Assembly: GCA_018449595.1 (NCBI GenBank)
Contig: JAAVUU010000001.1
Location: 682,001-746,000 of the forward strand
Source: Rhizobiales bacterium dw_265
GTDB taxonomy: Bacteria > Pseudomonadota > Alphaproteobacteria > Micropepsales > Micropepsaceae
Direction of reading: 5' to 3'
DNA length: 64,000 nt
Part shown: in pieces, positions 1 to 64,000 of the stretch
Numbering within the stretch: the first letter of the stretch is position 1
Layout of the letters: the number at the start of each line of letters is the position of its first letter
Position numbers and translations under genes: made by a program
Notes under the pieces: model-generated
Seen by the model: the letters and a program-made list of their open reading frames with translations, nothing else
The model's database searches: none
Told to the model about the DNA's origin: nothing

Positions 1-2
1 CC

Positions 3-626
3 GAGGCGGGCATGATCTATCCCCTGCGCCCCGCCTTGCCCGCCGCGGGCGGCGACAAGGTGCATTGGTCGCTCGCTATTGTGCTCTCCGACCCGGCCGG
101 CGGGCTGGATGGCGACCGCATCGCCCTGCTGCAGCCTGACGGCAGCATGGACTATTACGCCAAGGCCAACTATCCCGCGCCGCTCCCCACGCTCCTGCAA
201 GAGGTGGTGGTGGACGGCTTCGAGGCGTCGGGCCGCATCGAGGCCGTCGCCAAGGAACAGGACGCCTTGCATGCCGACTATAACCTGGTGCTCGCGGTCA
301 AGGATTTCGAGACCCGCTATGCGGAACGCGACGGCATTCCCGTCGCGCAGGTGACCTTCTATGTCAATCTCGCCACCACGCATGGCCGCAGAATCCTGGC
401 CGGCTTCACTACCACGCAGACGGCACCGGCCACGGCCAACACCGCCGCCGCCGCCGCGCAAGCACTGCAGCAGGCTCTGGGCAAAGCGGTGGCCGCCATC
501 GTGGACTGGACCTTCGCCAATGCGCCCGCGACGGTGCCCGGCCAGCCGCCCGGGGCCGCCTCCCCGGACAAGCCGGCGGAACAGCTGCTGCACGAGATGA
601 CCCACACACGCACGGCACCGCAATAG
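3..626 (+). CDS. ABC-type transport auxiliary lipoprotein (5' partial)
   Basis: The frame is open to the left edge, so the true start and a probable lipoprotein signal peptide lie outside the window. About 207 residues are visible. The pattern (a middle segment reading EVVVDGFEASG, then a beta-rich part on intermembrane transport lipoproteins, then an Ala-rich helix before the end) fits the ABC_trans_aux/PqiC family. These outer-membrane-anchored proteins partner MlaD/PqiB-type MCE transport systems that move lipids between membranes. The Ala/Pro-rich tail before the stop is low complexity. The partner permease, ATPase and MCE genes would be expected upstream, outside the window. The family call is by recognition of overall pattern and is moderate. 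Confidence 0.6.
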   Translation, partial: EAGMIYPLRPALPAAGGDKVHWSLAIVLSDPAGGLDGDRIALLQPDGSMDYYAKANYPAPLPTLLQEVVVDGFEASGRIEAVAKEQDALHADYNLVLAVKDFETRYAERDGIPVAQVTFYVNLATTHGRRILAGFTTTQTAPATANTAAAAAQALQQALGKAVAAIVDWTFANAPATVPGQPPGAASPDKPAEQLLHEMTHTRTAPQ

Positions 627-711
627 CTTTCGCGACAGTTTGTCGTCACGCGGGGAACTTTCGCGCTTCGATTCGCATTTCCACTAGGATTTCGAAACGT
701 GGAGTAGCCTC

Positions 712-885
712 ATGCTGAGATGGGCCCTGATTTTCCTGGTTATCGCCCTGATCGCGGGCGCGCTGGGCTTTACCGGCGTGGCGGGCGCCAGCATCGCCAT
801 CGCCAAGACGCTGTTCTTCATCTTCCTGGTGATCTTCGCCGTGCTGCTGATCGCCGGCCTGACCGTGGCGCGGCGCGTCGGATAG
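712..885 (+). CDS. DUF1328 small membrane protein
   Basis: A 57-residue protein starting [16 protein letters not shown] and ending in a short basic tail (ARRVG). It consists of two hydrophobic helices joined by a Gly/Ala-rich turn, which is the whole of the DUF1328 (YtjA) family, a small inner-membrane protein of unknown role common in proteobacteria. A GGAG ribosome binding site lies about 8 bases before the ATG. It overlaps on the opposite strand with the decayed 3' part of the neighbouring methyltransferase reading frame. The call is firm because length, start motif and topology all agree. Confidence 0.85.
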
Positions 886-889
886 CCGC

Positions 890-1394
890 CCTGCGGCTTG
901 ACGACTTCCAGATCATCTCGATCTGCAGCACGACGTTGTTCAGGCTGCGCTCCAGTTCCTGCAGCTGGGCGGTGCCGAGTTCGCCGCTGCGGTAGCGCGT
1001 CAGATAAGGCTCGTCCAGTTGCGACATTGCATGGACCAGTTCGAAGTCCACGCCGTGATGCAGCGCCAGCGGCGTGTTGGCGACATTTCCCGCCTGCCAT
1101 TCCAGATTGCGGCGGCGCGAGAACATTTCCATGGTGGCGGGGATGGGGCACCACGATGCGCACTTGCGCGCCGCCGCGGCAGACCCGGTACAACTCCTTC
1201 ATGATGGCGATGAAGGTGCGCGGGGCCTGGCCCAGATGTTCCAGTGTGCGGTTGAGCAGTACCTCGTCCACCGTGCTGTCCGGCCACGGCCAGGGAAAGG
1301 CCTCAAGATCCCAGCGCAGGTCGGGCGCGCCGAACAGGTCCACATTGACATAGCCCGGCAATATCTGGCCGCCGCAGCCCAGGTTCAGTTTCAC
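890..1394 (-). pseudogene. Frameshifted class I SAM-dependent methyltransferase
   Basis: The start (MKLNLGCGGQILPGYVNVDL) and the next ~90 residues are a clear class I methyltransferase: motif I LGCGG, then a DEVLLNRTLEHLGQ segment and VCRGGAQVRIVVPHPRH. Near base 1130 this frame turns into nonsense while the protein continues in another frame (MFSRRRNLEWQAGN ... ELERSLNNVVLQIEMIWK). Near 905 the expected ending KVVKPQG is found only after returning to the first frame. Two opposite single-base shifts would therefore restore one ~165-residue protein. Either the gene is decaying or the sequence carries two indel errors. An intact methyltransferase of related style lies at 12100-12741. Confidence 0.7.
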
Positions 1395-1407
1395 GGGGAT
1401 ATTCCCA

Positions 1408-1926
1408 TCACTCCGGCAATGCTTTTACCGCGTCCGCCAGCGTCTGCCACGGCCCGATGTCCCAGTGATTGGCGGCCAGCGGCGACGGCGACGGCAGGAT
1501 CCACACCCGCGTCCCGCCCAGGGTTGCGGGCTGTTCGCCGGCGACCGCCTTGCCGCCCATCGCCTTGCGGCCGCCATTCAGGCTGGTGAAAGCCAGGATG
1601 GCGGGCCGCGCCCTGGCGATGCGCGCCTTCAGCGCCGCGACCGCGTCCGGCCCCAGCGCGTCGGCGGGCAGCTGGTGATCCATGCCGAAGGTGAACTTGG
1701 CGATGTCGGTCAGCCCGATGCCCATGTCCAGCAGCAGCGGATAATCGCCGGGCGCGAACAGGCGCGGCGTCAGCCCCACCGCGTGCAGGGTGGGCCAGAA
1801 CTTGTTCTGCGGATTGGCGTAATAGAGTTTCTTCAGCGCCGATTGCCGTCCGGCGGCGGTGCCGCAGAATACCAGTCTCAGTCCCGGCCGCAGCCGGTCG
1901 GGCAGGACGTGTTTTGTCCTGCTCAC
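1408..1926 (-). CDS. mug: Mismatch-specific uracil/thymine DNA glycosylase (Mug-like)
   Basis: A 172-residue protein of the Mug/TDG branch of the uracil-DNA glycosylase superfamily, which removes uracil or thymine from G:U and G:T mispairs in base-excision repair. Diagnostic parts are an early FCGTAAGRQSA turn (residues 20-30), the active-site loop NPQNKFWP (38-45; NPGNxFW in Mug), and the late substrate-wedge loop LPSPSPLAANHW. Length matches the family (about 165-175). Its ATG overlaps the stop of the upstream esterase gene by four bases (ATGA), so the two are probably co-translated. Confidence 0.85.
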   Translation of the reverse strand: MSRTKHVLPDRLRPGLRLVFCGTAAGRQSALKKLYYANPQNKFWPTLHAVGLTPRLFAPGDYPLLLDMGIGLTDIAKFTFGMDHQLPADALGPDAVAALKARIARARPAILAFTSLNGGRKAMGGKAVAGEQPATLGGTRVWILPSPSPLAANHWDIGPWQTLADAVKALPE

Positions 1927-2771
1927 GAATGCGAACGGATAAAGGCGATCATGTCCTGGCGCAGGCTTGTCATGCCGCGAAAGCCCGGCACCAGCGACAG
2001 CAGGATGCCGATATGGCCGGTGCCCCGGTACTTTTTCACCGTCACCGGGCTGCCGAACTGCCTGAGCTTTTTTTCCATGTCGTCGGTGTTGCCCATCCCC
2101 ACTGTAGCGTCCGCGGTGCCGGTCGCCAGCAGCATGGGCGGACGCCTGCCGTCCACATGATAGACCGGCATGCCGCCGGTGTTGTTGGTGCCGTGGAACA
2201 TGTCCACATAGACGGGATCGCTCATGGGCAGGAAATTATAGGGCCCGGAAATGCCGATCACGCCCCGTATCCAGGACAGGTCCCCGCCATGGGCGGCGAG
2301 GAATTCGGGCTCGCTGGCCAGCATCACGGCATTGAAGGCGCCGGCGGAATGGCCGCTGACGAAGATGCGCGCCGGATCGCCGCCAAGTTCGCGGATATGG
2401 CCATGGACCCAGGCCAGCGCGCCGGCCGCGTCCGCGACAAAGCCGGGATATTTGACCTGGGGATAGAGGCGGTAGTCCGCGACCGCCACCACCATGCCGG
2501 CGCTGGCGAAGGCCTGGCCGAACGCCAGATAGTCGGCGCGCCGCCCGCCCTGCCAGCCGCCGCCATAGAAGAACAGCAGCACCGGCGCCGGCGCCGTCAG
2601 CCCGTCGGGCACATAGATGTCCAGCATCTGGCGCGGATCGCCGCCATAGGCGAAGCCGCGATGCACCGCATAGCCGGTCCTGGGCACCAGCAGGTTGATG
2701 GCGGCGAAGGGCGAAAGCCGCGACAGCAATGCGGTGACGCCCGCCGCCATAAAGGCTTTGAATGTCGGCAT
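1923..2771 (-). CDS. Alpha/beta hydrolase (carboxylesterase-like)
   Basis: A 282-residue alpha/beta-hydrolase of the BD-FAE/esterase-lipase group. The oxyanion-hole motif is FFYGGGWQGG (residues 67-76) and the nucleophile elbow is GHSAGA with Ser142. A late G-H pair (RGTGHIG) should supply the catalytic histidine. A hydrophobic N-terminal stretch may be a membrane anchor or signal. It probably hydrolyses short acyl esters; the substrate cannot be told. It ends in a four-base overlap with the downstream glycosylase gene and is divergently placed from the Tat-exported TIM-barrel gene at 2897. Confidence 0.8.
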   Translation of the reverse strand: MPTFKAFMAAGVTALLSRLSPFAAINLLVPRTGYAVHRGFAYGGDPRQMLDIYVPDGLTAPAPVLLFFYGGGWQGGRRADYLAFGQAFASAGMVVAVADYRLYPQVKYPGFVADAAGALAWVHGHIRELGGDPARIFVSGHSAGAFNAVMLASEPEFLAAHGGDLSWIRGVIGISGPYNFLPMSDPVYVDMFHGTNNTGGMPVYHVDGRRPPMLLATGTADATVGMGNTDDMEKKLRQFGSPVTVKKYRGTGHIGILLSLVPGFRGMTSLRQDMIAFIRSHS

Positions 2772-2896
2772 AATTCCGATTTCTGGGGGAGATTTGCGTT
2801 CCTGTCTACGCCCGAATGGGCCTTCCGGTTCAGGCCCGTGTGTGCAAATCTCGCCGCAACCAGAAAAACACCGCCAAAAAATATCGGGAGCCCGCC

Positions 2897-3889
2897 ATGA
2901 ACCGCCGCCATTTCCTGCAGACTTCGGCCGCCCTGGGCGCCATTGGCATCGGGGCCGCCGCCGCCAGGCCCCTGCCCTTCCGCTATGCCTATAGCGCCAT
3001 CTCGTGGGAGACCGATATCGAGGAGGCCATCAAGGTCGGCGAAAAGCTGGGCTTCCCCGGCGTCGAGCCCTTCCGTCACAATGTCGTGAACTATCTCGAC
3101 AAGCCGCTGGCGCTGAAGACGCTGATGGAGGACCACAACATCCGCATGGCGAGCTGCTCGAACGGCGGCGGGCCCAACTTCAGCGGCAATTTCTTCGATC
3201 CGGCGGTGGCCGACAAGACGGTGGCCGATCACATCAACTTCGTGCGCGGATTCATCAAGCCATTCGGCTATGTCAACCACTTCAAGATGAACATGGGCCC
3301 GCGCCCCGACAGCTATGACACCACCGACGAGCAGGTCAAACGCTGCGCCGACAGCCTGAACCGGATCGGGCGCGAAATCCTCAAGGACGGCATCAAGCTG
3401 GCGCCCCATCCCCATGTCAACTCGCTGGTGGAGACCCAGCATGAGCTGGACCTGCTGATGAAGGAGACCGATCCCAATTTTGTCTGGATGACGGCCGACA
3501 CCTCGCACCTGGTGCTGGGCGGCATCGATCCGATGGAAACCCTGACGACCTATTGGCCGCGCATCGCCGAAATCCATTACAAGGATGCGCCCAAAAACCT
3601 GCGCGGCAACCGCAAGGTGGCGGTGCCGCGTTCGGGCCCCGAAGCCGGCGGCCATGGCTGGTTCCGCAGCATGGTGGGAACCGATTCCGGCGGCGTGGAT
3701 TTTCCCGCGATCCAGAAATTCCTGCTCGCCAGGAACTACAGGGGCTGGGTGACGCTGGATTTCGACGCCTCGATGATCCCCAAGGGCGGCACGATGGAAC
3801 AGTTGCTGGCGGAGAACAAACAGTACATCGTGGATGTGCTGAAGGTGGACCCGAAAGACAATTTCCACGGCGCCAGCCGGATTTCCTGA
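2897..3889 (+). CDS. Tat-exported sugar phosphate isomerase/epimerase-like TIM barrel
   Basis: A 330-residue protein of the xylose-isomerase-like TIM-barrel (AP endonuclease 2/IolE) superfamily. The ATG at 2897 is preferred over one 81 bases upstream because it follows a CGGGAG ribosome binding site and begins MNRRHFLQTSAALGAIG, a twin-arginine signal. Likely metal ligands are spread over the strand ends: GVEPFRHN, APHPHVNS, TADTSHLVLGG and IHYKDAP. Export of such an enzyme suggests action on sugars or inositol-like compounds in the periplasm. A substrate-binding-protein gene follows after 18 bases, so they likely form an operon. Confidence 0.75.
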   Translation: MNRRHFLQTSAALGAIGIGAAAARPLPFRYAYSAISWETDIEEAIKVGEKLGFPGVEPFRHNVVNYLDKPLALKTLMEDHNIRMASCSNGGGPNFSGNFFDPAVADKTVADHINFVRGFIKPFGYVNHFKMNMGPRPDSYDTTDEQVKRCADSLNRIGREILKDGIKLAPHPHVNSLVETQHELDLLMKETDPNFVWMTADTSHLVLGGIDPMETLTTYWPRIAEIHYKDAPKNLRGNRKVAVPRSGPEAGGHGWFRSMVGTDSGGVDFPAIQKFLLARNYRGWVTLDFDASMIPKGGTMEQLLAENKQYIVDVLKVDPKDNFHGASRIS

Positions 3890-3907
3890 CAGGCAGTTCA
3901 ACGACCG

Positions 3908-4627
3908 ATGCTCCGACCGCTTGCCACTTTTCTCTCAATCGCACTGCTGGCGGCGGGGCCGGCCTGGGCCCTGACCGTTCTGGGACCGGCCTCCGTCCTG
4001 CCCGGCGCCCAGGCGGTGGCGGCGCTGTTCACGGCCAAGACCGGCGTCGCCGTCACGGTGTCGGGCGGCAGCCGGGACAAGGTGCAGCAGGCGCTGGCGG
4101 CGGGCGGCGGCGATGTGGTGTTGCTGCCTTCCACCGACTTTCCCGCCCTGGCCGGCGTGGCGGGCATGACCCCGATCGGCAGTGTGCCGGTGGGTGTGGC
4201 GGTGAAGGCCAGCCAGCCCGTGCCCGACATCTCGACGCCGGAAAAATTCCTCGCCGCCTTGAAGCGGGCCAAGGGCGTCGCCTATGCCGATCCGTCCGCC
4301 GGCACCTCGGCGGGGGTGATGATTGACGGCTTGCTGAAACAGCCCGAATACCAGGGCGTGCATCGCGTGCCGGTCAAGGGCCTGGCCGTCGGCGGGCTGG
4401 CAAGCGGTCAGGCCGACATCGCGCTGCAATTGCTGCCGGAACTGGCCAACGATCCGGCGGTGAAACTGGTGGGCCCCATGCCCAGCGGCATCTCGGTGGA
4501 TATTTCCGCCGGCATCGTCCTGGCCGGCATGGACACAACCGGCGCCCAGGCCTTTATCGCCTTTGCGGCATCCCGCGCCGCCGCGCCCGCCTGGAAGGCC
4601 GGCGGCCTGCACCCTATCGCCCAATAG
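3908..4627 (+). CDS. Periplasmic substrate-binding protein (ModA-like)
   Basis: A 239-residue protein with a classical signal peptide (MLRPLATFLSIALLAAGPAWA) followed by a bacterial extracellular solute-binding fold of the molybdate-binding type: LTVLGPASVLPG, AVAALFTAKTGVAVTVSGGS, and repeated two-lobe features such as VAYADPSAGTSAGVMIDGLL. No ABC permease or ATPase gene is adjacent, so it may be an orphan binding protein or a sensor for the upstream exported isomerase-like enzyme. The ligand is not predictable; the canonical molybdate loop is only loosely matched. Confidence 0.65.
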   Translation: MLRPLATFLSIALLAAGPAWALTVLGPASVLPGAQAVAALFTAKTGVAVTVSGGSRDKVQQALAAGGGDVVLLPSTDFPALAGVAGMTPIGSVPVGVAVKASQPVPDISTPEKFLAALKRAKGVAYADPSAGTSAGVMIDGLLKQPEYQGVHRVPVKGLAVGGLASGQADIALQLLPELANDPAVKLVGPMPSGISVDISAGIVLAGMDTTGAQAFIAFAASRAAAPAWKAGGLHPIAQ

Positions 4628-4758
4628 CTACGCCTGCTGCACCGCACGGTTTTTGGCGGGCCGCCGCCGCGAAATCCTTTGACCCTAAGTTTTATAGGCT
4701 CTTTTCAAGCCCCGGTTTTGATGCCTTAATGGTGCGGCGCAATATGGGGAACAGCAGC

Positions 4759-5214
4759 ATGGCCAGGCCTGAGACCGACACCACCTTCAGCCACGTCAAG
4801 CCGGGCGATACCGAGTTCAAGCAGGGCGGCTTGCGCGATTTCTTCATGTACCGCGACCTGGGGATCGCCGACGCCACCAAGGGCAAGGTGATCGCCCATC
4901 TGGTCAAGGCCAACAAACCGCCGGTCGAAGGCACAGGCTGGCATTATCATGTCTGCGACTTCCAGATCGTCTACATGACCAAGGGCTGGGCCAAGTTCAT
5001 GTATGAGGACAAGGTCACGCTGGTCGAGGCCGGCGACGTGGTACACCAGCGCCCCGGCATGACGCACTATCTGTTCGATTATTCCCCCGACATGGAATAT
5101 CTGGAGATCGTCAGCCCGGCCGCTTTCGGGTCCGAGTTCGCCGAGCCGGCGACGGACTTCATTCCGGTCGTGACGCCCTGGCCCCAAACCGAGCCCGAGA
5201 AAACCGACGCCTGA
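4759..5214 (+). CDS. Cupin domain protein
   Basis: A 151-residue single-domain cupin. The metal-binding first motif is seen as GTGWHYHVCDFQIVYMTKGWAKF and the second as GDVVHQRPGMTHYLFDYSPDMEYLEI. The ATG at 4759 is favoured because a GGGGAA ribosome binding site sits about 7 bases upstream; in-frame ATGs at 4729 and 4744 exist. Cupins of this kind bind small ligands or catalyse simple isomerase/dioxygenase reactions; the role here is unknown. It converges on the acylase gene. Confidence 0.75.
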   Translation: MARPETDTTFSHVKPGDTEFKQGGLRDFFMYRDLGIADATKGKVIAHLVKANKPPVEGTGWHYHVCDFQIVYMTKGWAKFMYEDKVTLVEAGDVVHQRPGMTHYLFDYSPDMEYLEIVSPAAFGSEFAEPATDFIPVVTPWPQTEPEKTDA

Positions 5215-5226
5215 CGCACGAATGGG

Positions 5227-7416
5227 CTATTCGCCCGGGCGATAGGTTGCGGTGATATGGCCTTTGAGGTCTTCCGGCCAGAAATATACCGGCCGCAATT
5301 CCTCATGGGCATAACGGATTGCCTGGTCGAAGAAATGCGGTGACGCGGGGTCGCCGCTTTCGCCGCCGGTGCTGATGGCGATGGCGCGCACTTTCGGCCC
5401 GAACTCCACGGCCGCGACAAAGCTGTTGCCGCTGGTGCCATAATAGCGGCGCGTGCCCGGATAGCGTTTGGCCCCGAACGAGGCCAGCGAGCCCCATTGC
5501 GACGAGGCGAAGGGCACCGGGATCGAGGGCTTGGCGTCGTCGAAATGCTGCACGATGGCGCCGTCATTGCGTTGCAGGCGGTTGATCTCGCCCCATGGGG
5601 TGCGCCAGTTGCCGAAATCCTTTTGCAGCCGCGCGCTGGCTTCGGCCAACGCCGATAGCCGCTGCTGCGGCGTGCTGCTGGCGATCATATAGTCCAGCAC
5701 CTGCACACCGGCGGCGTTGGCGGCGGCGGCGCATTTGTCCCACAGCGCCTCGCCCCAGAACACCGCCAGCGAGGTCGCCAGCGAATGGTCGGACCAGCGG
5801 CGGTCCCAGCCCTTCAGCAGTGCCACCTGTTCCGCCAGTTTGGCGTCCGGCGTCCTGGCCTGGTCCGCGACCAGCAGTGGGATCAAACGGTCGAAAGCGG
5901 GCATGTGGGAATCATGCGCGATCTTCTGCACCAGATCGTCCAGCGTCAGGTTGCGGTGCGCGGTCAGCACTTCGGTGGCATGCCAGCCGCGGGCATTCTC
6001 GCCCAGCCTGTCGGTGTAGCGGGGATAGTCGCTGCGCTTGGGGCTGTCGGGACCGGCGCCCGACCAGGGGCCATTGTTGGTGTTGTAGAGCCAGCCCAGC
6101 CTGGGATTGGTCACATGCACCAGCGCGTCCAGCGGCGTCAGGCCCTGCCAGTCGGTGGCGGGATCGCTGCCATCCACCGGCTTCAGGTAATCGAAGCGGT
6201 CGTCGCGCCTGGGATCGAACTGCGGCAGCAGCAGTGCGATCTCTCCTTTATCGTCGGCGAACAGCGTGTTGTTGGAGGAATTGGCCTGCAGCCCCGCCAC
6301 CTTCATGAAGCCGGCATAGTCGCCGGCCTTGGTGCGCAGGAAGCTCTGCTCCAGCGCCTCCACCGGCTTGTTCATCATGGCATAGGCGATCCACTTTCCG
6401 CCCCCTTCCTTTTCAGAAGCTTCCCGCACAATGGGGCCGTGATGGGTGGCAAAGGTGGTGAAGACGCGCTTGTCCATCGAGCCATCGGCGGCCTTGTAGA
6501 ACACCGTGACGCGCTTGACGATCAGCGGCCGTTCCTCATTGCCATATTTGTAAAACCACTTGCCGTTCTTCTGCGTCACCGTTTCGGCGAATTCGTCAAT
6601 CGCGTCCAGCGTCGTCGAGGTGTGCATGAAGCCGACATGCTCGTTGAAGCCTTGATAGATAAAGGGCTGGCCCCAGGTCGCGGCGCCATAAGCATGCAGG
6701 CCCTCGTCGCTGGTCATCTGCAATTCGCTGCGGAAGAAGAAGGAGGTGTGCGGGTTTATCATCAGCAGGGCATGGCCGCTGGCGCTGTCGCTGGGACCGA
6801 TGGCGAAACCGTTGGAGCCCACCGGCTCGCGATAAGAGAGATCGGGCTTTTCGACAAAACCCGTGCGGGCGTTGCCATAGAAAGCCTCCAGCCCCGCCGG
6901 GGCGATGCGCTCGATATCGCCGCCGATCGAACCTTCGGTGAAGCTCAGCGCCATCCAGGGTTCGAAATGGCGGATGACGCGCGGCATCACCCTGGTATGG
7001 GTCATCAGATAATAGTTCAGCCCGTCGGCCCAGCCGTTCATCACCGCCTTCAGCCACGCCGGGCTTCTGGCATATTGCGCCTTCAGGAACACCGGATCGA
7101 GGAACAGCTTCTGGCGCAGGTCGGCCCAGATGGCTTTCTCGCCTTCGGTTTCGGCGGTGCGGCCAAGGTTGGTGACGTAGTTGCTTTCGACCCGGTTGAA
7201 ATCGTCCTCGGCCTGGGCATAGACCATGCCGAACACCGCATCGGCGTCGCTCTTGCCATGGACATGGGCGATGCCCCAGTCGTCGCGGGTGATGGTGACC
7301 CGCGCGGCCTGGTCTTTCAGGCGCGCCATTTCATTGTCGCGCATCCGCGCGGGGTCATCCGCGGCGGCGGCGGGCAGGATGAACAGGCAAAGAATGGCAG
7401 CGGCGGCGAAACGCAT
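5227..7416 (-). CDS. Penicillin acylase family N-terminal nucleophile hydrolase
   Basis: A 729-residue secreted acylase precursor. After a signal peptide (MRFAAAAILCLFILPAAAA) comes an alpha subunit with RDDWGIAHVHG, then the self-cleavage site: Gly200-Ser201 in the motif VGSNGFAIGPS. Ser201 would become the N-terminal nucleophile of the beta subunit. Family members hydrolyse amide bonds of penicillins, cephalosporins, N-acyl-homoserine lactones or other acyl amides in the periplasm. Length fits the family. It lies just upstream of a small conserved gene (7420-7671) in the same direction. The substrate is uncertain; quorum quenching is one possibility. Confidence 0.85.
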   Translation of the reverse strand: MRFAAAAILCLFILPAAAADDPARMRDNEMARLKDQAARVTITRDDWGIAHVHGKSDADAVFGMVYAQAEDDFNRVESNYVTNLGRTAETEGEKAIWADLRQKLFLDPVFLKAQYARSPAWLKAVMNGWADGLNYYLMTHTRVMPRVIRHFEPWMALSFTEGSIGGDIERIAPAGLEAFYGNARTGFVEKPDLSYREPVGSNGFAIGPSDSASGHALLMINPHTSFFFRSELQMTSDEGLHAYGAATWGQPFIYQGFNEHVGFMHTSTTLDAIDEFAETVTQKNGKWFYKYGNEERPLIVKRVTVFYKAADGSMDKRVFTTFATHHGPIVREASEKEGGGKWIAYAMMNKPVEALEQSFLRTKAGDYAGFMKVAGLQANSSNNTLFADDKGEIALLLPQFDPRRDDRFDYLKPVDGSDPATDWQGLTPLDALVHVTNPRLGWLYNTNNGPWSGAGPDSPKRSDYPRYTDRLGENARGWHATEVLTAHRNLTLDDLVQKIAHDSHMPAFDRLIPLLVADQARTPDAKLAEQVALLKGWDRRWSDHSLATSLAVFWGEALWDKCAAAANAAGVQVLDYMIASSTPQQRLSALAEASARLQKDFGNWRTPWGEINRLQRNDGAIVQHFDDAKPSIPVPFASSQWGSLASFGAKRYPGTRRYYGTSGNSFVAAVEFGPKVRAIAISTGGESGDPASPHFFDQAIRYAHEELRPVYFWPEDLKGHITATYRPGE

Positions 7417-7419
7417 GGC

Positions 7420-7671
7420 TCAGGGGATACGCGGGTCTTCGCCGACATGGGCGCGGCGGATCGCTTCAATCAGCCTGGGGTCGAGCAGGGCGGAATCCAG
7501 GATCACCTTCTCGGCCTCGGCGTCCTTGATGGCGCTGAAGGGGATTTCGAAGTCGCCGGCATTCTCGACATAGACCACGATCTCGTTCTTGCGGACTTGG
7601 CGCACGGCGCCGAAGGATTTCTCCCCGTCATGGAGGAAGACATCGAAGCCTTCGCGGATTTTCTCGTGCAT
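7420..7671 (-). CDS. Small conserved protein with PRC-barrel/DUF2171-like pattern
   Basis: An 83-residue protein beginning MHEKIREGFDVFLHDGEKSFGAVRQV. The two-strand pattern (EGxxVxxxDGxxxGxVxxV) followed by an EIPFSAI segment and a helical DPRLIEAIRRAH end looks like a small beta-barrel stress domain of the DUF2171/PRC type. Function is unknown. It lies 3 bases from the acylase start and 10 bases after the zinc-finger gene stop, so all three probably share a transcript. Confidence 0.6.
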   Translation of the reverse strand: MHEKIREGFDVFLHDGEKSFGAVRQVRKNEIVVYVENAGDFEIPFSAIKDAEAEKVILDSALLDPRLIEAIRRAHVGEDPRIP

Positions 7672-7681
7672 GGGATGCCTT

Positions 7682-7999
7682 TCAATAATAACGCGGAATC
7701 GGGCCGACCTGCGGGGTGGTGAAACCGCCCAGGTCGAACGTCACTTCATCAACATAGCACCAGCCCCAGCCCTCCGGGGGATCATAGCCCTCGATGATGG
7801 GATGCTTGCTGCGGTGAAAGTGTTTGGTGGCGTGCTTGCCCCGGCTCTGGTCGCAGCAGCCGACATGGCCGCAGGTGCGGCAGACCCGCAGGTGAAACCA
7901 TTCCCAGCCCAGCGCCAGGCAGTCTTCGCAACCCCTGGCGGACGGCGTGACTTTTTGGATGGTGTCGAGATGCGAACAGAAATCGTTGTCGGCCATCAA
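7682..7999 (-). CDS. UBP-type zinc finger protein
   Basis: A 105-residue protein that is essentially one UBP (ubiquitin-hydrolase-like) zinc finger: CSHL near the start, CEDCLALGWEWFHLRVC, CRTCGHVGCCDQSRGKHATKHFHRSKHPII, giving the Cys/His set of the family. In eukaryotes this domain reads ubiquitin C-termini. Bacterial stand-alone versions are frequent beside cNMP-binding FAD oxidoreductases, exactly as here with the gene at 8112-9785. They may act as a redox or partner-binding module. Two ATGs stand side by side at the start; either could serve. Confidence 0.85.
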   Translation of the reverse strand: MMADNDFCSHLDTIQKVTPSARGCEDCLALGWEWFHLRVCRTCGHVGCCDQSRGKHATKHFHRSKHPIIEGYDPPEGWGWCYVDEVTFDLGGFTTPQVGPIPRYY

Positions 8000-8009
8000 A
8001 CTCTTTCCT

Positions 8010-8101
8010 TGTCATGGCCCACCACCGCGTGGGCCATCCAGGGCAAACGGTCAAATATGAGAAGCGGCTCTGGATGGCCCGGTCAAGCCGGGCCATGACA
8101 A
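8010..8101. repeat. REP/BIME-like pair of inverted palindromic units
   Basis: Two ~31-base palindromic units face each other: TGTCATGGCCC...GGGCCATCCA at 8010-8040 and TGGATGGCCC...GGGCCATGACA at 8071-8101. The second is the reverse complement of the first apart from the unit loops, separated by ~30 bases. The sequence type (TCATGGCCC with GGGCCATCCA arms) is that of intergenic palindromic repeats scattered widely in alphaproteobacterial genomes. It sits in the ~110-base gap between the FAD oxidoreductase and zinc-finger genes and could stabilise or terminate mRNA. Confidence 0.75.
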
Positions 8102-8111
8102 TAATGGCTTA

Positions 8112-9785
8112 TTACTCCGCAGCCTCCGCCATCCCGGCGCGCTGGCGGGCGAGATAGGCATGGATGGCCGACACCACGGTCGAGCCCTCGCCCACCGCCG
8201 CCGCCACCCGCTTGACCGAGCCGCAACGGATATCGCCCACCGCGAAGACGCCCTCGCGGCTGGTCGCCAGCAGATGGTTGTTGTCCTTGCCCGTCACCAC
8301 GAAACCCTTGGCGTCGAGCTGGATGTCGGAGCCTTCCAGCCAGTCGGTGTTGGGATCGGCGCCGATGAAGGAGAAGATGTGGCTGACGGGATAGGTGTTC
8401 TTCTCACCCTTTTCGTGATGTTGCAGGGTGACGCTTTCCAGCACGCCTTCGGCGCCGCCCAGGCCGCAGATTTCCGTGCGCAGCACCACTTCGACATTGG
8501 ACAGCGCCCGGATGCGGTCAACCAGATATTGCGACATGGTGGCTTCAAGGCTGCGGCCGCGCACCACCATCCAGAGCTTCTGGACCTTGCCGGCCAGGAA
8601 CACCACCGCCTGCCCCGCCGAATTGCCCGCCCCGGTCAGTACCACTTCCTGGCCGGCGCAAAGCCGCGTTTCCACGGCGCTGGCCCAGTAATGGATGCAG
8701 GAACCTTCGAACTCCGAAAGATTGTCTATGTTCAGGCGGCGATAGCGCGCCCCGCCCGCCAGCACCACCGTGCGCGCCCTGACGGTCTCGTCATTGCCCA
8801 GCGTGAGGGTGAACAGTCCGCTGTCGTCGGGGGCCAGCAGCCGGGCTTCATCGGGAATGGCGATCTCGGCGCCGAATTTCTGCGCCTGGTTGTAGGCGCG
8901 CGCCATCAGCGCCAGGCCGGAAATGCCGGTGGGAAAGCCCAGGTAATTCTCGATGCGCGACGAAGCACCCGCCTGGCCGCCGAAGCTGCGGCAGTCCAGC
9001 ACCAAAGTGGAAAGCCCCTCCGACGCGGCATAGACGGCGCAGGCCAGGCCCGCCGGGCCGCTGCCCACCACGGCCACGTCATAGACATGATCGGGATCAA
9101 TAGGCTTGACCAGGCCGATGCAGCGCGCCAGCTCGCTTTCGCTGGGATTGCGCAGGATCTGGCCGCCGGGACACAGCACGATGGGCAGGTGCTCCGGCTG
9201 GATGGTGAATTTTTCCAGCAGGGTCTGGGCGCAGCTGTCGCTGCCGGAATCCAGCGCACGAAGGGGATGGCCGTTGCGGCGCAGGAAATTCTCCAGCCGC
9301 AGCATGTCCATGCTGCCGGCCGGCCCGATCAGGATCGGCCCGGTCTGGCCGGATTGCAGCAGCCCGACGCGGCGCAGAATCAGCGCCCGCATGATGCGCT
9401 CGCCCAGTTCGGCTTCCTGCACCAGCACATCGCGCAGCCGGCGCGGCGGCACCACGATGGCTTCCACATCGGTCTCGGCGACGGCGTCCACCAGCGCCGG
9501 GCGGTTGGACAATTGCGCCAGTTCGCCCAGGAAGGAGCCGGGACCGTGCTTGACGATGGATTCGCGCCCCGACACCGCCCCGCCCTGGCGCACGTCGATC
9601 TCGCCTTTCAGGACAAAGGCCATGCCCGGCGCGATGTCGCCCGCCTTCATGATGCTGGTACCGGCCGCAAAGCTGCGCACTTCGCCGAAACGGCGCAGCC
9701 GCGCGAAGTCGTGTTCGTCCAGATGGGGAAACATCTGGGCGCGGCGCGTGTCTATCAGCGACGGAACGTCTTTGCTGTCTGCCAT
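8112..9785 (-). CDS. Cyclic-nucleotide-binding-domain FAD/NAD(P) oxidoreductase
   Basis: A 557-residue two-part protein. Residues ~15-140 are a cNMP-binding/CRP-like domain (FAAGTSIMKAGDIAPGMAFVLKGEIDV, then PGSFLGELAQLSNRPA). After a linker, residues ~250-550 form a thioredoxin-reductase-like flavoprotein with VVGSGPAGLACAVYAASEG for FAD, VVLTGAGNSAGQAVVFLAG for NAD(P)H and GVFAVGDIRCGSVKR at the end. The redox CxxC of true thioredoxin reductase is missing: its place reads CIHYWAS. The ATG at 9785 begins the natural N-terminus (MADSKDVPSL); an upstream in-frame ATG adds unrelated residues. It is followed by the zinc-finger gene, a recurring pair. Confidence 0.85.
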   Translation of the reverse strand: MADSKDVPSLIDTRRAQMFPHLDEHDFARLRRFGEVRSFAAGTSIMKAGDIAPGMAFVLKGEIDVRQGGAVSGRESIVKHGPGSFLGELAQLSNRPALVDAVAETDVEAIVVPPRRLRDVLVQEAELGERIMRALILRRVGLLQSGQTGPILIGPAGSMDMLRLENFLRRNGHPLRALDSGSDSCAQTLLEKFTIQPEHLPIVLCPGGQILRNPSESELARCIGLVKPIDPDHVYDVAVVGSGPAGLACAVYAASEGLSTLVLDCRSFGGQAGASSRIENYLGFPTGISGLALMARAYNQAQKFGAEIAIPDEARLLAPDDSGLFTLTLGNDETVRARTVVLAGGARYRRLNIDNLSEFEGSCIHYWASAVETRLCAGQEVVLTGAGNSAGQAVVFLAGKVQKLWMVVRGRSLEATMSQYLVDRIRALSNVEVVLRTEICGLGGAEGVLESVTLQHHEKGEKNTYPVSHIFSFIGADPNTDWLEGSDIQLDAKGFVVTGKDNNHLLATSREGVFAVGDIRCGSVKRVAAAVGEGSTVVSAIHAYLARQRAGMAEAAE

Positions 9786-9883
9786 GGCGCGGGAGCGTAC
9801 TGAAGGCGGCAACGGCTGGCTAGGGGTTCTGAAACGCGAAGACTTTCCGCGCGTTACCGCAGGCACCACAAGGAAGGAACCCG

Positions 9884-10039
9884 ATGCCGCGCCTGGTTCT
9901 GCTGATTGTGCTTGTTCTGGCGATCCTGGGATCGGTTCCCCTGTGGGGTTATTCCACCGGCTGGGGCTATGGCCCGTCCGGCGGCCTGGGCCTGGTGCTG
10001 GTCATCGTCCTGATCCTGATACTGGCCGGACGGCTTTGA
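9884..10039 (+). CDS. DUF3309 small membrane protein
   Basis: A 51-residue protein starting MPRLVLLIVLVLAILGSVP and continuing WGYSTGWGYGPSGGLGLVLVIVLILILAGRL. Two hydrophobic helices around an aromatic WGYS...WGYGPSGG loop are the signature of DUF3309 (PF11752). The function is unknown; it is common in alphaproteobacteria and often stress-linked. An AAGGAAGG ribosome binding site lies just upstream. The stop directly abuts the stop of the convergent esterase gene. Confidence 0.85.
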   Translation: MPRLVLLIVLVLAILGSVPLWGYSTGWGYGPSGGLGLVLVIVLILILAGRL

Positions 10040-11200
10040 TCAGCGTTTCTTGACAAGCCCGGCAGCCGTCAACGCCCGCCGGATGAGGTCTTCGATCCGG
10101 TTGCGGCGCACCGTGGGCGGCTCGTCGGCCATACCCAGCGCCGCTTCGATCTGCGGCAGCGTCGTCTGTTCCACCACCGCTGGCTGCTCGACGGGCTGCT
10201 CGACCGGCGGTTCCACCGGCGGCACGATGCGCACCGGCTTGGGCTTGGCCGCCTTTTCGGTCAGCCCCCAGAATTCCGCGATGCGGCTGGAAGACGAGAT
10301 CCCCGCCTCCAGGATGAAGGGCATGGGGGTGCCGGCATCGCGCGATGCGATCGGCGTGCCATGGCCCAGGGCCGGCAGGGTATAGACTTCCAGCGTATCG
10401 CCCCAACTGAGCCGGATGGCGCCGTCCACCTGCTGCGGCTTCGCCGCGGTCAGTTCGAGGCCATGCACATCGGCCCATTGCGCCACACTGGCCTGGGCAT
10501 TGGTGAGATTGACCGTCGCATCCATGCCGCCATGCCAGATCGAGATACGCGGCCAGGGGCCTTTGAAATCCGATGCCGCGCGCACCGCATCGCCCCATTG
10601 CCGCGGCGTGCGCAGCGGCGCGCTGCGCATGGACTCCAGCGCCTCGCGCACATTCGCCGCCGCGCCATAGGGCAGGCCCGCGATGATCGCGCCGCCCGCG
10701 AACAGTTCGGGATAGCTTGCCAGCATCGCCGCCGTCATCGCCCCACCCGCCGACAGGCCGGTGATGAAGACCCGCCTGGCGTCGAGCTTATGCGCATCCA
10801 GCATGGTCTGGATCATCGCCGCGATGGAAGCGGCCTCGCCCACGCCGCGCGCGATGTCGTCGGGCAGGAACCAGTCGAAACAGGTGTTGGGATTGTTGAC
10901 GGCCTTTTGTTCGGCCGCCAGCACGGCAAAGCCCAGCCGGCCGGCCAGTTCGTTCCAGCCCGTGCCAAGGCAATAGCCGGCGGCGGTCTGGCCGCAGCCA
11001 TGCAGCAGCACCACCAGCGGCGCGCCGGCCTTTATGCCGGGGGGCAGATAGCTGAACATGCGCAGATTGCCCGGATTGGGCGCAAAGGCGGTTTCCACCA
11101 GTGCCGTCGCCGCCGGCGCCGGGCGGCGCTTCAGCGGATTGGCCTTGCCACCAGGGCCCAGAGTCTCGAACCGCATGATGCTCACCAGTTTCCGCCACAT
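10040..11200 (-). CDS. PHB depolymerase family esterase
   Basis: A 386-residue alpha/beta hydrolase of the esterase_phb (short-chain PHA depolymerase, LpqC-like) family. Features in order: RMFSYLPPGIKAGAPLVVLLHGCGQTA, an NPNTCFDWF segment typical of the family, and the nucleophile Ser150 in GLSAGGAMTAAML. Late residues include GHGTPI with the probable catalytic His. A C-terminal extension rich in PVEQPVEQP leads to a short helical tail. It should hydrolyse polyhydroxybutyrate, oligomers or feruloyl-type esters. A perfect TGTTGCA-G-TGCAACA palindrome lies 21 bases upstream of the start. Confidence 0.8.
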   Translation of the reverse strand: MWRKLVSIMRFETLGPGGKANPLKRRPAPAATALVETAFAPNPGNLRMFSYLPPGIKAGAPLVVLLHGCGQTAAGYCLGTGWNELAGRLGFAVLAAEQKAVNNPNTCFDWFLPDDIARGVGEAASIAAMIQTMLDAHKLDARRVFITGLSAGGAMTAAMLASYPELFAGGAIIAGLPYGAAANVREALESMRSAPLRTPRQWGDAVRAASDFKGPWPRISIWHGGMDATVNLTNAQASVAQWADVHGLELTAAKPQQVDGAIRLSWGDTLEVYTLPALGHGTPIASRDAGTPMPFILEAGISSSSRIAEFWGLTEKAAKPKPVRIVPPVEPPVEQPVEQPAVVEQTTLPQIEAALGMADEPPTVRRNRIEDLIRRALTAAGLVKKR

Positions 11201-11220
11201 GACGTGCTACTCCCATATTA

Positions 11221-11235
11221 TGTTGCAGTGCAACA
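11221..11235. promoter_or_regulatory. TGTTGCA/TGCAACA operator-like palindrome
   Basis: A perfect 7-base inverted repeat (TGTTGCA G TGCAACA) lies 21 bases upstream of the esterase start. The TGC-rich core resembles sites bound by PhaR/AniA-type regulators of polyhydroxybutyrate metabolism, which would fit the downstream gene. This assignment is inference; only the palindrome is directly seen. Confidence 0.45.
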
Positions 11236-11353
11236 ATTACAAGATATGGAATTGCGACAATCGGCCTTTCGCAAAACGCCCCGATTTCACGCAACTTTAA
11301 CCAGAAAGTCAGGTTTCGCAGGCTGTTGCGCGTGATCGCGCGTTATTGGTTGC

Positions 11354-11575
11354 ATGGCCCATTCTGCAATCGGCAGCGATCTTCGCAACCTGATGGGCGT
11401 GGCGATCAAGCTGCGCCAGCTGGCGGCCAACACCCCGCCCAACAGCGACCGCAAACTGTATCTGCAGGCTGCGACGGCGCTGGAAGAACGCGCCAAGTGG
11501 ATGGCCGCGTCCCTGCCGTCGGATGCCCATGACAAGGACACCGATCCGCACCGTCCGGTGGACATCATCGTCTGA
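11354..11575 (+). CDS. Small hypothetical protein
   Basis: A 73-residue predicted soluble helical protein (MAHSAIGSDLRNLMGVAIKLRQLA...) ending HRPVDIIV. Codon use has the strong third-position GC bias of real genes in the window. No known domain is recognised. The N-terminal half looks like an amphipathic two-helix unit (RQLAANTPPNSDRKLYLQAATALEERAKWM). No strong ribosome binding site is seen. Confidence 0.5.
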   Translation: MAHSAIGSDLRNLMGVAIKLRQLAANTPPNSDRKLYLQAATALEERAKWMAASLPSDAHDKDTDPHRPVDIIV

Positions 11576-11672
11576 ATGTCGCGGGCGGCAAACTTCTGAC
11601 ACCGTTTTAATGTGAGCATCGGCATGTTGTGCCGTCACAATGCGCGCACACACTTGGAGACAGGCCACACGG

Positions 11673-12098
11673 ATGGCGTCAACTAAGGCTCGGGTCATGT
11701 TCCTGCGAACGGCTTTTGCGGCGATGCTGCTGCTGTCCCTGCCCGCCCTCACGCCCGCTTTGGCCCAGGCGCCCGAGGCACCGGCAGCGGTGGATGCGCC
11801 GCCGCCGCCAGAATCCGCCCTGCAAGAACCCGCCGCCGCTCCAGCGTCCGCTGCCGCGGCGCCGGTGCCCTTGGACAATCCGGTTTATACGCAGGATACG
11901 CCGGTGGAAAAGATCGCCGCCGATCCCCAGGCCAAGGCCATCCTGGATCGCGACATCCCCGGCCTGTTGAGCGACATCCGCTATCCTTTGTTCAAGGGCA
12001 TGAGCCTGAAGGCGATGAGCCAGGCCTCGGACGGCGACCTCACCCAGGAAACGGTGAACAAGACCGTCGCCGACCTGCAGGCGCTGTTTCCGCGCTGA
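11673..12098 (+). CDS. Secreted hypothetical protein
   Basis: A ~141-residue exported protein. A hydrophobic segment MFLRTAFAAMLLLSLPALTPALAQA gives a signal peptide with an ALA-type cleavage site. A Pro/Ala-rich linker (APEAPAAVDAPPPPESA) follows, then a compact conserved domain: TPVEKIAADPQAKAILDRDIPGLLSDIRYPLFKGMSLKAMSQ. This small domain occurs in many alphaproteobacterial exported proteins of unknown function. The start is uncertain: ATGs at 11640, 11673 and 11697 are in frame. The stop is 1 base before the methyltransferase ATG, suggesting an operon. Confidence 0.6.
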   Translation: MASTKARVMFLRTAFAAMLLLSLPALTPALAQAPEAPAAVDAPPPPESALQEPAAAPASAAAAPVPLDNPVYTQDTPVEKIAADPQAKAILDRDIPGLLSDIRYPLFKGMSLKAMSQASDGDLTQETVNKTVADLQALFPR

Positions 12099-12099
12099 G

Positions 12100-12741
12100 A
12101 TGGAACAGTATCTCTATTTCGGCAGCCTGGGGCCGCATGAACGCCAGTACCATGTGCCGCAATTCATCGGCCTGGCGCTGGAGCCGGCGCATGACCGCGA
12201 AGTCCGGCACAATCTCACCGAACCGCTGCCCTTCGCCGACGGCGTCATCGCCAAGGTCCAGGCCCAGGACGTGCTGGAGCACCTGCCGATGGACAAGGTG
12301 CCGGCGGTGCTGGATGAAATCTGGCGGGTGCTGAAACCGGGCGGGGTGTTTCGCCTCAGCGTGCCGGACTATCGCTCGCCTATCCACAAGCGGCGCTCGG
12401 TCTATGACGCGCGCGGCCGAGTGATCGGCGACATGCTGATGGGGGCCAGCCCCTGGCTGGACACAGCGACCGGCGATGCGCGGGTGCGGTTCGCCGGCGG
12501 CGGCGAGGCGCATCTGTGGTTTCCCCGCTATGAACTGATCACCCATCTGGTGCTGAAATCGGAAATCCGCAAAAGCCAGGTCACGTTTTACCAATGCTTC
12601 CTGGACGATTTCACCTTCCTGGCCGAACCGATCCCGGATGAAGAGATGTTCGTGCAGCGCGCCTTGCCGCACGACCGGCGCAGCGGCGGCGCCCCCATCT
12701 CCATTGTGGCGGATTTTGTGAAACTGCCCGCGCCCTGCTAG
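12100..12741 (+). CDS. SAM-dependent methyltransferase
   Basis: A 213-residue class I methyltransferase. Although motif I is weak, the middle shows the family pattern NLTEPLPFADGVIAKVQAQDVLEHLPMDKVPAVLDEIWRVLKPGGVFRLSVPDY, which is motifs II-IV of the Methyltransf_11-like families that act on small molecules or polysaccharide precursors. Residues after ~115 form a substrate lid. The gene directly follows a secreted hypothetical protein gene and precedes the DUF2127 gene by 8 bases. The substrate is unknown. Confidence 0.75.
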   Translation: MEQYLYFGSLGPHERQYHVPQFIGLALEPAHDREVRHNLTEPLPFADGVIAKVQAQDVLEHLPMDKVPAVLDEIWRVLKPGGVFRLSVPDYRSPIHKRRSVYDARGRVIGDMLMGASPWLDTATGDARVRFAGGGEAHLWFPRYELITHLVLKSEIRKSQVTFYQCFLDDFTFLAEPIPDEEMFVQRALPHDRRSGGAPISIVADFVKLPAPC

Positions 12742-12749
12742 GGAAAGCC

Positions 12750-13235
12750 ATGGCCAAACGCGGTTCGCTCGCCCATCTCGCCTATGTCACGACCATCGCC
12801 ATCAAGGGCTTTGACGGCGGGTTGGAGACATTGGCCGGCCTGGTGATCTGGATCACCGGGCCGCAACGCCTGTATCGCTGGGTGATCCGCGTCACCGCGC
12901 CCGAACTGTATGACGGCAGCCATGAGCGCGCCGTCCATGCCATCCGCCGGGGCGCCGAGCATCTGGCGACCAGCGGCGCCGGCTATATCGTGTTCTATTT
13001 GCTGGTGCACGGCCTTCTGAAACTGGGCCTGGCCACGGTGCTGCTGAAGGGCGGCGGGCGCTGGATATTTCCCGTCGCCACCTTCATCCTGGTCGGCTTC
13101 ATCGCCTATATGGGCATCAAGCTGAACGAAAACTGGTCCAACTGGCTCTTTGGCTTCGCGCTGTTCGATGCGCTGACCCTGGCCCTGGTGCTGAACGAGT
13201 GGTGGCGCGGCGCGGCGCAGGTCAGAAGACCTTGA
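12750..13235 (+). CDS. DUF2127 membrane protein
   Basis: A 161-residue inner-membrane protein with hydrophobic helices near residues 30-45, 75-95, 105-125 and 135-150 (YIVFYLLVHGLLKLGLATVLL, FPVATFILVGFIAYMGIKL, WLFGFALFDALTLALVLNEW). This topology and the early KGFDGGLETLAGLVI segment match DUF2127, a family of unknown function. Its 3' end overlaps the convergent hemerythrin gene by 14 bases. Confidence 0.75.
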   Translation: MAKRGSLAHLAYVTTIAIKGFDGGLETLAGLVIWITGPQRLYRWVIRVTAPELYDGSHERAVHAIRRGAEHLATSGAGYIVFYLLVHGLLKLGLATVLLKGGGRWIFPVATFILVGFIAYMGIKLNENWSNWLFGFALFDALTLALVLNEWWRGAAQVRRP

Positions 13236-13737
13236 CCAGCGATTTCGCCGCCAGGAAATCGCGATTCATCTGTTCGCGCTGTTCGGCGGAGAAGTTCTCC
13301 TTCACCTCGTCCCAGATGTTCTTTTCCTCTTCCCGGACGTGATGGTCGATCAGTTCCTTGAGCACCTTGGCGGCGGCCTTGAACTGCGGCGTGTTGGCGG
13401 CAAGCTTGTCCAGTTGCAGCAGGGTGGCGCTGGCCAGCGCGTGTTCGGTATAGCCTTCGGCGCCGTCGATCTTGGGCTTCTCGCCGCGGAGCGCCGAGAC
13501 CGGATCGTAAACCGCCTGCTCCTCGGCCTTGGTATGGGGCACCAGCGCCTGCTTGATTTTGGCGACCAGCCGCTTCTGTTCCCGGCCGTCCTCGCTCTTG
13601 GTCAGCTTTTCCAGAAGTTCCTGCACCTCGTCATGCTCGGCCTGCAGGGTGTCCAGGATATCGGTTTCGTCCTCGCCGGGGGAAAAAGCGCCCAGCACGG
13701 ATTTTGTGGCCTGTTCGATGGCGGTTCTGACGGTCAT
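13222..13737 (-). CDS. Hemerythrin-like HHE domain protein
   Basis: A 171-residue four-helix protein of the hemerythrin/HHE cation-binding family. Iron-ligand candidates appear as LQAEHDEVQELLEKL, LVPHTKAEEQAVYDP, EHALASATLLQLDKL and LIDHHVREEEKNIWDEV. The ATG at 13737 begins MTVRTAIEQATKSVLG; an upstream in-frame start adds unrelated residues. Such proteins sense or store O2, NO or iron and protect against oxidative stress. The neighbour at 13918 is also a stress-type protein, divergently transcribed. Confidence 0.85.
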   Translation of the reverse strand: MTVRTAIEQATKSVLGAFSPGEDETDILDTLQAEHDEVQELLEKLTKSEDGREQKRLVAKIKQALVPHTKAEEQAVYDPVSALRGEKPKIDGAEGYTEHALASATLLQLDKLAANTPQFKAAAKVLKELIDHHVREEEKNIWDEVKENFSAEQREQMNRDFLAAKSLVKVF

Positions 13738-13917
13738 GGCGGGTTCCTTGGCAAAGCTTCCCTTGCCCAACGTGCCTGCGGTGCCGGGGTTTCCCACACG
13801 GCATGAGAAACTCGGTGCGCAAACGCACCTTCGATTTTGCGAAAGAGAATTCCGAGTGTCCCGGCAACAACAGGCGGCACGCCGCGTTATCGCTGGACAC
13901 CAACATTGGAGGAACGC

Positions 13918-14289
13918 ATGACGACCCCCAGCGGCCACACCACCGCCATTCTCGCATCCAAGGTGAAGGGCACCGCCGTCTACAACGACGCCGGCGACAA
14001 GATCGGCACTGTCGAAGACGTGGTGCTGGACAAAGAGTCCAATCAAATCCTGTTCGCGGCGCTGGGTTTCGGCGGCGTGCTGGGCATGGGCGAGAAATAC
14101 TATCCCGTGCCGTGGTCCCTGCTCGACTATAGCGAGGACAAGGGCGGCTATATCGTTCCACTGGCCAAGGAACAACTCGACAGAGCGCCTTCCTATGACC
14201 TCAAGGATCTGACCAGGCATGACGGCAGTCTGGGCAGCATCCGCGACACCAGCTATTCCTTCTACAAGGTGGATCGCGACTGGCAGTAA
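13918..14289 (+). CDS. PRC-barrel domain protein
   Basis: A 123-residue PRC-barrel protein: ASKVKGTAVYNDAGDKIGTVEDVVLDKESNQILFAALGFGGVLGMGEKYYPVPW. The motif GxxVYNxxGDKIGxVxDVVLDK is typical of the family, which is abundant in alphaproteobacteria and often stress-induced. A strong GGAGG ribosome binding site is about 5 bases before the ATG at 13918. Divergent from the hemerythrin gene, with a ~180-base shared promoter region. Confidence 0.85.
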   Translation: MTTPSGHTTAILASKVKGTAVYNDAGDKIGTVEDVVLDKESNQILFAALGFGGVLGMGEKYYPVPWSLLDYSEDKGGYIVPLAKEQLDRAPSYDLKDLTRHDGSLGSIRDTSYSFYKVDRDWQ

Positions 14290-14305
14290 GGCGCCAAAGG
14301 CATCG

Positions 14306-14331
14306 GGCCGTCGCGGGACATCGCGGCGGCC
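14306..14331. terminator. Candidate hairpin between convergent genes
   Basis: A 10-base nearly perfect stem (GGCCGTCGCG and CGCGGCGGCC, one mismatch) with a 6-base loop fills the gap between the PRC-barrel and lectin-like gene stops. No T-run follows on either strand, so it is a weak terminator or mRNA-end stem. Confidence 0.35.
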
Positions 14332-14928
14332 TCAGCCGCCGAATTCCACCAGATAGCCGGCGACACCTTCCTCGGCGTCGCCGTTGCCCAGCACGGTGCT
14401 GAACTGCGGCACGCCGTATGAAAACAGCGTGACGCAGCAGACCCTGGCGGTGTCCCATTTGCCGCCATGCTGGAAGGCCGATGTCATCCAGTTGGCATAT
14501 AGCCCGCCCGCCGCCTCGCCCTGCTCATAGCCGCGCCAGAACAGCCGGCCCTTGCCGCCATCGGCGGCGCCGTCCGGGCCTGTCGTCCAGCGCCATTCGC
14601 CCGGCGCGGTCTGGCGGCCGCCCAGAAGGGTGACGTCGGGATATTTCCGGGGAAAGACGTGATCCACGATGAACTGGTATTCCACGGCGCTGTCTATGGT
14701 CGCCAGATAGCCCGGATGACCGCGATAGGTCCGCGCCGCCGCGCCGGCGCGCGCCGCATCCCAGGCGATGTTGCGCGCCGCGACATATTCATAGGCATGG
14801 CCGTCGGGCGCGGGGATGATCTCGCTGGTCTTGAGCTGGGACGATTGCAACTGGCGCATCGCCAGCCACGCCGACGCGCCGGCGATCACGACCGCCGCCA
14901 GCAGGCCGGCTTTCACGCCCAGTCTCAT
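14332..14928 (-). CDS. Membrane-anchored C-type lectin-like protein
   Basis: A 198-residue protein with one N-terminal membrane/signal helix (MRLGVKAGLLAAVVIAGASAWLAM). The rest follows the C-type lectin-like pattern of bacterial PEP or Ig-linked proteins: GHAYEYVAARNIAWDAARAGAAARTY, GYLATIDSAVEYQFI, LGGRQTAPGEWRWTTGPDG, RLFWRGYEQGE and a late WDT..CCVTLF segment. It may bind a sugar or ligand at the cell surface. No sugar-ligand EPN/QPD triad can be pinned, so binding is unproven. Confidence 0.65.
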   Translation of the reverse strand: MRLGVKAGLLAAVVIAGASAWLAMRQLQSSQLKTSEIIPAPDGHAYEYVAARNIAWDAARAGAAARTYRGHPGYLATIDSAVEYQFIVDHVFPRKYPDVTLLGGRQTAPGEWRWTTGPDGAADGGKGRLFWRGYEQGEAAGGLYANWMTSAFQHGGKWDTARVCCVTLFSYGVPQFSTVLGNGDAEEGVAGYLVEFGG

Positions 14929-15144
14929 GCAGGATGCCCTTCAGCGGGCGCAAGCTAGGGTGATTTGCGGACTGTCTCAATATAGGCGGCGGACAGGGTG
15001 CCTGACCCATCGGAGTCTTCCGTAGTCCACCACAGTCTATAGCCGCCTCGAATAAACAAGCCATTACAATTACTTACGTCGCATTCCGTCCGGCGCAATC
15101 TGTACAGGTACCGCATAATCCGCTCGAAATTCGGGGTGGATTAA

Positions 15145-15482
15145 GGGGTACAAGACATGGCCCTTCATTGCTTGGTGGCGCTGGACCTTTCGCGGGATAT
15201 GAAGCCGGGCCGGTACTCGGATGGCGGCGGCCTTTGCCTTGTTGTTTACCGCAACAGATCGCGGTCCTGGGTTTTCCGCTACATGCTGAACGGGCGGTTG
15301 CGGGAGATGGGCCTTGGTTCTTTCAATGCAATACCGCTCGCGGAAGCCCGCAAAAGAGCTTCCGACTCCTGCCTCCTCAAAAGTGAGGGGACCGATCCGA
15401 TAGAAGCCCGCCGCCGCAAGCGGCAGGAAGCCAAGCTGGAAGAGGCGCGGGCGCTCACCTTCCAGCAATGCGCGGAAACCTA
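15145..15482 (+). pseudogene. Truncated tyrosine-type integrase, N-terminal part
   Basis: An ATG at 15157 opens a frame to 15600 whose first ~110 residues are the Arm-DNA-binding (DUF4102) domain of P4-like island integrases: GRYSDGGGLCLVVYRNRSRSWVFRYMLNGRLREMGLGSF, then EARKRAS and PIEARRRKRQEAKLEEARALTFQQCAETYIE. After ~15482 the sequence becomes unrelated, so core-binding and catalytic domains are missing. GGGGTACA, an arm-site-like repeat, lies just before the ATG. About 88% DNA identity by eye to bases ~52923-53133 shows it is a diverged paralogue of the second remnant there. Confidence 0.8.
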
Positions 15483-15600
15483 TATCGAGCCATACGGTGC
15501 TGATCACCAGGCGCTGAGGCCACGCCTTGGTGGTTATCCGGAATTTATTTGTCCGCGTTCCGGCGCTAAATTACCCGCGGATTCGTCGACGGAGATGTAG

Positions 15601-16084
15601 GCGCCCTGCCCTATCGGCTGATGTTCGCATCGCGCCTTGTGCCCGAATCCGGCACGGGCGGCGCCTTGGAAACCGCCGCCACCGGGGCCTCAAGAAGCCC
15701 AACTCATCAGGGCCCGATTGCTCGGGCTGGTCATGCTGACGACGGACGGGCAAATCAACCGGCCCTTGGCGGAACTGGTCGAAGTGTCGATCCGTTCAAA
15801 CCATCCGGACAACCCCCGGTGTTGATCCAAGTGGAGACAGGGATATTCCTGCCCCGCGACGACGCGGGACTTTAAACGGCCCTTATCGCTGCTGCCCTGC
15901 CGGCAGGAGGACGCTCGTCAGCGCGCCGTATTCCATCGCAGTTGCCTCCTCGTCATGCCTTCGGGGTCGAAGCGAGAAACTTTAGCGGCCGATAATGGCG
16001 ACAGGGTGGAATTGGCGCGCATAAGCGCCGCCTGGAGCCCGCTGCTGTGCAAAACCGATCCGGGCCGCCTCGAAGCCGAACCGC
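15601..16084. other. 484-base stretch without a recognised gene
   Basis: Between the truncated integrase and the amidohydrolase stop no frame has a convincing product. Short open frames (for example 15637-15825, with QINRPLAELVEVSIRSNHPDN) match no family known to me. A perfect 12-base palindrome CCTGCCGGCAGG lies at 15896-15907. This is probably decayed island sequence. Confidence 0.5.
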
Positions 16085-17773
16085 TCAGGCCTGGTACATG
16101 GTGCGGCTGCCCACAACGGTTCGCACCACTTTGATGTTCACGATCTTGTTTGGATCGACGGTATGCGGGTCGTCGTCGAGCACAACGAAGTCGGCAAGCT
16201 TGCCGGGCGTGATCGAGCCTTTCTGCGTCTCGTCATGGGTGTTGTAGGCTCCGTTATAGGTATTGATCTTTAGCGCCTCGTCCACCGTCACCTTCTGGTT
16301 TGCGCCCCAGGTCTCGCCGTTCCAGCCCCTGCGGGTCACCATGCCGTCGATACCCATCATCGGCGGGAAAGGACCGGCGCCGAAGTCGGGACCGACCGCC
16401 GCGACGATTCCATTGTCGATAAAGGTCCGGAAGGCCATCATGTTCTTGAGGTAATCTTCGCCGTAATATTTGAACTTGTCGGAGTTGTAATAGAGATAGG
16501 TGTTGAACACCGCCGGCACGGCATTGATCGCCTTGATGCGCGAAACCAGGCCGGGGTTGATCAAGCTGCAATGGGTGATCTTCGGCCGCGTATCGGGCCG
16601 GGGAAACAGCCGCATCGCCCGCTCATAGGCGGTCAAAGTCTGGTCGATGGCGCGGTCGCCATTGGCATGCGTGTTGACCTGGATGCCGGCGCGGTGGACG
16701 CGCTCCACCCAGCCATTGAGCACATCCTGGGTTTCCTTGAGGTTGCCCATATAGGCCGGCGTGATGCCTATATACGGCCGGCTGATCGCCATGGTGCGCT
16801 CGGACAGCGAACCATCGACGGTATGCTCCGCGGTGCCGCCGAAGCGTATCCACTCGTCGCCGAAGCCGCTCTTGATGCCGACCTTGATCATCGATTCCAG
16901 GACTTCGCCATTGGACTCATAGGTGATGCGATGCAGAAGATCGCCGCGCGCCCGCACATCCTGCATCGCGCTCAGGTCGCCACCCTGGTGGCAGACCCCG
17001 GTCAGGCCGTATTTGACGAATTGCTTGGAGAGAAAGGCCAGCCCGTTGCGATCGCGCTCGGCCGTCTGGGCGGGCGTATATTGGACGCGCTTGCCCACCT
17101 TGTTGATCACTTGCATGCCCAGGTCGGTGACGCGGCCGTTCAACTCGCCCCGCGCGTCCTTCTCGAAGGTGCCGCCGAAGGGATTTGGCGTATTCTTGCT
17201 GACCCCCGCCATTTCGAAGGCCTTGCTGTTGTAGAAGGTGGTATGGCCGCCGCGATGATGAACGCAGACCGGCTGGGTGGTCGAGACCTTGTCCAGATCG
17301 TGAATGCTGAGTTCACGATTGTCCTTGACCTTCGTGTCGTCAAAGAAATAGCCGTCGATCCAGGTATCCGGCGGCGTCTTCAAGGCCCGCTCCTTGAGCT
17401 TGTCGATCACGCTCTGGATGGTGACGAACTCCACCTCATAGGGATTTCCCACAATCACATCGTAGAGAAGAACAGCGCCCTGGGCATGATTATGACAATC
17501 AAGGAATCCGGGCGTGACGGTCAGCCCCTTGGCGTCGTAAAACTGGGTCTTCTTTCCCGCCAGCGCCTTCATGTCGGTGGTGCCGCCGACGGCGATAAAG
17601 CGGCCGTCCCGCATGGCAAAGGCCTCCGCCTTGGGCATCGCCGGATCGACCGTATAGACTTTGGCGTTTATGACGATCAGATCGGGATCTTCGCTCGCGG
17701 CGAATGCGGCGCCGGCCCAGGAACTGCCCGCGCCGACCATGGCCACAAAGTCACGGCGATTGTATTTCGACAT
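16085..17773 (-). CDS. Tat-exported amidohydrolase E (Amidohydro_3/YtcJ-NfdA type)
   Basis: A 562-residue metal-dependent hydrolase with a Tat signal (MSKYNRRDFVAMVGAG). Features in order: DLIVINAKVYTVDPAMPKAEAFA, the HxH metal motif GFLDCHNHAQG (His94, His96), the CHHRGGHTTFYNSKAFEMAG substrate loop, VNTHANGDRAI (His ligand), THCSL, and GPDFGAGPFPPM with the late Asp. The HANGD form agrees with amidohydrolase B (29532) and differs from A, C and D. Family members include N-substituted formamide deformylase, so C-N bond cleavage is likely. It is a single-gene unit downstream of one copy of the shared upstream element. Confidence 0.85.
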   Translation of the reverse strand: MSKYNRRDFVAMVGAGSSWAGAAFAASEDPDLIVINAKVYTVDPAMPKAEAFAMRDGRFIAVGGTTDMKALAGKKTQFYDAKGLTVTPGFLDCHNHAQGAVLLYDVIVGNPYEVEFVTIQSVIDKLKERALKTPPDTWIDGYFFDDTKVKDNRELSIHDLDKVSTTQPVCVHHRGGHTTFYNSKAFEMAGVSKNTPNPFGGTFEKDARGELNGRVTDLGMQVINKVGKRVQYTPAQTAERDRNGLAFLSKQFVKYGLTGVCHQGGDLSAMQDVRARGDLLHRITYESNGEVLESMIKVGIKSGFGDEWIRFGGTAEHTVDGSLSERTMAISRPYIGITPAYMGNLKETQDVLNGWVERVHRAGIQVNTHANGDRAIDQTLTAYERAMRLFPRPDTRPKITHCSLINPGLVSRIKAINAVPAVFNTYLYYNSDKFKYYGEDYLKNMMAFRTFIDNGIVAAVGPDFGAGPFPPMMGIDGMVTRRGWNGETWGANQKVTVDEALKINTYNGAYNTHDETQKGSITPGKLADFVVLDDDPHTVDPNKIVNIKVVRTVVGSRTMYQA

Positions 17774-17858
17774 AGCCCCTCATTCCCTGCCGGAACGCGC
17801 CGACCCCAGCAATGTGCATGACAAGGCTGCGAGCATGCGCGATGCGCCGCCGCGCCAG

Positions 17859-17933
17859 CAAGCCTGTTATTCGGATTTGGTAATTCCTTATTTTCTGAGG
17901 CCGCGGCGCAGGAGCGATCAGAATAATCATCAT
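17859..17933 (-). promoter_or_regulatory. Shared regulon element, copy 1
   Basis: On the minus strand the element reads ATGATTATTCTGATCGC, then ~30 bases, then AGAAAATAAGG and CCGAATAACAGGCTTG. The two conserved boxes (GATC...TTATT and AATAACAG) keep the 52-base spacing of the other copies. The AATAACAG end is 91 bases upstream of the amidohydrolase E ATG. The spacer is less conserved here than in copies 2-4. Confidence 0.75.
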
Positions 17934-17996
17934 AAGATCGCCGACGAAGTCACATCACGGCCGGCCGCATACATGCTTGGAAATGACATTCGCCCA

Positions 17997-19697
17997 TCAG
18001 CGATTCTCCGCCGTGCGCCGCCCGTACAACAGCGTCACATTGATCCGCCGGTTCAGATAACCGTCGCGGAAGGCGATGACGTCCGTCTCATGAAACAGGT
18101 CGGAATCGAAGATCACGGCGCGATTGGCCCGATAGGGAATCGTCACCGCCTTGGCGTTGCCGTCGCGCAGGAACGCGCGGCAGGCTTGCGTGTCCCCATT
18201 GTATCGCCGGAAGTCCCAGTCCTGTGGCGCGGCGGCATCCCACACCACCAGTCCTCCGCTGCCCGGATCGAGATTGGCCTCGTCTGGGGTCAGCCAGAAA
18301 TTGACATTCACCGCGGCTTTGTCGGCATGCAGTTCGATGCCCGAAAGGCTGGCGTCATATTTGAACCCCCACAGATAATGCAGCGGATGGTTGGAAAAGA
18401 TCGCGGGATAGCTGGCCCGCAGCTCCCCGGCGATCTGGGCCAGCAAGGGACAGGCGAAACCCTGTTCCGGAAGCGCCCCCAGATAGCCCCCGTCATAGGC
18501 TCTGCGCCAAACCGTTGATCCCAGGCAAAAGCGGCGCAGTCCATCGAACGCCGCTGGCGTGAGAATGTCGTCGATTACAACAATCTGGGGCCGGCTGGCG
18601 ACCCAGCGCGCCGCCGCGCCGCCTGTGTCGGGGTTGACAGCGCCCCCCGCCACGCGGCCGCCATCGGCCAGGTACAGCTCTCCCGCCACATCGACGAGGC
18701 GACCCGTTTCCTGCGCCAGATAGGCCTGCTGCTCGGCGTCATGCCGGATCTTGTGTGGGGCCGTGGGCGGGACAGTCGCGGCCATCAGCGCCGCATGGCG
18801 GGCATAGACGGCAAAGCCATTCTCGACGCGTCCGCTTTCGCACAGCACCGAAGCCATATGCTTAAGGGCTTCGGCATCGTCGGGCCGCAAGGCCAGTGCC
18901 TGAACATGGCTGGCCAGGGCTTCGTCGAATCGCTGCAGGCGCTGCAGGCTGACGCCGCGCTTGACCCAGGCTTGCGGATAATCCGGCCGGGCCGCCAAGG
19001 CACGCTCCAGGCTGGCCAGTGCCTCCCGCGAGCGGTGCATGTCTTCCAGCACGACACCACGATTATACAGCGCCTCCGCATGGTCGGGCCGGAACGCGAC
19101 GGCTCGGCTAAAATCGGCCAGCGCCGCATCCAGCCGCTCCAACCTTTGTTGTGCGATGCCGCGATTGTTCCAGGCTTCGGCATGATTCGGCAGCCTTACG
19201 ACCACCTGGTCGAAAGCCGCCAGCGCCTCTTCTGTGCGGTTCAGCTCCAGAAGCGCGGTGGCATGATTATAAAGTGCGCCGTCATGCTGCGGCGCCAAGG
19301 CCAGGGCGGCGGCGAAACTTTCCATCGCCTCTTCCAGCCGGCCCAGGCTTTGCAGCGCAGCCCCGCGGTTGTTCCAGGCCTCGGGCTGGGCGGCCTCCAC
19401 GGACAAAGACCGATCGTAACGGACTATCGCCTCCCCATGCCGTCCGGCCGACTGCAGCAGATACCCGGACAACGCCAAAAGCCGAACGTCCTCGCCATTG
19501 AAAGCGGCGGCCTTGTCGACGGTGTCGAGAGCGTCATTTAACCGGCCGGACTTTGCCAGCAGCATCGCCAACAGATGAGCTGCCCCGGCATGGCCCGCGT
19601 CGCGGGCCAGAACTTTGCGGCAGAGCTTCGCCGTCCCCGCCGGATCGTCGCGCGCATGCCGTTCGAGAGCCTGCTGCCACAACAACTCCGGGTTCAT
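17997..19697 (-). CDS. TPR-repeat protein fused to a 2OG-Fe(II) oxygenase-like domain
   Basis: A 566-residue protein. Residues ~5-300 are about eight 34-residue TPR units (for example AEAWNNRGIAQQRLERLDAA). The C-terminal half is a double-stranded beta-helix of 2-oxoglutarate/Fe(II) oxygenase type: His457-x-Asp459 (ELHADKAAVNVNFWLTPD), His536 (DLFHETD) and Arg550/551 (LNRRINVTLLYG) give the HxD...H...R set. The ATG at 19697 (MNPELLWQQ) fits TPR start; upstream in-frame codons give unrelated sequence. It has no signal peptide, so it should be cytoplasmic. It is the last gene of the copy-2 transcription unit and may hydroxylate a protein or peptide partner. Confidence 0.8.
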   Translation of the reverse strand: MNPELLWQQALERHARDDPAGTAKLCRKVLARDAGHAGAAHLLAMLLAKSGRLNDALDTVDKAAAFNGEDVRLLALSGYLLQSAGRHGEAIVRYDRSLSVEAAQPEAWNNRGAALQSLGRLEEAMESFAAALALAPQHDGALYNHATALLELNRTEEALAAFDQVVVRLPNHAEAWNNRGIAQQRLERLDAALADFSRAVAFRPDHAEALYNRGVVLEDMHRSREALASLERALAARPDYPQAWVKRGVSLQRLQRFDEALASHVQALALRPDDAEALKHMASVLCESGRVENGFAVYARHAALMAATVPPTAPHKIRHDAEQQAYLAQETGRLVDVAGELYLADGGRVAGGAVNPDTGGAAARWVASRPQIVVIDDILTPAAFDGLRRFCLGSTVWRRAYDGGYLGALPEQGFACPLLAQIAGELRASYPAIFSNHPLHYLWGFKYDASLSGIELHADKAAVNVNFWLTPDEANLDPGSGGLVVWDAAAPQDWDFRRYNGDTQACRAFLRDGNAKAVTIPYRANRAVIFDSDLFHETDVIAFRDGYLNRRINVTLLYGRRTAENR

Positions 19698-19725
19698 CGC
19701 CAAAAACCCTGGGCCATCCGCGGCG

Positions 19726-21237
19726 CTAGCGGCGGGTATAGCGGACGACGGCTTTCTGCTCGACCTGGGCGCCATAGATGACGCCCTTGTCGTCGGCCCA
19801 GATGCCCTCGGCTCCGCTGGTGGCGCCGGCATCGGGATTGGGATCGGTGTCGGGAATGAACGCCGTGACGACGCCATCCTTGAGGCTTCCCACGCGGATG
19901 CCGCGTTTCCAGTCCGGATTGTAGCCATAGCCCATGGGCGCGCGCGATTCCGAATCCGTCACATACAGGACATCGTGCTTGTCGATATAGATGCCGCTGG
20001 GCCGGCTGAACTGGGTCAGGATTTGCAACAATTTGCCGTCCTGGTCGAACACCTGGATGCGATTGTTCCAGCGATCGCCGACATAAAGCCGCCCCTTGGA
20101 ATCCATTGCCAGGCAATGCGGCACGTCGAACTGGCCGGGCCCGATGCCGTGGCCGCCCCATTGCCGGACGAACTTGCCGTCCTTGTCGAATTTGACGACG
20201 CGCGCATTGGCGGCGGCACCGGCGGTATGGCCGTCGCTGACGAAAATGCTGCCGTCGGGCGCCACCAGCACCGCATTGGGTTCGTGAAACGTATCGGGCC
20301 CGTTGCCGGAGACGCCGGGCTTTCCCAGGGTGCGCAGGAGATGGCCATCCTGGTTGAATTCGAGAACCACCTCGCCCTTGCCGTTGCCGACATGATTGTC
20401 GGTGATCCAGATATGATCCTGGTGGTCTATATAGAAGCCGTGCGGGAACAGGATTAAGCCCCCGCCGAACGCCTTGATGAAATTGCCCTGGGCATCGAAT
20501 TCCATGATGGGGTCCAGCGTGCTGCCCGCACAATCATTGGCGCCGCAGCGCTCCGCCACCCACACATGCCCTTTGGAATCGGTCGCCACCGCGCTGGTCG
20601 AGCCCATGCTGCGGCCGGGGGACATTTTGAAGAAGTTGGTGTCTGCCCGGTAGGAATTGGGCTGGCTGTTGGGAGCATTGCGCGGGTCCGGGGCCGCCGC
20701 CGACAGAAGGCCGGAAGATCTGTCGGCTGCCGCCAGGGCGGCCAGATCCGCAGGAGCCACACGCGCCGGGCGATTACCTCCTGCCGCGGGGATATTGGCC
20801 GCGGCCTTGTGCGGGTTGCCCGCTTCGAACTTGATCGCTTTGAGATATTCGCTGCGGCGGTCAAGCTCCTTGGCACCGGCGGGAAAGCCGTTCGATTTCA
20901 GGATGAAGGCCAGGATGTCGGCATACTGATCGCGGCTCAGGCCGCCGGGATTGTCCAGCGGCATGGTGGTGCGGACGCGGTCGAAGATGTCGCCCACCGT
21001 CTCGTCGTTGAAGTCGCCCAGGAACTGTGCGCCTTCCAGCGCGGGCGCTTCGCCGCTTCCGGCCAGGTTGCCGCCATGACAGCCCGCGCAGGAGCCGGCA
21101 AAGGCCGTCGCGCCGCGCGCCGCCTGCGCCTCGGTATAGATGCCGTCCCAGACCGACGCGGTGCCTTGGGCGCGCGCCGCCAGCACACCGGCCAAGCCCA
21201 GGCCGATGACGATCAGAAAGGAATATGTCTTACGCAT
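19726..21237 (-). CDS. Periplasmic cytochrome c fused to NHL-type beta-propeller
   Basis: A 503-residue exported protein. After a signal peptide (MRKTYSFLIVIGLGLAGVLAARAQ) a c-type cytochrome domain shows the heme motif CAGCH (Cys50, Cys53, His54) and a probable axial Met93 (TTMPLDNPGG). From ~residue 215 onward NHL-like blades follow: TSAVATDSKGHVWVAERCG, HGFYIDHQDHIWITDNH, EPNAVLVAPDGSIFVSDG, CLAMDSKGRLYVGDRWNNRIQVF, GIYIDKHDVLYVTDS. The cytochrome probably takes electrons from the quinoprotein encoded just upstream, while the propeller may bind substrate or act as a lyase (peptidyl-amidating-lyase-like fold). Confidence 0.8.
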   Translation of the reverse strand: MRKTYSFLIVIGLGLAGVLAARAQGTASVWDGIYTEAQAARGATAFAGSCAGCHGGNLAGSGEAPALEGAQFLGDFNDETVGDIFDRVRTTMPLDNPGGLSRDQYADILAFILKSNGFPAGAKELDRRSEYLKAIKFEAGNPHKAAANIPAAGGNRPARVAPADLAALAAADRSSGLLSAAAPDPRNAPNSQPNSYRADTNFFKMSPGRSMGSTSAVATDSKGHVWVAERCGANDCAGSTLDPIMEFDAQGNFIKAFGGGLILFPHGFYIDHQDHIWITDNHVGNGKGEVVLEFNQDGHLLRTLGKPGVSGNGPDTFHEPNAVLVAPDGSIFVSDGHTAGAAANARVVKFDKDGKFVRQWGGHGIGPGQFDVPHCLAMDSKGRLYVGDRWNNRIQVFDQDGKLLQILTQFSRPSGIYIDKHDVLYVTDSESRAPMGYGYNPDWKRGIRVGSLKDGVVTAFIPDTDPNPDAGATSGAEGIWADDKGVIYGAQVEQKAVVRYTRR

Positions 21238-21269
21238 AACGGCCCCTGTGAGAAATCCACGCGAACCGC

Positions 21270-23333
21270 TCAGTCGGGCAGCGCGTAGCAGATATATTCG
21301 CCGGAATAGTCGCCGCCGCTGACCGCCACCAGGATATACTGCTTGCCATGGACCATATAGGTCATGGGCGAGCCGCTTTGCGGCGCGGGCATCAGGACGT
21401 TCCCCACCTCCTTGCCGGTCTTTTGGTCATAGGCATGCAGTATCGCGCCGCGAGGATGGTCCGGCGTGGTCGTGACCCCGCCATCGCCGGCAATCACCAG
21501 ATCCTTGGTGACCAGCGTGCCTATGTTGAAACCCGGCTGGCCGGTGCGCGGAAGGTCGATGCCCTTCAGGGCGGGAGAATTGCGGATATAGTCCGGCGTG
21601 TCGCCATGGGGCACCGACCATTCGATGGCCCCGCTGTCCAGGTTGATGGCGCTGATGGTGCTGTAAGGCGGCTTTACCAGCGGCAGGCCATCCACGGTCA
21701 GCGGACGGCGCCCGCCACCACCACCGCCGCCACCCGGCGCCGGAGCGCGTTTGGCCAGTGGCGCATCGGCGCCCTGCCCGGCGCCAGCGGCATTGACCAT
21801 CACAACTTTCTGGCCGGCGGTTCCCACCACATAGGGCAGATCGGTCATGCCCGGCGGCGGTGGCACCAGCCCCACCGAAGACACACAGGCCTGGCAGGCA
21901 TAAACGTAAACCGTATGGTTTTCCGGGTTGAACGAGCCACCCGGCCAGTTGGTGCCGCCATTGGCGACACCCAGGGTCAAAAGACCGACCGGACCCGCGG
22001 CGTCGCTCAACACCGGCGGCGTATAGATCGGGCCGATCTTGTAATCCTTGATCAGGTCCAACGCCTTCTGGCGCATGGCGGGCGTGAAGTCGATCAACTC
22101 GTCTTCCGTCAGGCCAGTGCGGGAATAGGCCGCCGGCTTGCTGGGAATGGGCTGGGTCGGGGAATACCACTCGCCCGGCACATGGCCTTGCGGCACGGGC
22201 TTTTCCGGGATCGGCCAGACGGGCTTTCCGGTGATGCGGTCGAACACATAGAGATAGCCCATCTTGGACGGCACCGCGACCGCCTCGACCGGCTTGCCCT
22301 TGACATTGATGTCCATCAGCAACGGCGCCGAGGACATGTCATAGTCCCAGATGTCGTGATGGATGAACTGGAAATACCACTTCACCTTGCCGGTCTTCAG
22401 ATCCACCGCGACCAGGCTGTCGGAATAGACATTAGCCCCGGGGCGCTTGCCGCCGAAGAAATCCGAGGTGGGGGATTCCACCGGAAGATAGGCCAGACCC
22501 GCCTTGGTATCGGCAGTGATCTGCGCCCACACGCCGGTATTGCCGGTATGATCGGCGGAACCGCCCATCCAGGTCTCGTAGCCGGGCTCGCCCTTGCTGG
22601 GGATGGTATGGAACTCCCAGACCTTCTTGCCGGTGCGCACGTCATAGGCCCGCGCCGAGCCCTTGTTGTTGTCGCCGCTACTGGGGGTAAACCCTTCGCG
22701 GAAGGCGGAGCCGACCAGGACCAGATCCCCCGCCACGGTGGGCGCCGCGTGCAGGCCGATTTCGCCCGTCACCAGATCGGGCGTGATTTTCTGGTCGTCG
22801 TCGGCCTTGAGATCCACCGCGCCGTCCTGGCCGAAGCCGGGCACGCGCTGGCCGGTCTTGGCGTCCAGGCAGATCAACTGATAGCCGGGGGTGACATACA
22901 GGATGCGCCCATCCTTGCCGTCGCTCCAATAACTGAGACCGCGGCCGGAAAGCTGACGGGGCGCCGCGGCGCCGCGCGCGCCTTCCTTTTCGCCATGCAC
23001 CCACAGCAGCTCGCCGGTCGTCGCATCCAGCGCCACCACGCCCCGGCGCGAACCGGCCGTGGCATAGACCACGCCGTTCACCTCCAGCGGCGTTCCTTCC
23101 AGCTTAAACTCCGGGCGGTTGCCGATATTGTCGGTCTTGAAACGCCAGGCCACTTCCAGCTTAGAGAAGTTGGAGGCATTGATCTGATCGAGCGGCTTGA
23201 AGCGGCTGCCGCTGATATCGCCCGCATAGCTGGTCCAGTCCACACTGGCCGGCTGGGCCGAGGCCATCTGGACCACAAGGGCGAGAAGAGCCAGGCCCGA
23301 GCCGAAGCCCAGGGCAGTCGTCTTACGGATCAT
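21270..23333 (-). CDS. PQQ-type quinoprotein dehydrogenase
   Basis: A 687-residue exported eight-bladed propeller dehydrogenase. The ATG at 23333 is chosen because AGGA precedes it and the signal peptide (MIRKTTALGFGSGLALLALVVQMASA) is complete. Propeller motifs include WTSYAGDISGSRFKPLDQI, GVVALDATTGELLWVHG, AYDVRTGKKVWEFH, and the HHDIWDYD segment of membrane quinoprotein glucose-dehydrogenase relatives. A run of eight glycines (PGGGGGGGGRRP) marks an insert. It should oxidise an alcohol, aldose or similar substrate in the periplasm and pass electrons to the following cytochrome c. No PQQ biosynthesis genes are in the window. Confidence 0.8.
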   Translation of the reverse strand: MIRKTTALGFGSGLALLALVVQMASAQPASVDWTSYAGDISGSRFKPLDQINASNFSKLEVAWRFKTDNIGNRPEFKLEGTPLEVNGVVYATAGSRRGVVALDATTGELLWVHGEKEGARGAAAPRQLSGRGLSYWSDGKDGRILYVTPGYQLICLDAKTGQRVPGFGQDGAVDLKADDDQKITPDLVTGEIGLHAAPTVAGDLVLVGSAFREGFTPSSGDNNKGSARAYDVRTGKKVWEFHTIPSKGEPGYETWMGGSADHTGNTGVWAQITADTKAGLAYLPVESPTSDFFGGKRPGANVYSDSLVAVDLKTGKVKWYFQFIHHDIWDYDMSSAPLLMDINVKGKPVEAVAVPSKMGYLYVFDRITGKPVWPIPEKPVPQGHVPGEWYSPTQPIPSKPAAYSRTGLTEDELIDFTPAMRQKALDLIKDYKIGPIYTPPVLSDAAGPVGLLTLGVANGGTNWPGGSFNPENHTVYVYACQACVSSVGLVPPPPGMTDLPYVVGTAGQKVVMVNAAGAGQGADAPLAKRAPAPGGGGGGGGRRPLTVDGLPLVKPPYSTISAINLDSGAIEWSVPHGDTPDYIRNSPALKGIDLPRTGQPGFNIGTLVTKDLVIAGDGGVTTTPDHPRGAILHAYDQKTGKEVGNVLMPAPQSGSPMTYMVHGKQYILVAVSGGDYSGEYICYALPD

Positions 23334-23387
23334 GACATGTTCCTGCATCGTAAAATGAACCGGCCGCCGCGAGGAGCGCGGCAGCCG

Positions 23388-24377
23388 TCAGCCACCGCCC
23401 ATTTCCCGGATCTGGTCGAAGCCGCGCTTGATGATCTCCTTCTGCGCGTCGGTCACATCGGGAAAGGGCGGGCGGGGATAGGTCTGTTTGGCGCCCATGC
23501 GCAGGCTCAAGGCGTATTTCATCGGGCCGAATTCGAACAGGTCGCCGTCGCGCATGATCTTTTCCTTGGCGCGCAGCTTGGCCAGCGGCGCGGCAAAATC
23601 CTGACCCGCCCGGAACGCCGCGAAAACTTCGGCATATTCCTTGGTGAACACGTTTCCGTCCGCCAGGATCGCGCCCATGCCATGTTGCAGGGCATATTCC
23701 AGCTTGTTGCCGGTGCCGGTGCGCATGTTGAGGTCGGGGAAATTCTGGACGAATTCCATATACCCGTTCAAGTCGCCCTGGGAATCCTTGATGCCCGCCA
23801 GATTGGGATACTGATGCAGCGTCTTCAGCAGGTCGATGGAGATCGGCACCGCCGACATGCTCGGATAATGATAGAGATTGAACGCCAGGCTCGGAGGCAG
23901 CGCCTCGAACAGCATCGTATAATAGCGCAGGATGCCTTCCGGGGCCGGCTTCTTGAAATAGAAAGGCGGGATGACCAGGATGCTGTCGGCACCGTGATCG
24001 ACGGCATGCTTGGACAGGTCCAGCGTCTCCGGATAGTTCGGCGTACCCGTGCTGCACATGATGTTGAGGCCATTTTTGTTCCTGGCGACGACCTCCATCA
24101 CCTGCTTGCGCTCGGCGACGGAGAAGGACGGATACTCGCCCGTCGACCCCAGCACGACAACGCCGTCCGCGCCCTGGTCCTTGAACCAGGCCAACTGGTC
24201 CTTCATCGCGCCCGGATCGAATTTCAGGTTCTTGTCGCAGGGCGTCAGGCTTGCCACCCAGAACAAGGCCTTGGTTGACGAGCCCAAAACTTGGGCAGCC
24301 TGGGCGCTTCCGCCGGCCATGGCCGCCATGGCGGCACCACCGATCAAACCCATTGCGTCTCTACGTGTCTGTTCCAT
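23388..24377 (-). CDS. Tat-exported DapA/NanA-type lyase
   Basis: A 329-residue Class I aldolase-type TIM barrel of the dihydrodipicolinate-synthase/N-acetylneuraminate-lyase family. Key parts are retained: GSTGEYPS (77-84), the catalytic tyrosine in NLYHYPS (Tyr169), and the Schiff-base lysine AGIKDSQGD (Lys197). The start MEQTRRDAMGLIGGAAMAAM is a twin-arginine signal, so unlike most family members it is probably exported. It may make or cleave a pyruvate-linked keto acid in the periplasm. It follows TonB receptor 1 in the same unit. Confidence 0.8.
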   Translation of the reverse strand: MEQTRRDAMGLIGGAAMAAMAGGSAQAAQVLGSSTKALFWVASLTPCDKNLKFDPGAMKDQLAWFKDQGADGVVVLGSTGEYPSFSVAERKQVMEVVARNKNGLNIMCSTGTPNYPETLDLSKHAVDHGADSILVIPPFYFKKPAPEGILRYYTMLFEALPPSLAFNLYHYPSMSAVPISIDLLKTLHQYPNLAGIKDSQGDLNGYMEFVQNFPDLNMRTGTGNKLEYALQHGMGAILADGNVFTKEYAEVFAAFRAGQDFAAPLAKLRAKEKIMRDGDLFEFGPMKYALSLRMGAKQTYPRPPFPDVTDAQKEIIKRGFDQIREMGGG

Positions 24378-24448
24378 CCACCTCTCCCGTTAGGCCATGA
24401 ACATCAACTTTGCGCCCCGTGCCATCCCCTGGCAAGAGGCCCGAAGCC

Positions 24449-27316
24449 CTAGAAGTTGAACCTGACGCCAGCGCGGTAGGTCCGGCCGTTGGTGTCGTAA
24501 ACGTCGCCTCGGACAGGCGCGAAGTAATAGGCATCCTGCCCATTGCCGTTCGTGGAGGGAATGATCGCGGGCGACTTGTCCGCGACATTGTCCATGGCGC
24601 CATAGAACTGGAAGTTGTCGTTGAAGTTATACGAACCGCGCAGGTCGAAATAGGCGAAGAACGGCACGTTGTTGTAGTCGACGTTCGTCGCATTCCAGGC
24701 CGTGTTGATCTTGGCGGAGCCGATCAGACGGGTCTGGGCGGTGAAGGAGAACGGCCCTTCCGCGTAGGTGGTGGAAATGGTCGACCGTAACTTCGGAACG
24801 CCAACATCGACGCACTGCGGACCCAGGCAGTTGGCGGCATCCTGCAAGCTGCCCAGCACGCGGCGGGTCTGTTCGTCGGTGTAGTTGCCGATCACGCGCC
24901 ACATCAGGTTGCCGCTGTAGAAGGGCATCGTGTAGTCGGCCTGGAAGTCCAGACCCGACACGGTTTCCGCCGCGGCATTGACCGGCTGGGTGATGACCTG
25001 GCTCGGCACATTGGGGGACGAGAACGCATAGAATTGCGAACCGCAATAATAGGTCACGCCCGCGATGCACTGCTGCACGACCGTGGTGGCCGGGACGGTA
25101 TAGATCGCGCTGTGGATCAGGATCGAATACCAGTCGGCCGAGAGGGTGAAGCCCTCAAGCCAGGTCGGGGTGAAGACCACGCCGCCCGACAGGGTCGTCG
25201 CTTCTTCCGGCTTCAGGTTGATATTGCCCTGGCTGACGGTATAGCCCTGCACCGGCGTATAGCTGGGCGGGTTGAAGGGATTCTGGAACGAGTTCGACGT
25301 GAACTGGCCGGCGCTGAACAGTTCAGACAGGTTGGGCGCACGAATGTCCACCGAATAGGTGAAACGCAGCTTGAAATCGTCGGTCGCCTGGCTTGTCAGG
25401 CCCAGCTTGTAGGTTTCCACCAGGCCGCTGGTGGAATAGCCGGTCATGCGGCCCGCGGCGTTGAGATCCAGCGACTGGACGAAGGTGTCCCTCAGCAGCG
25501 GGGCATCGACTTCGAGGAAGCCTTCCTCGACGCTGTAATGGCCGTTGAAAGCCTTGAAATTGCCCACCGGGAACGCATTCGCCTGCGCCAGCGGATCGTC
25601 GGTGATGTTGCCGCTCTCCGAGCGATATTCCGCGCCGAACGCCACCGCGACGGGACCGGCCGGAAGTTCCCAGGGCAGCTTGCCCTGCACGGAACCCGAC
25701 AGGACGCTTTCGTCGAGCACGATATGCTCATAGTCGTTGCCGTAGGTGACGTACTTCGCCGCCGCCGGGGAGGCAACGCCGTCACCGAATAGATCCAGCG
25801 GCGAACAGCCATTGCCGGAAGCGGTCAGGGTCGAACGGCAGGCGATCGATCCGATCGGCAGGCCCGACGTGCCGACATTGGCCGCGGTGACGCGCACCGC
25901 GTCCACCGCATTGTTGTAATTGGCGTTGTAGGTGTTGTTGAGGACGTGGTCGTTGATGCGGGTCTGGCCGAACTGGTAATAGGCGTTCCACGACCAGTCG
26001 CTGCCCAGGGCGCCGTCCAGGCTGAAGACGACGCGCTGCAACTGGCGATCGGTGCGGTTCACCGGAATGCCGAAGGTCTGGGCCATGCCCTCCAGCGACG
26101 GATCGCCGAAGTTGGTGTAATTGTTGGTGTTCAGCGTTCCGATGGTGATGCTCTTAACGCCGGCCGTCTGCAACCGCGCCGCGATCGTGGGATCAAGATA
26201 CGCATTGTCGGCCATGATCGTCTGATTGGCGAGCTTGGTGTTGGGGATCGACGCGTTCTCGGTATAGGAACGGCCCCAGTTCAATTGCAGGCTGGCCTTG
26301 ATGTCGGGCGTGATCTCATAGGTCGCCTCGGCGAACAGCGTGGTCTTGTGCTGGTTGACCGTCAGGCCGCTGATGTCGGCGTAATAGGTCTGGGCGCTGG
26401 GGCCGGTCGCCAGCGAGCCGGACACGATACCGGCGTTGAAGGGCGTGGGCGTGGCGTTGGGGCCGACGAACTGGATGCCGGCCAGCGCATTGGCGGCCAG
26501 GCCGGTGCCCGCGGGGTTGGCCGTGATCAGGCCACCCGAGGTCGCCTGGGACAGGCCGACCTTGGCATGAAGATACTGAGGCTGCCCATTGCCCGCGGCG
26601 TAAGCCGGATTGTTGATCAACGCGGTCTGCTGACCATACCAGTTGGTCTGGCGGGGATACAAAATGCCGGGGGTGGCGGAATAATCGCCGGCAACCACGA
26701 TATGGCCGCGGCCGCCATCGAAGCTGGTGCCGTAGGCCGCGTCCATCTTGTAGTTTGGAAGTTCCCAGTTGACGTTGTCGCCGGCCTGGGCATTGCCCTT
26801 GAAGCCCTCGAAATTCTTGTTGATGATGACATTGACCACGCCCGCGACCGCGTCCGAGCCCCACACGGCCGATGCGCCGCCTGTCACCACGTCCACGCGC
26901 TGCACCAAGGAGGTGGGAATGGTCGCCAGGTCGGTGATGCCGGTGATGTTGGACTGAACCACGCGCTGACCGTCGAACAAGACCAGGGTGCGGTTGGTGC
27001 CAAGGTTGCGCAGGTTGACGGTATCCAGACCGACGGTCGCCGCCGAGATATTGCCGGCGCTGGCGCCGTTGGTGGCAGAGGAAGAGTTGCCGACCTGGGG
27101 GAGTTCGCGCAGGACGTCGCCGAGATCGGGCTTGGCTTCGCGGTTGAGGTCTTCGATGCCCACCACGGTCACAGGCGTCGGCTGCTGATAGCCGCTGAGC
27201 GTGATGCGCGAGGCGCTGACCTCCACCTGCTCGACATCGCTTCCCTGGGCGAAAGCGCCCCCAACCGCGGCAAGAGTCAAAAGAGACGATGTCAGAAACA
27301 GATGTGATTTGCGCAT
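24449..27316 (-). CDS. TonB-dependent receptor 1
   Basis: A 955-residue outer-membrane receptor. A signal peptide (MRKSHLFLTSSLLTLAAVGGAFA) is followed by a TonB-box region (VEQVEVSASRITLSG), the plug (LGDVLRELPQVGN, RNLGTNRTLVLFDGQRVV, VDVVTGGASAVWGSDAVAGVVNVI) and a large barrel ending in TYRAGVRFNF, the usual aromatic C-terminus. It imports a bulky substrate across the outer membrane. It is the first gene of the unit governed by element copy 2 and is followed by the DapA-like lyase gene after 71 bases. Confidence 0.9.
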   Translation of the reverse strand: MRKSHLFLTSSLLTLAAVGGAFAQGSDVEQVEVSASRITLSGYQQPTPVTVVGIEDLNREAKPDLGDVLRELPQVGNSSSATNGASAGNISAATVGLDTVNLRNLGTNRTLVLFDGQRVVQSNITGITDLATIPTSLVQRVDVVTGGASAVWGSDAVAGVVNVIINKNFEGFKGNAQAGDNVNWELPNYKMDAAYGTSFDGGRGHIVVAGDYSATPGILYPRQTNWYGQQTALINNPAYAAGNGQPQYLHAKVGLSQATSGGLITANPAGTGLAANALAGIQFVGPNATPTPFNAGIVSGSLATGPSAQTYYADISGLTVNQHKTTLFAEATYEITPDIKASLQLNWGRSYTENASIPNTKLANQTIMADNAYLDPTIAARLQTAGVKSITIGTLNTNNYTNFGDPSLEGMAQTFGIPVNRTDRQLQRVVFSLDGALGSDWSWNAYYQFGQTRINDHVLNNTYNANYNNAVDAVRVTAANVGTSGLPIGSIACRSTLTASGNGCSPLDLFGDGVASPAAAKYVTYGNDYEHIVLDESVLSGSVQGKLPWELPAGPVAVAFGAEYRSESGNITDDPLAQANAFPVGNFKAFNGHYSVEEGFLEVDAPLLRDTFVQSLDLNAAGRMTGYSTSGLVETYKLGLTSQATDDFKLRFTYSVDIRAPNLSELFSAGQFTSNSFQNPFNPPSYTPVQGYTVSQGNINLKPEEATTLSGGVVFTPTWLEGFTLSADWYSILIHSAIYTVPATTVVQQCIAGVTYYCGSQFYAFSSPNVPSQVITQPVNAAAETVSGLDFQADYTMPFYSGNLMWRVIGNYTDEQTRRVLGSLQDAANCLGPQCVDVGVPKLRSTISTTYAEGPFSFTAQTRLIGSAKINTAWNATNVDYNNVPFFAYFDLRGSYNFNDNFQFYGAMDNVADKSPAIIPSTNGNGQDAYYFAPVRGDVYDTNGRTYRAGVRFNF

Positions 27317-27393
27317 TACGAACCCCCGATCAATAGAACGCCACTCATGCGTTCACTACACAGGAGTGATGATCTATGACCCATTGCAATTCA

Positions 27394-27470
27394 CAAGTCT
27401 GTTATTTCAGTTTCGCAAATTGCTGATTTTGCGCCTTGTACGGCGGCACCGATCACAATACCGATCATCA
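27394..27470 (-). promoter_or_regulatory. Shared regulon element, copy 2
   Basis: Minus-strand reading: ATGATCGGTATTGTGATCGG, then GCGCAAAATCAGCAATTTGC, then GAAATAACAGACTTGTG. Box spacing is 52 bases, and the AATAACAG box ends 83 bases before the TonB receptor 1 ATG. It probably combines promoter and operator for the receptor-lyase-quinoprotein-cytochrome-oxygenase unit. Confidence 0.8.
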
Positions 27471-27703
27471 TGAATTACGGCTTGCATTTCGCGGTAAGAG
27501 CTTTGAGCCGGGCTTGGCGCCATGCATCGGGCCGCGCGCGGCCTGGCAGACGCTCCGTACAGAGATTTTTTGTCCCGGCGCCCGACAGCACCGAACCGTG
27601 CAGCGATTGGACCGGCGTGCATGCATGCATTGCGCACGCCTAAATGGGAGATTCGATCCGGGTTGCCGGACGGAGCCGGGCTTGCGGTCGGCGGCAGGCA
27701 GCC

Positions 27704-27742
27704 GCATGAATTCACCGGGATCGCCGCCCGGTGAATTCATGC
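27704..27742 (-). terminator. Perfect 16-base hairpin after the amidohydrolase array
   Basis: The arms GCATGAATTCACCGGG and CCCGGTGAATTCATGC are perfectly complementary, with a 7-base loop. The hairpin lies 38 bases past the stop of amidohydrolase A on the same strand. No T-run follows, so it may end the transcript with help, or stabilise the 3' end. It could also be a protein-binding palindrome. Confidence 0.6.
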
Positions 27743-27780
27743 GCTATCGGAAATGGTCGGGACCGGACGGGAGCGCCCGG

Positions 27781-29508
27781 TCAGCCCTGATAGCGGACCA
27801 CTCCGCCCACCACCGTCTGCACGATCTTCACGTCCTTGATCTTGTCCGGGTCCATGCTGTGCATGTCGTCGGCGAAGATCACATAATCGGCCAGCTTACC
27901 CGTGCTGATCGAGCCCTTGATGTCCTCTTCGAAGGTCGAATAGGCGCCATTATAAGTGCCGCACAGGATCGCCTGGTCGATGGTGATCTTCTGGCTGGCG
28001 CCCCAGGTCTCGCCGTTGAAGCCCTTGCGGGTCACCATGCCCTGGATCGCCATGCGCGGGTCGAAGGGACCGGGATAGAAGTCCGAGCCAGTCGAGGCCT
28101 TGATGCCCATTGCCAGCATGTCCTTGTAGGGATGCATATGCTCGGCCAGGTCAGCGCCGAAATATTTGTATTTGTCGGTATTATAATAAGTGTAGGTGCT
28201 GAACTCCGAGGGCTGGCCGTCCAGCACCTTGATCCGGCGCATCTGCTCCATGCTGGGCAGCGAGCAATGGACGAATTTCGGCCGGGAATTGGGCCGGGGG
28301 AACAGCCTGATGGCGCGCTCGAAGGCATTGAGCGTCATCTCGATCGCCGGTTCGCCATTGCAATGGGTGTTGAGGCGGATGCCGGCGCGGTGGATGCGCT
28401 CGGCCCAGGCATCGAGCGAGGGCTGGGTGTCGGTCAAGTTGCCCTTATAGGGCGGCGTCACCCCGATATAGGGCCGCGTCATCGACATGGTGCGTGACGA
28501 CAGGCCGCCGTCGGTGGAGTGCTCGTTGGAGCCGCCGAAGCGTAGCCATTCGTCGCCGAAGCCGGTCTTGACGCCGGTCTTTATCATCAACTCCAGCACT
28601 TCCTGTCCCGGTTCGTAATTGATGCGGGTGGCGAGGTTGCCGCGCGCCCGTACCGTCTGCGCCACGCTGAGAAAATCGGGATCGCGGCCATTGTCATAGC
28701 AGACGCTGGTGATGCCGTATTCGGCGAACTTCTTGGAGATGAACTCCAGGCCCGCGATGGCGCGGCGCTGCGTCTCGTCCGGGGAGAATTTCTCATGGTC
28801 GCCCTTGGCGTCCAGCACGCGCTGGGCCAGGTCGGTGGCGCGGCCCGACAACTCGCCGCGCGCATCCTTTTCGAAGGTGCCGCCAAACGGGTTGGGCGTG
28901 TTCTTGGTAACGCCGGCGAGCTGGAACGCCTTGCTGTTGTAATAGGCGGCATGGCCGCCGCGCAGATTGACCTTGACGGGATGGACGCTCGAGGCCTTGT
29001 CCAGGTCGGCGATGGTGAGGGAGCGGTTGTCCTTGATCTTGGTATCGTCATAGAAGGCCGCCTCGATCCAGGTGCCCGGAGGCGTCTTGGCGGCACGTTC
29101 CTTCAGCGCGTCGATGATGCGCTGGATGGTCCAGTATTCGACGATATAGGGATTGCCCGCCAGCACGCCGAACAGCAGCCCCTCGCCCCGGCCGTGATTG
29201 TGGGTGTCGTTGAAGCCCGGCGTGACGAACATGCCCTTGGCATCATAGGTGCGGGTCTTGGAGCCAGCCAGACTCTTGATCTCGGTGGTGCTGCCGACGG
29301 CGGTGAAACGGCCCCCTCGGATGGCGAAAGCCTGGGCGGCGGGGAGCCTGGGATCCATGGTCGCGACCTTGGCGTTGATCACGATCAGGTCGGGCGTGGG
29401 ATCGTCCTCGAACGCCTTGGCGCTGGAAAGCCAGGAAGCCCCCAGCATGGTCGCCGCAGTGAAACCGGACGCTTCCAGGAAGGCGCGGCGGCTCTTGATG
29501 ATGCTCAT
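27781..29508 (-). CDS. Tat-exported amidohydrolase A
   Basis: A 575-residue member of the Amidohydro_3 family and last of four tandem paralogues. The signal MSIIKSRRAFLEASGF carries the twin-arginine motif. Metal site: GFNDTHNHG (His103, His105), LNTHCNGEPAI, VHCSLPS and GSDFYPGPFDPRMAIQGM. HCNGE, in place of the usual HANGD, groups it with C and D. GGHAAYYNSKAFQLAGVTKNTPNPFGGTFEKDARGELSGR is a shared loop region. It should hydrolyse a periplasmic amide or similar C-N bond. It lies 23 bases after amidohydrolase B. Confidence 0.85.
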   Translation of the reverse strand: MSIIKSRRAFLEASGFTAATMLGASWLSSAKAFEDDPTPDLIVINAKVATMDPRLPAAQAFAIRGGRFTAVGSTTEIKSLAGSKTRTYDAKGMFVTPGFNDTHNHGRGEGLLFGVLAGNPYIVEYWTIQRIIDALKERAAKTPPGTWIEAAFYDDTKIKDNRSLTIADLDKASSVHPVKVNLRGGHAAYYNSKAFQLAGVTKNTPNPFGGTFEKDARGELSGRATDLAQRVLDAKGDHEKFSPDETQRRAIAGLEFISKKFAEYGITSVCYDNGRDPDFLSVAQTVRARGNLATRINYEPGQEVLELMIKTGVKTGFGDEWLRFGGSNEHSTDGGLSSRTMSMTRPYIGVTPPYKGNLTDTQPSLDAWAERIHRAGIRLNTHCNGEPAIEMTLNAFERAIRLFPRPNSRPKFVHCSLPSMEQMRRIKVLDGQPSEFSTYTYYNTDKYKYFGADLAEHMHPYKDMLAMGIKASTGSDFYPGPFDPRMAIQGMVTRKGFNGETWGASQKITIDQAILCGTYNGAYSTFEEDIKGSISTGKLADYVIFADDMHSMDPDKIKDVKIVQTVVGGVVRYQG

Positions 29509-29531
29509 GACACTCTCTTTGCGTTCGCGGT

Positions 29532-31250
29532 TCAGGCCTGGTGGCGGACGACGCCGCCCACCGTGGTCTGCACGACCTGCACGTCCTTGATCTTTTCCGG
29601 GTCGATGGCGTGGATGTCCGCGGCCAGCACGACAAAGTCGGCCAGCTTGCCTGGCGTGATGGAACCCTTGAGGTGTTCCTCGCGCGTGTCATAGGCGCCG
29701 TTCAGCGTGGCGGCCTTGATCGCCTGGTCCACCGTCACCTTCTGGTTGGCGCCCCAGACCTCGCCGTTGAAGCCCTTGCGCGTCACCATGCCCTGGATCG
29801 CCATCATCGGCGCGAAGGGCCCCGGCGTGCCGAAATCAGAGCCGGTGGAGGCATTCACGCCGGCGTCCGCCATGGTCTTGTAGGCCATGGCATGGGCCAT
29901 GAAATCAGCACCGTAATAATGGAACTTGTCGGAATTGTAATAGGCATAGGTGCTGAACAGCGCCCCCACCGCGTCGATCGCCTTCATGCGGCGGATGATG
30001 TCGTCATTGACGAAGGTGCAATGAGTGATCTTGGGCCGGGAATTGGGCACCGGATAGACTTTCAGCATATGCTCGAAAGCGGTCAGCGACTGGGCGATGG
30101 CGACGTCGCCATTGGCATGGACATTGACGCGGATGCCGGCGCGATGGACGCGCTCGGCCCAGGCATTGGTGTCTTCCTGGCGCTCGGTGACATTGCCGGT
30201 ATAGGGCGGGCTGATGCCGATATAGGGCCGGCTGAGGGCGGCGGTGCGCTCGGAGAAGGAGCCATCCACCCCATGCTCGGTAGTGGCGCCGAACTTGATC
30301 CACTCGTCGCCGAAATCGGTCTTGATACCAGTGCGGATCATCGCCTCCAGCACCTCGCCCAACGGCTCGAAGCTGATACGGTGCAGCAGCTTGCCGTTCT
30401 GGCGCACCGTCTGCATCGCCTCCAGCGCATTCTCGTCGTGGCAGACGCTGGTCAGGCCGTACTCCACGAACTTCTTGGAGATGAACTCCACCCCCGCGAC
30501 GGCGCGGCGATGCTCCTCGTCCGGCGCATAGGTGACGTATTTGCCCACGCCGCGGAAGATGTCGCGGGCGCGGTCGGTGACCCGGCCGTTCAATTCGCCA
30601 CGCGCATCCTTGTCGAAGGTGCCGCCGAAATGCGGCGGGGTGTTCTTGGTCAGGCCGGCCATCTCCATGGCCTTGCTGTTGTAGTAAGAAGTGTGGCCGC
30701 CGCGATGACGCACCACCACCGGATGGACGGTCGAAACCTTGTCCAGATCCTTGTTGGTCAACGGCCGGTTGTCCTTGACCTTGGCGTCGTCGAAATAGAA
30801 GCCCTGCACCCAGTAGCCCGGCGGGGTGACCGCGGCGCGCGCCTTCAGCTTGTCGATGATCGACTGGATGGTGACATATTCGACGACATAGGGATTGCCG
30901 ACCAGCACTTCATACAGAAGGATCGCGCCGCCGCCGTGGTTGTGAGTGTCGATGAAGCCGGGCGCGATCATCATGCCCTTGGCGTCATAGATGCGGGTCT
31001 TGGGGCCAGCCAGGCTTTTCATGTCGGTGGTCGAGCCCACCGCCAGGAAGCGGTCGCCCTTGACGGCGAAGGCCTCGGCGCGGGGCACGCTTGCGTCCAT
31101 CGTCGTGACCTTGGCGTTGATCACGACCAGGTCGGGCGTGGAATCCAGTTCGGCGGCGCGCGCCGTCGACAGCCAAGACGATCCCGCCAGCGTGGCGGCG
31201 GAAAAGCCCGACGATTCCAGAAAGGCCCGGCGGCTCTTGATGATGCTCAT
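29532..31250 (-). CDS. Tat-exported amidohydrolase B
   Basis: A 572-residue paralogue starting at the ATG 31250 (MSIIKSRRAFLESSGF), which gives an intact Tat signal; an in-frame ATG further upstream adds 16 residues before it. Metal site: GFIDTHNHGGG (His103, His105), VNVHANGDVAI, THCTFVN and GSDFGTPGPFAPMM. The HANGD motif and the GANQK C-terminal segment place it with amidohydrolase E, not with its tandem neighbours A, C and D, so the array carries two substrate subclasses. It lies 22 bases after the stop of C. Confidence 0.85.
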   Translation of the reverse strand: MSIIKSRRAFLESSGFSAATLAGSSWLSTARAAELDSTPDLVVINAKVTTMDASVPRAEAFAVKGDRFLAVGSTTDMKSLAGPKTRIYDAKGMMIAPGFIDTHNHGGGAILLYEVLVGNPYVVEYVTIQSIIDKLKARAAVTPPGYWVQGFYFDDAKVKDNRPLTNKDLDKVSTVHPVVVRHRGGHTSYYNSKAMEMAGLTKNTPPHFGGTFDKDARGELNGRVTDRARDIFRGVGKYVTYAPDEEHRRAVAGVEFISKKFVEYGLTSVCHDENALEAMQTVRQNGKLLHRISFEPLGEVLEAMIRTGIKTDFGDEWIKFGATTEHGVDGSFSERTAALSRPYIGISPPYTGNVTERQEDTNAWAERVHRAGIRVNVHANGDVAIAQSLTAFEHMLKVYPVPNSRPKITHCTFVNDDIIRRMKAIDAVGALFSTYAYYNSDKFHYYGADFMAHAMAYKTMADAGVNASTGSDFGTPGPFAPMMAIQGMVTRKGFNGEVWGANQKVTVDQAIKAATLNGAYDTREEHLKGSITPGKLADFVVLAADIHAIDPEKIKDVQVVQTTVGGVVRHQA

Positions 31251-31272
31251 GTCTGTCCCCGATGATGGTTCA

Positions 31273-32988
31273 TTAAGCCTGGTATGCCACGTTACCACCC
31301 ACCACGGTCTGGACGATCTTGATGTCCTTGATCTTGTCCGGATCTATGGTGTGCATGTCGTCGGCGAAGATCACATAGTCGGCCAGCTTGCCGGCGGTGA
31401 TCGAGCCTTTGATGTTTTCCTCGAAGGTGTGATAGGCGCCGTTGATCGTGCTGGCTTTGATCGCCTGGTCCACCGTCAGCTTCTGGCTGGGGCCCCAGGT
31501 CTCGCCATTGAAGCCCTTGCGCGTCACCATGCCCTGGATCGCCATACGCGGGTCGAAGGGGCCGGGATAGAAGTCCGAGCCCGTCGTGGCGTTGATCCCC
31601 GCATCGGCCATCGACTTGTAGGCCATCATGTGTTCGGCCATGTCCGCGCCGTAATATTTGAACTTGTCGGCATTGTAATAAATGTAGGTGCTGAACAGCG
31701 ACGGCTGGCCATCCAGCGCCTTGATGCGCTGGATCTGGGTTGCCGACGGCAACGAGCAATGGGTGAATTTCGGCCGCGCATTGGGCCGGGGAAACAATTT
31801 CAGTGCACGCTCATAGGCGATCAGGCTGCGCTCGATTGCCGGCTCGCCATTGCAGTGCGTGTTCAGCCGGATGCCGGCGCGGTGCATGCGCTCGGTCCAG
31901 GCGTTCAGGCTGTCCTGTGGTTCGGTCAGATTGCCCTTATAGGGCGGCGTGACGCCGATATAGGGCCGCGTCATGGACATGGTGCGCGAGGATAGCGCGC
32001 CGTCCTGCACCCGCTCCCAGGTGCCGCCGAAGCGAATCCATTCGTCGCCGAAACCGGTTCGGATGCCGGTCGCGATCATCGCTTCCAGCGTCTCGTTGCT
32101 GCCCTCGTAGTTGATGCGGGTCTTCAGCTTGCCCTGCTGGCGCACGATCTGCATGGCACCAATGACGCTGTCGCGGCCCGAGTCGTAGCAGACCCCGGTG
32201 ATGCCATATTCGGCGAACTTCTGCGAAATGAACGCCACGCCGGCGATCTGGCGCTGCTCGATCTGGGCCGGGGTGAAGCTCTCCTGCTTGCCGAACTTGG
32301 CCAGCACGCGCTGGGCATTGTCGGTCACCCGGCCGGACAGCTCGCCCCGTGCGTCCTTCTCATAGGTGCCGCCATACACGTCGGGCGTGCTCCTGGTGAC
32401 ATTCGCCAACTGGAAGGCGCGACTGTTATAGACGGCCGCATGGCCGCCGCGCAGGCTGACGGCCACCGGATGCGTCGTGGTCGCCTTGTCGAGATCCAGT
32501 CGCGTCAGCTGACGCCCGTCCTTGATCTTGGTGTCGTCATAGAAAGTGGCGTTGATCCAAGTGTCGGGCGGCAGGGTCTTGGCCTTGGCCGCGATCTTGT
32601 CGATGATCGACTGGATGGTGACATACTCCACCACATAAGGATTGCCCGCCAGCACGCCATAGAGCAAGCCCTCACCGCGGCCGTGATTGTGGGTGTCAAT
32701 GAAACCCGGGGTGATAAAGGCGCCCTTGGCGTCGTAGGTGCGGGTTCTGGGACCGGCCATGCTTTTCATGTCGGTGGTCGAGCCCACGGCCATGAACCGG
32801 CCGCCGCGCACGGCGAAAGCCTGAGCCATGGGCTGCGCCGGATCCATGGTGGTGACCTTGGCGTTGATCACGATCAGGTCCGGCGGCGCCTTGTCGTCGG
32901 CCCAGGCGTTCCAGGACGAACCCATCACCATGGCGGCGGTGAAGCCGGACGATTCCAGGAAGGCCCGGCGGCTTTTCAAGATACTCAT
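31273..32988 (-). CDS. Tat-exported amidohydrolase C
   Basis: A 571-residue paralogue with the signal MSILKSRRAFLESSGF. Metal site: GFIDTHNHGRG (His100, His102), LNTHCNGEPAI, THCSLPSATQ and GSDFYPGPFDPRMAIQGM. It shares an almost unbroken ~100-residue block with D (from LSSRTMSMTRPYIGVTPPY to the FTHCSLPSA region), much more similar than the rest of the two proteins. That is a sign of recent duplication or gene conversion. It should be exported and bind a metal like the others. Confidence 0.85.
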   Translation of the reverse strand: MSILKSRRAFLESSGFTAAMVMGSSWNAWADDKAPPDLIVINAKVTTMDPAQPMAQAFAVRGGRFMAVGSTTDMKSMAGPRTRTYDAKGAFITPGFIDTHNHGRGEGLLYGVLAGNPYVVEYVTIQSIIDKIAAKAKTLPPDTWINATFYDDTKIKDGRQLTRLDLDKATTTHPVAVSLRGGHAAVYNSRAFQLANVTRSTPDVYGGTYEKDARGELSGRVTDNAQRVLAKFGKQESFTPAQIEQRQIAGVAFISQKFAEYGITGVCYDSGRDSVIGAMQIVRQQGKLKTRINYEGSNETLEAMIATGIRTGFGDEWIRFGGTWERVQDGALSSRTMSMTRPYIGVTPPYKGNLTEPQDSLNAWTERMHRAGIRLNTHCNGEPAIERSLIAYERALKLFPRPNARPKFTHCSLPSATQIQRIKALDGQPSLFSTYIYYNADKFKYYGADMAEHMMAYKSMADAGINATTGSDFYPGPFDPRMAIQGMVTRKGFNGETWGPSQKLTVDQAIKASTINGAYHTFEENIKGSITAGKLADYVIFADDMHTIDPDKIKDIKIVQTVVGGNVAYQA

Positions 32989-33054
32989 CGCAATTCCCCT
33001 TGCTTACCCTTGCTGGATGGCGGCACCCTCACCGGCCCCGCGCGAAAATCCCCT

Positions 33055-34806
33055 TCACGCCTGATAGCGCGCGACACCGCCGACCACAGTCTGGACGATC
33101 TTCACATCCTTGATCTTTTCCGCATCGATGGCATGGAGATCGTCCGCGAACACGACATAATCGGCCAGCTTTCCAGCGGTGATGGTGCCTTTGATGTTTT
33201 CCTCGAAGGTGTGATAGGCGCCGTTGCTGCTGGAGGCGCGGATGGCCTGGTCTACCGTGACCTTCTGGCTGGGCCCCCAGGTCTCGCCGTTGAAGCCCTT
33301 GCGCGTCACCATGCCCTGGATCGCCATGCGCGGATCGAAGGGCCCTGGCGGGAAGTCGGAGCCAGTGGTGACATTGACGCCGCTGTCCAGGAAAGTCTTG
33401 TAGGGCATCATGTGCTCGGCCAGGTCGGCGCCGTAATATTTGAATTTGTCGGCGTTGTAATAAATGTAGGTGCTGAAGTCTGAAGGCTGGCCGTCCATCG
33501 CCTTGATGCGGCGGATCTGGTCGGCCGACGGCAGCGAACAATGGGTGAATTTCGGGCGCGGATCGGGCCTTGGAAACAGCTTCAGCGCCCGCTCATAGGC
33601 AATCAGGGAGCGTTCGATCGCCGGCTCGCCATTGCAATGGGTGTTGAGGCGGATGCCGGCGCGGTGCATGCGCTCGGTCCAGGCGTTCAGGCTGTCCTGG
33701 GGTTCCGTCAGGTTGCCCTTATAGGGCGGGGTGACGCCGATATAGGGCCGGGTCATCGACATGGTGCGCGACGACAGGCCGCCATCCTGCACTCGCTCCC
33801 AGGCGCCGCCGAAGCGGATCCATTCGTCGCCGAAGCCGGTCTTGATCCCAGTCTTGATCATGGCGTCCAACGTGTGGTCGCCGGGCTCGTAATTGATGCG
33901 CGTCATCAGGTTGCCACGCTGGCGCGCCGTCTGGAACACGTCCAGCAGGCTGGGGCCGGACATATCGCCGGCCACCTCTTCCACCGCGGCGTCGAAGCAG
34001 ACGCTGGTGATGCCGTATTCGGCCCATTTCTTGGAGATATATTCGAAGCCGGCCAGCTTGCGGCGGGCCTTTTCAGCGGGCGTGAACGTCTCGTGCTTGC
34101 CCAGCTTCATCAGCGCCCAGTCGGCGGTGTCGGTGACGCGGCCCGACAGTTCGCCCCGCGCATCCTTCTCATAGGTGCCGCCATAGGGACCGGGCGTGTT
34201 CTTGGTGATGCCGCCCAGCTCGAACGCCTTGCTGTTATAGACCGCGGCATGGCCGCCGCGCAGATCGACGCGGATCGGGTGCTGGGTCGAGGCCTTGTCC
34301 AGGTCGATGCGGGACAGCGGGCGCCCGTCCTTGATCTTGGTGTCGTCATAGAATTCGGCCATGACCCAGGTGCCGGGCGGGGTCTTGGCGGCGCGCGCCT
34401 TCAGCTTGTCGATGATCGACTGGATGGTGACGAATTCCGCGACAAAGGGATTGCCGGCATTGACGCCGAACAACACTTCCTCGCCGAAGCCATGGTTGTG
34501 GGTGTCGGTGAAGCCAGGCGTGATGAAGCCGCCCTTGGCGTCATAGATGCGCGTCTTGGGGCCGGCCAGGCTCTTGATGTCGGAGGTCGTGCCCACTGCG
34601 GTGAAGCGGTCGCCCTTGACCGCGAAGGCCTGGGCCAGGGGCTGGTGCGAATCCATGGTGGTGATCTTGGCGTTGATCACGATCAGGTCCGGCATGCCGT
34701 CCAGCTCGGCGGCGCGCGCCGCCGACAGCCACCCACCCATGCCGACCGTCGCCGCGGTAAAGCCGGCGCACTCCAGAAATGCCCTGCGGCCCTGCACGAT
34801 ACCCAT
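33055..34806 (-). CDS. Tat-exported amidohydrolase D (first of the tandem four)
   Basis: A 583-residue paralogue and first gene of the array. The signal starts MGIVQGRRAFLECAGF with the twin arginines kept. Metal site: GFTDTHNHGFG (His103, His105), LNTHCNGEPAI, THCSLPSADQ and GSDFPPGPFDPRM. A short insert around VEEVAGDMSGPSLL distinguishes it from A-C. Regulon element copy 3 is 61 bases upstream of its ATG. The whole D-C-B-A array runs as one unit, with gaps of 66, 22 and 23 bases. Confidence 0.85.
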   Translation of the reverse strand: MGIVQGRRAFLECAGFTAATVGMGGWLSAARAAELDGMPDLIVINAKITTMDSHQPLAQAFAVKGDRFTAVGTTSDIKSLAGPKTRIYDAKGGFITPGFTDTHNHGFGEEVLFGVNAGNPFVAEFVTIQSIIDKLKARAAKTPPGTWVMAEFYDDTKIKDGRPLSRIDLDKASTQHPIRVDLRGGHAAVYNSKAFELGGITKNTPGPYGGTYEKDARGELSGRVTDTADWALMKLGKHETFTPAEKARRKLAGFEYISKKWAEYGITSVCFDAAVEEVAGDMSGPSLLDVFQTARQRGNLMTRINYEPGDHTLDAMIKTGIKTGFGDEWIRFGGAWERVQDGGLSSRTMSMTRPYIGVTPPYKGNLTEPQDSLNAWTERMHRAGIRLNTHCNGEPAIERSLIAYERALKLFPRPDPRPKFTHCSLPSADQIRRIKAMDGQPSDFSTYIYYNADKFKYYGADLAEHMMPYKTFLDSGVNVTTGSDFPPGPFDPRMAIQGMVTRKGFNGETWGPSQKVTVDQAIRASSSNGAYHTFEENIKGTITAGKLADYVVFADDLHAIDAEKIKDVKIVQTVVGGVARYQA

Positions 34807-34866
34807 TGCAATCCTTCGCGCGTTTCACCGTTGCAAGTCATCTTCCCGTCGCTTTGATGCAGCGCA

Positions 34867-34943
34867 CAAGACTGTTATTTCAATTGCGATAAATGGCTGT
34901 TTTCGCTGTATGCCCCACTACCGCGATCAGAATAACGATCACC
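34867..34943 (-). promoter_or_regulatory. Shared regulon element, copy 3
   Basis: Minus-strand reading: GTGATCGTTATTCTGATCGC, then CAGCGAAAACAGCCATTTAT, then TGAAATAACAGTCTTGTG. The box spacing is 53 bases and the AATAACAG end is 66 bases before the amidohydrolase D ATG. It is the probable control region of the four-gene amidohydrolase array. Confidence 0.8.
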
Positions 34944-35044
34944 ATCAACAACACATTGCGCATGGGCGTGCGCGGATGCGCGCGTCGTCATTCGGACGAC
35001 GGAAAATCGCCATCATCGGGACAGGAATCGCGGCGCAATCCGCG

Positions 35045-36415
35045 TCAGGCGCGGGCGCGGCGCACGAAGAAATAGGCGCCCAGCACCACCAGCAACAGCA
35101 ATCCGCTGATGTAGAATTGCGCCGCCAGGTCAGGGGTCAGCGCCATGGCCACCAGCACCGCGGCGATTGCCGCGATGGTCGCCCAGCTGGCATAGGGGAA
35201 GAGCCAGACCTTGAAGACCAACCGCTCGGGCTCGGTCGCCTCGATATGGCGGCGGATGCGGATCTGGGAGACGGCCACCAGCAGATAGATGATCAGCATG
35301 GTGGCGCCCGAGGCGTTCACCAGGAAGGTAAACACATCCTTGGAGAAAACCTGCGCCAGGATGGCGAGATAGGCGAAGGCGCTACCCAAAAGGATGGCGC
35401 GGGTCGGAACTTGGCGGCTGTTGACGGCGACAATCGCCTGGGGCGCGTCTCCCTTTCCCGCCAGGGTGAACAGGACTCGCGAGGTGACATAAAGACCCGA
35501 ATTCAGGCAGGACAGCACTGCGGTGAGGACGACGATGTTCATGATGATCGCCGCGCCGGGCACATTGATGCGCTCCATCGCCGCGACAAAGGGCGAATGG
35601 CCGGAAACGATCTGGTTCCAGGGCACGATGCAGACGATCAGGAAAATTGAGCCGACATAAAAAAGCACGATGCGCAGCATCACCGTATTGGTCAGCTTGG
35701 CGATGGTGCGGGCGGGCTCGGGCGATTCCGCCGCCGCGATGGTGGCGATCTCCGCTCCTGTGAGCGAGAAGATGACAGTGGTGACACCGGCCAGAATGGA
35801 GGTGATGCCGAAGGGCGCGAAGCCGCCATGGGCAGTGAGGTTGGAAAAATCCGGGCCTTTGCCGGTGGAGATGCCAAGGATATAGGCGCCTGCCACCAGG
35901 ATGAAGGCGACGATGGCGGCGACCTTGAAGGAGGCGAACCAGAACTCCAGCTCGCCATAGGTGCGGGTGGAAAAAAGATTTGAGCCGGTCAGCAGCGCCA
36001 TCAGGACCAGGCCGATGGCCCAGACCGGCAGGTCGATCCATTGCTTGATGAGATTGGCGCCTGCGATGGCCTCGATCGCCACCACCACGACCCAGAAATA
36101 CCAGTAGAGCCAGCCACTGGTGAAGCCGGCCCAGTTGCCCAGGCCCCGGCGGGAGAATTCGGTGAAGGCGCTGACGCCGGGCAGGATCAGGGCCATCTCG
36201 CCCAGCATCCGCATCACCAGCAGCACCATCAGCCCGGCCAGAATATAGCTGAAGATGATCGCGGGACCGGCGGAGGCGATGGCGGCGCTGGAGCCCACGA
36301 ACAGCCCCGCCCCAATGATACCGCCGATGGAGATCATCGCGACATGCCGCGCCAGCAGGGTCTTGCCCAGTTGAGCGGGTGGAAGGTCTTGCAGTTCCAG
36401 TGCGGGCAGTTTCAT
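35045..36415 (-). CDS. APC family amino acid permease (GabP/AnsP-like)
   Basis: A 456-residue inner-membrane transporter with about 12 hydrophobic helices. The first helix carries the family signature ISIGGIIGAGLFVGSSAAI, followed by GPAIIFSYILAGLMVLLVMRMLGEMAL. The internal FSLTGAEIATIAAAESPEPARTI motif is typical of the amino acid-polyamine-organocation transporters for GABA, asparagine, proline and aromatic acids. Given the operon partners (omega-aminotransferase, alanine dehydrogenase) it probably imports a small omega- or alpha-amino acid released by the exported hydrolases. It is the last gene of its unit, after a hairpin. Confidence 0.85.
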   Translation of the reverse strand: MKLPALELQDLPPAQLGKTLLARHVAMISIGGIIGAGLFVGSSAAIASAGPAIIFSYILAGLMVLLVMRMLGEMALILPGVSAFTEFSRRGLGNWAGFTSGWLYWYFWVVVVAIEAIAGANLIKQWIDLPVWAIGLVLMALLTGSNLFSTRTYGELEFWFASFKVAAIVAFILVAGAYILGISTGKGPDFSNLTAHGGFAPFGITSILAGVTTVIFSLTGAEIATIAAAESPEPARTIAKLTNTVMLRIVLFYVGSIFLIVCIVPWNQIVSGHSPFVAAMERINVPGAAIIMNIVVLTAVLSCLNSGLYVTSRVLFTLAGKGDAPQAIVAVNSRQVPTRAILLGSAFAYLAILAQVFSKDVFTFLVNASGATMLIIYLLVAVSQIRIRRHIEATEPERLVFKVWLFPYASWATIAAIAAVLVAMALTPDLAAQFYISGLLLLVVLGAYFFVRRARA

Positions 36416-36431
36416 GACAATCCTGAAAGGG

Positions 36432-36465
36432 GGACCCGGCCGGCGACGGGGGGCCGGCCGGGTCC
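36432..36465 (-). other. Perfect 13-base hairpin between receptor 2 and permease
   Basis: GGACCCGGCCGGC pairs perfectly with GCCGGCCGGGTCC across an 8-base loop, in the gap after receptor 2's stop and 17 bases before the permease ATG. There is no T-run. Such GC-rich intercistronic stems usually protect the upstream mRNA or lower downstream expression. Confidence 0.65.
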
Positions 36466-36469
36466 AGTT

Positions 36470-39211
36470 CTACTGGCGGAATGACACCGTCACGCCGACA
36501 GTCCGGGGTTGAATTGTACTCGCGGTATAGACCGGGCTGGTGGTGCTGGAATGGCCATAACTCAGCAGCGGGGCCTCGTCGGTGAGGTTGTTGACGAAGA
36601 GCGACGCATCCACATCGTCATAGACGAAGCCGACGCGCAAGTCCGTCTGCGTATAGCCCTCGTCCAGTCTTACCTGTGCATCGTAGCTGTAGGTCGCCAG
36701 GTCCGTCGAGCCGCTACGGCGGGCTTTGCTGTTGTACGAGACGTTGCCCACCACATAGAAGGGCAAGCTATGCAGCTTGAAGTCGTAACGGCTGAACAGG
36801 GTGGTGCGCAGCGGCGGCCCCGAGTTGGGGACCGCGGACCCGGCCGAATAGACCTTGCTGCCGCCCAGGACCACGTTTCCGGTGAAGCTGGTTTCGTTAT
36901 AGCCCACCGCCGCGACAAAGGTCAGGCCATCCAGCGGATGCAGCGTGGCCTGCAGGTCGAAGCCCTTGGCCGCGGCACCGCCCAGATTGTCGGTGATGCT
37001 CTGGTTGCAGGTGCTGACGCTGACCGAGGTCTGGATCGAACGCCAGGTCACCAGATAGGCGCTGGTATCGAGATCGAGCATGCCGTCGAACAGCTTGTTC
37101 TTGGCACCGACTTCATAGCTCCACACCGAGTCCGACTTGTACTGGGTCGGCGGGTTGGCCGAGAGACCGCCGCTGCCATTGGGCGTGGCATAGCCCAGCT
37201 GGATCAGCTGGTAGTCGCAACCCGAGTTGAGGCGGGCCTGCGAACCGCCAGGACGGAAGCCCTTCGAGGCCGTGCCGTAGAACATGTTGTCGTCATTCAT
37301 CTGCCAGGACAGGCCGGCCTTGGGCGTGAAGGACTGCTCGCTCGAGGTTGACGCGCCCGAAGGATAGGCGATCTGGAACGGGCCGGTGCCCGGCGCATAT
37401 TGGCCAACGGCCACCGACTGGCAAGCCCCCTGGCCGGGACCACCCGTGCCGGGCACGCAAGGCAGGCCGTGCGGCTGGTACAGGTTCGAAGTCGCCCCGC
37501 CATAAACCGACGAGAAGTCGCTGTCGATCTGGGCGAGACGCGCGCCCAGGGTCGCGGTGACCGCATAGGGCAGCTTAAGCTCGACCTGGCCAAACAGCGC
37601 GTTCTGGTCCTGGTGGGTGACCAGGTGCGACTGATAGCTGACCACATAGGGATAGCTGCCTGGGGCCGCGCCCGGCACCGTGAAGGGCGAAGTGGCGGCG
37701 TTGAAGGTCGGCAGGTCCTGGCCGAAATAGTTCACCCAGGCCGAGGTGGTTCCGCCGAAGGGCGCGCCGCCCGTCACGCCGCCCGGATAACTCTGGCCGT
37801 TGACAGAGGTCGGAGTTCCGGTCTGGGTCAAATCATGGAAGTAGTTGGAAAGGGAGTACTGGTTGGCTTCCTGGCGGAACCGGCTGAAGAAATAGCCGGC
37901 GGTGCCGGTGATCCAGGAGTCCGGATTGTCGTAGGAAACGCGCAGTTCTTCGGTGTAATTGTTGTAGTTGCTCATGCGCACGCCGTCGGCCTTGTCGCCC
38001 GGCAGCACGCAGCACCGCCGGCCATAGCTCGTCTCATAGCTGGGATATTCGGTCCAGCCATACTGTTTGCGCACCAGCATCGAGGAGTTGTTGGTGAGTG
38101 ACCAGTTGTCGTTGATATTCCAGACCGCCTTCAGGTCGGGCAGGACGAACTGGTCGTCCGACGGCTCGTTGAGCGGATCGGGGATCGCGACATGTCCCTG
38201 TACTCCAGGGGCCGGGGCATTGACCGTGGGCACCGCCATCAGGTTCACATAGGTATCGGACCCGGGATTGGAGGCCTGCACATAGAAGGTGCCGCCCTGA
38301 TAGTGCAGATACTGGTCCTGATACTGGATCGAAGGCGTGATCACGACGGATTCGATCGGCGACCATGCCAGCGCGGCGCGCAGCGATGTCGCGGTCTGCC
38401 AGTTGGAGTCCCTGTCGATCAGGCCGGTCGGCTGGAACTGGATCGGCGTGGTGGCGTTGGGCGTAACATTGGCGGGGAGCGGGCCGCCGGTAGCGGAGTT
38501 GATAAGGTTGACCTGGCCCTGCTCTTCATTGATCCAGCCGGCCTGCTTGCGGTAATAGCCCGACAGGCGGAAGCCCAGCTTGCCGTCGATGATCGGACCG
38601 CCGCCGGCAAGTCCATATTCATAGCCGGTTGTGCCGTCCTGGCCGACCTTGTTGCCTTCGGCGCGGGCCAGGAGGTCGTAGTCCGTCAGGCTGGGGTCCG
38701 GCTGGATGAAGCGGACGGTGCCGCCCTCCGAACCCGAACCGAACAGGGTGCCCTGCGGACCGCGCAGCACTTCGATACGCTGCAGGTCGAACACCACGGG
38801 GTAGGTCTGGCCATAGCCGCCGGTGCCCAGCGCCGAGGCCTGGATCGGCACGTCGTCGATATAGATGCCGGTGGTGGAAGAACCCGTGGACGAGGCGATG
38901 CCGCGGATCGAGATGCTATTGCCCGAATTCTGCTGAGATGTGCTGAGGTTCAGGCCGGGCGTGAGACGCTGCAGGTCGGACAGGTTCTTGACACCGCGCT
39001 CCTCCATCGCCTCGTCGGTATAGGCCGCGACACTGATTGGAACCTTGGAGAGGACTTCCTCGCGCCGGTTGGCGGTAACCACCACCTCTTCCGGACCATC
39101 GTTATCTTGTGCGATGGCGGCGCCGATGCTGAATAGCTGCAGCGCGGTCGCCGCCAGCAGCCATGCGCCAATGCGCCTAGGATTCGAAGTACCAGTCTTT
39201 GGTTCGGTCAT
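36470..39211 (-). CDS. TonB-dependent receptor 2
   Basis: A 913-residue outer-membrane receptor. The ATG at 39211 follows GAGGGGAACGAC and begins MTEPKTGTSNPRRIGAWLL. The signal is followed by a clear TonB box (PEEVVVTANRREE), plug segments (VKNLSDLQRLTPGLNL, ISIRGIASSTGSS, IEVLRGPQGTLFGSGSEGGTVRFI) and a barrel ending ASTIQPRTVGVTVSFRQ with a terminal aromatic pattern. It belongs to the IroN/oar-like TonB_dep_Rec group with the classical LRGPQGTLFG plug. It should import a substrate for the surrounding catabolic genes. Confidence 0.9.
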   Translation of the reverse strand: MTEPKTGTSNPRRIGAWLLAATALQLFSIGAAIAQDNDGPEEVVVTANRREEVLSKVPISVAAYTDEAMEERGVKNLSDLQRLTPGLNLSTSQQNSGNSISIRGIASSTGSSTTGIYIDDVPIQASALGTGGYGQTYPVVFDLQRIEVLRGPQGTLFGSGSEGGTVRFIQPDPSLTDYDLLARAEGNKVGQDGTTGYEYGLAGGGPIIDGKLGFRLSGYYRKQAGWINEEQGQVNLINSATGGPLPANVTPNATTPIQFQPTGLIDRDSNWQTATSLRAALAWSPIESVVITPSIQYQDQYLHYQGGTFYVQASNPGSDTYVNLMAVPTVNAPAPGVQGHVAIPDPLNEPSDDQFVLPDLKAVWNINDNWSLTNNSSMLVRKQYGWTEYPSYETSYGRRCCVLPGDKADGVRMSNYNNYTEELRVSYDNPDSWITGTAGYFFSRFRQEANQYSLSNYFHDLTQTGTPTSVNGQSYPGGVTGGAPFGGTTSAWVNYFGQDLPTFNAATSPFTVPGAAPGSYPYVVSYQSHLVTHQDQNALFGQVELKLPYAVTATLGARLAQIDSDFSSVYGGATSNLYQPHGLPCVPGTGGPGQGACQSVAVGQYAPGTGPFQIAYPSGASTSSEQSFTPKAGLSWQMNDDNMFYGTASKGFRPGGSQARLNSGCDYQLIQLGYATPNGSGGLSANPPTQYKSDSVWSYEVGAKNKLFDGMLDLDTSAYLVTWRSIQTSVSVSTCNQSITDNLGGAAAKGFDLQATLHPLDGLTFVAAVGYNETSFTGNVVLGGSKVYSAGSAVPNSGPPLRTTLFSRYDFKLHSLPFYVVGNVSYNSKARRSGSTDLATYSYDAQVRLDEGYTQTDLRVGFVYDDVDASLFVNNLTDEAPLLSYGHSSTTSPVYTASTIQPRTVGVTVSFRQ

Positions 39212-39314
39212 GTCGTTCCCCTCTTCCGCCTGTGGCGGTGTCAAAAAGTTCGTCCATGCCTTCCTCCCCTCGATTTTGCGGCCCCGGCGCCGGCCTTTTT
39301 GTTCGCGCCTCTTC

Positions 39315-40430
39315 TTATGCGGTCACGCTCTCCTTGGCGGTGTGCTTGAGGCCCAGGTCGCGCGCGACGCTGGGCTCGGTCAGCGAGCCCTTGAAGATGT
39401 TCAATCCGTCAGCGAGATGACGATTGGCCTTGAGCGCCGCCATAGTGCCCAGGTCAGCGAGCTGCAGCACGAAAGGCAGCGTCGCGTTGTTGAGCGCGTA
39501 GGTGGAGGTGCGCGCCACCGCGCCCGGCATGTTCGCCACGCAGTAATGCACCACGCCGTCCACGATGTAGGTGGGTTCGGAATGGGTGGTGGAGCGGCTG
39601 GTTTCCGCGCCGCCCCCCTGGTCGATCGCCACGTCCACGATCACCGAGCCGGGCTTCATCGCCTTGACGTCCTGGGCGGTGATCAGCTTGGGAGCCGCGG
39701 CGCCGGGCACCAGCACGCCGATAATGACGACATCGGCCTGGCGCAACAGCAGCGCCACGGCCTCGCGAGTGGACACGGCGGTCTTGAGCGCCAGCCCGAA
39801 GCGGGCGGTGAGATTGCGCAGCACCGTGATGGACTGATCCACCACCGTGACATCGGCGCCCATGCCCAGGGCCATCGCCACGGCGTTGGAGCCGACGATG
39901 CCGCCGCCAAGTACCAGCACCTTGGCAGGCTCGGTGCCGACCACGCCGCCCAGGAGCACGCCCATGCCGCCTTGCGACTTTTCCAGTGAATGCGCCGCCG
40001 CCTGGATGGACATGCGGCCCGCCACTTCCGACATCGGCGCCAGGAGCGGCAAGCCGCCTCCGGCCGCGGTCACCGTCTCATAGGCGATTCCGATGGCGCC
40101 GGACGCCAGCAATTCCTCGGCCTGGGGCTTGTCAGCGGCGAGATGGAGATAGGTAAAAAGTGTCTGGCCGGGGCGCAACAGCTTGCGTTCGGACGCCTGC
40201 GGCTCCTTCACCTTGACCACCATGTCGGCCTTGGCGAAAACCTCGGCGGCGGCGTCCGCGATCTCGGCGCCGACCGCGGCATAGTCCGCATCGCTGGCGC
40301 CGATGCCGGCGCCAGCGCCGCTCTGAACCAGCACCGCATGGCCGCGGCGGGTTAGTTCCGCCGCGCTGGCCGGCGTGAGTCCGACCCGGTATTCATGCAC
40401 TTTTATTTCTTTTGGTACGCCGACAAGCAT
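39315..40430 (-). CDS. ald: Alanine dehydrogenase
   Basis: A 371-residue NAD-dependent L-alanine dehydrogenase, exactly the family length. The ATG at 40430 starts MLVGVPKEIKVHEYRVGLTP, the classic start. Further marks: AYETV, APMSEVAGRMSIQ, LGGVVGTEPAKVLVLGGGIVGSNA (the NAD-binding Rossmann motif) and a late VDVAIDQGGG...HYCVANMPGAVARTSTYALNNATLP. It converts alanine to pyruvate and ammonia with NADH. Placed 25 bases after the aminotransferase gene, it can recycle the alanine produced by transamination with pyruvate. This recycling is inferred from the operon. Confidence 0.92.
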   Translation of the reverse strand: MLVGVPKEIKVHEYRVGLTPASAAELTRRGHAVLVQSGAGAGIGASDADYAAVGAEIADAAAEVFAKADMVVKVKEPQASERKLLRPGQTLFTYLHLAADKPQAEELLASGAIGIAYETVTAAGGGLPLLAPMSEVAGRMSIQAAAHSLEKSQGGMGVLLGGVVGTEPAKVLVLGGGIVGSNAVAMALGMGADVTVVDQSITVLRNLTARFGLALKTAVSTREAVALLLRQADVVIIGVLVPGAAAPKLITAQDVKAMKPGSVIVDVAIDQGGGAETSRSTTHSEPTYIVDGVVHYCVANMPGAVARTSTYALNNATLPFVLQLADLGTMAALKANRHLADGLNIFKGSLTEPSVARDLGLKHTAKESVTA

Positions 40431-40455
40431 GCAACTCTCCGAAAAACACAAACAA

Positions 40456-41763
40456 TCAGGCGATGGACTTCAGGACGGTCGCCAGTTTCTCCACGATTTC
40501 ATCAATCTGGGCGGCGCTGACGATCAAGGGCGGCGACAGCGCGATGATGTCGCCGGTGACGCGCACCAAAAGCCCGTTGTCGAAGCATTTGTGGAAGACT
40601 TCCGTGGCGCGCGCGCCGGGCGCGCCAGGGCGCGATTCCAGCTCGATGCCGGCCACCAGGCCCAGGTTGCGGATATCGATCACCGCCGGCAGGCCCTTGA
40701 GGCTATGGACGGCCTTTTCCCAGTGGCCTTCCAGGCCCGCCGCGCGCTCGAACAGCGCTTCCTCCTCATAGACCGACAGGGTGGCGAGCGAGGCGGCCAC
40801 CGCCAGTGGATGCGCCGAATAGGTGTACCCATGGAAGAATTCGATGCCGTCGCCGGCCGCGCCCAGGATCGTGTCGTAGATCCAACTCGCACTGACCACC
40901 GCGCCCATCGGCACGGCCGCGTTGGTAAGCCCCTTGGCCACGGTGATCAGGTCGGGCGTGACGCCCAGCCGCTCCGACGCCGTCGCGGCGCCCAGCCGCC
41001 CGAAGGCGGTGATCACTTCGTCGAAGATCAGCAGGATGCCGTGGCGCCTGGTGATCTCGCGCAAGGCCGACAGATAGCCGACCGGCGGCACGATCACGCC
41101 GGTGGACCCCGCCATCGGCTCGACGATAACCGCGGCGATATTCTCGGCGCCGTGAAGCTGGACCAACCCTTCCAGCTCCTGGGCCAGATGCGCACCCCAG
41201 GCGGGCTGGCCGCGCGTGAACGCGCTTTCGGCGATGTTGAGTGTGTGGCTGAGATGATCAACGCCCGGCAACTGCACGAAAGCGCTGCGGTTGCTGGCGA
41301 TGCCGCCCACCGACAGGCCGCCAAAGCCCACGCCATGATAGGCGCGCTGCCGCCCGATCAGGCGGGTGCGTGTGCCCTCGCCGCGCGCCCGGTGATAGGC
41401 CAGCGCGATCTTAAGCGCGCTGTCCACCGCTTCCGAGCCGGAATTGGCGAAGAACACCTTGTCCATGCCGTCGGGGAACTTTGCCGCCAGGCGCGTCGCC
41501 AGCTCAAAAGCGCGGGGATGGCCGACATTGAAGGTCGGCGCGAAATCCAGCTGGGCCGCCTCGGCGCGGATCGCCTCGACGATCTTGTCGCGGCAATGGC
41601 CCGCATTGCTGCACCACAGGCCGGCGGTGCCGTCCAGGATCGCGCGGCCTTCCGGCGTGAAATAATGCATATCCTTGGCGTGCGCGAGCATGCGCGGATT
41701 GCGCTTGAACGCCCGGTTGTTGGTAAATGGCATCCAAAATGCACTAAGATCGTTTGACCGCAT
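40456..41763 (-). CDS. Omega-amino acid:pyruvate class III aminotransferase
   Basis: A 435-residue PLP enzyme of class III (BioA/omega-transaminase group). The ATG at 41763 starts MRSNDLSAFWMPFTNNRAFKRNPR, the typical beginning of beta-alanine:pyruvate transaminases. Catalytic parts: NSGSEAVDSA (108-117), the PLP-ring Asp248 in IFDEVITAFGRLG, and Lys277 in VAKGLTNAAVPMGAV. The AYHGVGFGG segment adds ring stacking. It should move an amino group from an omega-amino acid (for example beta-alanine, 3-aminoisobutyrate or GABA) or amine to pyruvate. It is the first gene of the unit under element copy 4. Two ATGs (41763, 41769) are possible. Confidence 0.88.
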   Translation of the reverse strand: MRSNDLSAFWMPFTNNRAFKRNPRMLAHAKDMHYFTPEGRAILDGTAGLWCSNAGHCRDKIVEAIRAEAAQLDFAPTFNVGHPRAFELATRLAAKFPDGMDKVFFANSGSEAVDSALKIALAYHRARGEGTRTRLIGRQRAYHGVGFGGLSVGGIASNRSAFVQLPGVDHLSHTLNIAESAFTRGQPAWGAHLAQELEGLVQLHGAENIAAVIVEPMAGSTGVIVPPVGYLSALREITRRHGILLIFDEVITAFGRLGAATASERLGVTPDLITVAKGLTNAAVPMGAVVSASWIYDTILGAAGDGIEFFHGYTYSAHPLAVAASLATLSVYEEEALFERAAGLEGHWEKAVHSLKGLPAVIDIRNLGLVAGIELESRPGAPGARATEVFHKCFDNGLLVRVTGDIIALSPPLIVSAAQIDEIVEKLATVLKSIA

Positions 41764-41826
41764 GTTCATCAGATTCACGACAAGACCATCACGCCGTGCA
41801 GTGTTCGCCGTGGATGCCGCAACGCA

Positions 41827-41903
41827 CAAGTCTGTTATTTGATTTGATATAAGATGCTGTTTTTGTTCGCGCACGGATTTTTGCGATCACAATAACGATC
41901 ATC
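41827..41903 (-). promoter_or_regulatory. Shared regulon element, copy 4
   Basis: Minus-strand reading: ATGATCGTTATTGTGATCGC, GCGAACAAAAACAGCATCTT, then TCAAATAACAGACTTGTG. Spacing between boxes is 53 bases and the AATAACAG end is 69 bases before the aminotransferase ATG. It lies beside the XRE-cupin regulator gene. Confidence 0.8.
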
Positions 41904-41991
41904 CTTATCGCGATGGAGATGAATGTCCGCCGGGCACGCTGAACAAGGCGGTTCGACGTGGCAATACACAAAGCGCCGTGCGCGCCGTACC

Positions 41992-42027
41992 GAAAGAAAA
42001 ACGCCGGCGGCAAGGACCGCCGGCGTT
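41992..42027 (-). terminator. Rho-independent terminator of the XRE-cupin regulator
   Basis: On the minus strand an 11-base perfect stem (AACGCCGGCGG with CCGCCGGCGTT, 6-base loop) is followed by TTTTCTTTC. It lies ~40 bases after the regulator stop and is the best classical terminator in the window. Confidence 0.8.
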
Positions 42028-42068
42028 GACCGGATAATGTCACGGTGAACGCGCTCGCAGCGGCCGCG

Positions 42069-42617
42069 TCAGAATGAGGGTGGCGTGCAGGCGCTGATCA
42101 AGACGCAGGGCAACTGCCCGACATTGCGAAACCGATGCGGCAGCTTGCTGTCGAACAGATAAGCATCGCCGGGCCCCAGCACCCGCTTTTCGTCACCGAC
42201 CGTGACTTCCAGGCGGCCCTGGACGACGATCGCGCCTTCCTGACCCTCATGCTGCAAAGGAACGCGCCCGCTGTCCGCCCCTGGCTGATAGGTCTCGTAC
42301 AGGATTTGCAGCGTCGAATGGCTGAGGTCGCTGCCGACCTGGCGATAACTCACCGCGCCGCGGCTGATCTGGGAAAGCTCCTCGCTATGGAAGAAGCATT
42401 GCGCGCTTTTCGGCGCGTCGAAGCTGAAAAATTCCGACAAGGAGGTGCCCGCCGCATCCAGCAGGCGCTTGAGGGAACCGACGGACGGGCTGATCCGGCC
42501 GCTCTCGATAAGGGAAACTGTGCTGCTGGCCACGCCAGCCTTCTTCGCCAGGCCACGTTGCGTGAGACCGGAACGAGCCCGGAAATTGCGCAACCTGGCG
42601 CCCACATTATCCGTCAC
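42069..42617 (-). CDS. XRE-family regulator with C-terminal cupin
   Basis: A 182-residue regulator with a GTG start at 42617, chosen because CAGGAG lies 8 bases upstream; an ATG 36 bases earlier would overlap the operator-like repeat. Residues ~5-60 are a helix-turn-helix (LRNFRARSGLTQRGLAKKAGVASSTVSLIESGRISPSVGSLKRLL). The C-terminal half is a cupin sensor (LQHEGQEGAIVVQGRLEVTVGDEKRVLGPGDAYLFDSKLPHRFRNVG). This is the architecture of PuuR and other amine/amino-acid catabolism regulators. Lying next to element copy 4, it is the best candidate to control the regulon. That role is inference. Confidence 0.85.
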   Translation of the reverse strand: MTDNVGARLRNFRARSGLTQRGLAKKAGVASSTVSLIESGRISPSVGSLKRLLDAAGTSLSEFFSFDAPKSAQCFFHSEELSQISRGAVSYRQVGSDLSHSTLQILYETYQPGADSGRVPLQHEGQEGAIVVQGRLEVTVGDEKRVLGPGDAYLFDSKLPHRFRNVGQLPCVLISACTPPSF

Positions 42618-43138
42618 AGCTTTTGCTCCTGATCCCCACCGCAATGGTGTCACATTTACAAAAGAGTGAAAGTGACTCGATGCACAAAATGAGCGCTTTA
42701 TGCGTAAATTAAGCCGCTTGCTTGGTCATCGTGCTGTTTTTTTCCGCAAAGTGAACATTAACGAGAGAATGGCCGACGACCGACGCGCAGGAAAGCCAAT
42801 AAAAATGGGTTCCAACGCGACTCCGCAGCGGCATCACGCGGTGCGGGTGCGATCCGGTTCCCGGCAGGCGGCTGAACGACCTGATGGGTATGCTCGATTT
42901 TTCGAGCGTTCCGTCCGGGCGCGGAGCAAAAACAGAGGCTTGCCCGCGTTGCAATAACAGCCTTGTGCGCAGTGGCGCGCGCCCCAAAGATCATGGCGAG
43001 GGGACGAAAGAAAAGCGGCGCCGACACGGCCACAAGGCCGGAAAAAAGCCCGCGCAATCCGGGATGGCTGGATGAACTTGCGGCACGATGCCCGGCGGAA
43101 ACGCCGGCATCGGCGCCGATGGCCGAGGGAGATTGCGG
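42618..43138. other. Intergenic promoter region between regulator and SPFH operon
   Basis: These ~520 bases separate two divergent genes. The first part holds the operator-like inverted repeat (42650-42675). Unlike the regulon elements, there is no GATC/AATAACAG pair. Bases ~42700-43120 hold no gene I recognise, and a divergent promoter pair is expected. Confidence 0.5.
42650..42675. promoter_or_regulatory. Operator-like inverted repeat upstream of the regulator gene
   Basis: TCACATTTAC and GTGAAAGTGA are inverted with 8 of 10 bases complementary and a 6-base gap. It lies 33-58 bases before the GTG start of the XRE-cupin gene, a typical place for self-repression. The repeat is seen; binding is not tested. 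Confidence 0.45.
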
Positions 43139-45064
43139 GTGGCGGATGAAGCGCGGGGGACGCCGGTATCGCGGGACGCCGCGGCACGACCGGAGCCAGT
43201 CACGGCGTTGCTGCTGCTGGTTGTGGGCGGCGGGCTGCTGATCGCCGCATTGCTGCGCCATACGGCGACCTTCTATCTCAAACCACTGCTGTTCCAGCTT
43301 TCCGCCGCCTTCCTGATCGCGGCGGCGGGATTTCTCGCCGCCTGGCTCACCGCCTGGGCGCGGGCGCGCGGGACGCGCGAACGCCGCGTCCTCGACTGGG
43401 AATCCCGGCGGCCACTGCCAAAATTCGCCGAACAGGCGCGGCGATATGCGTTCGCAGGCGTCAACCGGATACTGGCGATCGATTGGCGCGGCGACTGGCT
43501 GCCGGTCACGACCGCCGTGCTGCTCGCGTTAGTGGCGCTGTTCGCGCTCTACAAGGGCTGGCGCGGCGACGCCGCGCTGCCGGCGGCGCGGCTGCCCTGG
43601 ATCACCGGCGCGTTGGTGGCACTGGCCTTCCCGCTTCTGGTGCTGGAGCGCCGCCTCACCACCCTGCCCACGGGCCGCACCGGCGAGGGCAAGTCGCTTA
43701 CCTATCTGCTGCGCCTGGTACTGTTCACCCTGATGGGGCTGGCGCTGGCCCATGCCCTGCGCTGGTTCGCCCTGCCGCTGCCGATGGCGGTGGAACATGC
43801 GGTGATCCTATTCAACGGCCTGGTGGCGCTGGAACTGGCGCTGCGCGGCCTCGCCTATCTCTTCATGCCGCTGCCGCCGCTGGCGGAGCGCCGCCACGCC
43901 ACCAGCTTGGTCGCCAGCCTGCTCAGGCTGCAGCGCCCCAGCCTGGTCGCGATCCAGGCCTCGATGAGCAGCCAGTTCGGCATCGATCTGGGGCGCAGTT
44001 GGGCGCTGGGCTATATCCGCCGCGCCTTGCTGCCCATGCTAGGCGCCCTGGTGGCGGCGAGCTGGCTGCTGACCGGCGTCACCACCCTGGGCCCCCGCGA
44101 ACGCGCCGTCTACGAAGCTTTCGGCACGCCATTGTCGGTTTCCCATCCCGGCCTGCATGTCTATCTGCCCTGGCCGTTCGGCCGGCTGCGCCCGGTCGAA
44201 TATGGCGTGGTGCACGAAATCCCGATCGCCTTCCTGGACGAGGAGGTCTACGGCCCGGCGCCGCCGGAAAAGCCCGCGGCGCCGGAAGTCGCCACCATCG
44301 AAGGGCCGCAGCCCGACAGTGCCGACCGGCTATGGGAAGCCTCGCGCCCCACCGAGGCAAGCTATCTGGTCGCCAGCAGCCAGAACGGCCAGGAGAATTT
44401 CGAGGTCATCAATATCGACCTGCGCATCCTCTATCGCATCGGCCTGTCGGATACCGCGGCGATGAACGACGCTTATAATCTGGCGGCGCCGGACGACGTG
44501 ATCCGCGCCGCGGCGGGCCGCATGCTGGCGCGCTATTTCGCCCGCTACACCCCATCGGCCATCCTGGGCCAGAACCGCGAGGCCTTCATCCGCAATTTCC
44601 AGAAGGAATTGCAGGCGCGGCTCAGAACCCTGTCCGACAGCATCGATATCCTGGGAGTGGTGATCGAAACCATCCATCCGCCTGCCGGGGCGGCGGAAGC
44701 CTATCAACAGGTTCAGGCGGCGGCGATCGACGCGGTTACCAAGGTCGCCAATGCCAAAGGCGACGCAGTGCGCGACGTGCGCCAGGCCGAAGCCGACGCC
44801 ATCCAGGCACGCGACGGCGCCACGGCGCAGGCCGCCGAAACCATTGCCGACGCCAAGGTGGGCACCGCGCTGTTCGCGGGCGATGTCGAGGCCTATCGCG
44901 CCGGCGGAGCGGCTTTCCTGTTCGAGAAGCGGCTGGCCAATCTCACCAGTGCGATCACGCCGGAAACCCCGCTCGTCATCCTGGATTCGCGCATTCCCGC
45001 CACCTCGTTGCAGATGCTGCAACTCCGCCCGCCCGCCGCCCAGCCCGGCGGCGGCGGCCAATAA
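43139..45064 (+). CDS. SPFH (HflK-like) protein with long multi-pass N-terminus
   Basis: A 641-residue membrane protein. GTG at 43139 is preferred: GAGGGAG precedes it by ~7 bases. The first ~330 residues contain about seven hydrophobic helices (VTALLLLVVGGGLLIAALL, FQLSAAFLIAAAGFLAAWL, VTTAVLLALVALFAL, ...). The rest is a band-7/SPFH domain (TLGPRERAVYEAFGTPL, HPGLHVYLPWPFGRLRPVEYGVVHEIPI) with an Ala-rich coiled part (VTKVANAKGDAVRDVRQAEADAIQARDGATAQ). HflK/C proteins form large membrane rings that govern FtsH and microdomains. It is the first of three SPFH genes in one operon with a P1B-like ATPase. Confidence 0.8.
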   Translation: MADEARGTPVSRDAAARPEPVTALLLLVVGGGLLIAALLRHTATFYLKPLLFQLSAAFLIAAAGFLAAWLTAWARARGTRERRVLDWESRRPLPKFAEQARRYAFAGVNRILAIDWRGDWLPVTTAVLLALVALFALYKGWRGDAALPAARLPWITGALVALAFPLLVLERRLTTLPTGRTGEGKSLTYLLRLVLFTLMGLALAHALRWFALPLPMAVEHAVILFNGLVALELALRGLAYLFMPLPPLAERRHATSLVASLLRLQRPSLVAIQASMSSQFGIDLGRSWALGYIRRALLPMLGALVAASWLLTGVTTLGPRERAVYEAFGTPLSVSHPGLHVYLPWPFGRLRPVEYGVVHEIPIAFLDEEVYGPAPPEKPAAPEVATIEGPQPDSADRLWEASRPTEASYLVASSQNGQENFEVINIDLRILYRIGLSDTAAMNDAYNLAAPDDVIRAAAGRMLARYFARYTPSAILGQNREAFIRNFQKELQARLRTLSDSIDILGVVIETIHPPAGAAEAYQQVQAAAIDAVTKVANAKGDAVRDVRQAEADAIQARDGATAQAAETIADAKVGTALFAGDVEAYRAGGAAFLFEKRLANLTSAITPETPLVILDSRIPATSLQMLQLRPPAAQPGGGGQ

Positions 45065-45087
45065 TCCGAAAGCAGAAGGTCATCGCC

Positions 45088-46053
45088 ATGTCCGAAGTCG
45101 CAACATCCGAACCCTCCGCTCCCGGTGAAGACAGGCTGGCCTTCTGGTACAGCCGCCGCTTCCTGATCGCCGCACTGGTGGTAGCAGTGCTGGTGCTGTC
45201 GGCCTGCCTGGTGCAGGTCAGTCCCGGCGAGGCCATCGTGGTCACCCGCTTCGGCGATCCGGTGCGGGTGATCACCAGTTCCGGTCTGTCGCTGAAACTA
45301 CCGCAGCCGATCGACAATACCGTGTCGGTGGATTTGCGGCTGCGCACCACCTCCAGCGGCCTGCATGACGTGGGCACGCGCGACGGACTGCGCCTTCTGG
45401 TGCAGGCCTATGTCGCCTGGCAGGTGCCCGATGACGGCGAGCATGTCCAACAGTTCCTGCGCGCGGTGCGCAACAATCCCGACGTCGCCGCCGAACAACT
45501 GCGCAGCTTCACCGGCTCGGCGCTTGAGGTGACCGCCGGCAGCTTCGACCTCTCCAGCCTGGTCAACACCAATCCCTCCAAGATCCGCCTGGCGGAATTC
45601 GAGGAGGCGCTACGCCGCCGCATCAACGATCAGGCGATGAAAGTCTATGGCATCACCGTGCGCCAGGTCGGGCTGGAAAGGCTGACACTGCCCAACCAGA
45701 CGCTGGTCGCCACCATCGACCGCATGAAGGCCGAACGCTCTACCGTGGCGGCGGAACGCTCGGCCGAAGGCACCCGCCAGGCGGCACAGATCCAGGCCGA
45801 CGCCGACCGCGACGCGCGCGTGCTGACCGCCCAGGCCAAGGCGGACGTCGCCGATATCGAAGCCAAGTCGCGCATCGACGCCGCCGCCATCTACAAGAAG
45901 GCCTATGCCGCCGATCCGCAGCTCTACACGATGCTGCGCTCGCTGGATGCGCTGGGCACCATGGTCAACGGCAACACCATGGTGGTGCTGCGCACCGACG
46001 CCGCGCCCTTTCGCGCGCTGGTCGAAGGCCCCGGCGCAAAGGGCGGCAAATGA
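45088..46053 (+). CDS. HflC-like SPFH protein
   Basis: A 321-residue band-7 protein with one N-terminal helix (RRFLIAALVVAVLVLSACLVQVSPGE). The beginning VSPGEAIVVTRFGDPVRVITSSGLSLKLPQPIDNTVSVDLR is the HflC pattern, followed by a long helical part (STVAAERSAEGTRQAAQIQADADRDARVLTAQAKADVADIEAKS) that makes ring contacts in HflKC. It probably forms a hetero-oligomer with the SPFH proteins on either side. Its stop overlaps the next gene by 4 bases (ATGA). Confidence 0.85.
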   Translation: MSEVATSEPSAPGEDRLAFWYSRRFLIAALVVAVLVLSACLVQVSPGEAIVVTRFGDPVRVITSSGLSLKLPQPIDNTVSVDLRLRTTSSGLHDVGTRDGLRLLVQAYVAWQVPDDGEHVQQFLRAVRNNPDVAAEQLRSFTGSALEVTAGSFDLSSLVNTNPSKIRLAEFEEALRRRINDQAMKVYGITVRQVGLERLTLPNQTLVATIDRMKAERSTVAAERSAEGTRQAAQIQADADRDARVLTAQAKADVADIEAKSRIDAAAIYKKAYAADPQLYTMLRSLDALGTMVNGNTMVVLRTDAAPFRALVEGPGAKGGK

Positions 46054-47093
46054 GCCAGGCCACCGCCGAAGACACACGCGACGTCGGAGCCTGGGGCCAG
46101 GCGGTCGCGCTGTCCTTCCGCTTCCTGCAGTTCGCCGCCGCCGCCATCGCCATCGGCTGGCTGGTGTCCAATGTCCGCCAGGTGCCGCCCGACAACCAGG
46201 CGGTGGTGGTGCGCTTCGGCACCGTGGCACGGGTGCAGGGTCCGGGCCTGCTCTTCGCCCTGCCGCGCCCGCTGGAGCAGGTCACTTTGATCCCTGCCTC
46301 GGCGCGGCAGATCGGCTTGCGCGTCGCGCGCTTCGACGATGGCGGCAGCAACGACAATTCCAACCGCACCATGGGCTTCGACATCAACGAGAAGCCTCGG
46401 CTCAATTCCGGCTTCCTGTTGACGGGGGATTCCAGCGTCATCCATCTGGAGGCCGAAATGTTCTACCAGGTCGACGATCCCCAGGCCTATATGGTGGCGG
46501 CCGACCATGTCCGCCCGGCGCTGCAGCGCCTTGTGATCGCCAGCGCCATCGACATCATCGGCGCGCGCGACCTGGACGCCATCCTGGTGGCGCGGCCGGA
46601 AAACGCCTCCAAGACGGAGGAAGCGGCGCGGCGCGAGCGGCTGCGCGCCGACCTGGTTCATGCCGTCAATGAGCGGCTGCGCAAGCTGGACGAACAGGGC
46701 GCGCCGCTGGGGGTGGTGGTCAACCGCGTGGACCTGATGCCGTCCATACCGCGCGGCGCCCATGACGCCTTCGACTCGGTGCTGGCGGTAACCCAGGAAT
46801 CGGCACGCGCCATCGCCGCCGCCGAGACCAATAAGGAAATCACCGCCCAGAAGGCGCAAAGCGACGCCGACGCCATCAAGTCCAACGCCAGCGCGGCGGC
46901 GGAGGAGAATGTCTCCAAGGCCACCGTCGCCACCGCCTCGATTACCGCATTGGGCAGCTCCGACAAGGACATGTCGCGCGGCATGCAGATGACGCGCCTC
47001 TATTACGACCGCGTCGGGCCGATCCTCAAAAAGGCGGCCAAGGTGCAACTGGTCTCGGCCGACGCGCATGCCAACGGGGGAACAAAGCCATGA
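46050..47093 (+). CDS. HflK-like SPFH protein
   Basis: A 347-residue band-7 protein with a single N-terminal helix (FLQFAAAAIAIGWLVSNVRQVPPDNQ). The domain starts PPDNQAVVVRFGTVARVQGPGLLFALPRPLEQV, typical of HflK. The later helical part (IAAAETNKEITAQKAQSDADAIKSNASAAAEENVSK) resembles the HflC neighbour. The three adjacent SPFH genes suggest a mixed ring. It overlaps both neighbours by 4 bases, so translation is coupled. Confidence 0.82.
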   Translation: MSQATAEDTRDVGAWGQAVALSFRFLQFAAAAIAIGWLVSNVRQVPPDNQAVVVRFGTVARVQGPGLLFALPRPLEQVTLIPASARQIGLRVARFDDGGSNDNSNRTMGFDINEKPRLNSGFLLTGDSSVIHLEAEMFYQVDDPQAYMVAADHVRPALQRLVIASAIDIIGARDLDAILVARPENASKTEEAARRERLRADLVHAVNERLRKLDEQGAPLGVVVNRVDLMPSIPRGAHDAFDSVLAVTQESARAIAAAETNKEITAQKAQSDADAIKSNASAAAEENVSKATVATASITALGSSDKDMSRGMQMTRLYYDRVGPILKKAAKVQLVSADAHANGGTKP

Positions 47094-49015
47094 ATGCCAT
47101 CGCCCAGGCCGCGCCGGACGCCGACGATGCGTTGCTCAGCGGCAGCGAACAGCATGCCCTGGCCTGGCGGCTGGGCCTGTCGCTGGGCGCGGCCTGCGCC
47201 CTGCTTCTGTCGGTGGGGTTGCGCTTCTTCAGACCGCAACAGGAAGACGTGGCCCAACTGGTCGCCGGCATCGCCGCGCTGATGGTGGGAATTCCCGCAC
47301 TGCAGGCGGCGTGGCGCTCGCTGCGCCATCCCGACCTGCACGGCATCACCGACCAGCTCATCGCGCTGGCCTTTATCGCGGCCTGGGCCGGCGGCGACCT
47401 GGTCACCGCCACCCTGCTGCCGCTGATCATGATGATCAGCCACATCCTGGAGGAGCGTTCGCTGCTGGGTTCGCAGGAAGCCATCCGCGCCCTCACCAGC
47501 CTGACGGAGAAGACCGCCCGCCGCATCGCCGCCCATGGCGAGGTCGAGGAGATCAACGCTGCCCACCTCAAAAGCGGCGACATCATCGAGGTCCGCGCCG
47601 GCGACCGCGTGCCGGCCGACGGCGAAGTGCTGACCGGCTCCTCCAGCGTGGACACCGCCTCCATCACCGGCGAGTCGGTGCCGATCGATGTCACAGCGGG
47701 CTCGCAGGTGTTCAACGGCTCAATCAATATGGATGGCCTGCTCACCATCCGCGTCTCGCAAGTGGGCAGCGACACCACTCTGGGACGTGTGATCGCCCTG
47801 ATGCAGGATGCCGAACACATCAAGCCCGCCATCACCAAGCTGCTGGAACGCTATGCCGGCGGCTATATGGCGCTGGTGCTGCTGGTGTCGGCCTGCACCT
47901 GGTTCCTCACCGGCAATACCGGCGCCATGCTGGCGATCCTGGTGGCCTCCTGCCCGGTGGCGCTGGTGCTGGCGGCGCCCACCACCTCCATCGCCGCCAT
48001 TTCGGTGGCCAGCCGTCACGGCATCCTGGTGAAAGGTTCCGCCTTCCTGGAACAACTGGCGGGCGTGGACGCGGTGGTGTTCGACAAGACCGGCACTATC
48101 ACCTCCGGCGAGTTGCGCCTGGTAGGAACCGCCGAGGACCCCGGCGTGGATGCCGCCAGCATGGTGCGGCTGGCGGGCAGTCTGGGCGCGGCCTCAAGCC
48201 ATCCGGTCAGCCGCGCCGTCGGCATGGCGGTGAGCGAGGCCGAGCGACTGCCCATCAGCGACATCAAGGAGACCAGGGGCCTGGGCATTGTCGGCACGCT
48301 GGACGGCGCCAAGGTGGCGCTGGGCCGCGGTGCCCTGTTCGAAAGCCTGGGCATCGCCGTGACGCCCGCGCCTTCCAGCCATGACGGGCCGGTGGCGGGT
48401 GTCTCGCATGGCGCACGCTTTCTGGGGTGGGTGCTGCTGGCCGATCAGATCCGCCCGGAAGCCGAAACGGCGCTGCGCGAGCTTCGCAGCCTGGGTCTTG
48501 GCCGCCAGATCATGGTGACGGGCGACCGCCGCGCCGAAGCCGAACGGGTCGCCGCACGCATGGGCATCACCGAGGTGCGCCCGGAAGCCCTGCCGCATGA
48601 GAAAATGCAGTTCGTGCTGGAAGAGGCCAAGGCCGGCTATCGCACCATGGTGGTGGGCGACGGCATCAACGACGCGCTGGCGCTCAAGGCCGGCGCGGTC
48701 GGCGTCGCCATGGGAGCGCAGGGCACCGATGTGGCGCTGGCATCGGCCGATCTTGTGCTGATGACCAACGACCTCAGGCGGCTGGGCACCAGCGTGCGGC
48801 TGAGCCGCAAGAGCCGCCGCACCATCATGATCAATGTCGGCATCGGCATGGGCTGGACGGTGGTGGTGGTCGGCGTCGCCGCCTGGGGCGTGTTCGGCGC
48901 TTCCAGCGCGCTGGTCGCCGCCCTGATGCAGAATTTCGGCACTTTCGCGGTGATGGCCAATGCCGGACGGCTGCTGAAGTTCCAGGACCGCGAGCCGGAC
49001 GAGGACGCGGCCTGA
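47090..49015 (+). CDS. P1B-like cation-transporting ATPase without an HMA domain
   Basis: A 641-residue P-type ATPase. Motifs: TGES (193-196), phosphorylation site DKTGT (Asp332), SSHPVSRAV (P1B nucleotide-binding HP motif) and GDGINDALAL. In the membrane helix that usually holds the CPC metal site it reads SCPVALVLAAP (Cys288-Pro289-Val290), so one ligand is missing. There is no N-terminal CxxC heavy-metal domain and only a short N-terminal helix pair. It may move a transition metal or another ion with altered selectivity. Coupling to three SPFH genes suggests a ring-associated pump. Confidence 0.82.
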   Translation: MNAIAQAAPDADDALLSGSEQHALAWRLGLSLGAACALLLSVGLRFFRPQQEDVAQLVAGIAALMVGIPALQAAWRSLRHPDLHGITDQLIALAFIAAWAGGDLVTATLLPLIMMISHILEERSLLGSQEAIRALTSLTEKTARRIAAHGEVEEINAAHLKSGDIIEVRAGDRVPADGEVLTGSSSVDTASITGESVPIDVTAGSQVFNGSINMDGLLTIRVSQVGSDTTLGRVIALMQDAEHIKPAITKLLERYAGGYMALVLLVSACTWFLTGNTGAMLAILVASCPVALVLAAPTTSIAAISVASRHGILVKGSAFLEQLAGVDAVVFDKTGTITSGELRLVGTAEDPGVDAASMVRLAGSLGAASSHPVSRAVGMAVSEAERLPISDIKETRGLGIVGTLDGAKVALGRGALFESLGIAVTPAPSSHDGPVAGVSHGARFLGWVLLADQIRPEAETALRELRSLGLGRQIMVTGDRRAEAERVAARMGITEVRPEALPHEKMQFVLEEAKAGYRTMVVGDGINDALALKAGAVGVAMGAQGTDVALASADLVLMTNDLRRLGTSVRLSRKSRRTIMINVGIGMGWTVVVVGVAAWGVFGASSALVAALMQNFGTFAVMANAGRLLKFQDREPDEDAA

Positions 49016-49027
49016 CCTGCTGATCGC

Positions 49028-49104
49028 TTTGATGCGTATTTCGATCAATCGGCGCGGGAGATCAGCGAAAATATGCTCTTACCGCACATGCAATAACAGA
49101 ATTG
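49028..49104 (+). promoter_or_regulatory. Shared regulon element, copy 5 (divergent)
   Basis: Plus-strand reading: TTTGATGCGTATTTCGATCAA, GCGAAAATATGCTCTTACC, then GCAATAACAGAATTGCC. The boxes are degenerate relative to copies 1-4, but the GATC-to-AATAACAG spacing is again 53 bases. It precedes the aminotransferase-like gene, and is the only copy outside the minus-strand block. Confidence 0.6.
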
Positions 49105-49159
49105 CCGGAACGGGCCCGCCGTGATGAATCCTGTTCATGTGGAACGTCTTTCCTGTCGA

Positions 49160-50293
49160 ATGTCTGCGCGGGCCGCGATGAATATCGCGGGCGAGGACGC
49201 CGGCTTGCCGGCGACGTGTGCGTCTGCGCGCGCCCTGCAGGTCCGCCTGCCGCAGGGCGTTACGGTGTTGGACGCCACCGGCGGTGACGGCCGCATGGGC
49301 GCGGGCCGTGACCGCGAGCGCATCGCCGCCGCCCGGCGCGCTGCCGGACCCGGCGCCGCTACGGTTGCGGAACGCAACCGGCTGCGTCAGGCGGTGGCGG
49401 CGCTGATGCCGCCTTTGCTGGATGATATCTCCTTCGCCGCCTCCGGGGCGCAGGCTATCGCCCGCGCCATCGCCATGGTCGGCGACTATCATCGCAGGCG
49501 CGGCCAGGCCGGGCGCCAGCGCATCATCATCTGCGCCGGCCGTCCCAAGGACGATCCTTGTCCGGCGCCGTTCCATACGGCAGACGTCTTTGTCGGCCGG
49601 GCGTTGCGCAACGTCGCCGCCCAGTTGGCGGCGCTGGGGCCGGAATGCGTGGCCGCGATTCTGATCGAGCCGCTGGGTCTGGCCGATGAGATGATGCCGT
49701 TCAGCGCCGCCGACATGCAGGAACTGCGCCTGCTCTGCGAACGCAGCGGCGTGCTTCTGATATCGGACGAAAGCGTGGCCGGGCTGGGCCGCACCGGCGC
49801 AGCCATCGCCGCCCAGCGCCTGGACGTGATACCCGACCTGGCGGTGATGGGCGAAGTGCTGACCAACGATGTCGCGCCACTGGGCGTGGTGGTGGCGCGG
49901 GCGGAGATAGCAGGATCGTCGGCCGAGGCCGAACCCATGGCCGGCACGGTCGCCGCAGCGATGGAAACCCTGGCGATCTATGACCAGGAACAACTGTTCC
50001 GGCGTAGCGCCGAACTGGAGCTCTATTGGAAGCGGAACATCCATAGCCTGGCGGGCGCGCCCGCCATCGCCGAGATCCGCTGTCTGGGACTGGCGGCGGC
50101 GCTCGTGCTGGCGCCCCGCCCCGGCGATCCCGGCGGGCGGGGACAGCTTCTCCACTGCTACAGCCTGGACTATGGCGTGCTGACGCGGGTGCAGAAGGAC
50201 ACAGTGCTCCTGACCCCATCGCTGGTCATCACCAGGGACCAGATTGACGAGATCGTCGAAAAGCTTTCCGCCGCCTTGCGGAAAATCACCTGA
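49160..50293 (+). CDS. Class III aminotransferase homologue lacking the PLP lysine
   Basis: A ~377-residue diverged paralogue of the aminotransferase at 40456. It keeps the fold (LIEPLGLADEMMPFSAADMQELRLLCERSGVLLISDESVAGLGRTGA; TRDQIDEIVEKLSAALRKI at the end, nearly the same as the paralogue). The lysine that bonds PLP is replaced by glutamate: PDLITVAKGLTN in the paralogue reads PDLAVMGEVLTN here. The GSEA motif has become ASGA. It is ~45-60 residues shorter, mostly near the N-terminus. It cannot act as a normal transaminase. It may be a pseudo-enzyme, subunit or ligand sensor. Starts at 49121, 49160 and 49178 are possible; 49160 or 49178 suits the element's position. Confidence 0.78.
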   Translation: MSARAAMNIAGEDAGLPATCASARALQVRLPQGVTVLDATGGDGRMGAGRDRERIAAARRAAGPGAATVAERNRLRQAVAALMPPLLDDISFAASGAQAIARAIAMVGDYHRRRGQAGRQRIIICAGRPKDDPCPAPFHTADVFVGRALRNVAAQLAALGPECVAAILIEPLGLADEMMPFSAADMQELRLLCERSGVLLISDESVAGLGRTGAAIAAQRLDVIPDLAVMGEVLTNDVAPLGVVVARAEIAGSSAEAEPMAGTVAAAMETLAIYDQEQLFRRSAELELYWKRNIHSLAGAPAIAEIRCLGLAAALVLAPRPGDPGGRGQLLHCYSLDYGVLTRVQKDTVLLTPSLVITRDQIDEIVEKLSAALRKIT

Positions 50294-50314
50294 ACACAAG
50301 CGGGAGCAAAGTAC

Positions 50315-51817
50315 GTGCGCAAGATCGGACATTTCATGAATGGGGCGACGGTCGCCGGGACCGGCGCGGAAGCGGATATCTTCAATCCCGCGACCGGCGA
50401 GGTCGTCGCCCGTGTCGCGATGGGCGGTGCGGCGGAGCTGGAAGCCGCAGTCGCCAGCGCCCGGATCGCACAACCCGCCTGGGCCGCAACCAATCCCCAG
50501 CGCCGCGCCCGCGTGCTGACGAAGTTCGTCGCGCTGGTCTATGACAATATGAAGCCGCTGGCCGAACTGATGTCGCTGGAACATGGCAAGACGGTGGCCG
50601 ATTCTGCGGGCGACCTGCAGCGCGGCGTGGATGTGGCGGAATTCGCCATCGGCATCCCGCATCTGGGCAAGGGCGAGTTCACCATCGGCGCCGGTCCGGC
50701 ACTGGACATGTATTCCATGCATCAGCCTATCGGGATCGGCGCCGGCATCTCGCCATTCAACTTCCCGGCCATGATCCCCCTGTGGATGAGCATGCCGGCC
50801 ATTGCCTGCGGCAACGCCTTCATCATGAAACCGTCGGAGCGCGATCCCTCCGTACCGATGCGGCTGGCGGAACTCTTGATCGAGGCTGGACTGCCCAAGG
50901 GCATCTTCAATGTGCTGAACGGCGGCAAGGCGGCGGTGGAGGCGATCCTGGCCCATCCCGATATCGGCGCTGTGTCCTTTGTCGGCTCCACGCCCGTTGC
51001 CGCCCATGTCTATGCGGAAGCGGCGCGCAACGGCAAGCGGGTGCAGAGTTTCGGCGGCGCCAAGAACCACGCCATCGTGATGCCCGATGCCGACATGAAC
51101 ATGGTGGCGGACGGACTTATCGGAGCGGCTTACGGTTCGGCGGGCGAACGCTGCATGGCGATCTCGGTGGCGGTTCCGGTGGGCGAAGGCACCGCCGAGC
51201 GCATGATGGAGGTGCTCAAGCCGCGGGTGGAGGCACTGAAGGTAGGCCCCTATACCGCCAGCGATGTGGATTTCGGCCCCGTCGTCACCGCCGCCGCCCA
51301 GGACAAGATCAAGTCGCTGGTGGACAGCGGCGTGGACCAGGGCGCCGAACTGGTGGTGGACGGCCGCGACTTCCGCCTGCAGGGTTATGAAAAGGGCTTC
51401 TATGTCGGCCCCTGCCTGTTCGATCGGGTCACGCCGGAGATGGAGATCTACAAGCAGGAAATTTTCGGGCCTGTGCTGTCGGTGGTGCGGGCCAGGACCG
51501 CCGAGGAGGCTCTGACGCTGGTCAACCGCCATGAATATGGCAACGGCGTCTGCATCTTCACCCGCGACGGCGATGCGGCGCGCAATTTCTCGCGCCAGGT
51601 CCAGATCGGCATGGTGGGCGTCAATGTCCCCATCCCCACGCCGCTGGCCTATTACGGCTTCGGCGGCTGGAAGCGTTCGGTGTTCGGCGATTTGAACCAG
51701 CATGGACCGGATTCCATCCGCTTCTGGACACGCACCAAGACGGTGACCGAGCGCTGGCCCTCATCGATCCAGCGCGGCGCGGAATTTTCCATGCCGGTCT
51801 TTTCGGCCAACAAATAG
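50315..51817 (+). CDS. mmsA: CoA-acylating methylmalonate-semialdehyde dehydrogenase
   Basis: A 500-residue aldehyde dehydrogenase of the MmsA group, starting with GTG after CGGGAG. Motifs: MKPSERDPSVPMRLAELLIEAGLP, the GGAKNHAIVMPDAD segment that is specific to MMSDH (its Asn replaces the Glu of ordinary ALDHs), and the catalytic Cys280 in SAGERCMAISVAV. It converts malonate or methylmalonate semialdehyde to acetyl- or propionyl-CoA with NAD and CoA, releasing CO2. That is the expected fate of the keto product when beta-alanine or 3-aminoisobutyrate is transaminated. It follows the lysine-less aminotransferase gene by 21 bases. Confidence 0.92.
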   Translation: MRKIGHFMNGATVAGTGAEADIFNPATGEVVARVAMGGAAELEAAVASARIAQPAWAATNPQRRARVLTKFVALVYDNMKPLAELMSLEHGKTVADSAGDLQRGVDVAEFAIGIPHLGKGEFTIGAGPALDMYSMHQPIGIGAGISPFNFPAMIPLWMSMPAIACGNAFIMKPSERDPSVPMRLAELLIEAGLPKGIFNVLNGGKAAVEAILAHPDIGAVSFVGSTPVAAHVYAEAARNGKRVQSFGGAKNHAIVMPDADMNMVADGLIGAAYGSAGERCMAISVAVPVGEGTAERMMEVLKPRVEALKVGPYTASDVDFGPVVTAAAQDKIKSLVDSGVDQGAELVVDGRDFRLQGYEKGFYVGPCLFDRVTPEMEIYKQEIFGPVLSVVRARTAEEALTLVNRHEYGNGVCIFTRDGDAARNFSRQVQIGMVGVNVPIPTPLAYYGFGGWKRSVFGDLNQHGPDSIRFWTRTKTVTERWPSSIQRGAEFSMPVFSANK

Positions 51818-51819
51818 GG

Positions 51820-52476
51820 ATGGCGGACCTCAAGAACTGGACAGGCGCAGCGCGGCCGGTACGCAGCGTTCTGGAAGGCCGCTACACCCGACTAGAGCCG
51901 CTGGACGCCGGGCGCCATGCGGCCGACCTGCTGGCGCCGGGAGCGGAAGCGCGTTTCTGCTATTTGTTCGAGGCCCCACCGCGCAGCGCCGACGACATGG
52001 CGGCGTGGCTGGCCAAGGCCGCGGCATCCGAGGATCCACTGTTCTTCGCGGTGGTGGACCGGCAAAGCGGCGTCGCCCATGGCCGCCAGTCGCTGATGCG
52101 GATAGACCCGGCGCACGGCGTGATTGAGGTCGGCAACATCCTGTGGGGGCCGGGCATCGCGCGCTCACGCATCGCCACGGAGGCCCTTTACCTGTTCGCC
52201 CGCCATGTCTTCGAAGATTTGGGCTATCGCCGCCTGGAATGGAAGTGCAACAGCCGCAATGAAGCCTCGCGCCGCGCCGCCCTGCGCTTCGGCTTCCAGT
52301 TCGAGGGCATGTTCCACCAGCATATGGTGGTCAAGGGCCAGAATCGCGATACCGCCTGGTTCGCCATGCTGGACGCAGACTGGCCAGGGCTGAAGGCGCG
52401 CTTCGCATCCTGGCTGGCGCCGGACAATTTCACTGCCGATGGCGAGCAAAAGCGGAAACTGGCTATCGCGTCCTGA
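51820..52476 (+). CDS. GNAT family acetyltransferase (RimJ/RimL-like)
   Basis: A 218-residue acetyl-CoA-dependent N-acetyltransferase. The pattern LEGRYTRLEPLDAGRHA, LFFAVVDRQSGVAHGRQSLMRID, GVIEVGNILWGPGIARSRIATEALYLFARHVFEDLGYRRLEWKCNSRNEASRRAALRFGFQFEG is a RimJ/RimL-type GNAT with motifs A and B. It starts 2 bases after the mmsA stop and so is in the same unit. It may acetylate a free amine intermediate or protein N-terminus; the partner is unknown. Confidence 0.85.
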   Translation: MADLKNWTGAARPVRSVLEGRYTRLEPLDAGRHAADLLAPGAEARFCYLFEAPPRSADDMAAWLAKAAASEDPLFFAVVDRQSGVAHGRQSLMRIDPAHGVIEVGNILWGPGIARSRIATEALYLFARHVFEDLGYRRLEWKCNSRNEASRRAALRFGFQFEGMFHQHMVVKGQNRDTAWFAMLDADWPGLKARFASWLAPDNFTADGEQKRKLAIAS

Positions 52477-52540
52477 CGCGGAGAGCGCAGCCGACGCCGA
52501 TCGAGGCGATCGTCGTTCCCGGGATGGTGAGATCGAGCCA

Positions 52541-52890
52541 ACTGGCCTGCACCCGGTTCGGATGACACGCAGTTAAGCTAATCCTGCCTTCGTCTCGAAG
52601 TCCATTGGGCTCATATATCCGATTGTCGAATGCCGTCGCTTTGGGTTGTAGAAGCGTTCAATGTAGTCGAACACATCGGCCCTGGCATCGTCTCGTGTCC
52701 GATAGGTCTTGCGGGCCGTGCGCTCGGTCTTCAGCGAGGAGAAGAAGCTCTCCATGGCCGCATTGTCCCAGCGATCGCCGAACCGGCTCATGGAACATGA
52801 TGACGCCATGATCGGCCATCAGCCGCTGGAACTGCTCGCTGGTGTACTGGCTGCCACGGTCTGAGTGATGCAGCAGCGCGCGGGGCTTGC
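52541..52890 (-). pseudogene. IS3-family transposase (OrfB) remnant
   Basis: On the minus strand the 3' part of an IS3-type OrfB is visible: HHSDRGSQYTSEQFQRLMADHGVI (52798-52870), then after a single-base shift CSMSRFGDRWDNAAMESFFSSLKTERTARKTYRTRDDARADVFDYIERFYNPKRRHSTIGYMSPMDF to the stop at 52573. HSD is the second DDE-type catalytic Asp and AMESFFSSLKTE holds the final Glu. The sequence after the stop (ACTGCG...ACCGGGTGCAGGCCA) looks like an IS3 terminal inverted repeat ending near 52541. The 5' half is missing, so the copy is dead. It abuts the integrase remnant. Confidence 0.8.
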
Positions 52891-53460
52891 CTTTTCGTTT
52901 ATCGCAACGGATCGCGATCCTGGTACTTCCGCTACATGCTGAACGGGCGGTTGCGGGAGATGGGTCTTGGCTCTTTCAATGCTGTAACGCTTGGGGAGGC
53001 CCGCAAAAGAGCAGCCGAGTGCCGCCTTCTTAAAAGCGGGGGAACCGATCCAATAGAAGCCCGCCGCCGCAAGCGGCAGGAAGCCAAGCTGGAAGAGGCG
53101 CGGGCGCTCACCTTTCAGCAATGCGCGGAATCCTACATCAAGGCGCACCAGCCATCCTGGCGCAGCGCCAAGCACGCCGCGCAATGGACAAGCACACTGA
53201 AAGCCCATGCCTATCCGGTATTCGGCAGCTTATCCGTCCAGGCCGTGGATACCGCCCTGGTGATGAAGGTGCTGGAGCCATTGTGGGCCGAGAGGCCGTC
53301 AACGGCCGCCCGCCTCCGGGGCAGGATCGAGAGCATCCTCGACTGGGCCAAGGGTCACAGGGCCGGGGAGAACCCGGCCCGCTGGTGGGGCCATATTCAA
53401 AACATGCTCCCCCGCATTTCCAAGGTGCGGAAGGTGAAGCACCACAACGCGCTACCCTAA
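52891..53460 (+). pseudogene. Truncated tyrosine-type integrase, middle part
   Basis: A P4-type integrase fragment missing both ends. It begins near the IS junction (GACLFVYRNGSRSWYFRYMLNGRLREMGLGSF) and continues through the core-binding domain (CAESYIKAHQPSWRSAKHAAQWTSTLKAHAYPVFGSLSVQAVDTALVMKVLEPLW...RLRGRIESILDWAKGHRAGENPARW). It ends in HHNALP followed by a stop, just where the catalytic domain should start. It is about 88% identical by eye to the remnant near 15.3 kb in the shared part. It lies 148 bases from tRNA-Ser, the normal home for such integrases. Confidence 0.82.
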
Positions 53461-53532
53461 TCATTCGGAATAGAGTTAGGCCCGCGCCTTCTGTCCAACA
53501 GCGTCCGTCCCAGTCCGTCTAAATCTCGCGGT

Positions 53533-53555
53533 CATTTGGGGTACATTTGGGGGTA
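53533..53555. repeat. Tandem CATTTGGGG(G)TA arm-site-like repeats
   Basis: CATTTGGGGTA is followed directly by CATTTGGGGGTA, between the integrase remnant and tRNA-Ser. GGGGTACA-type repeats near island attachment sites are typical integrase arm sites; one such unit also stands before the remnant at 15157. The att core itself is not identifiable. Confidence 0.55.
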
Positions 53556-53608
53556 GAGCCCGTCCCCAAAACTATCACGTTGGAGTGACTCGATAATTTC
53601 GCTGGATT

Positions 53609-53698
53609 TGGCGGACAGGGTGGGATTCGAACCCACGGTACCCTCACAGGTACGCCGCATTTCGAGTGCGGTGCCATCGACCACTCGACCACCTGTCC
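53609..53698 (-). tRNA. tRNA-Ser (anticodon CGA)
   Basis: A 90-base tRNA with CCA encoded. The acceptor stem pairs GGACAGG at the 5' end with CCTGTCC before G-CCA. The anticodon loop ACTCGAAA gives CGA (serine, UCG codons), a long variable arm is present as expected of tRNA-Ser, and the T-arm has GGGTTCGAATCCC. Adjacent integrase remnants suggest that its 3' end served as an island attachment site. Confidence 0.95.
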
Positions 53699-53774
53699 GC
53701 CGGCGGTGATAAGGGAGGCGGGCGGGCAACGCAAGTGCGGTTTCCGGGTGGCTTTTCAATGGCTTCCGGCCGGC

Positions 53775-55847
53775 CTACCAGATCTTCACCCGGTCGCCGG
53801 GGGCAAGGTACATCTTCTGGCCCGGCCGGACGGAAAAAGCCTCATACCAACCATCCGCATTGCGGACCTCGGCGGCGCGCCATTCCCCGGGGGAATGGGG
53901 GTCGGTGGTCAGCGCCCGGCGCATGAAATCCTCGCGCGACAGCGAGCGATAGACCTGGCTGTACGACATGTAGAAGCGCTGGCTGGCGGTGAAGCCGCCG
54001 ATGACCGGCGCCGGCTTGCCCTTCAGGCTGACGTGATAGGCGTCATGGGCCAGCGCCAGCCCGGCCAGGTCGGCGGTGTTCTCGCCCAGGGTCAGGTGAC
54101 CATTGATGTGCATGCCCGGCAGCGGCTCATAGCCATCATACTGTTTGGCCAGCGCCTCGGTCGCGGCGGTGAACTGCGCGAAATCCTGGGGCGTCCACCA
54201 GTCGTTCAGCGCGCCATGCTCGTCATACTTGGCGCCCTGGTCGTCGAAATGATGCGACAGCTCATGGCCCATCACCACGCCGATGGCGCCGTAATTCACC
54301 GCCATGTCGGCGCCCGGATTGAAGAACAGGCCCTGCAGGATGCCCGCCGGGAACATGATCTTCTGCAGCACCGGATTGGCCTGGGCGTTCACCGTCTGGG
54401 GCACCATGCGCCATTCGCGCCGGTCCACCGGCTTGCCCAGCTTGTCCAGGTCACGCTGGTAGGCGATGCGGGCGGCGCGCAGCACATTGCCGAAGGCGTC
54501 GTCGCGCCTGACCGCAAGCGCCTCATAGGTCCGCAACGGGTCCTGGCCGCCCACTTCGATATTCACCGCCTTCAGCTTGGCCAGGGCGCGCGCCTTGGTG
54601 GCGTCGGTCATCCAGGTCAGGGCGGCGATGTGCCGGCCCATCGCCGCCTTGATGGTCAGGGTCATGGCCTGGGCGCGGGCGCGCACCGCGGGCGGAAAGT
54701 AATTGGCCAGGTAAAGACGGCCCAGGGCATGGCCCATGGCGCGGTCCATCACCGCGCCCGTCGCCTTCCAGCGCGGCGGCTGTTCGGGCGATCCGGTCAG
54801 GGTGCGGCCCTCGAAGGCGAAATCCTCCGCGACGAGGGCCCTGGGCGCGACCGGCGCGAAGCCGCGGATCACGCGATAGGCCAGATAGTCGCGCCAGTCC
54901 GCCAGCGGCACCTCGCGGGCCGCCGACGACGCGGCGGCGATGGCGCTGGGCTCATTGACCAGGAAGGTCTGTTCGTTGGCAAAGCCGGCCGCGTCCAGGA
55001 ATGCGTCCCAGTCCAGCCCCGGCGCCTTGGCCGCCAGGTCGGCGCGGGAAAACAGATTGTAGCGCTTCTGCGGATCGCGCTCCTCCACCCGCGACCAGTG
55101 CGCCTTGGCGATGCGCTCCTCCAGGGCATAGACGCGGGTGGCCCGCGTCTGCACATCGTCCAGTCCGGCCAGAGCGAACATCGCCGCCAGATGGGCGCGA
55201 TAGGCGTCGCGCACCCTGGCGAAGCCGGCGTTGTCGGCGACCAGGAAATAGTCGCGGTCGGGCAGGCCGATGCCGCCCTGCCCCAGCGCGGGCAGATAGC
55301 GGGTGGGATTCTTGATGTCCACCGCCACGCCCGCACTGACGGGCGCAGGCGGGATGGGCGAGGCCCCGCCCGGCAAGGGCGGCAACCAGTCCCAGGACAG
55401 TTGCGCCAGGGCGCGCGCCAGATCGGCCGGGGTAACGATGGCGGCGATGCGCGCCAGTTCGGGCTTGAGCGGTTCAAGCCCCCGCGCCTCGATCCCCGTC
55501 TCATCCATCAGGCTGGCGTAGAAATCGCCCAGCCTGGTTTCTTCCGGCGACTTGGGAGCGGCGGCGGCCGATTCCAGCAGGGCGCGATTGCGCTGGGCGT
55601 TGAGCACATCCAGCCGGGTGAACTCCACCCAGCGGCCCTGGTCGGCGGGAATAGGCGTGTTCTTCAGCCAGGCGCCGCTGACATAGCGGTAGAAATCGTC
55701 GCCCGGCGCGATGCTGCGATCCATCGCCGCCAGGTCCAGGCCCAGGACGCCCACTTTCTGCGGATCGGGAATAGCGGCGGCGCGGACAGCGCCGGCCAAG
55801 GCCGTTCCCAAGGCGCCGGCGGTGAAGGTGCGACGTGTCAGCGTCAT
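53775..55847 (-). CDS. M13 family metallopeptidase (neprilysin-like)
   Basis: A 690-residue exported zinc peptidase. The ATG at 55847 follows GAGGGG and starts MTLTRRTFTAGALGTALAGAV, a twin-arginine signal; in-frame codons upstream are unrelated. The zinc site is HELSH (528-532) with Glu589 and Asp593 in GENTAD, exactly as in neprilysin. NAQANP stands for the NAYY(N) substrate-binding segment, and VNYGAIGVVMGHELSHHFDDQG is well conserved. It should cut short peptides in the periplasm. It lies 61 bases after the cyclophilin gene, in the same direction, perhaps one operon. Confidence 0.88.
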   Translation of the reverse strand: MTLTRRTFTAGALGTALAGAVRAAAIPDPQKVGVLGLDLAAMDRSIAPGDDFYRYVSGAWLKNTPIPADQGRWVEFTRLDVLNAQRNRALLESAAAAPKSPEETRLGDFYASLMDETGIEARGLEPLKPELARIAAIVTPADLARALAQLSWDWLPPLPGGASPIPPAPVSAGVAVDIKNPTRYLPALGQGGIGLPDRDYFLVADNAGFARVRDAYRAHLAAMFALAGLDDVQTRATRVYALEERIAKAHWSRVEERDPQKRYNLFSRADLAAKAPGLDWDAFLDAAGFANEQTFLVNEPSAIAAASSAAREVPLADWRDYLAYRVIRGFAPVAPRALVAEDFAFEGRTLTGSPEQPPRWKATGAVMDRAMGHALGRLYLANYFPPAVRARAQAMTLTIKAAMGRHIAALTWMTDATKARALAKLKAVNIEVGGQDPLRTYEALAVRRDDAFGNVLRAARIAYQRDLDKLGKPVDRREWRMVPQTVNAQANPVLQKIMFPAGILQGLFFNPGADMAVNYGAIGVVMGHELSHHFDDQGAKYDEHGALNDWWTPQDFAQFTAATEALAKQYDGYEPLPGMHINGHLTLGENTADLAGLALAHDAYHVSLKGKPAPVIGGFTASQRFYMSYSQVYRSLSREDFMRRALTTDPHSPGEWRAAEVRNADGWYEAFSVRPGQKMYLAPGDRVKIW

Positions 55848-55908
55848 GATGATGCCCCTCGAAACCCCACTCCATCCTGCCTGCCTGGATGCGCAAGGAA
55901 AAGGCCGT

Positions 55909-56754
55909 TCAAGGCGCCGCGCGCACCGGCAAGGGAATATTGCAGACATCAATCCGCCCGGCGGGGCGGATGAAGAACGGCCCGCCCCGGTTGCGCCGCG
56001 CTTCGACATAGGCGGCGAAGCTTTTGCTGGCGGTGGTCAGCGCCTCCAGCCTCGGCTGGTCCGCCGCCGGCATGTCGGCGGCGATGCGGAGGAAGAGGAT
56101 CGGCACATGCGGCGCGCTCTTGCCGTAAAAGCCCATGGTCTCGGCGCCACGCGGCAGCGCCGACAGCAACTCCATCCCCTGCACCACCCGTCCGACCAAG
56201 GTGATGTTGCGATCCAGATGGCGCGGCGCCTGGCCGGTCACGGCATACAATTCCGCGCCATTGCCGGTGTTGGGGGCCAGGTCGCGGCCCGCGCCCACCA
56301 TGCCATAGCAATGCACCAGCCATTCGCTCTTGCCGTCGCCGGCGGCGGGGAAGTCGCCGTCAAAGCCGGCTTGCGGTGCGTAGGTGTCGGGGTCTTTCAG
56401 GGCATGAAACGACGCACTGGGGCGGCGCTCAAACTCGACCCAGCCGCCTTTTGTCGGCGGCTCGGGATCGCGCGACCATTGCACGACATAATTGTCCTGC
56501 GCGCGGATGATGGCGGCGTTCTTGTTGAAATAGCCGTCCTGCACCAGCTTCCTGATATTGCCCACGGTGCGCGGCGCGAAACCGGGCGCAAGCTGGATCA
56601 CCACCCGTCCGGTCTTGAGTTGCATCACCAGAAGCTCGGCGGGGTCCAGCCGGTGCCAGTCGCTGGCGGGCGATGCCTTCAGCACTTCGTCGGGCGCCGG
56701 CGCGGCCATGGCCGCGGTGGCGAACAGCAGCGCAGCGGCGATTGCTGCGCGCAC
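55909..56754 (-). CDS. Cyclophilin-type peptidyl-prolyl isomerase, exported
   Basis: A 281-residue protein with GTG start at 56754 that overlaps the stop of the cytochrome gene as TAGTG, so translation is coupled. A signal peptide (VRAAIAAALLFATAAMA) precedes a cyclophilin-like beta barrel: LLVMQLKTGRVVIQLAPGFAPRTVGNIRKLVQDGYF, GWVEFERRPS, HCYGMVGAGRDL, GAELYAVTGQAPRHLDRNITLVGRVVQGMELLSAL. The family catalytic Arg is not clearly present. It probably folds or stabilises exported proteins, perhaps the amine oxidase or peptidase encoded nearby. Confidence 0.75.
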   Translation of the reverse strand: MRAAIAAALLFATAAMAAPAPDEVLKASPASDWHRLDPAELLVMQLKTGRVVIQLAPGFAPRTVGNIRKLVQDGYFNKNAAIIRAQDNYVVQWSRDPEPPTKGGWVEFERRPSASFHALKDPDTYAPQAGFDGDFPAAGDGKSEWLVHCYGMVGAGRDLAPNTGNGAELYAVTGQAPRHLDRNITLVGRVVQGMELLSALPRGAETMGFYGKSAPHVPILFLRIAADMPAADQPRLEALTTASKSFAAYVEARRNRGGPFFIRPAGRIDVCNIPLPVRAAP

Positions 56755-57161
56755 TATTGGCCCAGCATCGCCTTGACGTCGGCTTCCTTCACCGCCGTCT
56801 TGTAGTTGTTGCCGAAATGGGTGCGCACATAGGTAACCACGGCGGCAATCTGCGCGGGGCTCAGCAGATCGGTCAAGGGCGGCATCGCGCCCCGGCCCTG
56901 CACGATCATGCCGATGGGATAGCCGGGTTCTTCCAGCTTGGGATTTTTCGCCAGCGCCGGGATATGGCCTGCGCCCACCCCGCCCTTGGCGTCGGCCATG
57001 TGGCAGCCCTGACAGACCTGGACATAAACCTGCTCGCCGGTGACCGGCACCGGCGCGATGGTGCTGGAACTGCCGGCGCTGTCGCCGCCCTGCGGCGCCT
57101 GGGCCAAAGCCGGGGTTGCGAGAAGCAGAAGCGCGAAAGCCGTGCGTGCGATGTTGGTCAT
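56754..57161 (-). CDS. Periplasmic monoheme cytochrome c
   Basis: A 135-residue exported cytochrome c. Signal peptide MTNIARTAFALLLLATPALA, heme motif CQGCH in VYVQVCQGCHMADAKGGVG, and the axial Met in GAMPPLTDLLSPAQIAAVVTYVRTHF. It probably accepts electrons from the flavin amine oxidase encoded just upstream. The start lies 2 bases before that gene's stop, and the stop overlaps the cyclophilin start. Confidence 0.88.
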   Translation of the reverse strand: MTNIARTAFALLLLATPALAQAPQGGDSAGSSSTIAPVPVTGEQVYVQVCQGCHMADAKGGVGAGHIPALAKNPKLEEPGYPIGMIVQGRGAMPPLTDLLSPAQIAAVVTYVRTHFGNNYKTAVKEADVKAMLGQ

Positions 57162-57163
57162 GT

Positions 57164-58750
57164 TCACGCCTCCAAAGCGCGCTTGTGCAGGCGGGTGATG
57201 GCGTCGAGGGAGGACAGCAGCGCGCCTTCCATCCAGCAGCCGACATAGGAGGCATGTTCGCCGGCCAGCACGATACGGTCTTCCAGCGCCACAAGCGTCT
57301 GGTAGTGCGTCTTGCGCACCTCCTCGTTCCAGCGGGCGCAGCAGCCCATGGTCCAGGGCACCCGGCTCCACGCCACCGAAGCGCCGTTCTGGAATTCCTT
57401 GCGATAGGTGCCCGGATGGAACACCGAGCCCTGGTCCAGCGCCGCCTGGATGCGCTGCTCCGGCGTCATGCCCGCCAGGCGGAAAGCGCCCGGCCCGTTG
57501 GCGAAAGCGCCCAGCAACACACCCGGCCCGTCCTCGAACAGATGGTAGTTGGGATAGCTGACCAGCGCGATATCCTGGCTGGTGAAGCTGTGGCCGCCAT
57601 AGATGAAATCGTCGGTCTCCCAGAAGCGGCGCGCCATCTGCAGCCCGATCTTGACCTGGTTGCCATAGGGCACCGCCGCGATGGCCGACTTCTTGGCCCC
57701 CGACAGATTGTTTTCGATCTGGTTGAGCACCCCCAGAGGAATGGCGCAGACGCAGAAATCGGCCTTGGCCTCGGTCATCGCGCCGCTGCCGGTGTCGTTA
57801 TAGGTGACGGTGACGCCGGTCTTGTCCTGCATGATCTTGGTCACCTTGGCGTTCAGGGTGATCATCGGCGCGACATTCTTCCAGAACGCCTTGCCGATCA
57901 TGCCCATGCCGCCCACCGGCTGGAACATGGTGGTCTGCATCTCGTGGTTCATGAAGAAGGCCATATTCTTCCAGACCTGCGACGCCACCACATCCTTGAA
58001 GTCGAACACCGCCGACGGGATCGGCTCGCCATTGACGCCGCCGCCGGGCGGACGGTCATAGCCGCGATGCTCCGACGACAGCAGGTTGGACTTGTACTTC
58101 ATGTCCTTGTCCAGCATGCCCCAGCCGCGCAAGGCTTCCTTGAGCTTGTCCTTGTCGTCGGCGGTCAGTTCGGCATCCAGCGCCTTCTGGTCGATGGCCT
58201 TGCCCAGCAGTTCGGCGACATTGCCCTCGAAGTCGGCGGCGGCCTCGCGGTAATGCACCGGCTTGCCGCCAAAGGCATTGGCATTGTGGACATAGGCATT
58301 GTGGTTGAACTGGATGAAGGGCTCCAGCGCCACGCCGAACGCCTTGCAGTAATGCAGCAAGGTGCGGTGGTGATAGGGAATGCGCCAGGGGCCGGGGTTC
58401 AGGTAATGGCCTTGGTCGAACTGGACATGCTGTGTCGCGCCGCCCAGTTCGGTATAGGTGTCGCCGCCATAGAGCGACCAGTTCCGCCCGCCGGCGCGAT
58501 TCTGGTATTCCAGGATGCGGACCTTGTAGCCCGCCTTGTTCAGTTCATAGGCCGCCACCATGCCGGCCAACCCCGCCCCCAAGACCAGCACCGAAGCGCC
58601 CGCGCGCGCGCCGGTGAGGTCGGGCGAACCCTTGTACTGGGTCTCGCTCGCATGCCCCATGGTGGTCATCGCCTGGTAGAGGGCGGCGGTGCCGCCCATC
58701 ATGCCGATGGCCGTCAGAAGTTGGCGGCGTGTCGTGCCTGGCGTGTCCAT
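57164..58750 (-). CDS. Tat-exported flavin monoamine oxidase
   Basis: A 528-residue FAD-dependent amine oxidase. The ATG at 58750 follows AAGGGGACGGAC; MDTPGTTRRQLLTAIGMMGG is a Tat signal. The FAD site is VLVLGAGLAGMVAAYELNKAGYKVRILEYQNRAGGRNWS, and the C-terminal FAD contact is EDRIVLAGEHASYVGCWMEGALLSSLDAI. A histidine/aromatic set fits the L-amino-acid/monoamine oxidase group. It should oxidise an amine or amino acid and give electrons to the neighbouring cytochrome c rather than to O2. Confidence 0.85.
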   Translation of the reverse strand: MDTPGTTRRQLLTAIGMMGGTAALYQAMTTMGHASETQYKGSPDLTGARAGASVLVLGAGLAGMVAAYELNKAGYKVRILEYQNRAGGRNWSLYGGDTYTELGGATQHVQFDQGHYLNPGPWRIPYHHRTLLHYCKAFGVALEPFIQFNHNAYVHNANAFGGKPVHYREAAADFEGNVAELLGKAIDQKALDAELTADDKDKLKEALRGWGMLDKDMKYKSNLLSSEHRGYDRPPGGGVNGEPIPSAVFDFKDVVASQVWKNMAFFMNHEMQTTMFQPVGGMGMIGKAFWKNVAPMITLNAKVTKIMQDKTGVTVTYNDTGSGAMTEAKADFCVCAIPLGVLNQIENNLSGAKKSAIAAVPYGNQVKIGLQMARRFWETDDFIYGGHSFTSQDIALVSYPNYHLFEDGPGVLLGAFANGPGAFRLAGMTPEQRIQAALDQGSVFHPGTYRKEFQNGASVAWSRVPWTMGCCARWNEEVRKTHYQTLVALEDRIVLAGEHASYVGCWMEGALLSSLDAITRLHKRALEA

Positions 58751-59018
58751 GTCCGTCCCCTTGTGCAACCGCGTAAACGGTAGCAGGCAGGGCGCGCGTC
58801 ACAACGGCGATATGAGCCCCGGCAAAGCCTCTGATGAAAAAAACTTATGCATCAACATGTCTGAAGCGTCCCGGGCAGCGCGGCTGCACAATTTCCCGGC
58901 GAACCGCACACGACATTGCCCAAAACATGCCCAAGGAATTTTCGCCACGCCGTCACGCCCATGACATGATGCGGGGACCATCTTCGCGTCAAAGGTCCCT
59001 TCGAAAGGTAGAGTTCCC
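58751..59018. other. Divergent promoter region
   Basis: These 268 bases lie between two divergent genes (amine oxidase and carboxymuconolactone decarboxylase-like). A GAAAGG ribosome binding site stands just before the 59019 ATG. I could not locate -35/-10 boxes with confidence. Confidence 0.4.
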
Positions 59019-59585
59019 ATGCGCCTGCCCCTGATCGCCCCCGCCGACCTCACCCCCGAACAGAAGCCGCTTTATGAAGACATGAAGAAAGGCATCGCCG
59101 GCAACTTCAACGCTTTCAAGACCCTGCGCGAGGACGGCGCCCTGATGGGGCCGTGGAATCCCTGGCTGCACGAGCCCGGCATCGGCAAGGCGATCTGGGA
59201 CCTGACCCTGGCGATGACCGCCAATGCCAGCCTGCCCGACAATGTACGCCAGATCGTGATCCTGGTGGTGGGGGCGTATTTCGATGCGGGTTATGAAATC
59301 TATGCCCATATCGCGGTGGCCGAGCGTGACGGCATGACCGAGACGCGGCTGGCCACCCTGGTTGCCAATCTCAAGCCGGTAGACCTGTCGCCGGACGAAA
59401 GCGTCGGTTTCGATGTCGCCTATGCGCTGGTGCGCGGCGGCACCCTGCCCGAGCCGCTGTACCGGCTGTGCCTCAAGACCTTCGGCCAGCATTCGACCAA
59501 CGAGCTGATCTATCTGGTCGGGCTGTATGCAATGGTGTCGACGACGCTGAACGGCTTCAACGTGCCCGTTCCCGAACGGGAATAG
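59019..59585 (+). CDS. Carboxymuconolactone decarboxylase/AhpD-like protein
   Basis: A 188-residue helical protein of the CMD family. The pattern LMGPWNPWLHEPGIGKAIWDLTLAMTANASLPDNVRQIVILVVGAYFDAGYEIYAHIAVAERDGM is typical. AhpD enzymes have a CxxC here; this one has none, so it resembles the decarboxylase branch or non-redox relatives. The true reaction is unknown. It stands alone between a divergent amine oxidase gene and a convergent rlmJ. Confidence 0.75.
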   Translation: MRLPLIAPADLTPEQKPLYEDMKKGIAGNFNAFKTLREDGALMGPWNPWLHEPGIGKAIWDLTLAMTANASLPDNVRQIVILVVGAYFDAGYEIYAHIAVAERDGMTETRLATLVANLKPVDLSPDESVGFDVAYALVRGGTLPEPLYRLCLKTFGQHSTNELIYLVGLYAMVSTTLNGFNVPVPERE

Positions 59586-60392
59586 TCAATCCTCGCCCGC
59601 CAGCCAGCGCACCCCGATGGCGGCGTCCATCGGGGACGCAATGACGGCGGCTGCGGCGCGCATCGCGGCATCGAAACCGTAGGGCGGATTCAGCACCAGA
59701 AGGCCGGCGCGGTCGAGCCTGCCTTCGGGGGCGGCGATCTTCACCTCCACCGTCAGCGCCTTGGCGGCGCCGGCCGCCAGCACTTCGCCGGTGAAGCCAT
59801 CGGCCTCGGCCTGGGACTTGATGGGGTACCAGATGAGATAAATGCCGGTGGCGAATTTGCGCAACGCCGCGGCAACCGCGCGGGCCAGGGTTTCAAATTC
59901 GCCGGTGGCTTCAAAGGGGGGATCAATCAAGACAAGACCGCGCCGCGCCGGCGGGGGCAACAGCCTGGGCAGCCGGGCATAGCCGTCCTGTTGCTCCACC
60001 ACGGCGTTGCGGAACGGCGACAGCGTATCCTTCAAGGCGGCGAATTCCTCGGGATGCTTTTCGATGGCGGTCAGCCGGTCCTGCGGCCGCAGCAGTTGCG
60101 CCGCCAGCAGCGGCGAGCCGGGATAGGCGCTACCCTTTGCCAGATCGAGATAGGCGGCCAGCGCCTCCGGCATTTCGCCGCGCAACCCGCGCAAGCGCGC
60201 AATACCATTCTGTGATTCGCCGGTCTTGGCGGCCTGTTCGCCGGACAAATCATAACTGCCGCGCCCGGCATGGGTGTCCATCACCGCGAAGGCCGTGTCT
60301 TTCTTCTTCAGATGCTGCAGGATCGCCACCAGCGCGATGTGTTTCACCACATCGGCGAAATTGCCCGCGTGATAGCCGTGACGATAGTTCAT
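59586..60392 (-). CDS. rlmJ: 23S rRNA (adenine(2030)-N6)-methyltransferase
   Basis: A 268-residue RlmJ. The start MNYRHGYHAGNFADVVKHIAL is diagnostic. DTHAGRGSYDLSG gives the SAM site, LIDPPFEATGEF is the DPPF catalytic motif, and LVLNPPYGFD is a late family marker. It methylates A2030 of 23S rRNA. It overlaps the neighbouring GNAT gene by 4 bases. Confidence 0.93.
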   Translation of the reverse strand: MNYRHGYHAGNFADVVKHIALVAILQHLKKKDTAFAVMDTHAGRGSYDLSGEQAAKTGESQNGIARLRGLRGEMPEALAAYLDLAKGSAYPGSPLLAAQLLRPQDRLTAIEKHPEEFAALKDTLSPFRNAVVEQQDGYARLPRLLPPPARRGLVLIDPPFEATGEFETLARAVAAALRKFATGIYLIWYPIKSQAEADGFTGEVLAAGAAKALTVEVKIAAPEGRLDRAGLLVLNPPYGFDAAMRAAAAVIASPMDAAIGVRWLAGED

Positions 60393-60877
60393 GACTCCGT
60401 GAACGCGCGGTGCATGACCAGCGCATCCACGAAACCCAGCGCGGGGTGACGGAAGGCCCCAGGAAGCCGCGCCAGGGTTTCAAATCCCAGGGAGGTCCAC
60501 AAAGCCACGGCCCGTATATTGCTGCTCACCACAAAGTTGAACTGCATCGCCCGGAAGCCCCGCGCCCGCGCCAATTCCAGCGAGTGAACGCACATCCGGG
60601 TCGCCACGCCCCGGCCTGCGAACGCCCCGTCGGTGGCATAACCGCAATTGGCGACATGACCGCCGCCGCCCGCCTGGTTGGCGCGCAGAAAATAGGTACC
60701 GGCGATAGCGCCATCCAGCTCCATCACAAATGTCTGCCGGCCCGGACCCATCCAATAGTCCAGGGCCGCCGCCTTTGTCATGTCGCGGTCCAGCGCATAG
60801 GTTTCGCCGGCGCGGATGATGGGCTCCAAAATCGCCCAGATGGCAGGCGCATCTGCCTCGGTCGCGGGGCGGATCAT
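60389..60877 (-). CDS. GNAT family acetyltransferase
   Basis: A 162-residue N-acetyltransferase (MIRPATEADAPAIWAILEPIIRAGETYALDRD). The acetyl-CoA loop is seen in GYATDGAFAGRGVATRMCVHSLELARARGFRAMQFNFVVSSNIRAVALWTSLGFETL. The start at 60877 overlaps the MFS transporter stop by four bases and the stop overlaps rlmJ by four, so a three-gene operon is likely. The acceptor is unknown. Confidence 0.85.
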   Translation of the reverse strand: MIRPATEADAPAIWAILEPIIRAGETYALDRDMTKAAALDYWMGPGRQTFVMELDGAIAGTYFLRANQAGGGGHVANCGYATDGAFAGRGVATRMCVHSLELARARGFRAMQFNFVVSSNIRAVALWTSLGFETLARLPGAFRHPALGFVDALVMHRAFTES

Positions 60878-62247
60878 CGGGAGATCTGCTCCAGCGGCAG
60901 GTCCTTGGTCCTGGGGCCGAAGATTCCGATCACCGCCGCCACCACGCCCATGCAGCCGGCGATGAAGACGAACACCCCGGCTGCGCCGAAGCCCTTGAGG
61001 ATGGCGGCAATGGCGAAGGCGCTGAACACAGTGGAAAGCCGCGAAAAGGAATAGACGAAGCCCACCGCCCGGGCGCGGATGCGGGTGGGATAAAGTTCCG
61101 GCTGATAGCCGTGATAGGCGAAGGACAGAATGTTGTTGGCCAGCGTCAGCGCCACGCCGCAGGCGATCACCCCGGCCATGGCGTGTGCCTGGGTGAAGGC
61201 CAGGCCCGCCGCCGCGATGGCCAGCGCAGAGCCCGCCACGATCCATTTGCGCTCCACCTTGTCGATGAACAAAAGGCCGATCAGCGGCCCGAAGGGCGCC
61301 GCGATGGCGATGATGAAGGTATAGCCCAGCGATTTGGTGACCTCGATGCCGCTGGCGATCAGCAAGGTCGGCACCCAGGAGGCAAAGCCGTAATAGCCCG
61401 CCGCCTGGAACAGGTTGAAGGCAACCAGCATCAGGGTACGGCCGAGATAGGGTTTGCGAAAGACTTCCCGAAACGAACCGCGTCCCTGTTCCATCGGCTG
61501 CATCTTCGGTTCGGGCAAGGTGATGCCTTCCATCCTGGCTTCGATTTCCCAGGTTTCGACGATCGCTTCCGCCTCGGCGCTGCGGCCATGGCTCGCCAGC
61601 CAGCGCGGGCTTTCCGGCAACCGCGCGCGCACGAACCATACCAAGAGCGCCCCCAGCGATCCCGCCATCACCACAAAGCGCCAGCCGTCCAGCCCGAACA
61701 AGGTGCGCGGCACCAAAAGCCAGCCCAGGAAGGCGACCAGCGGAATGGCCAGGAACTGGATGACATTGGCGAAGGCAAAGGCGCGGCCACGCACGCCGGG
61801 CGGCGCCAGTTCGGCGATATAGGTGTCTATGGTCACCAGCTCCACCCCGATGCCGATGCCGCAGATAAAGCGCCACAGATTCAGCCCGAAGGCATCGTGC
61901 TGGAACGCCATCACCAGCGAGGCCACGGCGTACCACAGCAGCGACACCATGAAGATGGTGCGCCGCCCCAGACGGTCGGCGACAAAGCCGAACAGCGCGG
62001 TGCCGACGAACAGCCCGGCGAAGAAGGCGGCGACAAAGCCGGCAATGCCGGTGGTGCCGAACAGTCCCGGCGTGGTGGCGGTGAGAATGTGAGACCTGAC
62101 CAGGCCGGGCGCGACATAGGCGGCCAGGAACAGGTCGTAGAATTCGAAGAAGCCGCCCAGCGACAACAGGACCACACGCCGCCAGAAACCGCGCGTGGCG
62201 GGAAGGCGCTCCAGACGGCCGGCGACCGCCGACCCGTCAGCCTTCAT
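60874..62247 (-). CDS. MFS transporter (metabolite:H+ symporter type)
   Basis: A 457-residue carrier with 12 predicted helices. GFVADRLGRRTIFMVSLLWYAV is the conserved loop 2-3 motif of the superfamily, and ELAPPGVRGRAFAFANVIQFLAIPLVAFLGWLL is like those of the aromatic-acid/sugar transporters. Substrate is unknown; dicarboxylates, aromatic acids and sugars are all possible. The start MKADGSAVAGRLERLPATRG has a typical short cytoplasmic N-terminus. Confidence 0.85.
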   Translation of the reverse strand: MKADGSAVAGRLERLPATRGFWRRVVLLSLGGFFEFYDLFLAAYVAPGLVRSHILTATTPGLFGTTGIAGFVAAFFAGLFVGTALFGFVADRLGRRTIFMVSLLWYAVASLVMAFQHDAFGLNLWRFICGIGIGVELVTIDTYIAELAPPGVRGRAFAFANVIQFLAIPLVAFLGWLLVPRTLFGLDGWRFVVMAGSLGALLVWFVRARLPESPRWLASHGRSAEAEAIVETWEIEARMEGITLPEPKMQPMEQGRGSFREVFRKPYLGRTLMLVAFNLFQAAGYYGFASWVPTLLIASGIEVTKSLGYTFIIAIAAPFGPLIGLLFIDKVERKWIVAGSALAIAAAGLAFTQAHAMAGVIACGVALTLANNILSFAYHGYQPELYPTRIRARAVGFVYSFSRLSTVFSAFAIAAILKGFGAAGVFVFIAGCMGVVAAVIGIFGPRTKDLPLEQISR

Positions 62248-63421
62248 AATCGCGATGCACGTCGTGGGTCACGACGCCGATTTTCTTGGGCGGCATCGCC
62301 AGCCAGTCCTTGCGCTTCAAGGTGGCGATGGTGTCCTCATAGCCGTTCTTCCAGTGCTCATGCATGGAATCGGGGCTGAATTCGTAATCGCGCGCATTCC
62401 CCTCATAGGGCTTCTGCTGGTAGATCAGCTGCAGAATGGTGGCCTGGGGCAGGCTGGAAAGCTTGTCGCGCATGGCGCGTTCCTCGTCGGTCAGCGCCTC
62501 CTCCGGCACCTTCAGCAAGGCTTCATAGGTGCGGGTCTTCCAGCGCTGCAGCCGGGCGAACATGTCGGTCACCGTGCGGGTGCGCGAGGAATAGATGATC
62601 TCCTTGTGGCGCCCCATCACGTCCGACATGGTGCGCGGCAGCGCCCCGCGGGCGCTGAACAGGTCCACCTGGAACACCAGCGAATTGATGTCGTCATCCT
62701 GGGCCAGCAGATGCGCCAGCGGCGTGTTGGAGACGATGCCGCCGTCCCAGAAATAATCGGTGCCGATCTGCACCATGGGGAAGGCGGGCGGCAGCGCGCC
62801 GCTGGCCAGGATATGCTCGACGCCGATGTCTTCCTTGCGGTTGTCGAAGAACAGGAAGTTTCCGCTCGTCACATTCACCGCGCCGACCGAGAAATGGGTG
62901 TCGCCGTGGTTCAGGCGCTCGAAATCCACCAGTTCGTTCAAGGTCGCCTTCAGCGCATCGGTGTCATAGAAGCTGGTGGCGTCCTTGGCGCCAGGCGGCA
63001 GGAACCAGGGATTGAGCTTGTGCGGCGTGAACATGCCGGGCTGGCCCAGGAAGGTGGTGGCCAGCGCCGAAACACTGTTGCGGGCCTGGCGGTAGATGTC
63101 GCCATCGGGCGTATAGGGCCAGATGGCGCGGTCGGTGATCCTGTCCCAGAATTCACACAGCGCCGCCAGGCGGCGCTCCGGCGGGTTGCCCGCGATCAGC
63201 GCGGCGTTGATGGCGCCGATGCTGACGCCGGAAACCCATTCCGGTTCCAGTCCCGCCTCGTGCAGCGCCTGGTAAACGCCGGCCTGATAGGCGCCCAGGG
63301 CGCCGCCGCCCTGCAGCACCAGGGCGATGCGGCCGCAATTCTCGGGGCGGGAAACCGGGGCGTAGCGGTGACCGGCGGGGTGAGCCGCCATCTGGGCAGG
63401 ATTCATCGGTTTTGTGTCCAT
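62237..63421 (-). CDS. Patatin-like phospholipase (DUF3734 C-terminus)
   Basis: A 394-residue patatin-fold lipase. Oxyanion loop GGGALGAYQAG (38-48), nucleophile Ser67 in GVSIG, and catalytic Asp226 in WDGGIVSNTP. The long C-terminal part (IIYSSRTRTVTDMF, ATILQLIYQQKPYEGNARDYEFSPDSMHEHWKNGYEDT) is DUF3734. It may act on phospholipids or PHB-related polymer; family members include PHB-linked proteins in alphaproteobacteria. ATG at 63421 (MDTKPMNPAQ) is likely. Divergent to bdhA. Confidence 0.85.
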   Translation of the reverse strand: MDTKPMNPAQMAAHPAGHRYAPVSRPENCGRIALVLQGGGALGAYQAGVYQALHEAGLEPEWVSGVSIGAINAALIAGNPPERRLAALCEFWDRITDRAIWPYTPDGDIYRQARNSVSALATTFLGQPGMFTPHKLNPWFLPPGAKDATSFYDTDALKATLNELVDFERLNHGDTHFSVGAVNVTSGNFLFFDNRKEDIGVEHILASGALPPAFPMVQIGTDYFWDGGIVSNTPLAHLLAQDDDINSLVFQVDLFSARGALPRTMSDVMGRHKEIIYSSRTRTVTDMFARLQRWKTRTYEALLKVPEEALTDEERAMRDKLSSLPQATILQLIYQQKPYEGNARDYEFSPDSMHEHWKNGYEDTIATLKRKDWLAMPPKKIGVVTHDVHRDYEG

Positions 63422-63544
63422 GGGGGAATCATACCCGAATTCGCATGGCATTCCGATGAATTTGGCGCGCTGCGGCCATATCACCCCTTCTGCGCGGGCA
63501 TGGCTGTGCCATGCTGACAGGGAAATTTCTCCCGGAGAATGAAT

Positions 63545-64000
63545 ATGTTGAAAGGCAAAGTCGCCCTCGTCACGGGCTCGACCTCGGGCATCGGCCTGGC
63601 CATCGCCCGCGGCATGGCGGCCCAGGGCGCCGACATTTGCATCAATGGTTTCGGCGACGCCGCCGCCATCGAAAAGGAGCGCAGCGGCATCGAAAGCGAT
63701 TTCGGCGTCAAGTGCATCTATGACGGCGCCGACCTCAGCAAGGGCCCCGACGCCGAGGCGATGATCGCCAACACGATCAAGACGCTGGGCTCGGTGGATG
63801 TGCTGGTCAACAATGCCGGCATCCAGTTCGTCTCCCCGATCGAGGACTTCCCGCCCGAAAAATGGGACCAGATCATCGCCATCAATCTTTCGAGCGCCTT
63901 CCACACCACCCGCGCCGCCTTCGCCAACATGAAGGCGAAGAAGTGGGGCCGCGTCATCAACACCGCTTCGGCGCATGCCCTGGTCGCCTCGCCCTTCAAG
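63545..64000 (+). CDS. bdhA: 3-hydroxybutyrate dehydrogenase (3' partial)
   Basis: The first 152 residues of a short-chain dehydrogenase, cut by the window end. The NAD site is LVTGSTSGIGLAIA (residues 8-21), then the NNAG motif (89-92) and INLSSAFHTTRAA. Ser142 in VINTASAHALVASPFK is the catalytic serine; the YxxxK lies beyond the edge. The start at 63545 has GGAG about 7 bases upstream. The SAHALVASPFK stretch and MLKGKVALVTGSTSGIG start are typical of BdhA, which oxidises 3-hydroxybutyrate to acetoacetate in PHB breakdown. Confidence 0.88.
   Translation, partial: MLKGKVALVTGSTSGIGLAIARGMAAQGADICINGFGDAAAIEKERSGIESDFGVKCIYDGADLSKGPDAEAMIANTIKTLGSVDVLVNNAGIQFVSPIEDFPPEKWDQIIAINLSSAFHTTRAAFANMKAKKWGRVINTASAHALVASPFK

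Follow-up and report, generated by a model that had tools for sequence, protein, structure and literature searches.

LCB1 of serine palmitoyltransferase is broadly conserved and needed in its complex. It is a PLP-fold (fold type I) paralogue that has no lysine and stands beside catalytic LCB2 (PMC3794620). Among aminotransferases, AptA (NCBIfam NF052567) is a beta-alanine:pyruvate transaminase, and in Cupriavidus necator mmsA1 is directly preceded by aptA (PMC6572756). Searches of titles and opening lines of abstracts in open-licence PMC turned up no lysine-less class III aminotransferase, and passages of PMC6522883 likewise describe none.

The window analyzed here – the whole stretch of 64,000 nucleotides from Rhizobiales bacterium dw_265 – contains an intact aptA and, 9 kb from it, an AptA-like gene in which glutamate stands at the position of the PLP lysine. 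We compared this gene with AptA sequences from other genomes, plasmids and viral contigs, with the orthologous site in a relative, and with simulations of neutral decay.

The AptA-like gene and its neighbors

The features on which the analysis draws are as follows (identities are to G016, the closest relative found).

49121..50293, + strand: AptA-like class III aminotransferase homologue without the PLP lysine (ORF scan, pairwise alignment, profiles)
50315..51817, + strand: mmsA, (methyl)malonate-semialdehyde dehydrogenase, next gene after a 21-nt gap (621 bits to TIGR01722; 87% identical)
47090..49015, + strand: heavy-metal P-type ATPase, upstream neighbor (85% identical over residues 1-607)
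40456..41769, - strand: aptA, intact omega-aminotransferase with the lysine, paralogue behind the same element (705.3 bits to NF052567, cut-off 500)
42069..42653, - strand: XRE-cupin regulator, PuuR-like yet below the PuuR cut-off (84% identical)
49092..49104, + strand: AATAACAGAATTG, copy of the AATAACAGNNTTG element upstream of the AptA-like gene and mmsA
41827..41839, - strand: AATAACAGACTTG, copy of the element upstream of aptA
17859, 27394, 34867, 41827 (- strand) and 42953, 49092 (+ strand): all copies of AATAACAGNNTTG

The frame of the AptA-like gene is open from a GTG at 49121 through the TGA at 50293 (a 390-aa ORF), with no internal stop and no frame change relative to AptA; ATG codons at 49124, 49160 and 49178 are alternative starts. 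Ribosome-binding strength is weak at all four candidate starts (-2.6 to -4.6 kcal/mol), a measure that proved uninformative since intact aptA is equally weak (-2.4 and -2.7 kcal/mol). The sole Pfam match is Aminotran_3 (PF00202; 115 bits against a gathering cut-off of 30.5), covering just positions 179-403 of the 403 in the profile, and the top NCBIfam model is AptA, at 180.2 bits far under the 500-bit equivalog cut-off. Pairwise alignment with the paralogue gives 38% identity. The ORF of the paralogue extends over 40456-41874 (- strand); its start was taken as the ATG at 41769, and AptA residues are numbered from this first ATG. An 874-aa antisense ORF (49079-51703, - strand) spans the AptA-like gene and mmsA, and most likely arises as a side effect of the GC-rich coding on the opposite strand.

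Since aptA is known to precede mmsA in Cupriavidus necator, and is seen to do so in a congener (G006, with 5 nt between a match to aptA and the mmsA match that follows it on the same strand), the AptA-like gene fills an aptA slot. The original prediction had also placed it under the promoter element of a regulon, a claim borne out by six exact and local copies of the 13-base AATAACAGNNTTG. With up to one mismatch allowed the window holds six matches, all exact, compared to a mean of 0.17 after shuffling. The 4.2 Mb genome as a whole has six exact matches, all within one 31-kb stretch (17859-49104), and the reversed-pattern control gives one. Behind these copies lie two amidohydrolase genes, a TonB receptor (recognized by eye), aptA, the SPFH/P-ATPase genes and the AptA-like gene. 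G016 has eight matches (one for the reversed control), and none was found in seven other family members. The copies form a very local regulon, of which the XRE-cupin regulator, given its place in the island, is perhaps the reader.

Other features of the region deserve mention. Three consecutive SPFH/band-7-like genes (the first of which was run against Pfam) and the heavy-metal P-type ATPase occupy 43088-49015 (+ strand) behind the same element, an arrangement conserved in G016. Five amidohydrolase-like paralogues, four of them in tandem, lie at 27781-34806 and 16085-17773 (both - strand; the Pfam model Amidohydro_3 was run on one of the five), and a TonB receptor, a PQQ-type dehydrogenase and a DHDPS relative were recognized by eye nearby: the region is perhaps a catabolic island for a nitrogen-containing substrate. 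A short integrase ORF (52936-53460, + strand) with arm and central domains only is found near tRNA-Ser(cga) (53609-53698, - strand), where G016 has an amidohydrolase after its GNAT gene; this is a possible island edge.

The cofactor site and the fold

To compare the protein with AptA we used an alignment of 59 AptA rows (58 distinct sequences, L032 and L091 being one gene), from which rows with less than 50% identity or under 380 bits to aptA were left out. The lysine position was read in these rows, in nine viral or contig rows and in four of the six other class III genes of the genome. Two sites in the DNA are central:

49853..49855, + strand: GAA (Glu) codon at the Schiff-base lysine position (K in 59/59 aligned AptA rows)
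49439..49456, + strand: ASGAQA, counterpart of the phosphate loop NSGSEA (alignment with AptA rows)

The alignment behind the original prediction – PDLAVMGEVLTNDVAPLG of the AptA-like gene against PDLITVAKGLTNAAVPMG of aptA – was reproduced, and with it the replacement of the PLP lysine by Glu: the column is K in every AptA row and E here. The residue had been called Lys277, a number that fits the second in-frame ATG of the paralogue; from the first ATG it is Lys279. The cofactor loop had been misread, with ASGA given as the counterpart of GSEA: NSGSEA aligns with ASGAQA, so that GSEA has become GAQA, with A and Q in place of S112 and E113, both invariant in 59/59 rows. Beyond these sites the frame had been described as intact. 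It is open, but the same cannot be said of the protein as a whole: among the 101 columns where 95% or more of the AptA rows agree, it preserves 49, carries a different residue in 33 and lacks 19 through deletion, a loss of 52.

Pocket residues lost from the AptA-like gene are W52, S112, E113, Y144-H145-G146 (deleted), V252, K279 and T316 (now Ser); those retained are G111, E217, D250 and R403. We take the Tyr-His-Gly to be ring-stacking, GSEA to be the phosphate loop, the Thr to serve the phosphate and partner subunit, the Asp to bind the pyridine and the Arg to bind the substrate carboxylate. The losses are not concentrated in the active site, with 4 of 12 pocket positions of our choosing kept vs. 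45 of 89 others (Fisher P = 0.36). Gly and Pro positions are among the invariant columns lost, and about 28 columns of the large domain are missing through a deletion (18 residues in the pairwise alignment with aptA). Only five lysines remain, at residues 143, 304, 359, 381 and 388 of the 390-aa ORF, and in the sequence alignment none of them coincides with the pocket lysine. Because the PLP pocket is dismantled – lysine to Glu, phosphate loop altered, Tyr-His-Gly and partner Thr gone – this protein should be unable to perform aldimine chemistry, and its PLP transamination has almost certainly been lost.

AlphaFold2 run with 11 rows predicts a class III fold (pLDDT 84.4, pTM 0.84), to which the nearest structures are omega-transaminases (Z 43.1 to 7ypm_A and 4bq0_A). 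On the single sequence it returned no usable fold (pLDDT 39.0), so that the 11-row result leans on homologues; a fold type I (class III) structure is a plausible prediction for the AptA-like protein.

Distribution and the orthologous site in G016

No orthologue of the AptA-like gene was found in the 41 relatives searched, in 96 family genomes (the same 96 being all those of the order search), or in 385 class and 398 phylum genomes; these sets overlap and count the genome itself, the class and phylum searches scored the best 4-5 candidates per genome, and the searches from family to phylum took in only matches beyond strict E-values. Among the matches listed, the best foreign one comes from G322 and belongs to an AptA gene that has the lysine; identity is 40% across residues 156-376 of the 377-aa form. 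In plasmids 1,517 records matched, but in none did a single place cover 80% of the query, and identity was always below 60%. A search of genome contigs found one distant aminotransferase, with its lysine present. In viral contigs a single-paralogue query found no relative; an alignment query found 29 loci, eight of which were aligned, with the lysine in 8/8. A wider Lys-to-Glu class, for which the original prediction had proposed a search, did not emerge: there was no orthologue in the genome sets or plasmids searched, and AptA rows were uniformly K. Among the AptA sequences compared, the nearest to the aptA of the island is encoded on an IMG/VR contig (L099, 2983-4308; 71% identical). By eye this gene lies between phage-like and helicase-like genes, and the 5.7 kb of contig covered contain no mmsA match.

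A recent copying of the neighboring aptA was considered and rejected, the AptA-like gene having 6 of the 61 private residues of aptA, near the all-row median (0.089). The tree gives the gene no firm place, and its end branch measures 6.46 changes per column vs. a median of 0.18.

G016 allows the orthologous site to be inspected directly. Contig C161 has the regulator, the element, the three SPFH genes and the P-ATPase up to residue 607 (66-85% identical); contig C253 has the P-ATPase tail, the element, a 92-nt leader, mmsA (87%) and then the GNAT gene (65%), and no aminotransferase gene interrupts this series. The AptA-like gene is therefore absent at the orthologous site. Synonymous divergence over nine orthologous pairs is 0.67-1.82, with dN/dS of 0.06-0.27. 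Matches to the AptA-like gene listed in this genome, 82% complete, are at most 36% identical, and no close counterpart of the island's aptA was found in the same 82% (best 59%). A deletion scar was sought by comparing the 92-nt leader with either gene end and was rejected (P 0.04-0.32 relative to shuffles, one of nine comparisons below 0.05). Since nothing clearly recognizable of the AptA-like gene is found in the leader, gain in dw_265 and loss in G016 are not separable.

Decay, constraint and the role of the gene

By NG86, dN/dS is 0.55-0.75 in six pairs of the AptA-like gene with AptA vs. 0.22-0.34 in seven functional pairs (all shared columns, synonymous sites being near saturation), about twice the value for functional genes. 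Simulations of neutral decay were halted once the observed count of lost invariant columns had been reached, a calibration on which the secure-column test rests. No stop arose in 0-22% of runs over the aligned gene, and in 19-49% for secure columns. At least four length changes relative to AptA, by our own reading of the alignments, are in phase between clearly aligned blocks (ten gap events are listed). Where invariant residues have been replaced, the substitutions are milder than in neutral runs (P 0.01-0.05); profile and hydropathy scores at variable columns resemble those of neutral runs. The multi-hit codon signal of the full alignment was attained in 0/200 runs in each of eight settings; it is not relied on as evidence of selection, since the secure C-terminal columns give a P of 0.17-0.22.

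Over all aligned columns, GC at codon positions 1, 2 and 3 is 0.751, 0.515 and 0.825, with positions 1 and 2 above every AptA row. Neutral runs did not reach the position-1 value at mutational GC of 0.575 and 0.67 (0/200 runs). At 0.75 the P for position 1 is 0.02 and position 2 was reached or topped in 98-100% of runs; at 0.85 position 2 was matched or topped by all. For the whole alignment, then, no one mutational GC reproduces the values well. The secure columns of the C-terminal half (n=186) have GC of 0.726, 0.425 and 0.828 (live AptA means: 0.668, 0.438 and 0.794). For these columns P at positions 1-3 is 0.007, 0.037 and 0.018 at mutational GC of 0.575, and 0.037, 0.007 and 0.092 at 0.67; at 0.75 and 0.85, position-2 GC lies below all 400 runs. 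None of the four neutral settings fits all three positions in this C-terminal test, which was devised after the multi-hit and GC results for the full alignment were in view. For all other columns, which comprise the N-terminal half and the surroundings of gaps, arithmetic gives a position-2 GC of ~0.61. Constraint thus looks uneven, the C-terminal half behaving as a protein under some selection and the rest not, and the low position-2 GC points to amino-acid constraint.

The best single reading, to which we give a little less than an even chance, is that the gene is a non-catalytic, relaxed and dispensable relic in the aptA slot, most likely without a needed function. It would be a catalytically dead, lineage-restricted AptA-type member of an aptA-mmsA transcription unit, made redundant for beta-alanine-type transamination by the intact aptA behind the same element. 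Polarity on mmsA would keep the frame of the gene open and in phase: a stop or frameshift ahead of mmsA would uncouple translation and lower mmsA expression. Polarity is insufficient alone, because it would not hold position-2 GC; the frame would also stay open because decay is incomplete, and least advanced in the C-terminal half. Decay is favored by losses all over the protein, fast evolution and absence from G016, and opposed by the open frame, the in-phase length changes and a C-terminal codon-position GC unlike that of neutral runs. Redundancy, polarity and the absence of function are inferred. The C-terminal GC led us to lower the relic from slightly better than even, and to raise a functional pseudoenzyme from doubtful to a substantial possibility, below even but close behind the relic. 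In this alternative the whole protein or, at a minimum, the C-terminal half would fold and have a non-catalytic action; in the simplest form it would pair with catalytic AptA and tune stability, substrate access or flux into MmsA, by analogy with LCB1 and LCB2. The element common to both genes, the intact frame with its mild replacements, the predicted class III fold, the retention of Glu217, Asp250 and Arg403, and a C-terminal GC near that of live genes and unmatched by neutral runs all speak for it, as does the precedent of LCB1 (PMC3794620). It has to contend with the empty site in G016 and the lack of an orthologue in the sets searched, with the lost Gly and Pro positions and the large-domain deletion, and with variable columns that score as neutral runs do.

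A plain pseudogene in early decay, with no useful product and a frame open by chance in GC-rich DNA, is improbable. The opposite strand is open too (the antisense ORF), at a mutational GC of 0.8 neutral runs without a stop make up 7-22%, and the full-alignment rise in position-2 GC is what drift would produce at mutational GC of 0.575-0.67; but the length changes keep the phase, positions 1 and 3 have not moved to the GC of the spacer (0.575), and C-terminal position-2 GC is below drift at every setting tried. Less probable still, to the point of being very unlikely, is a new chemistry, in which a lysine-free site binds PLP or PMP without a covalent bond, or binds another ligand, and catalyzes a different reaction. 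The retained Asp and Arg, presumably for pyridine and substrate carboxylate, would suit such a site; the loss of the phosphate-loop Ser, the ring-stacking Tyr-His and the partner Thr leaves little to hold a cofactor, and no family built around the new residues turned up. The original prediction, that the gene had been kept and hence served as a structural, sensory or regulatory protein or performed a new chemistry, is well supported as to the loss of the PLP mechanism. That it was kept is a mixed matter, and the roles drawn from this are conjectural: the open frame, in-phase gaps, mild replacements and C-terminal GC argue for it, and the lack of an orthologue, the empty site in G016, the unfocused losses and a dN/dS about twice that of functional pairs argue against.

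A more specific proposal, which we regard as rather unlikely, is that the gene encodes a recent regulatory or structural pseudo-subunit of an omega-aminotransferase that shares its regulation with the catalytic paralogue and with the enzyme that follows in the pathway. It would then be the class III equivalent, in one bacterial lineage, of LCB1/LCB2. If so, it would be a simple bacterial system for how a dead paralogue tunes a transaminase. If the gene is a relic, it offers a clear case of a cofactor site lost with the frame open inside an operon, datable against the relative's empty site. Either way, the label "aminotransferase" would be wrong for its activity. The dead paralogue is a known kind, and the failure to find a Lys-to-Glu case in the searchable part of open-licence PMC is weak evidence of novelty.

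Compared to AptA, the AptA-like gene falls short of the 500-bit cut-off of NF052567, has no PLP lysine and no Tyr-His-Gly, and has an altered phosphate loop and Ser for Thr; it resembles AptA in its best NCBIfam model, its place before mmsA, its 38% identity to the paralogue and its Glu217, Asp250 and Arg403. Unlike LCB1, broadly conserved and required in its complex, it was found in one genome and is known here from sequence; like LCB1, it is a lysine-less paralogue, with a predicted PLP fold, that accompanies a catalytic one.
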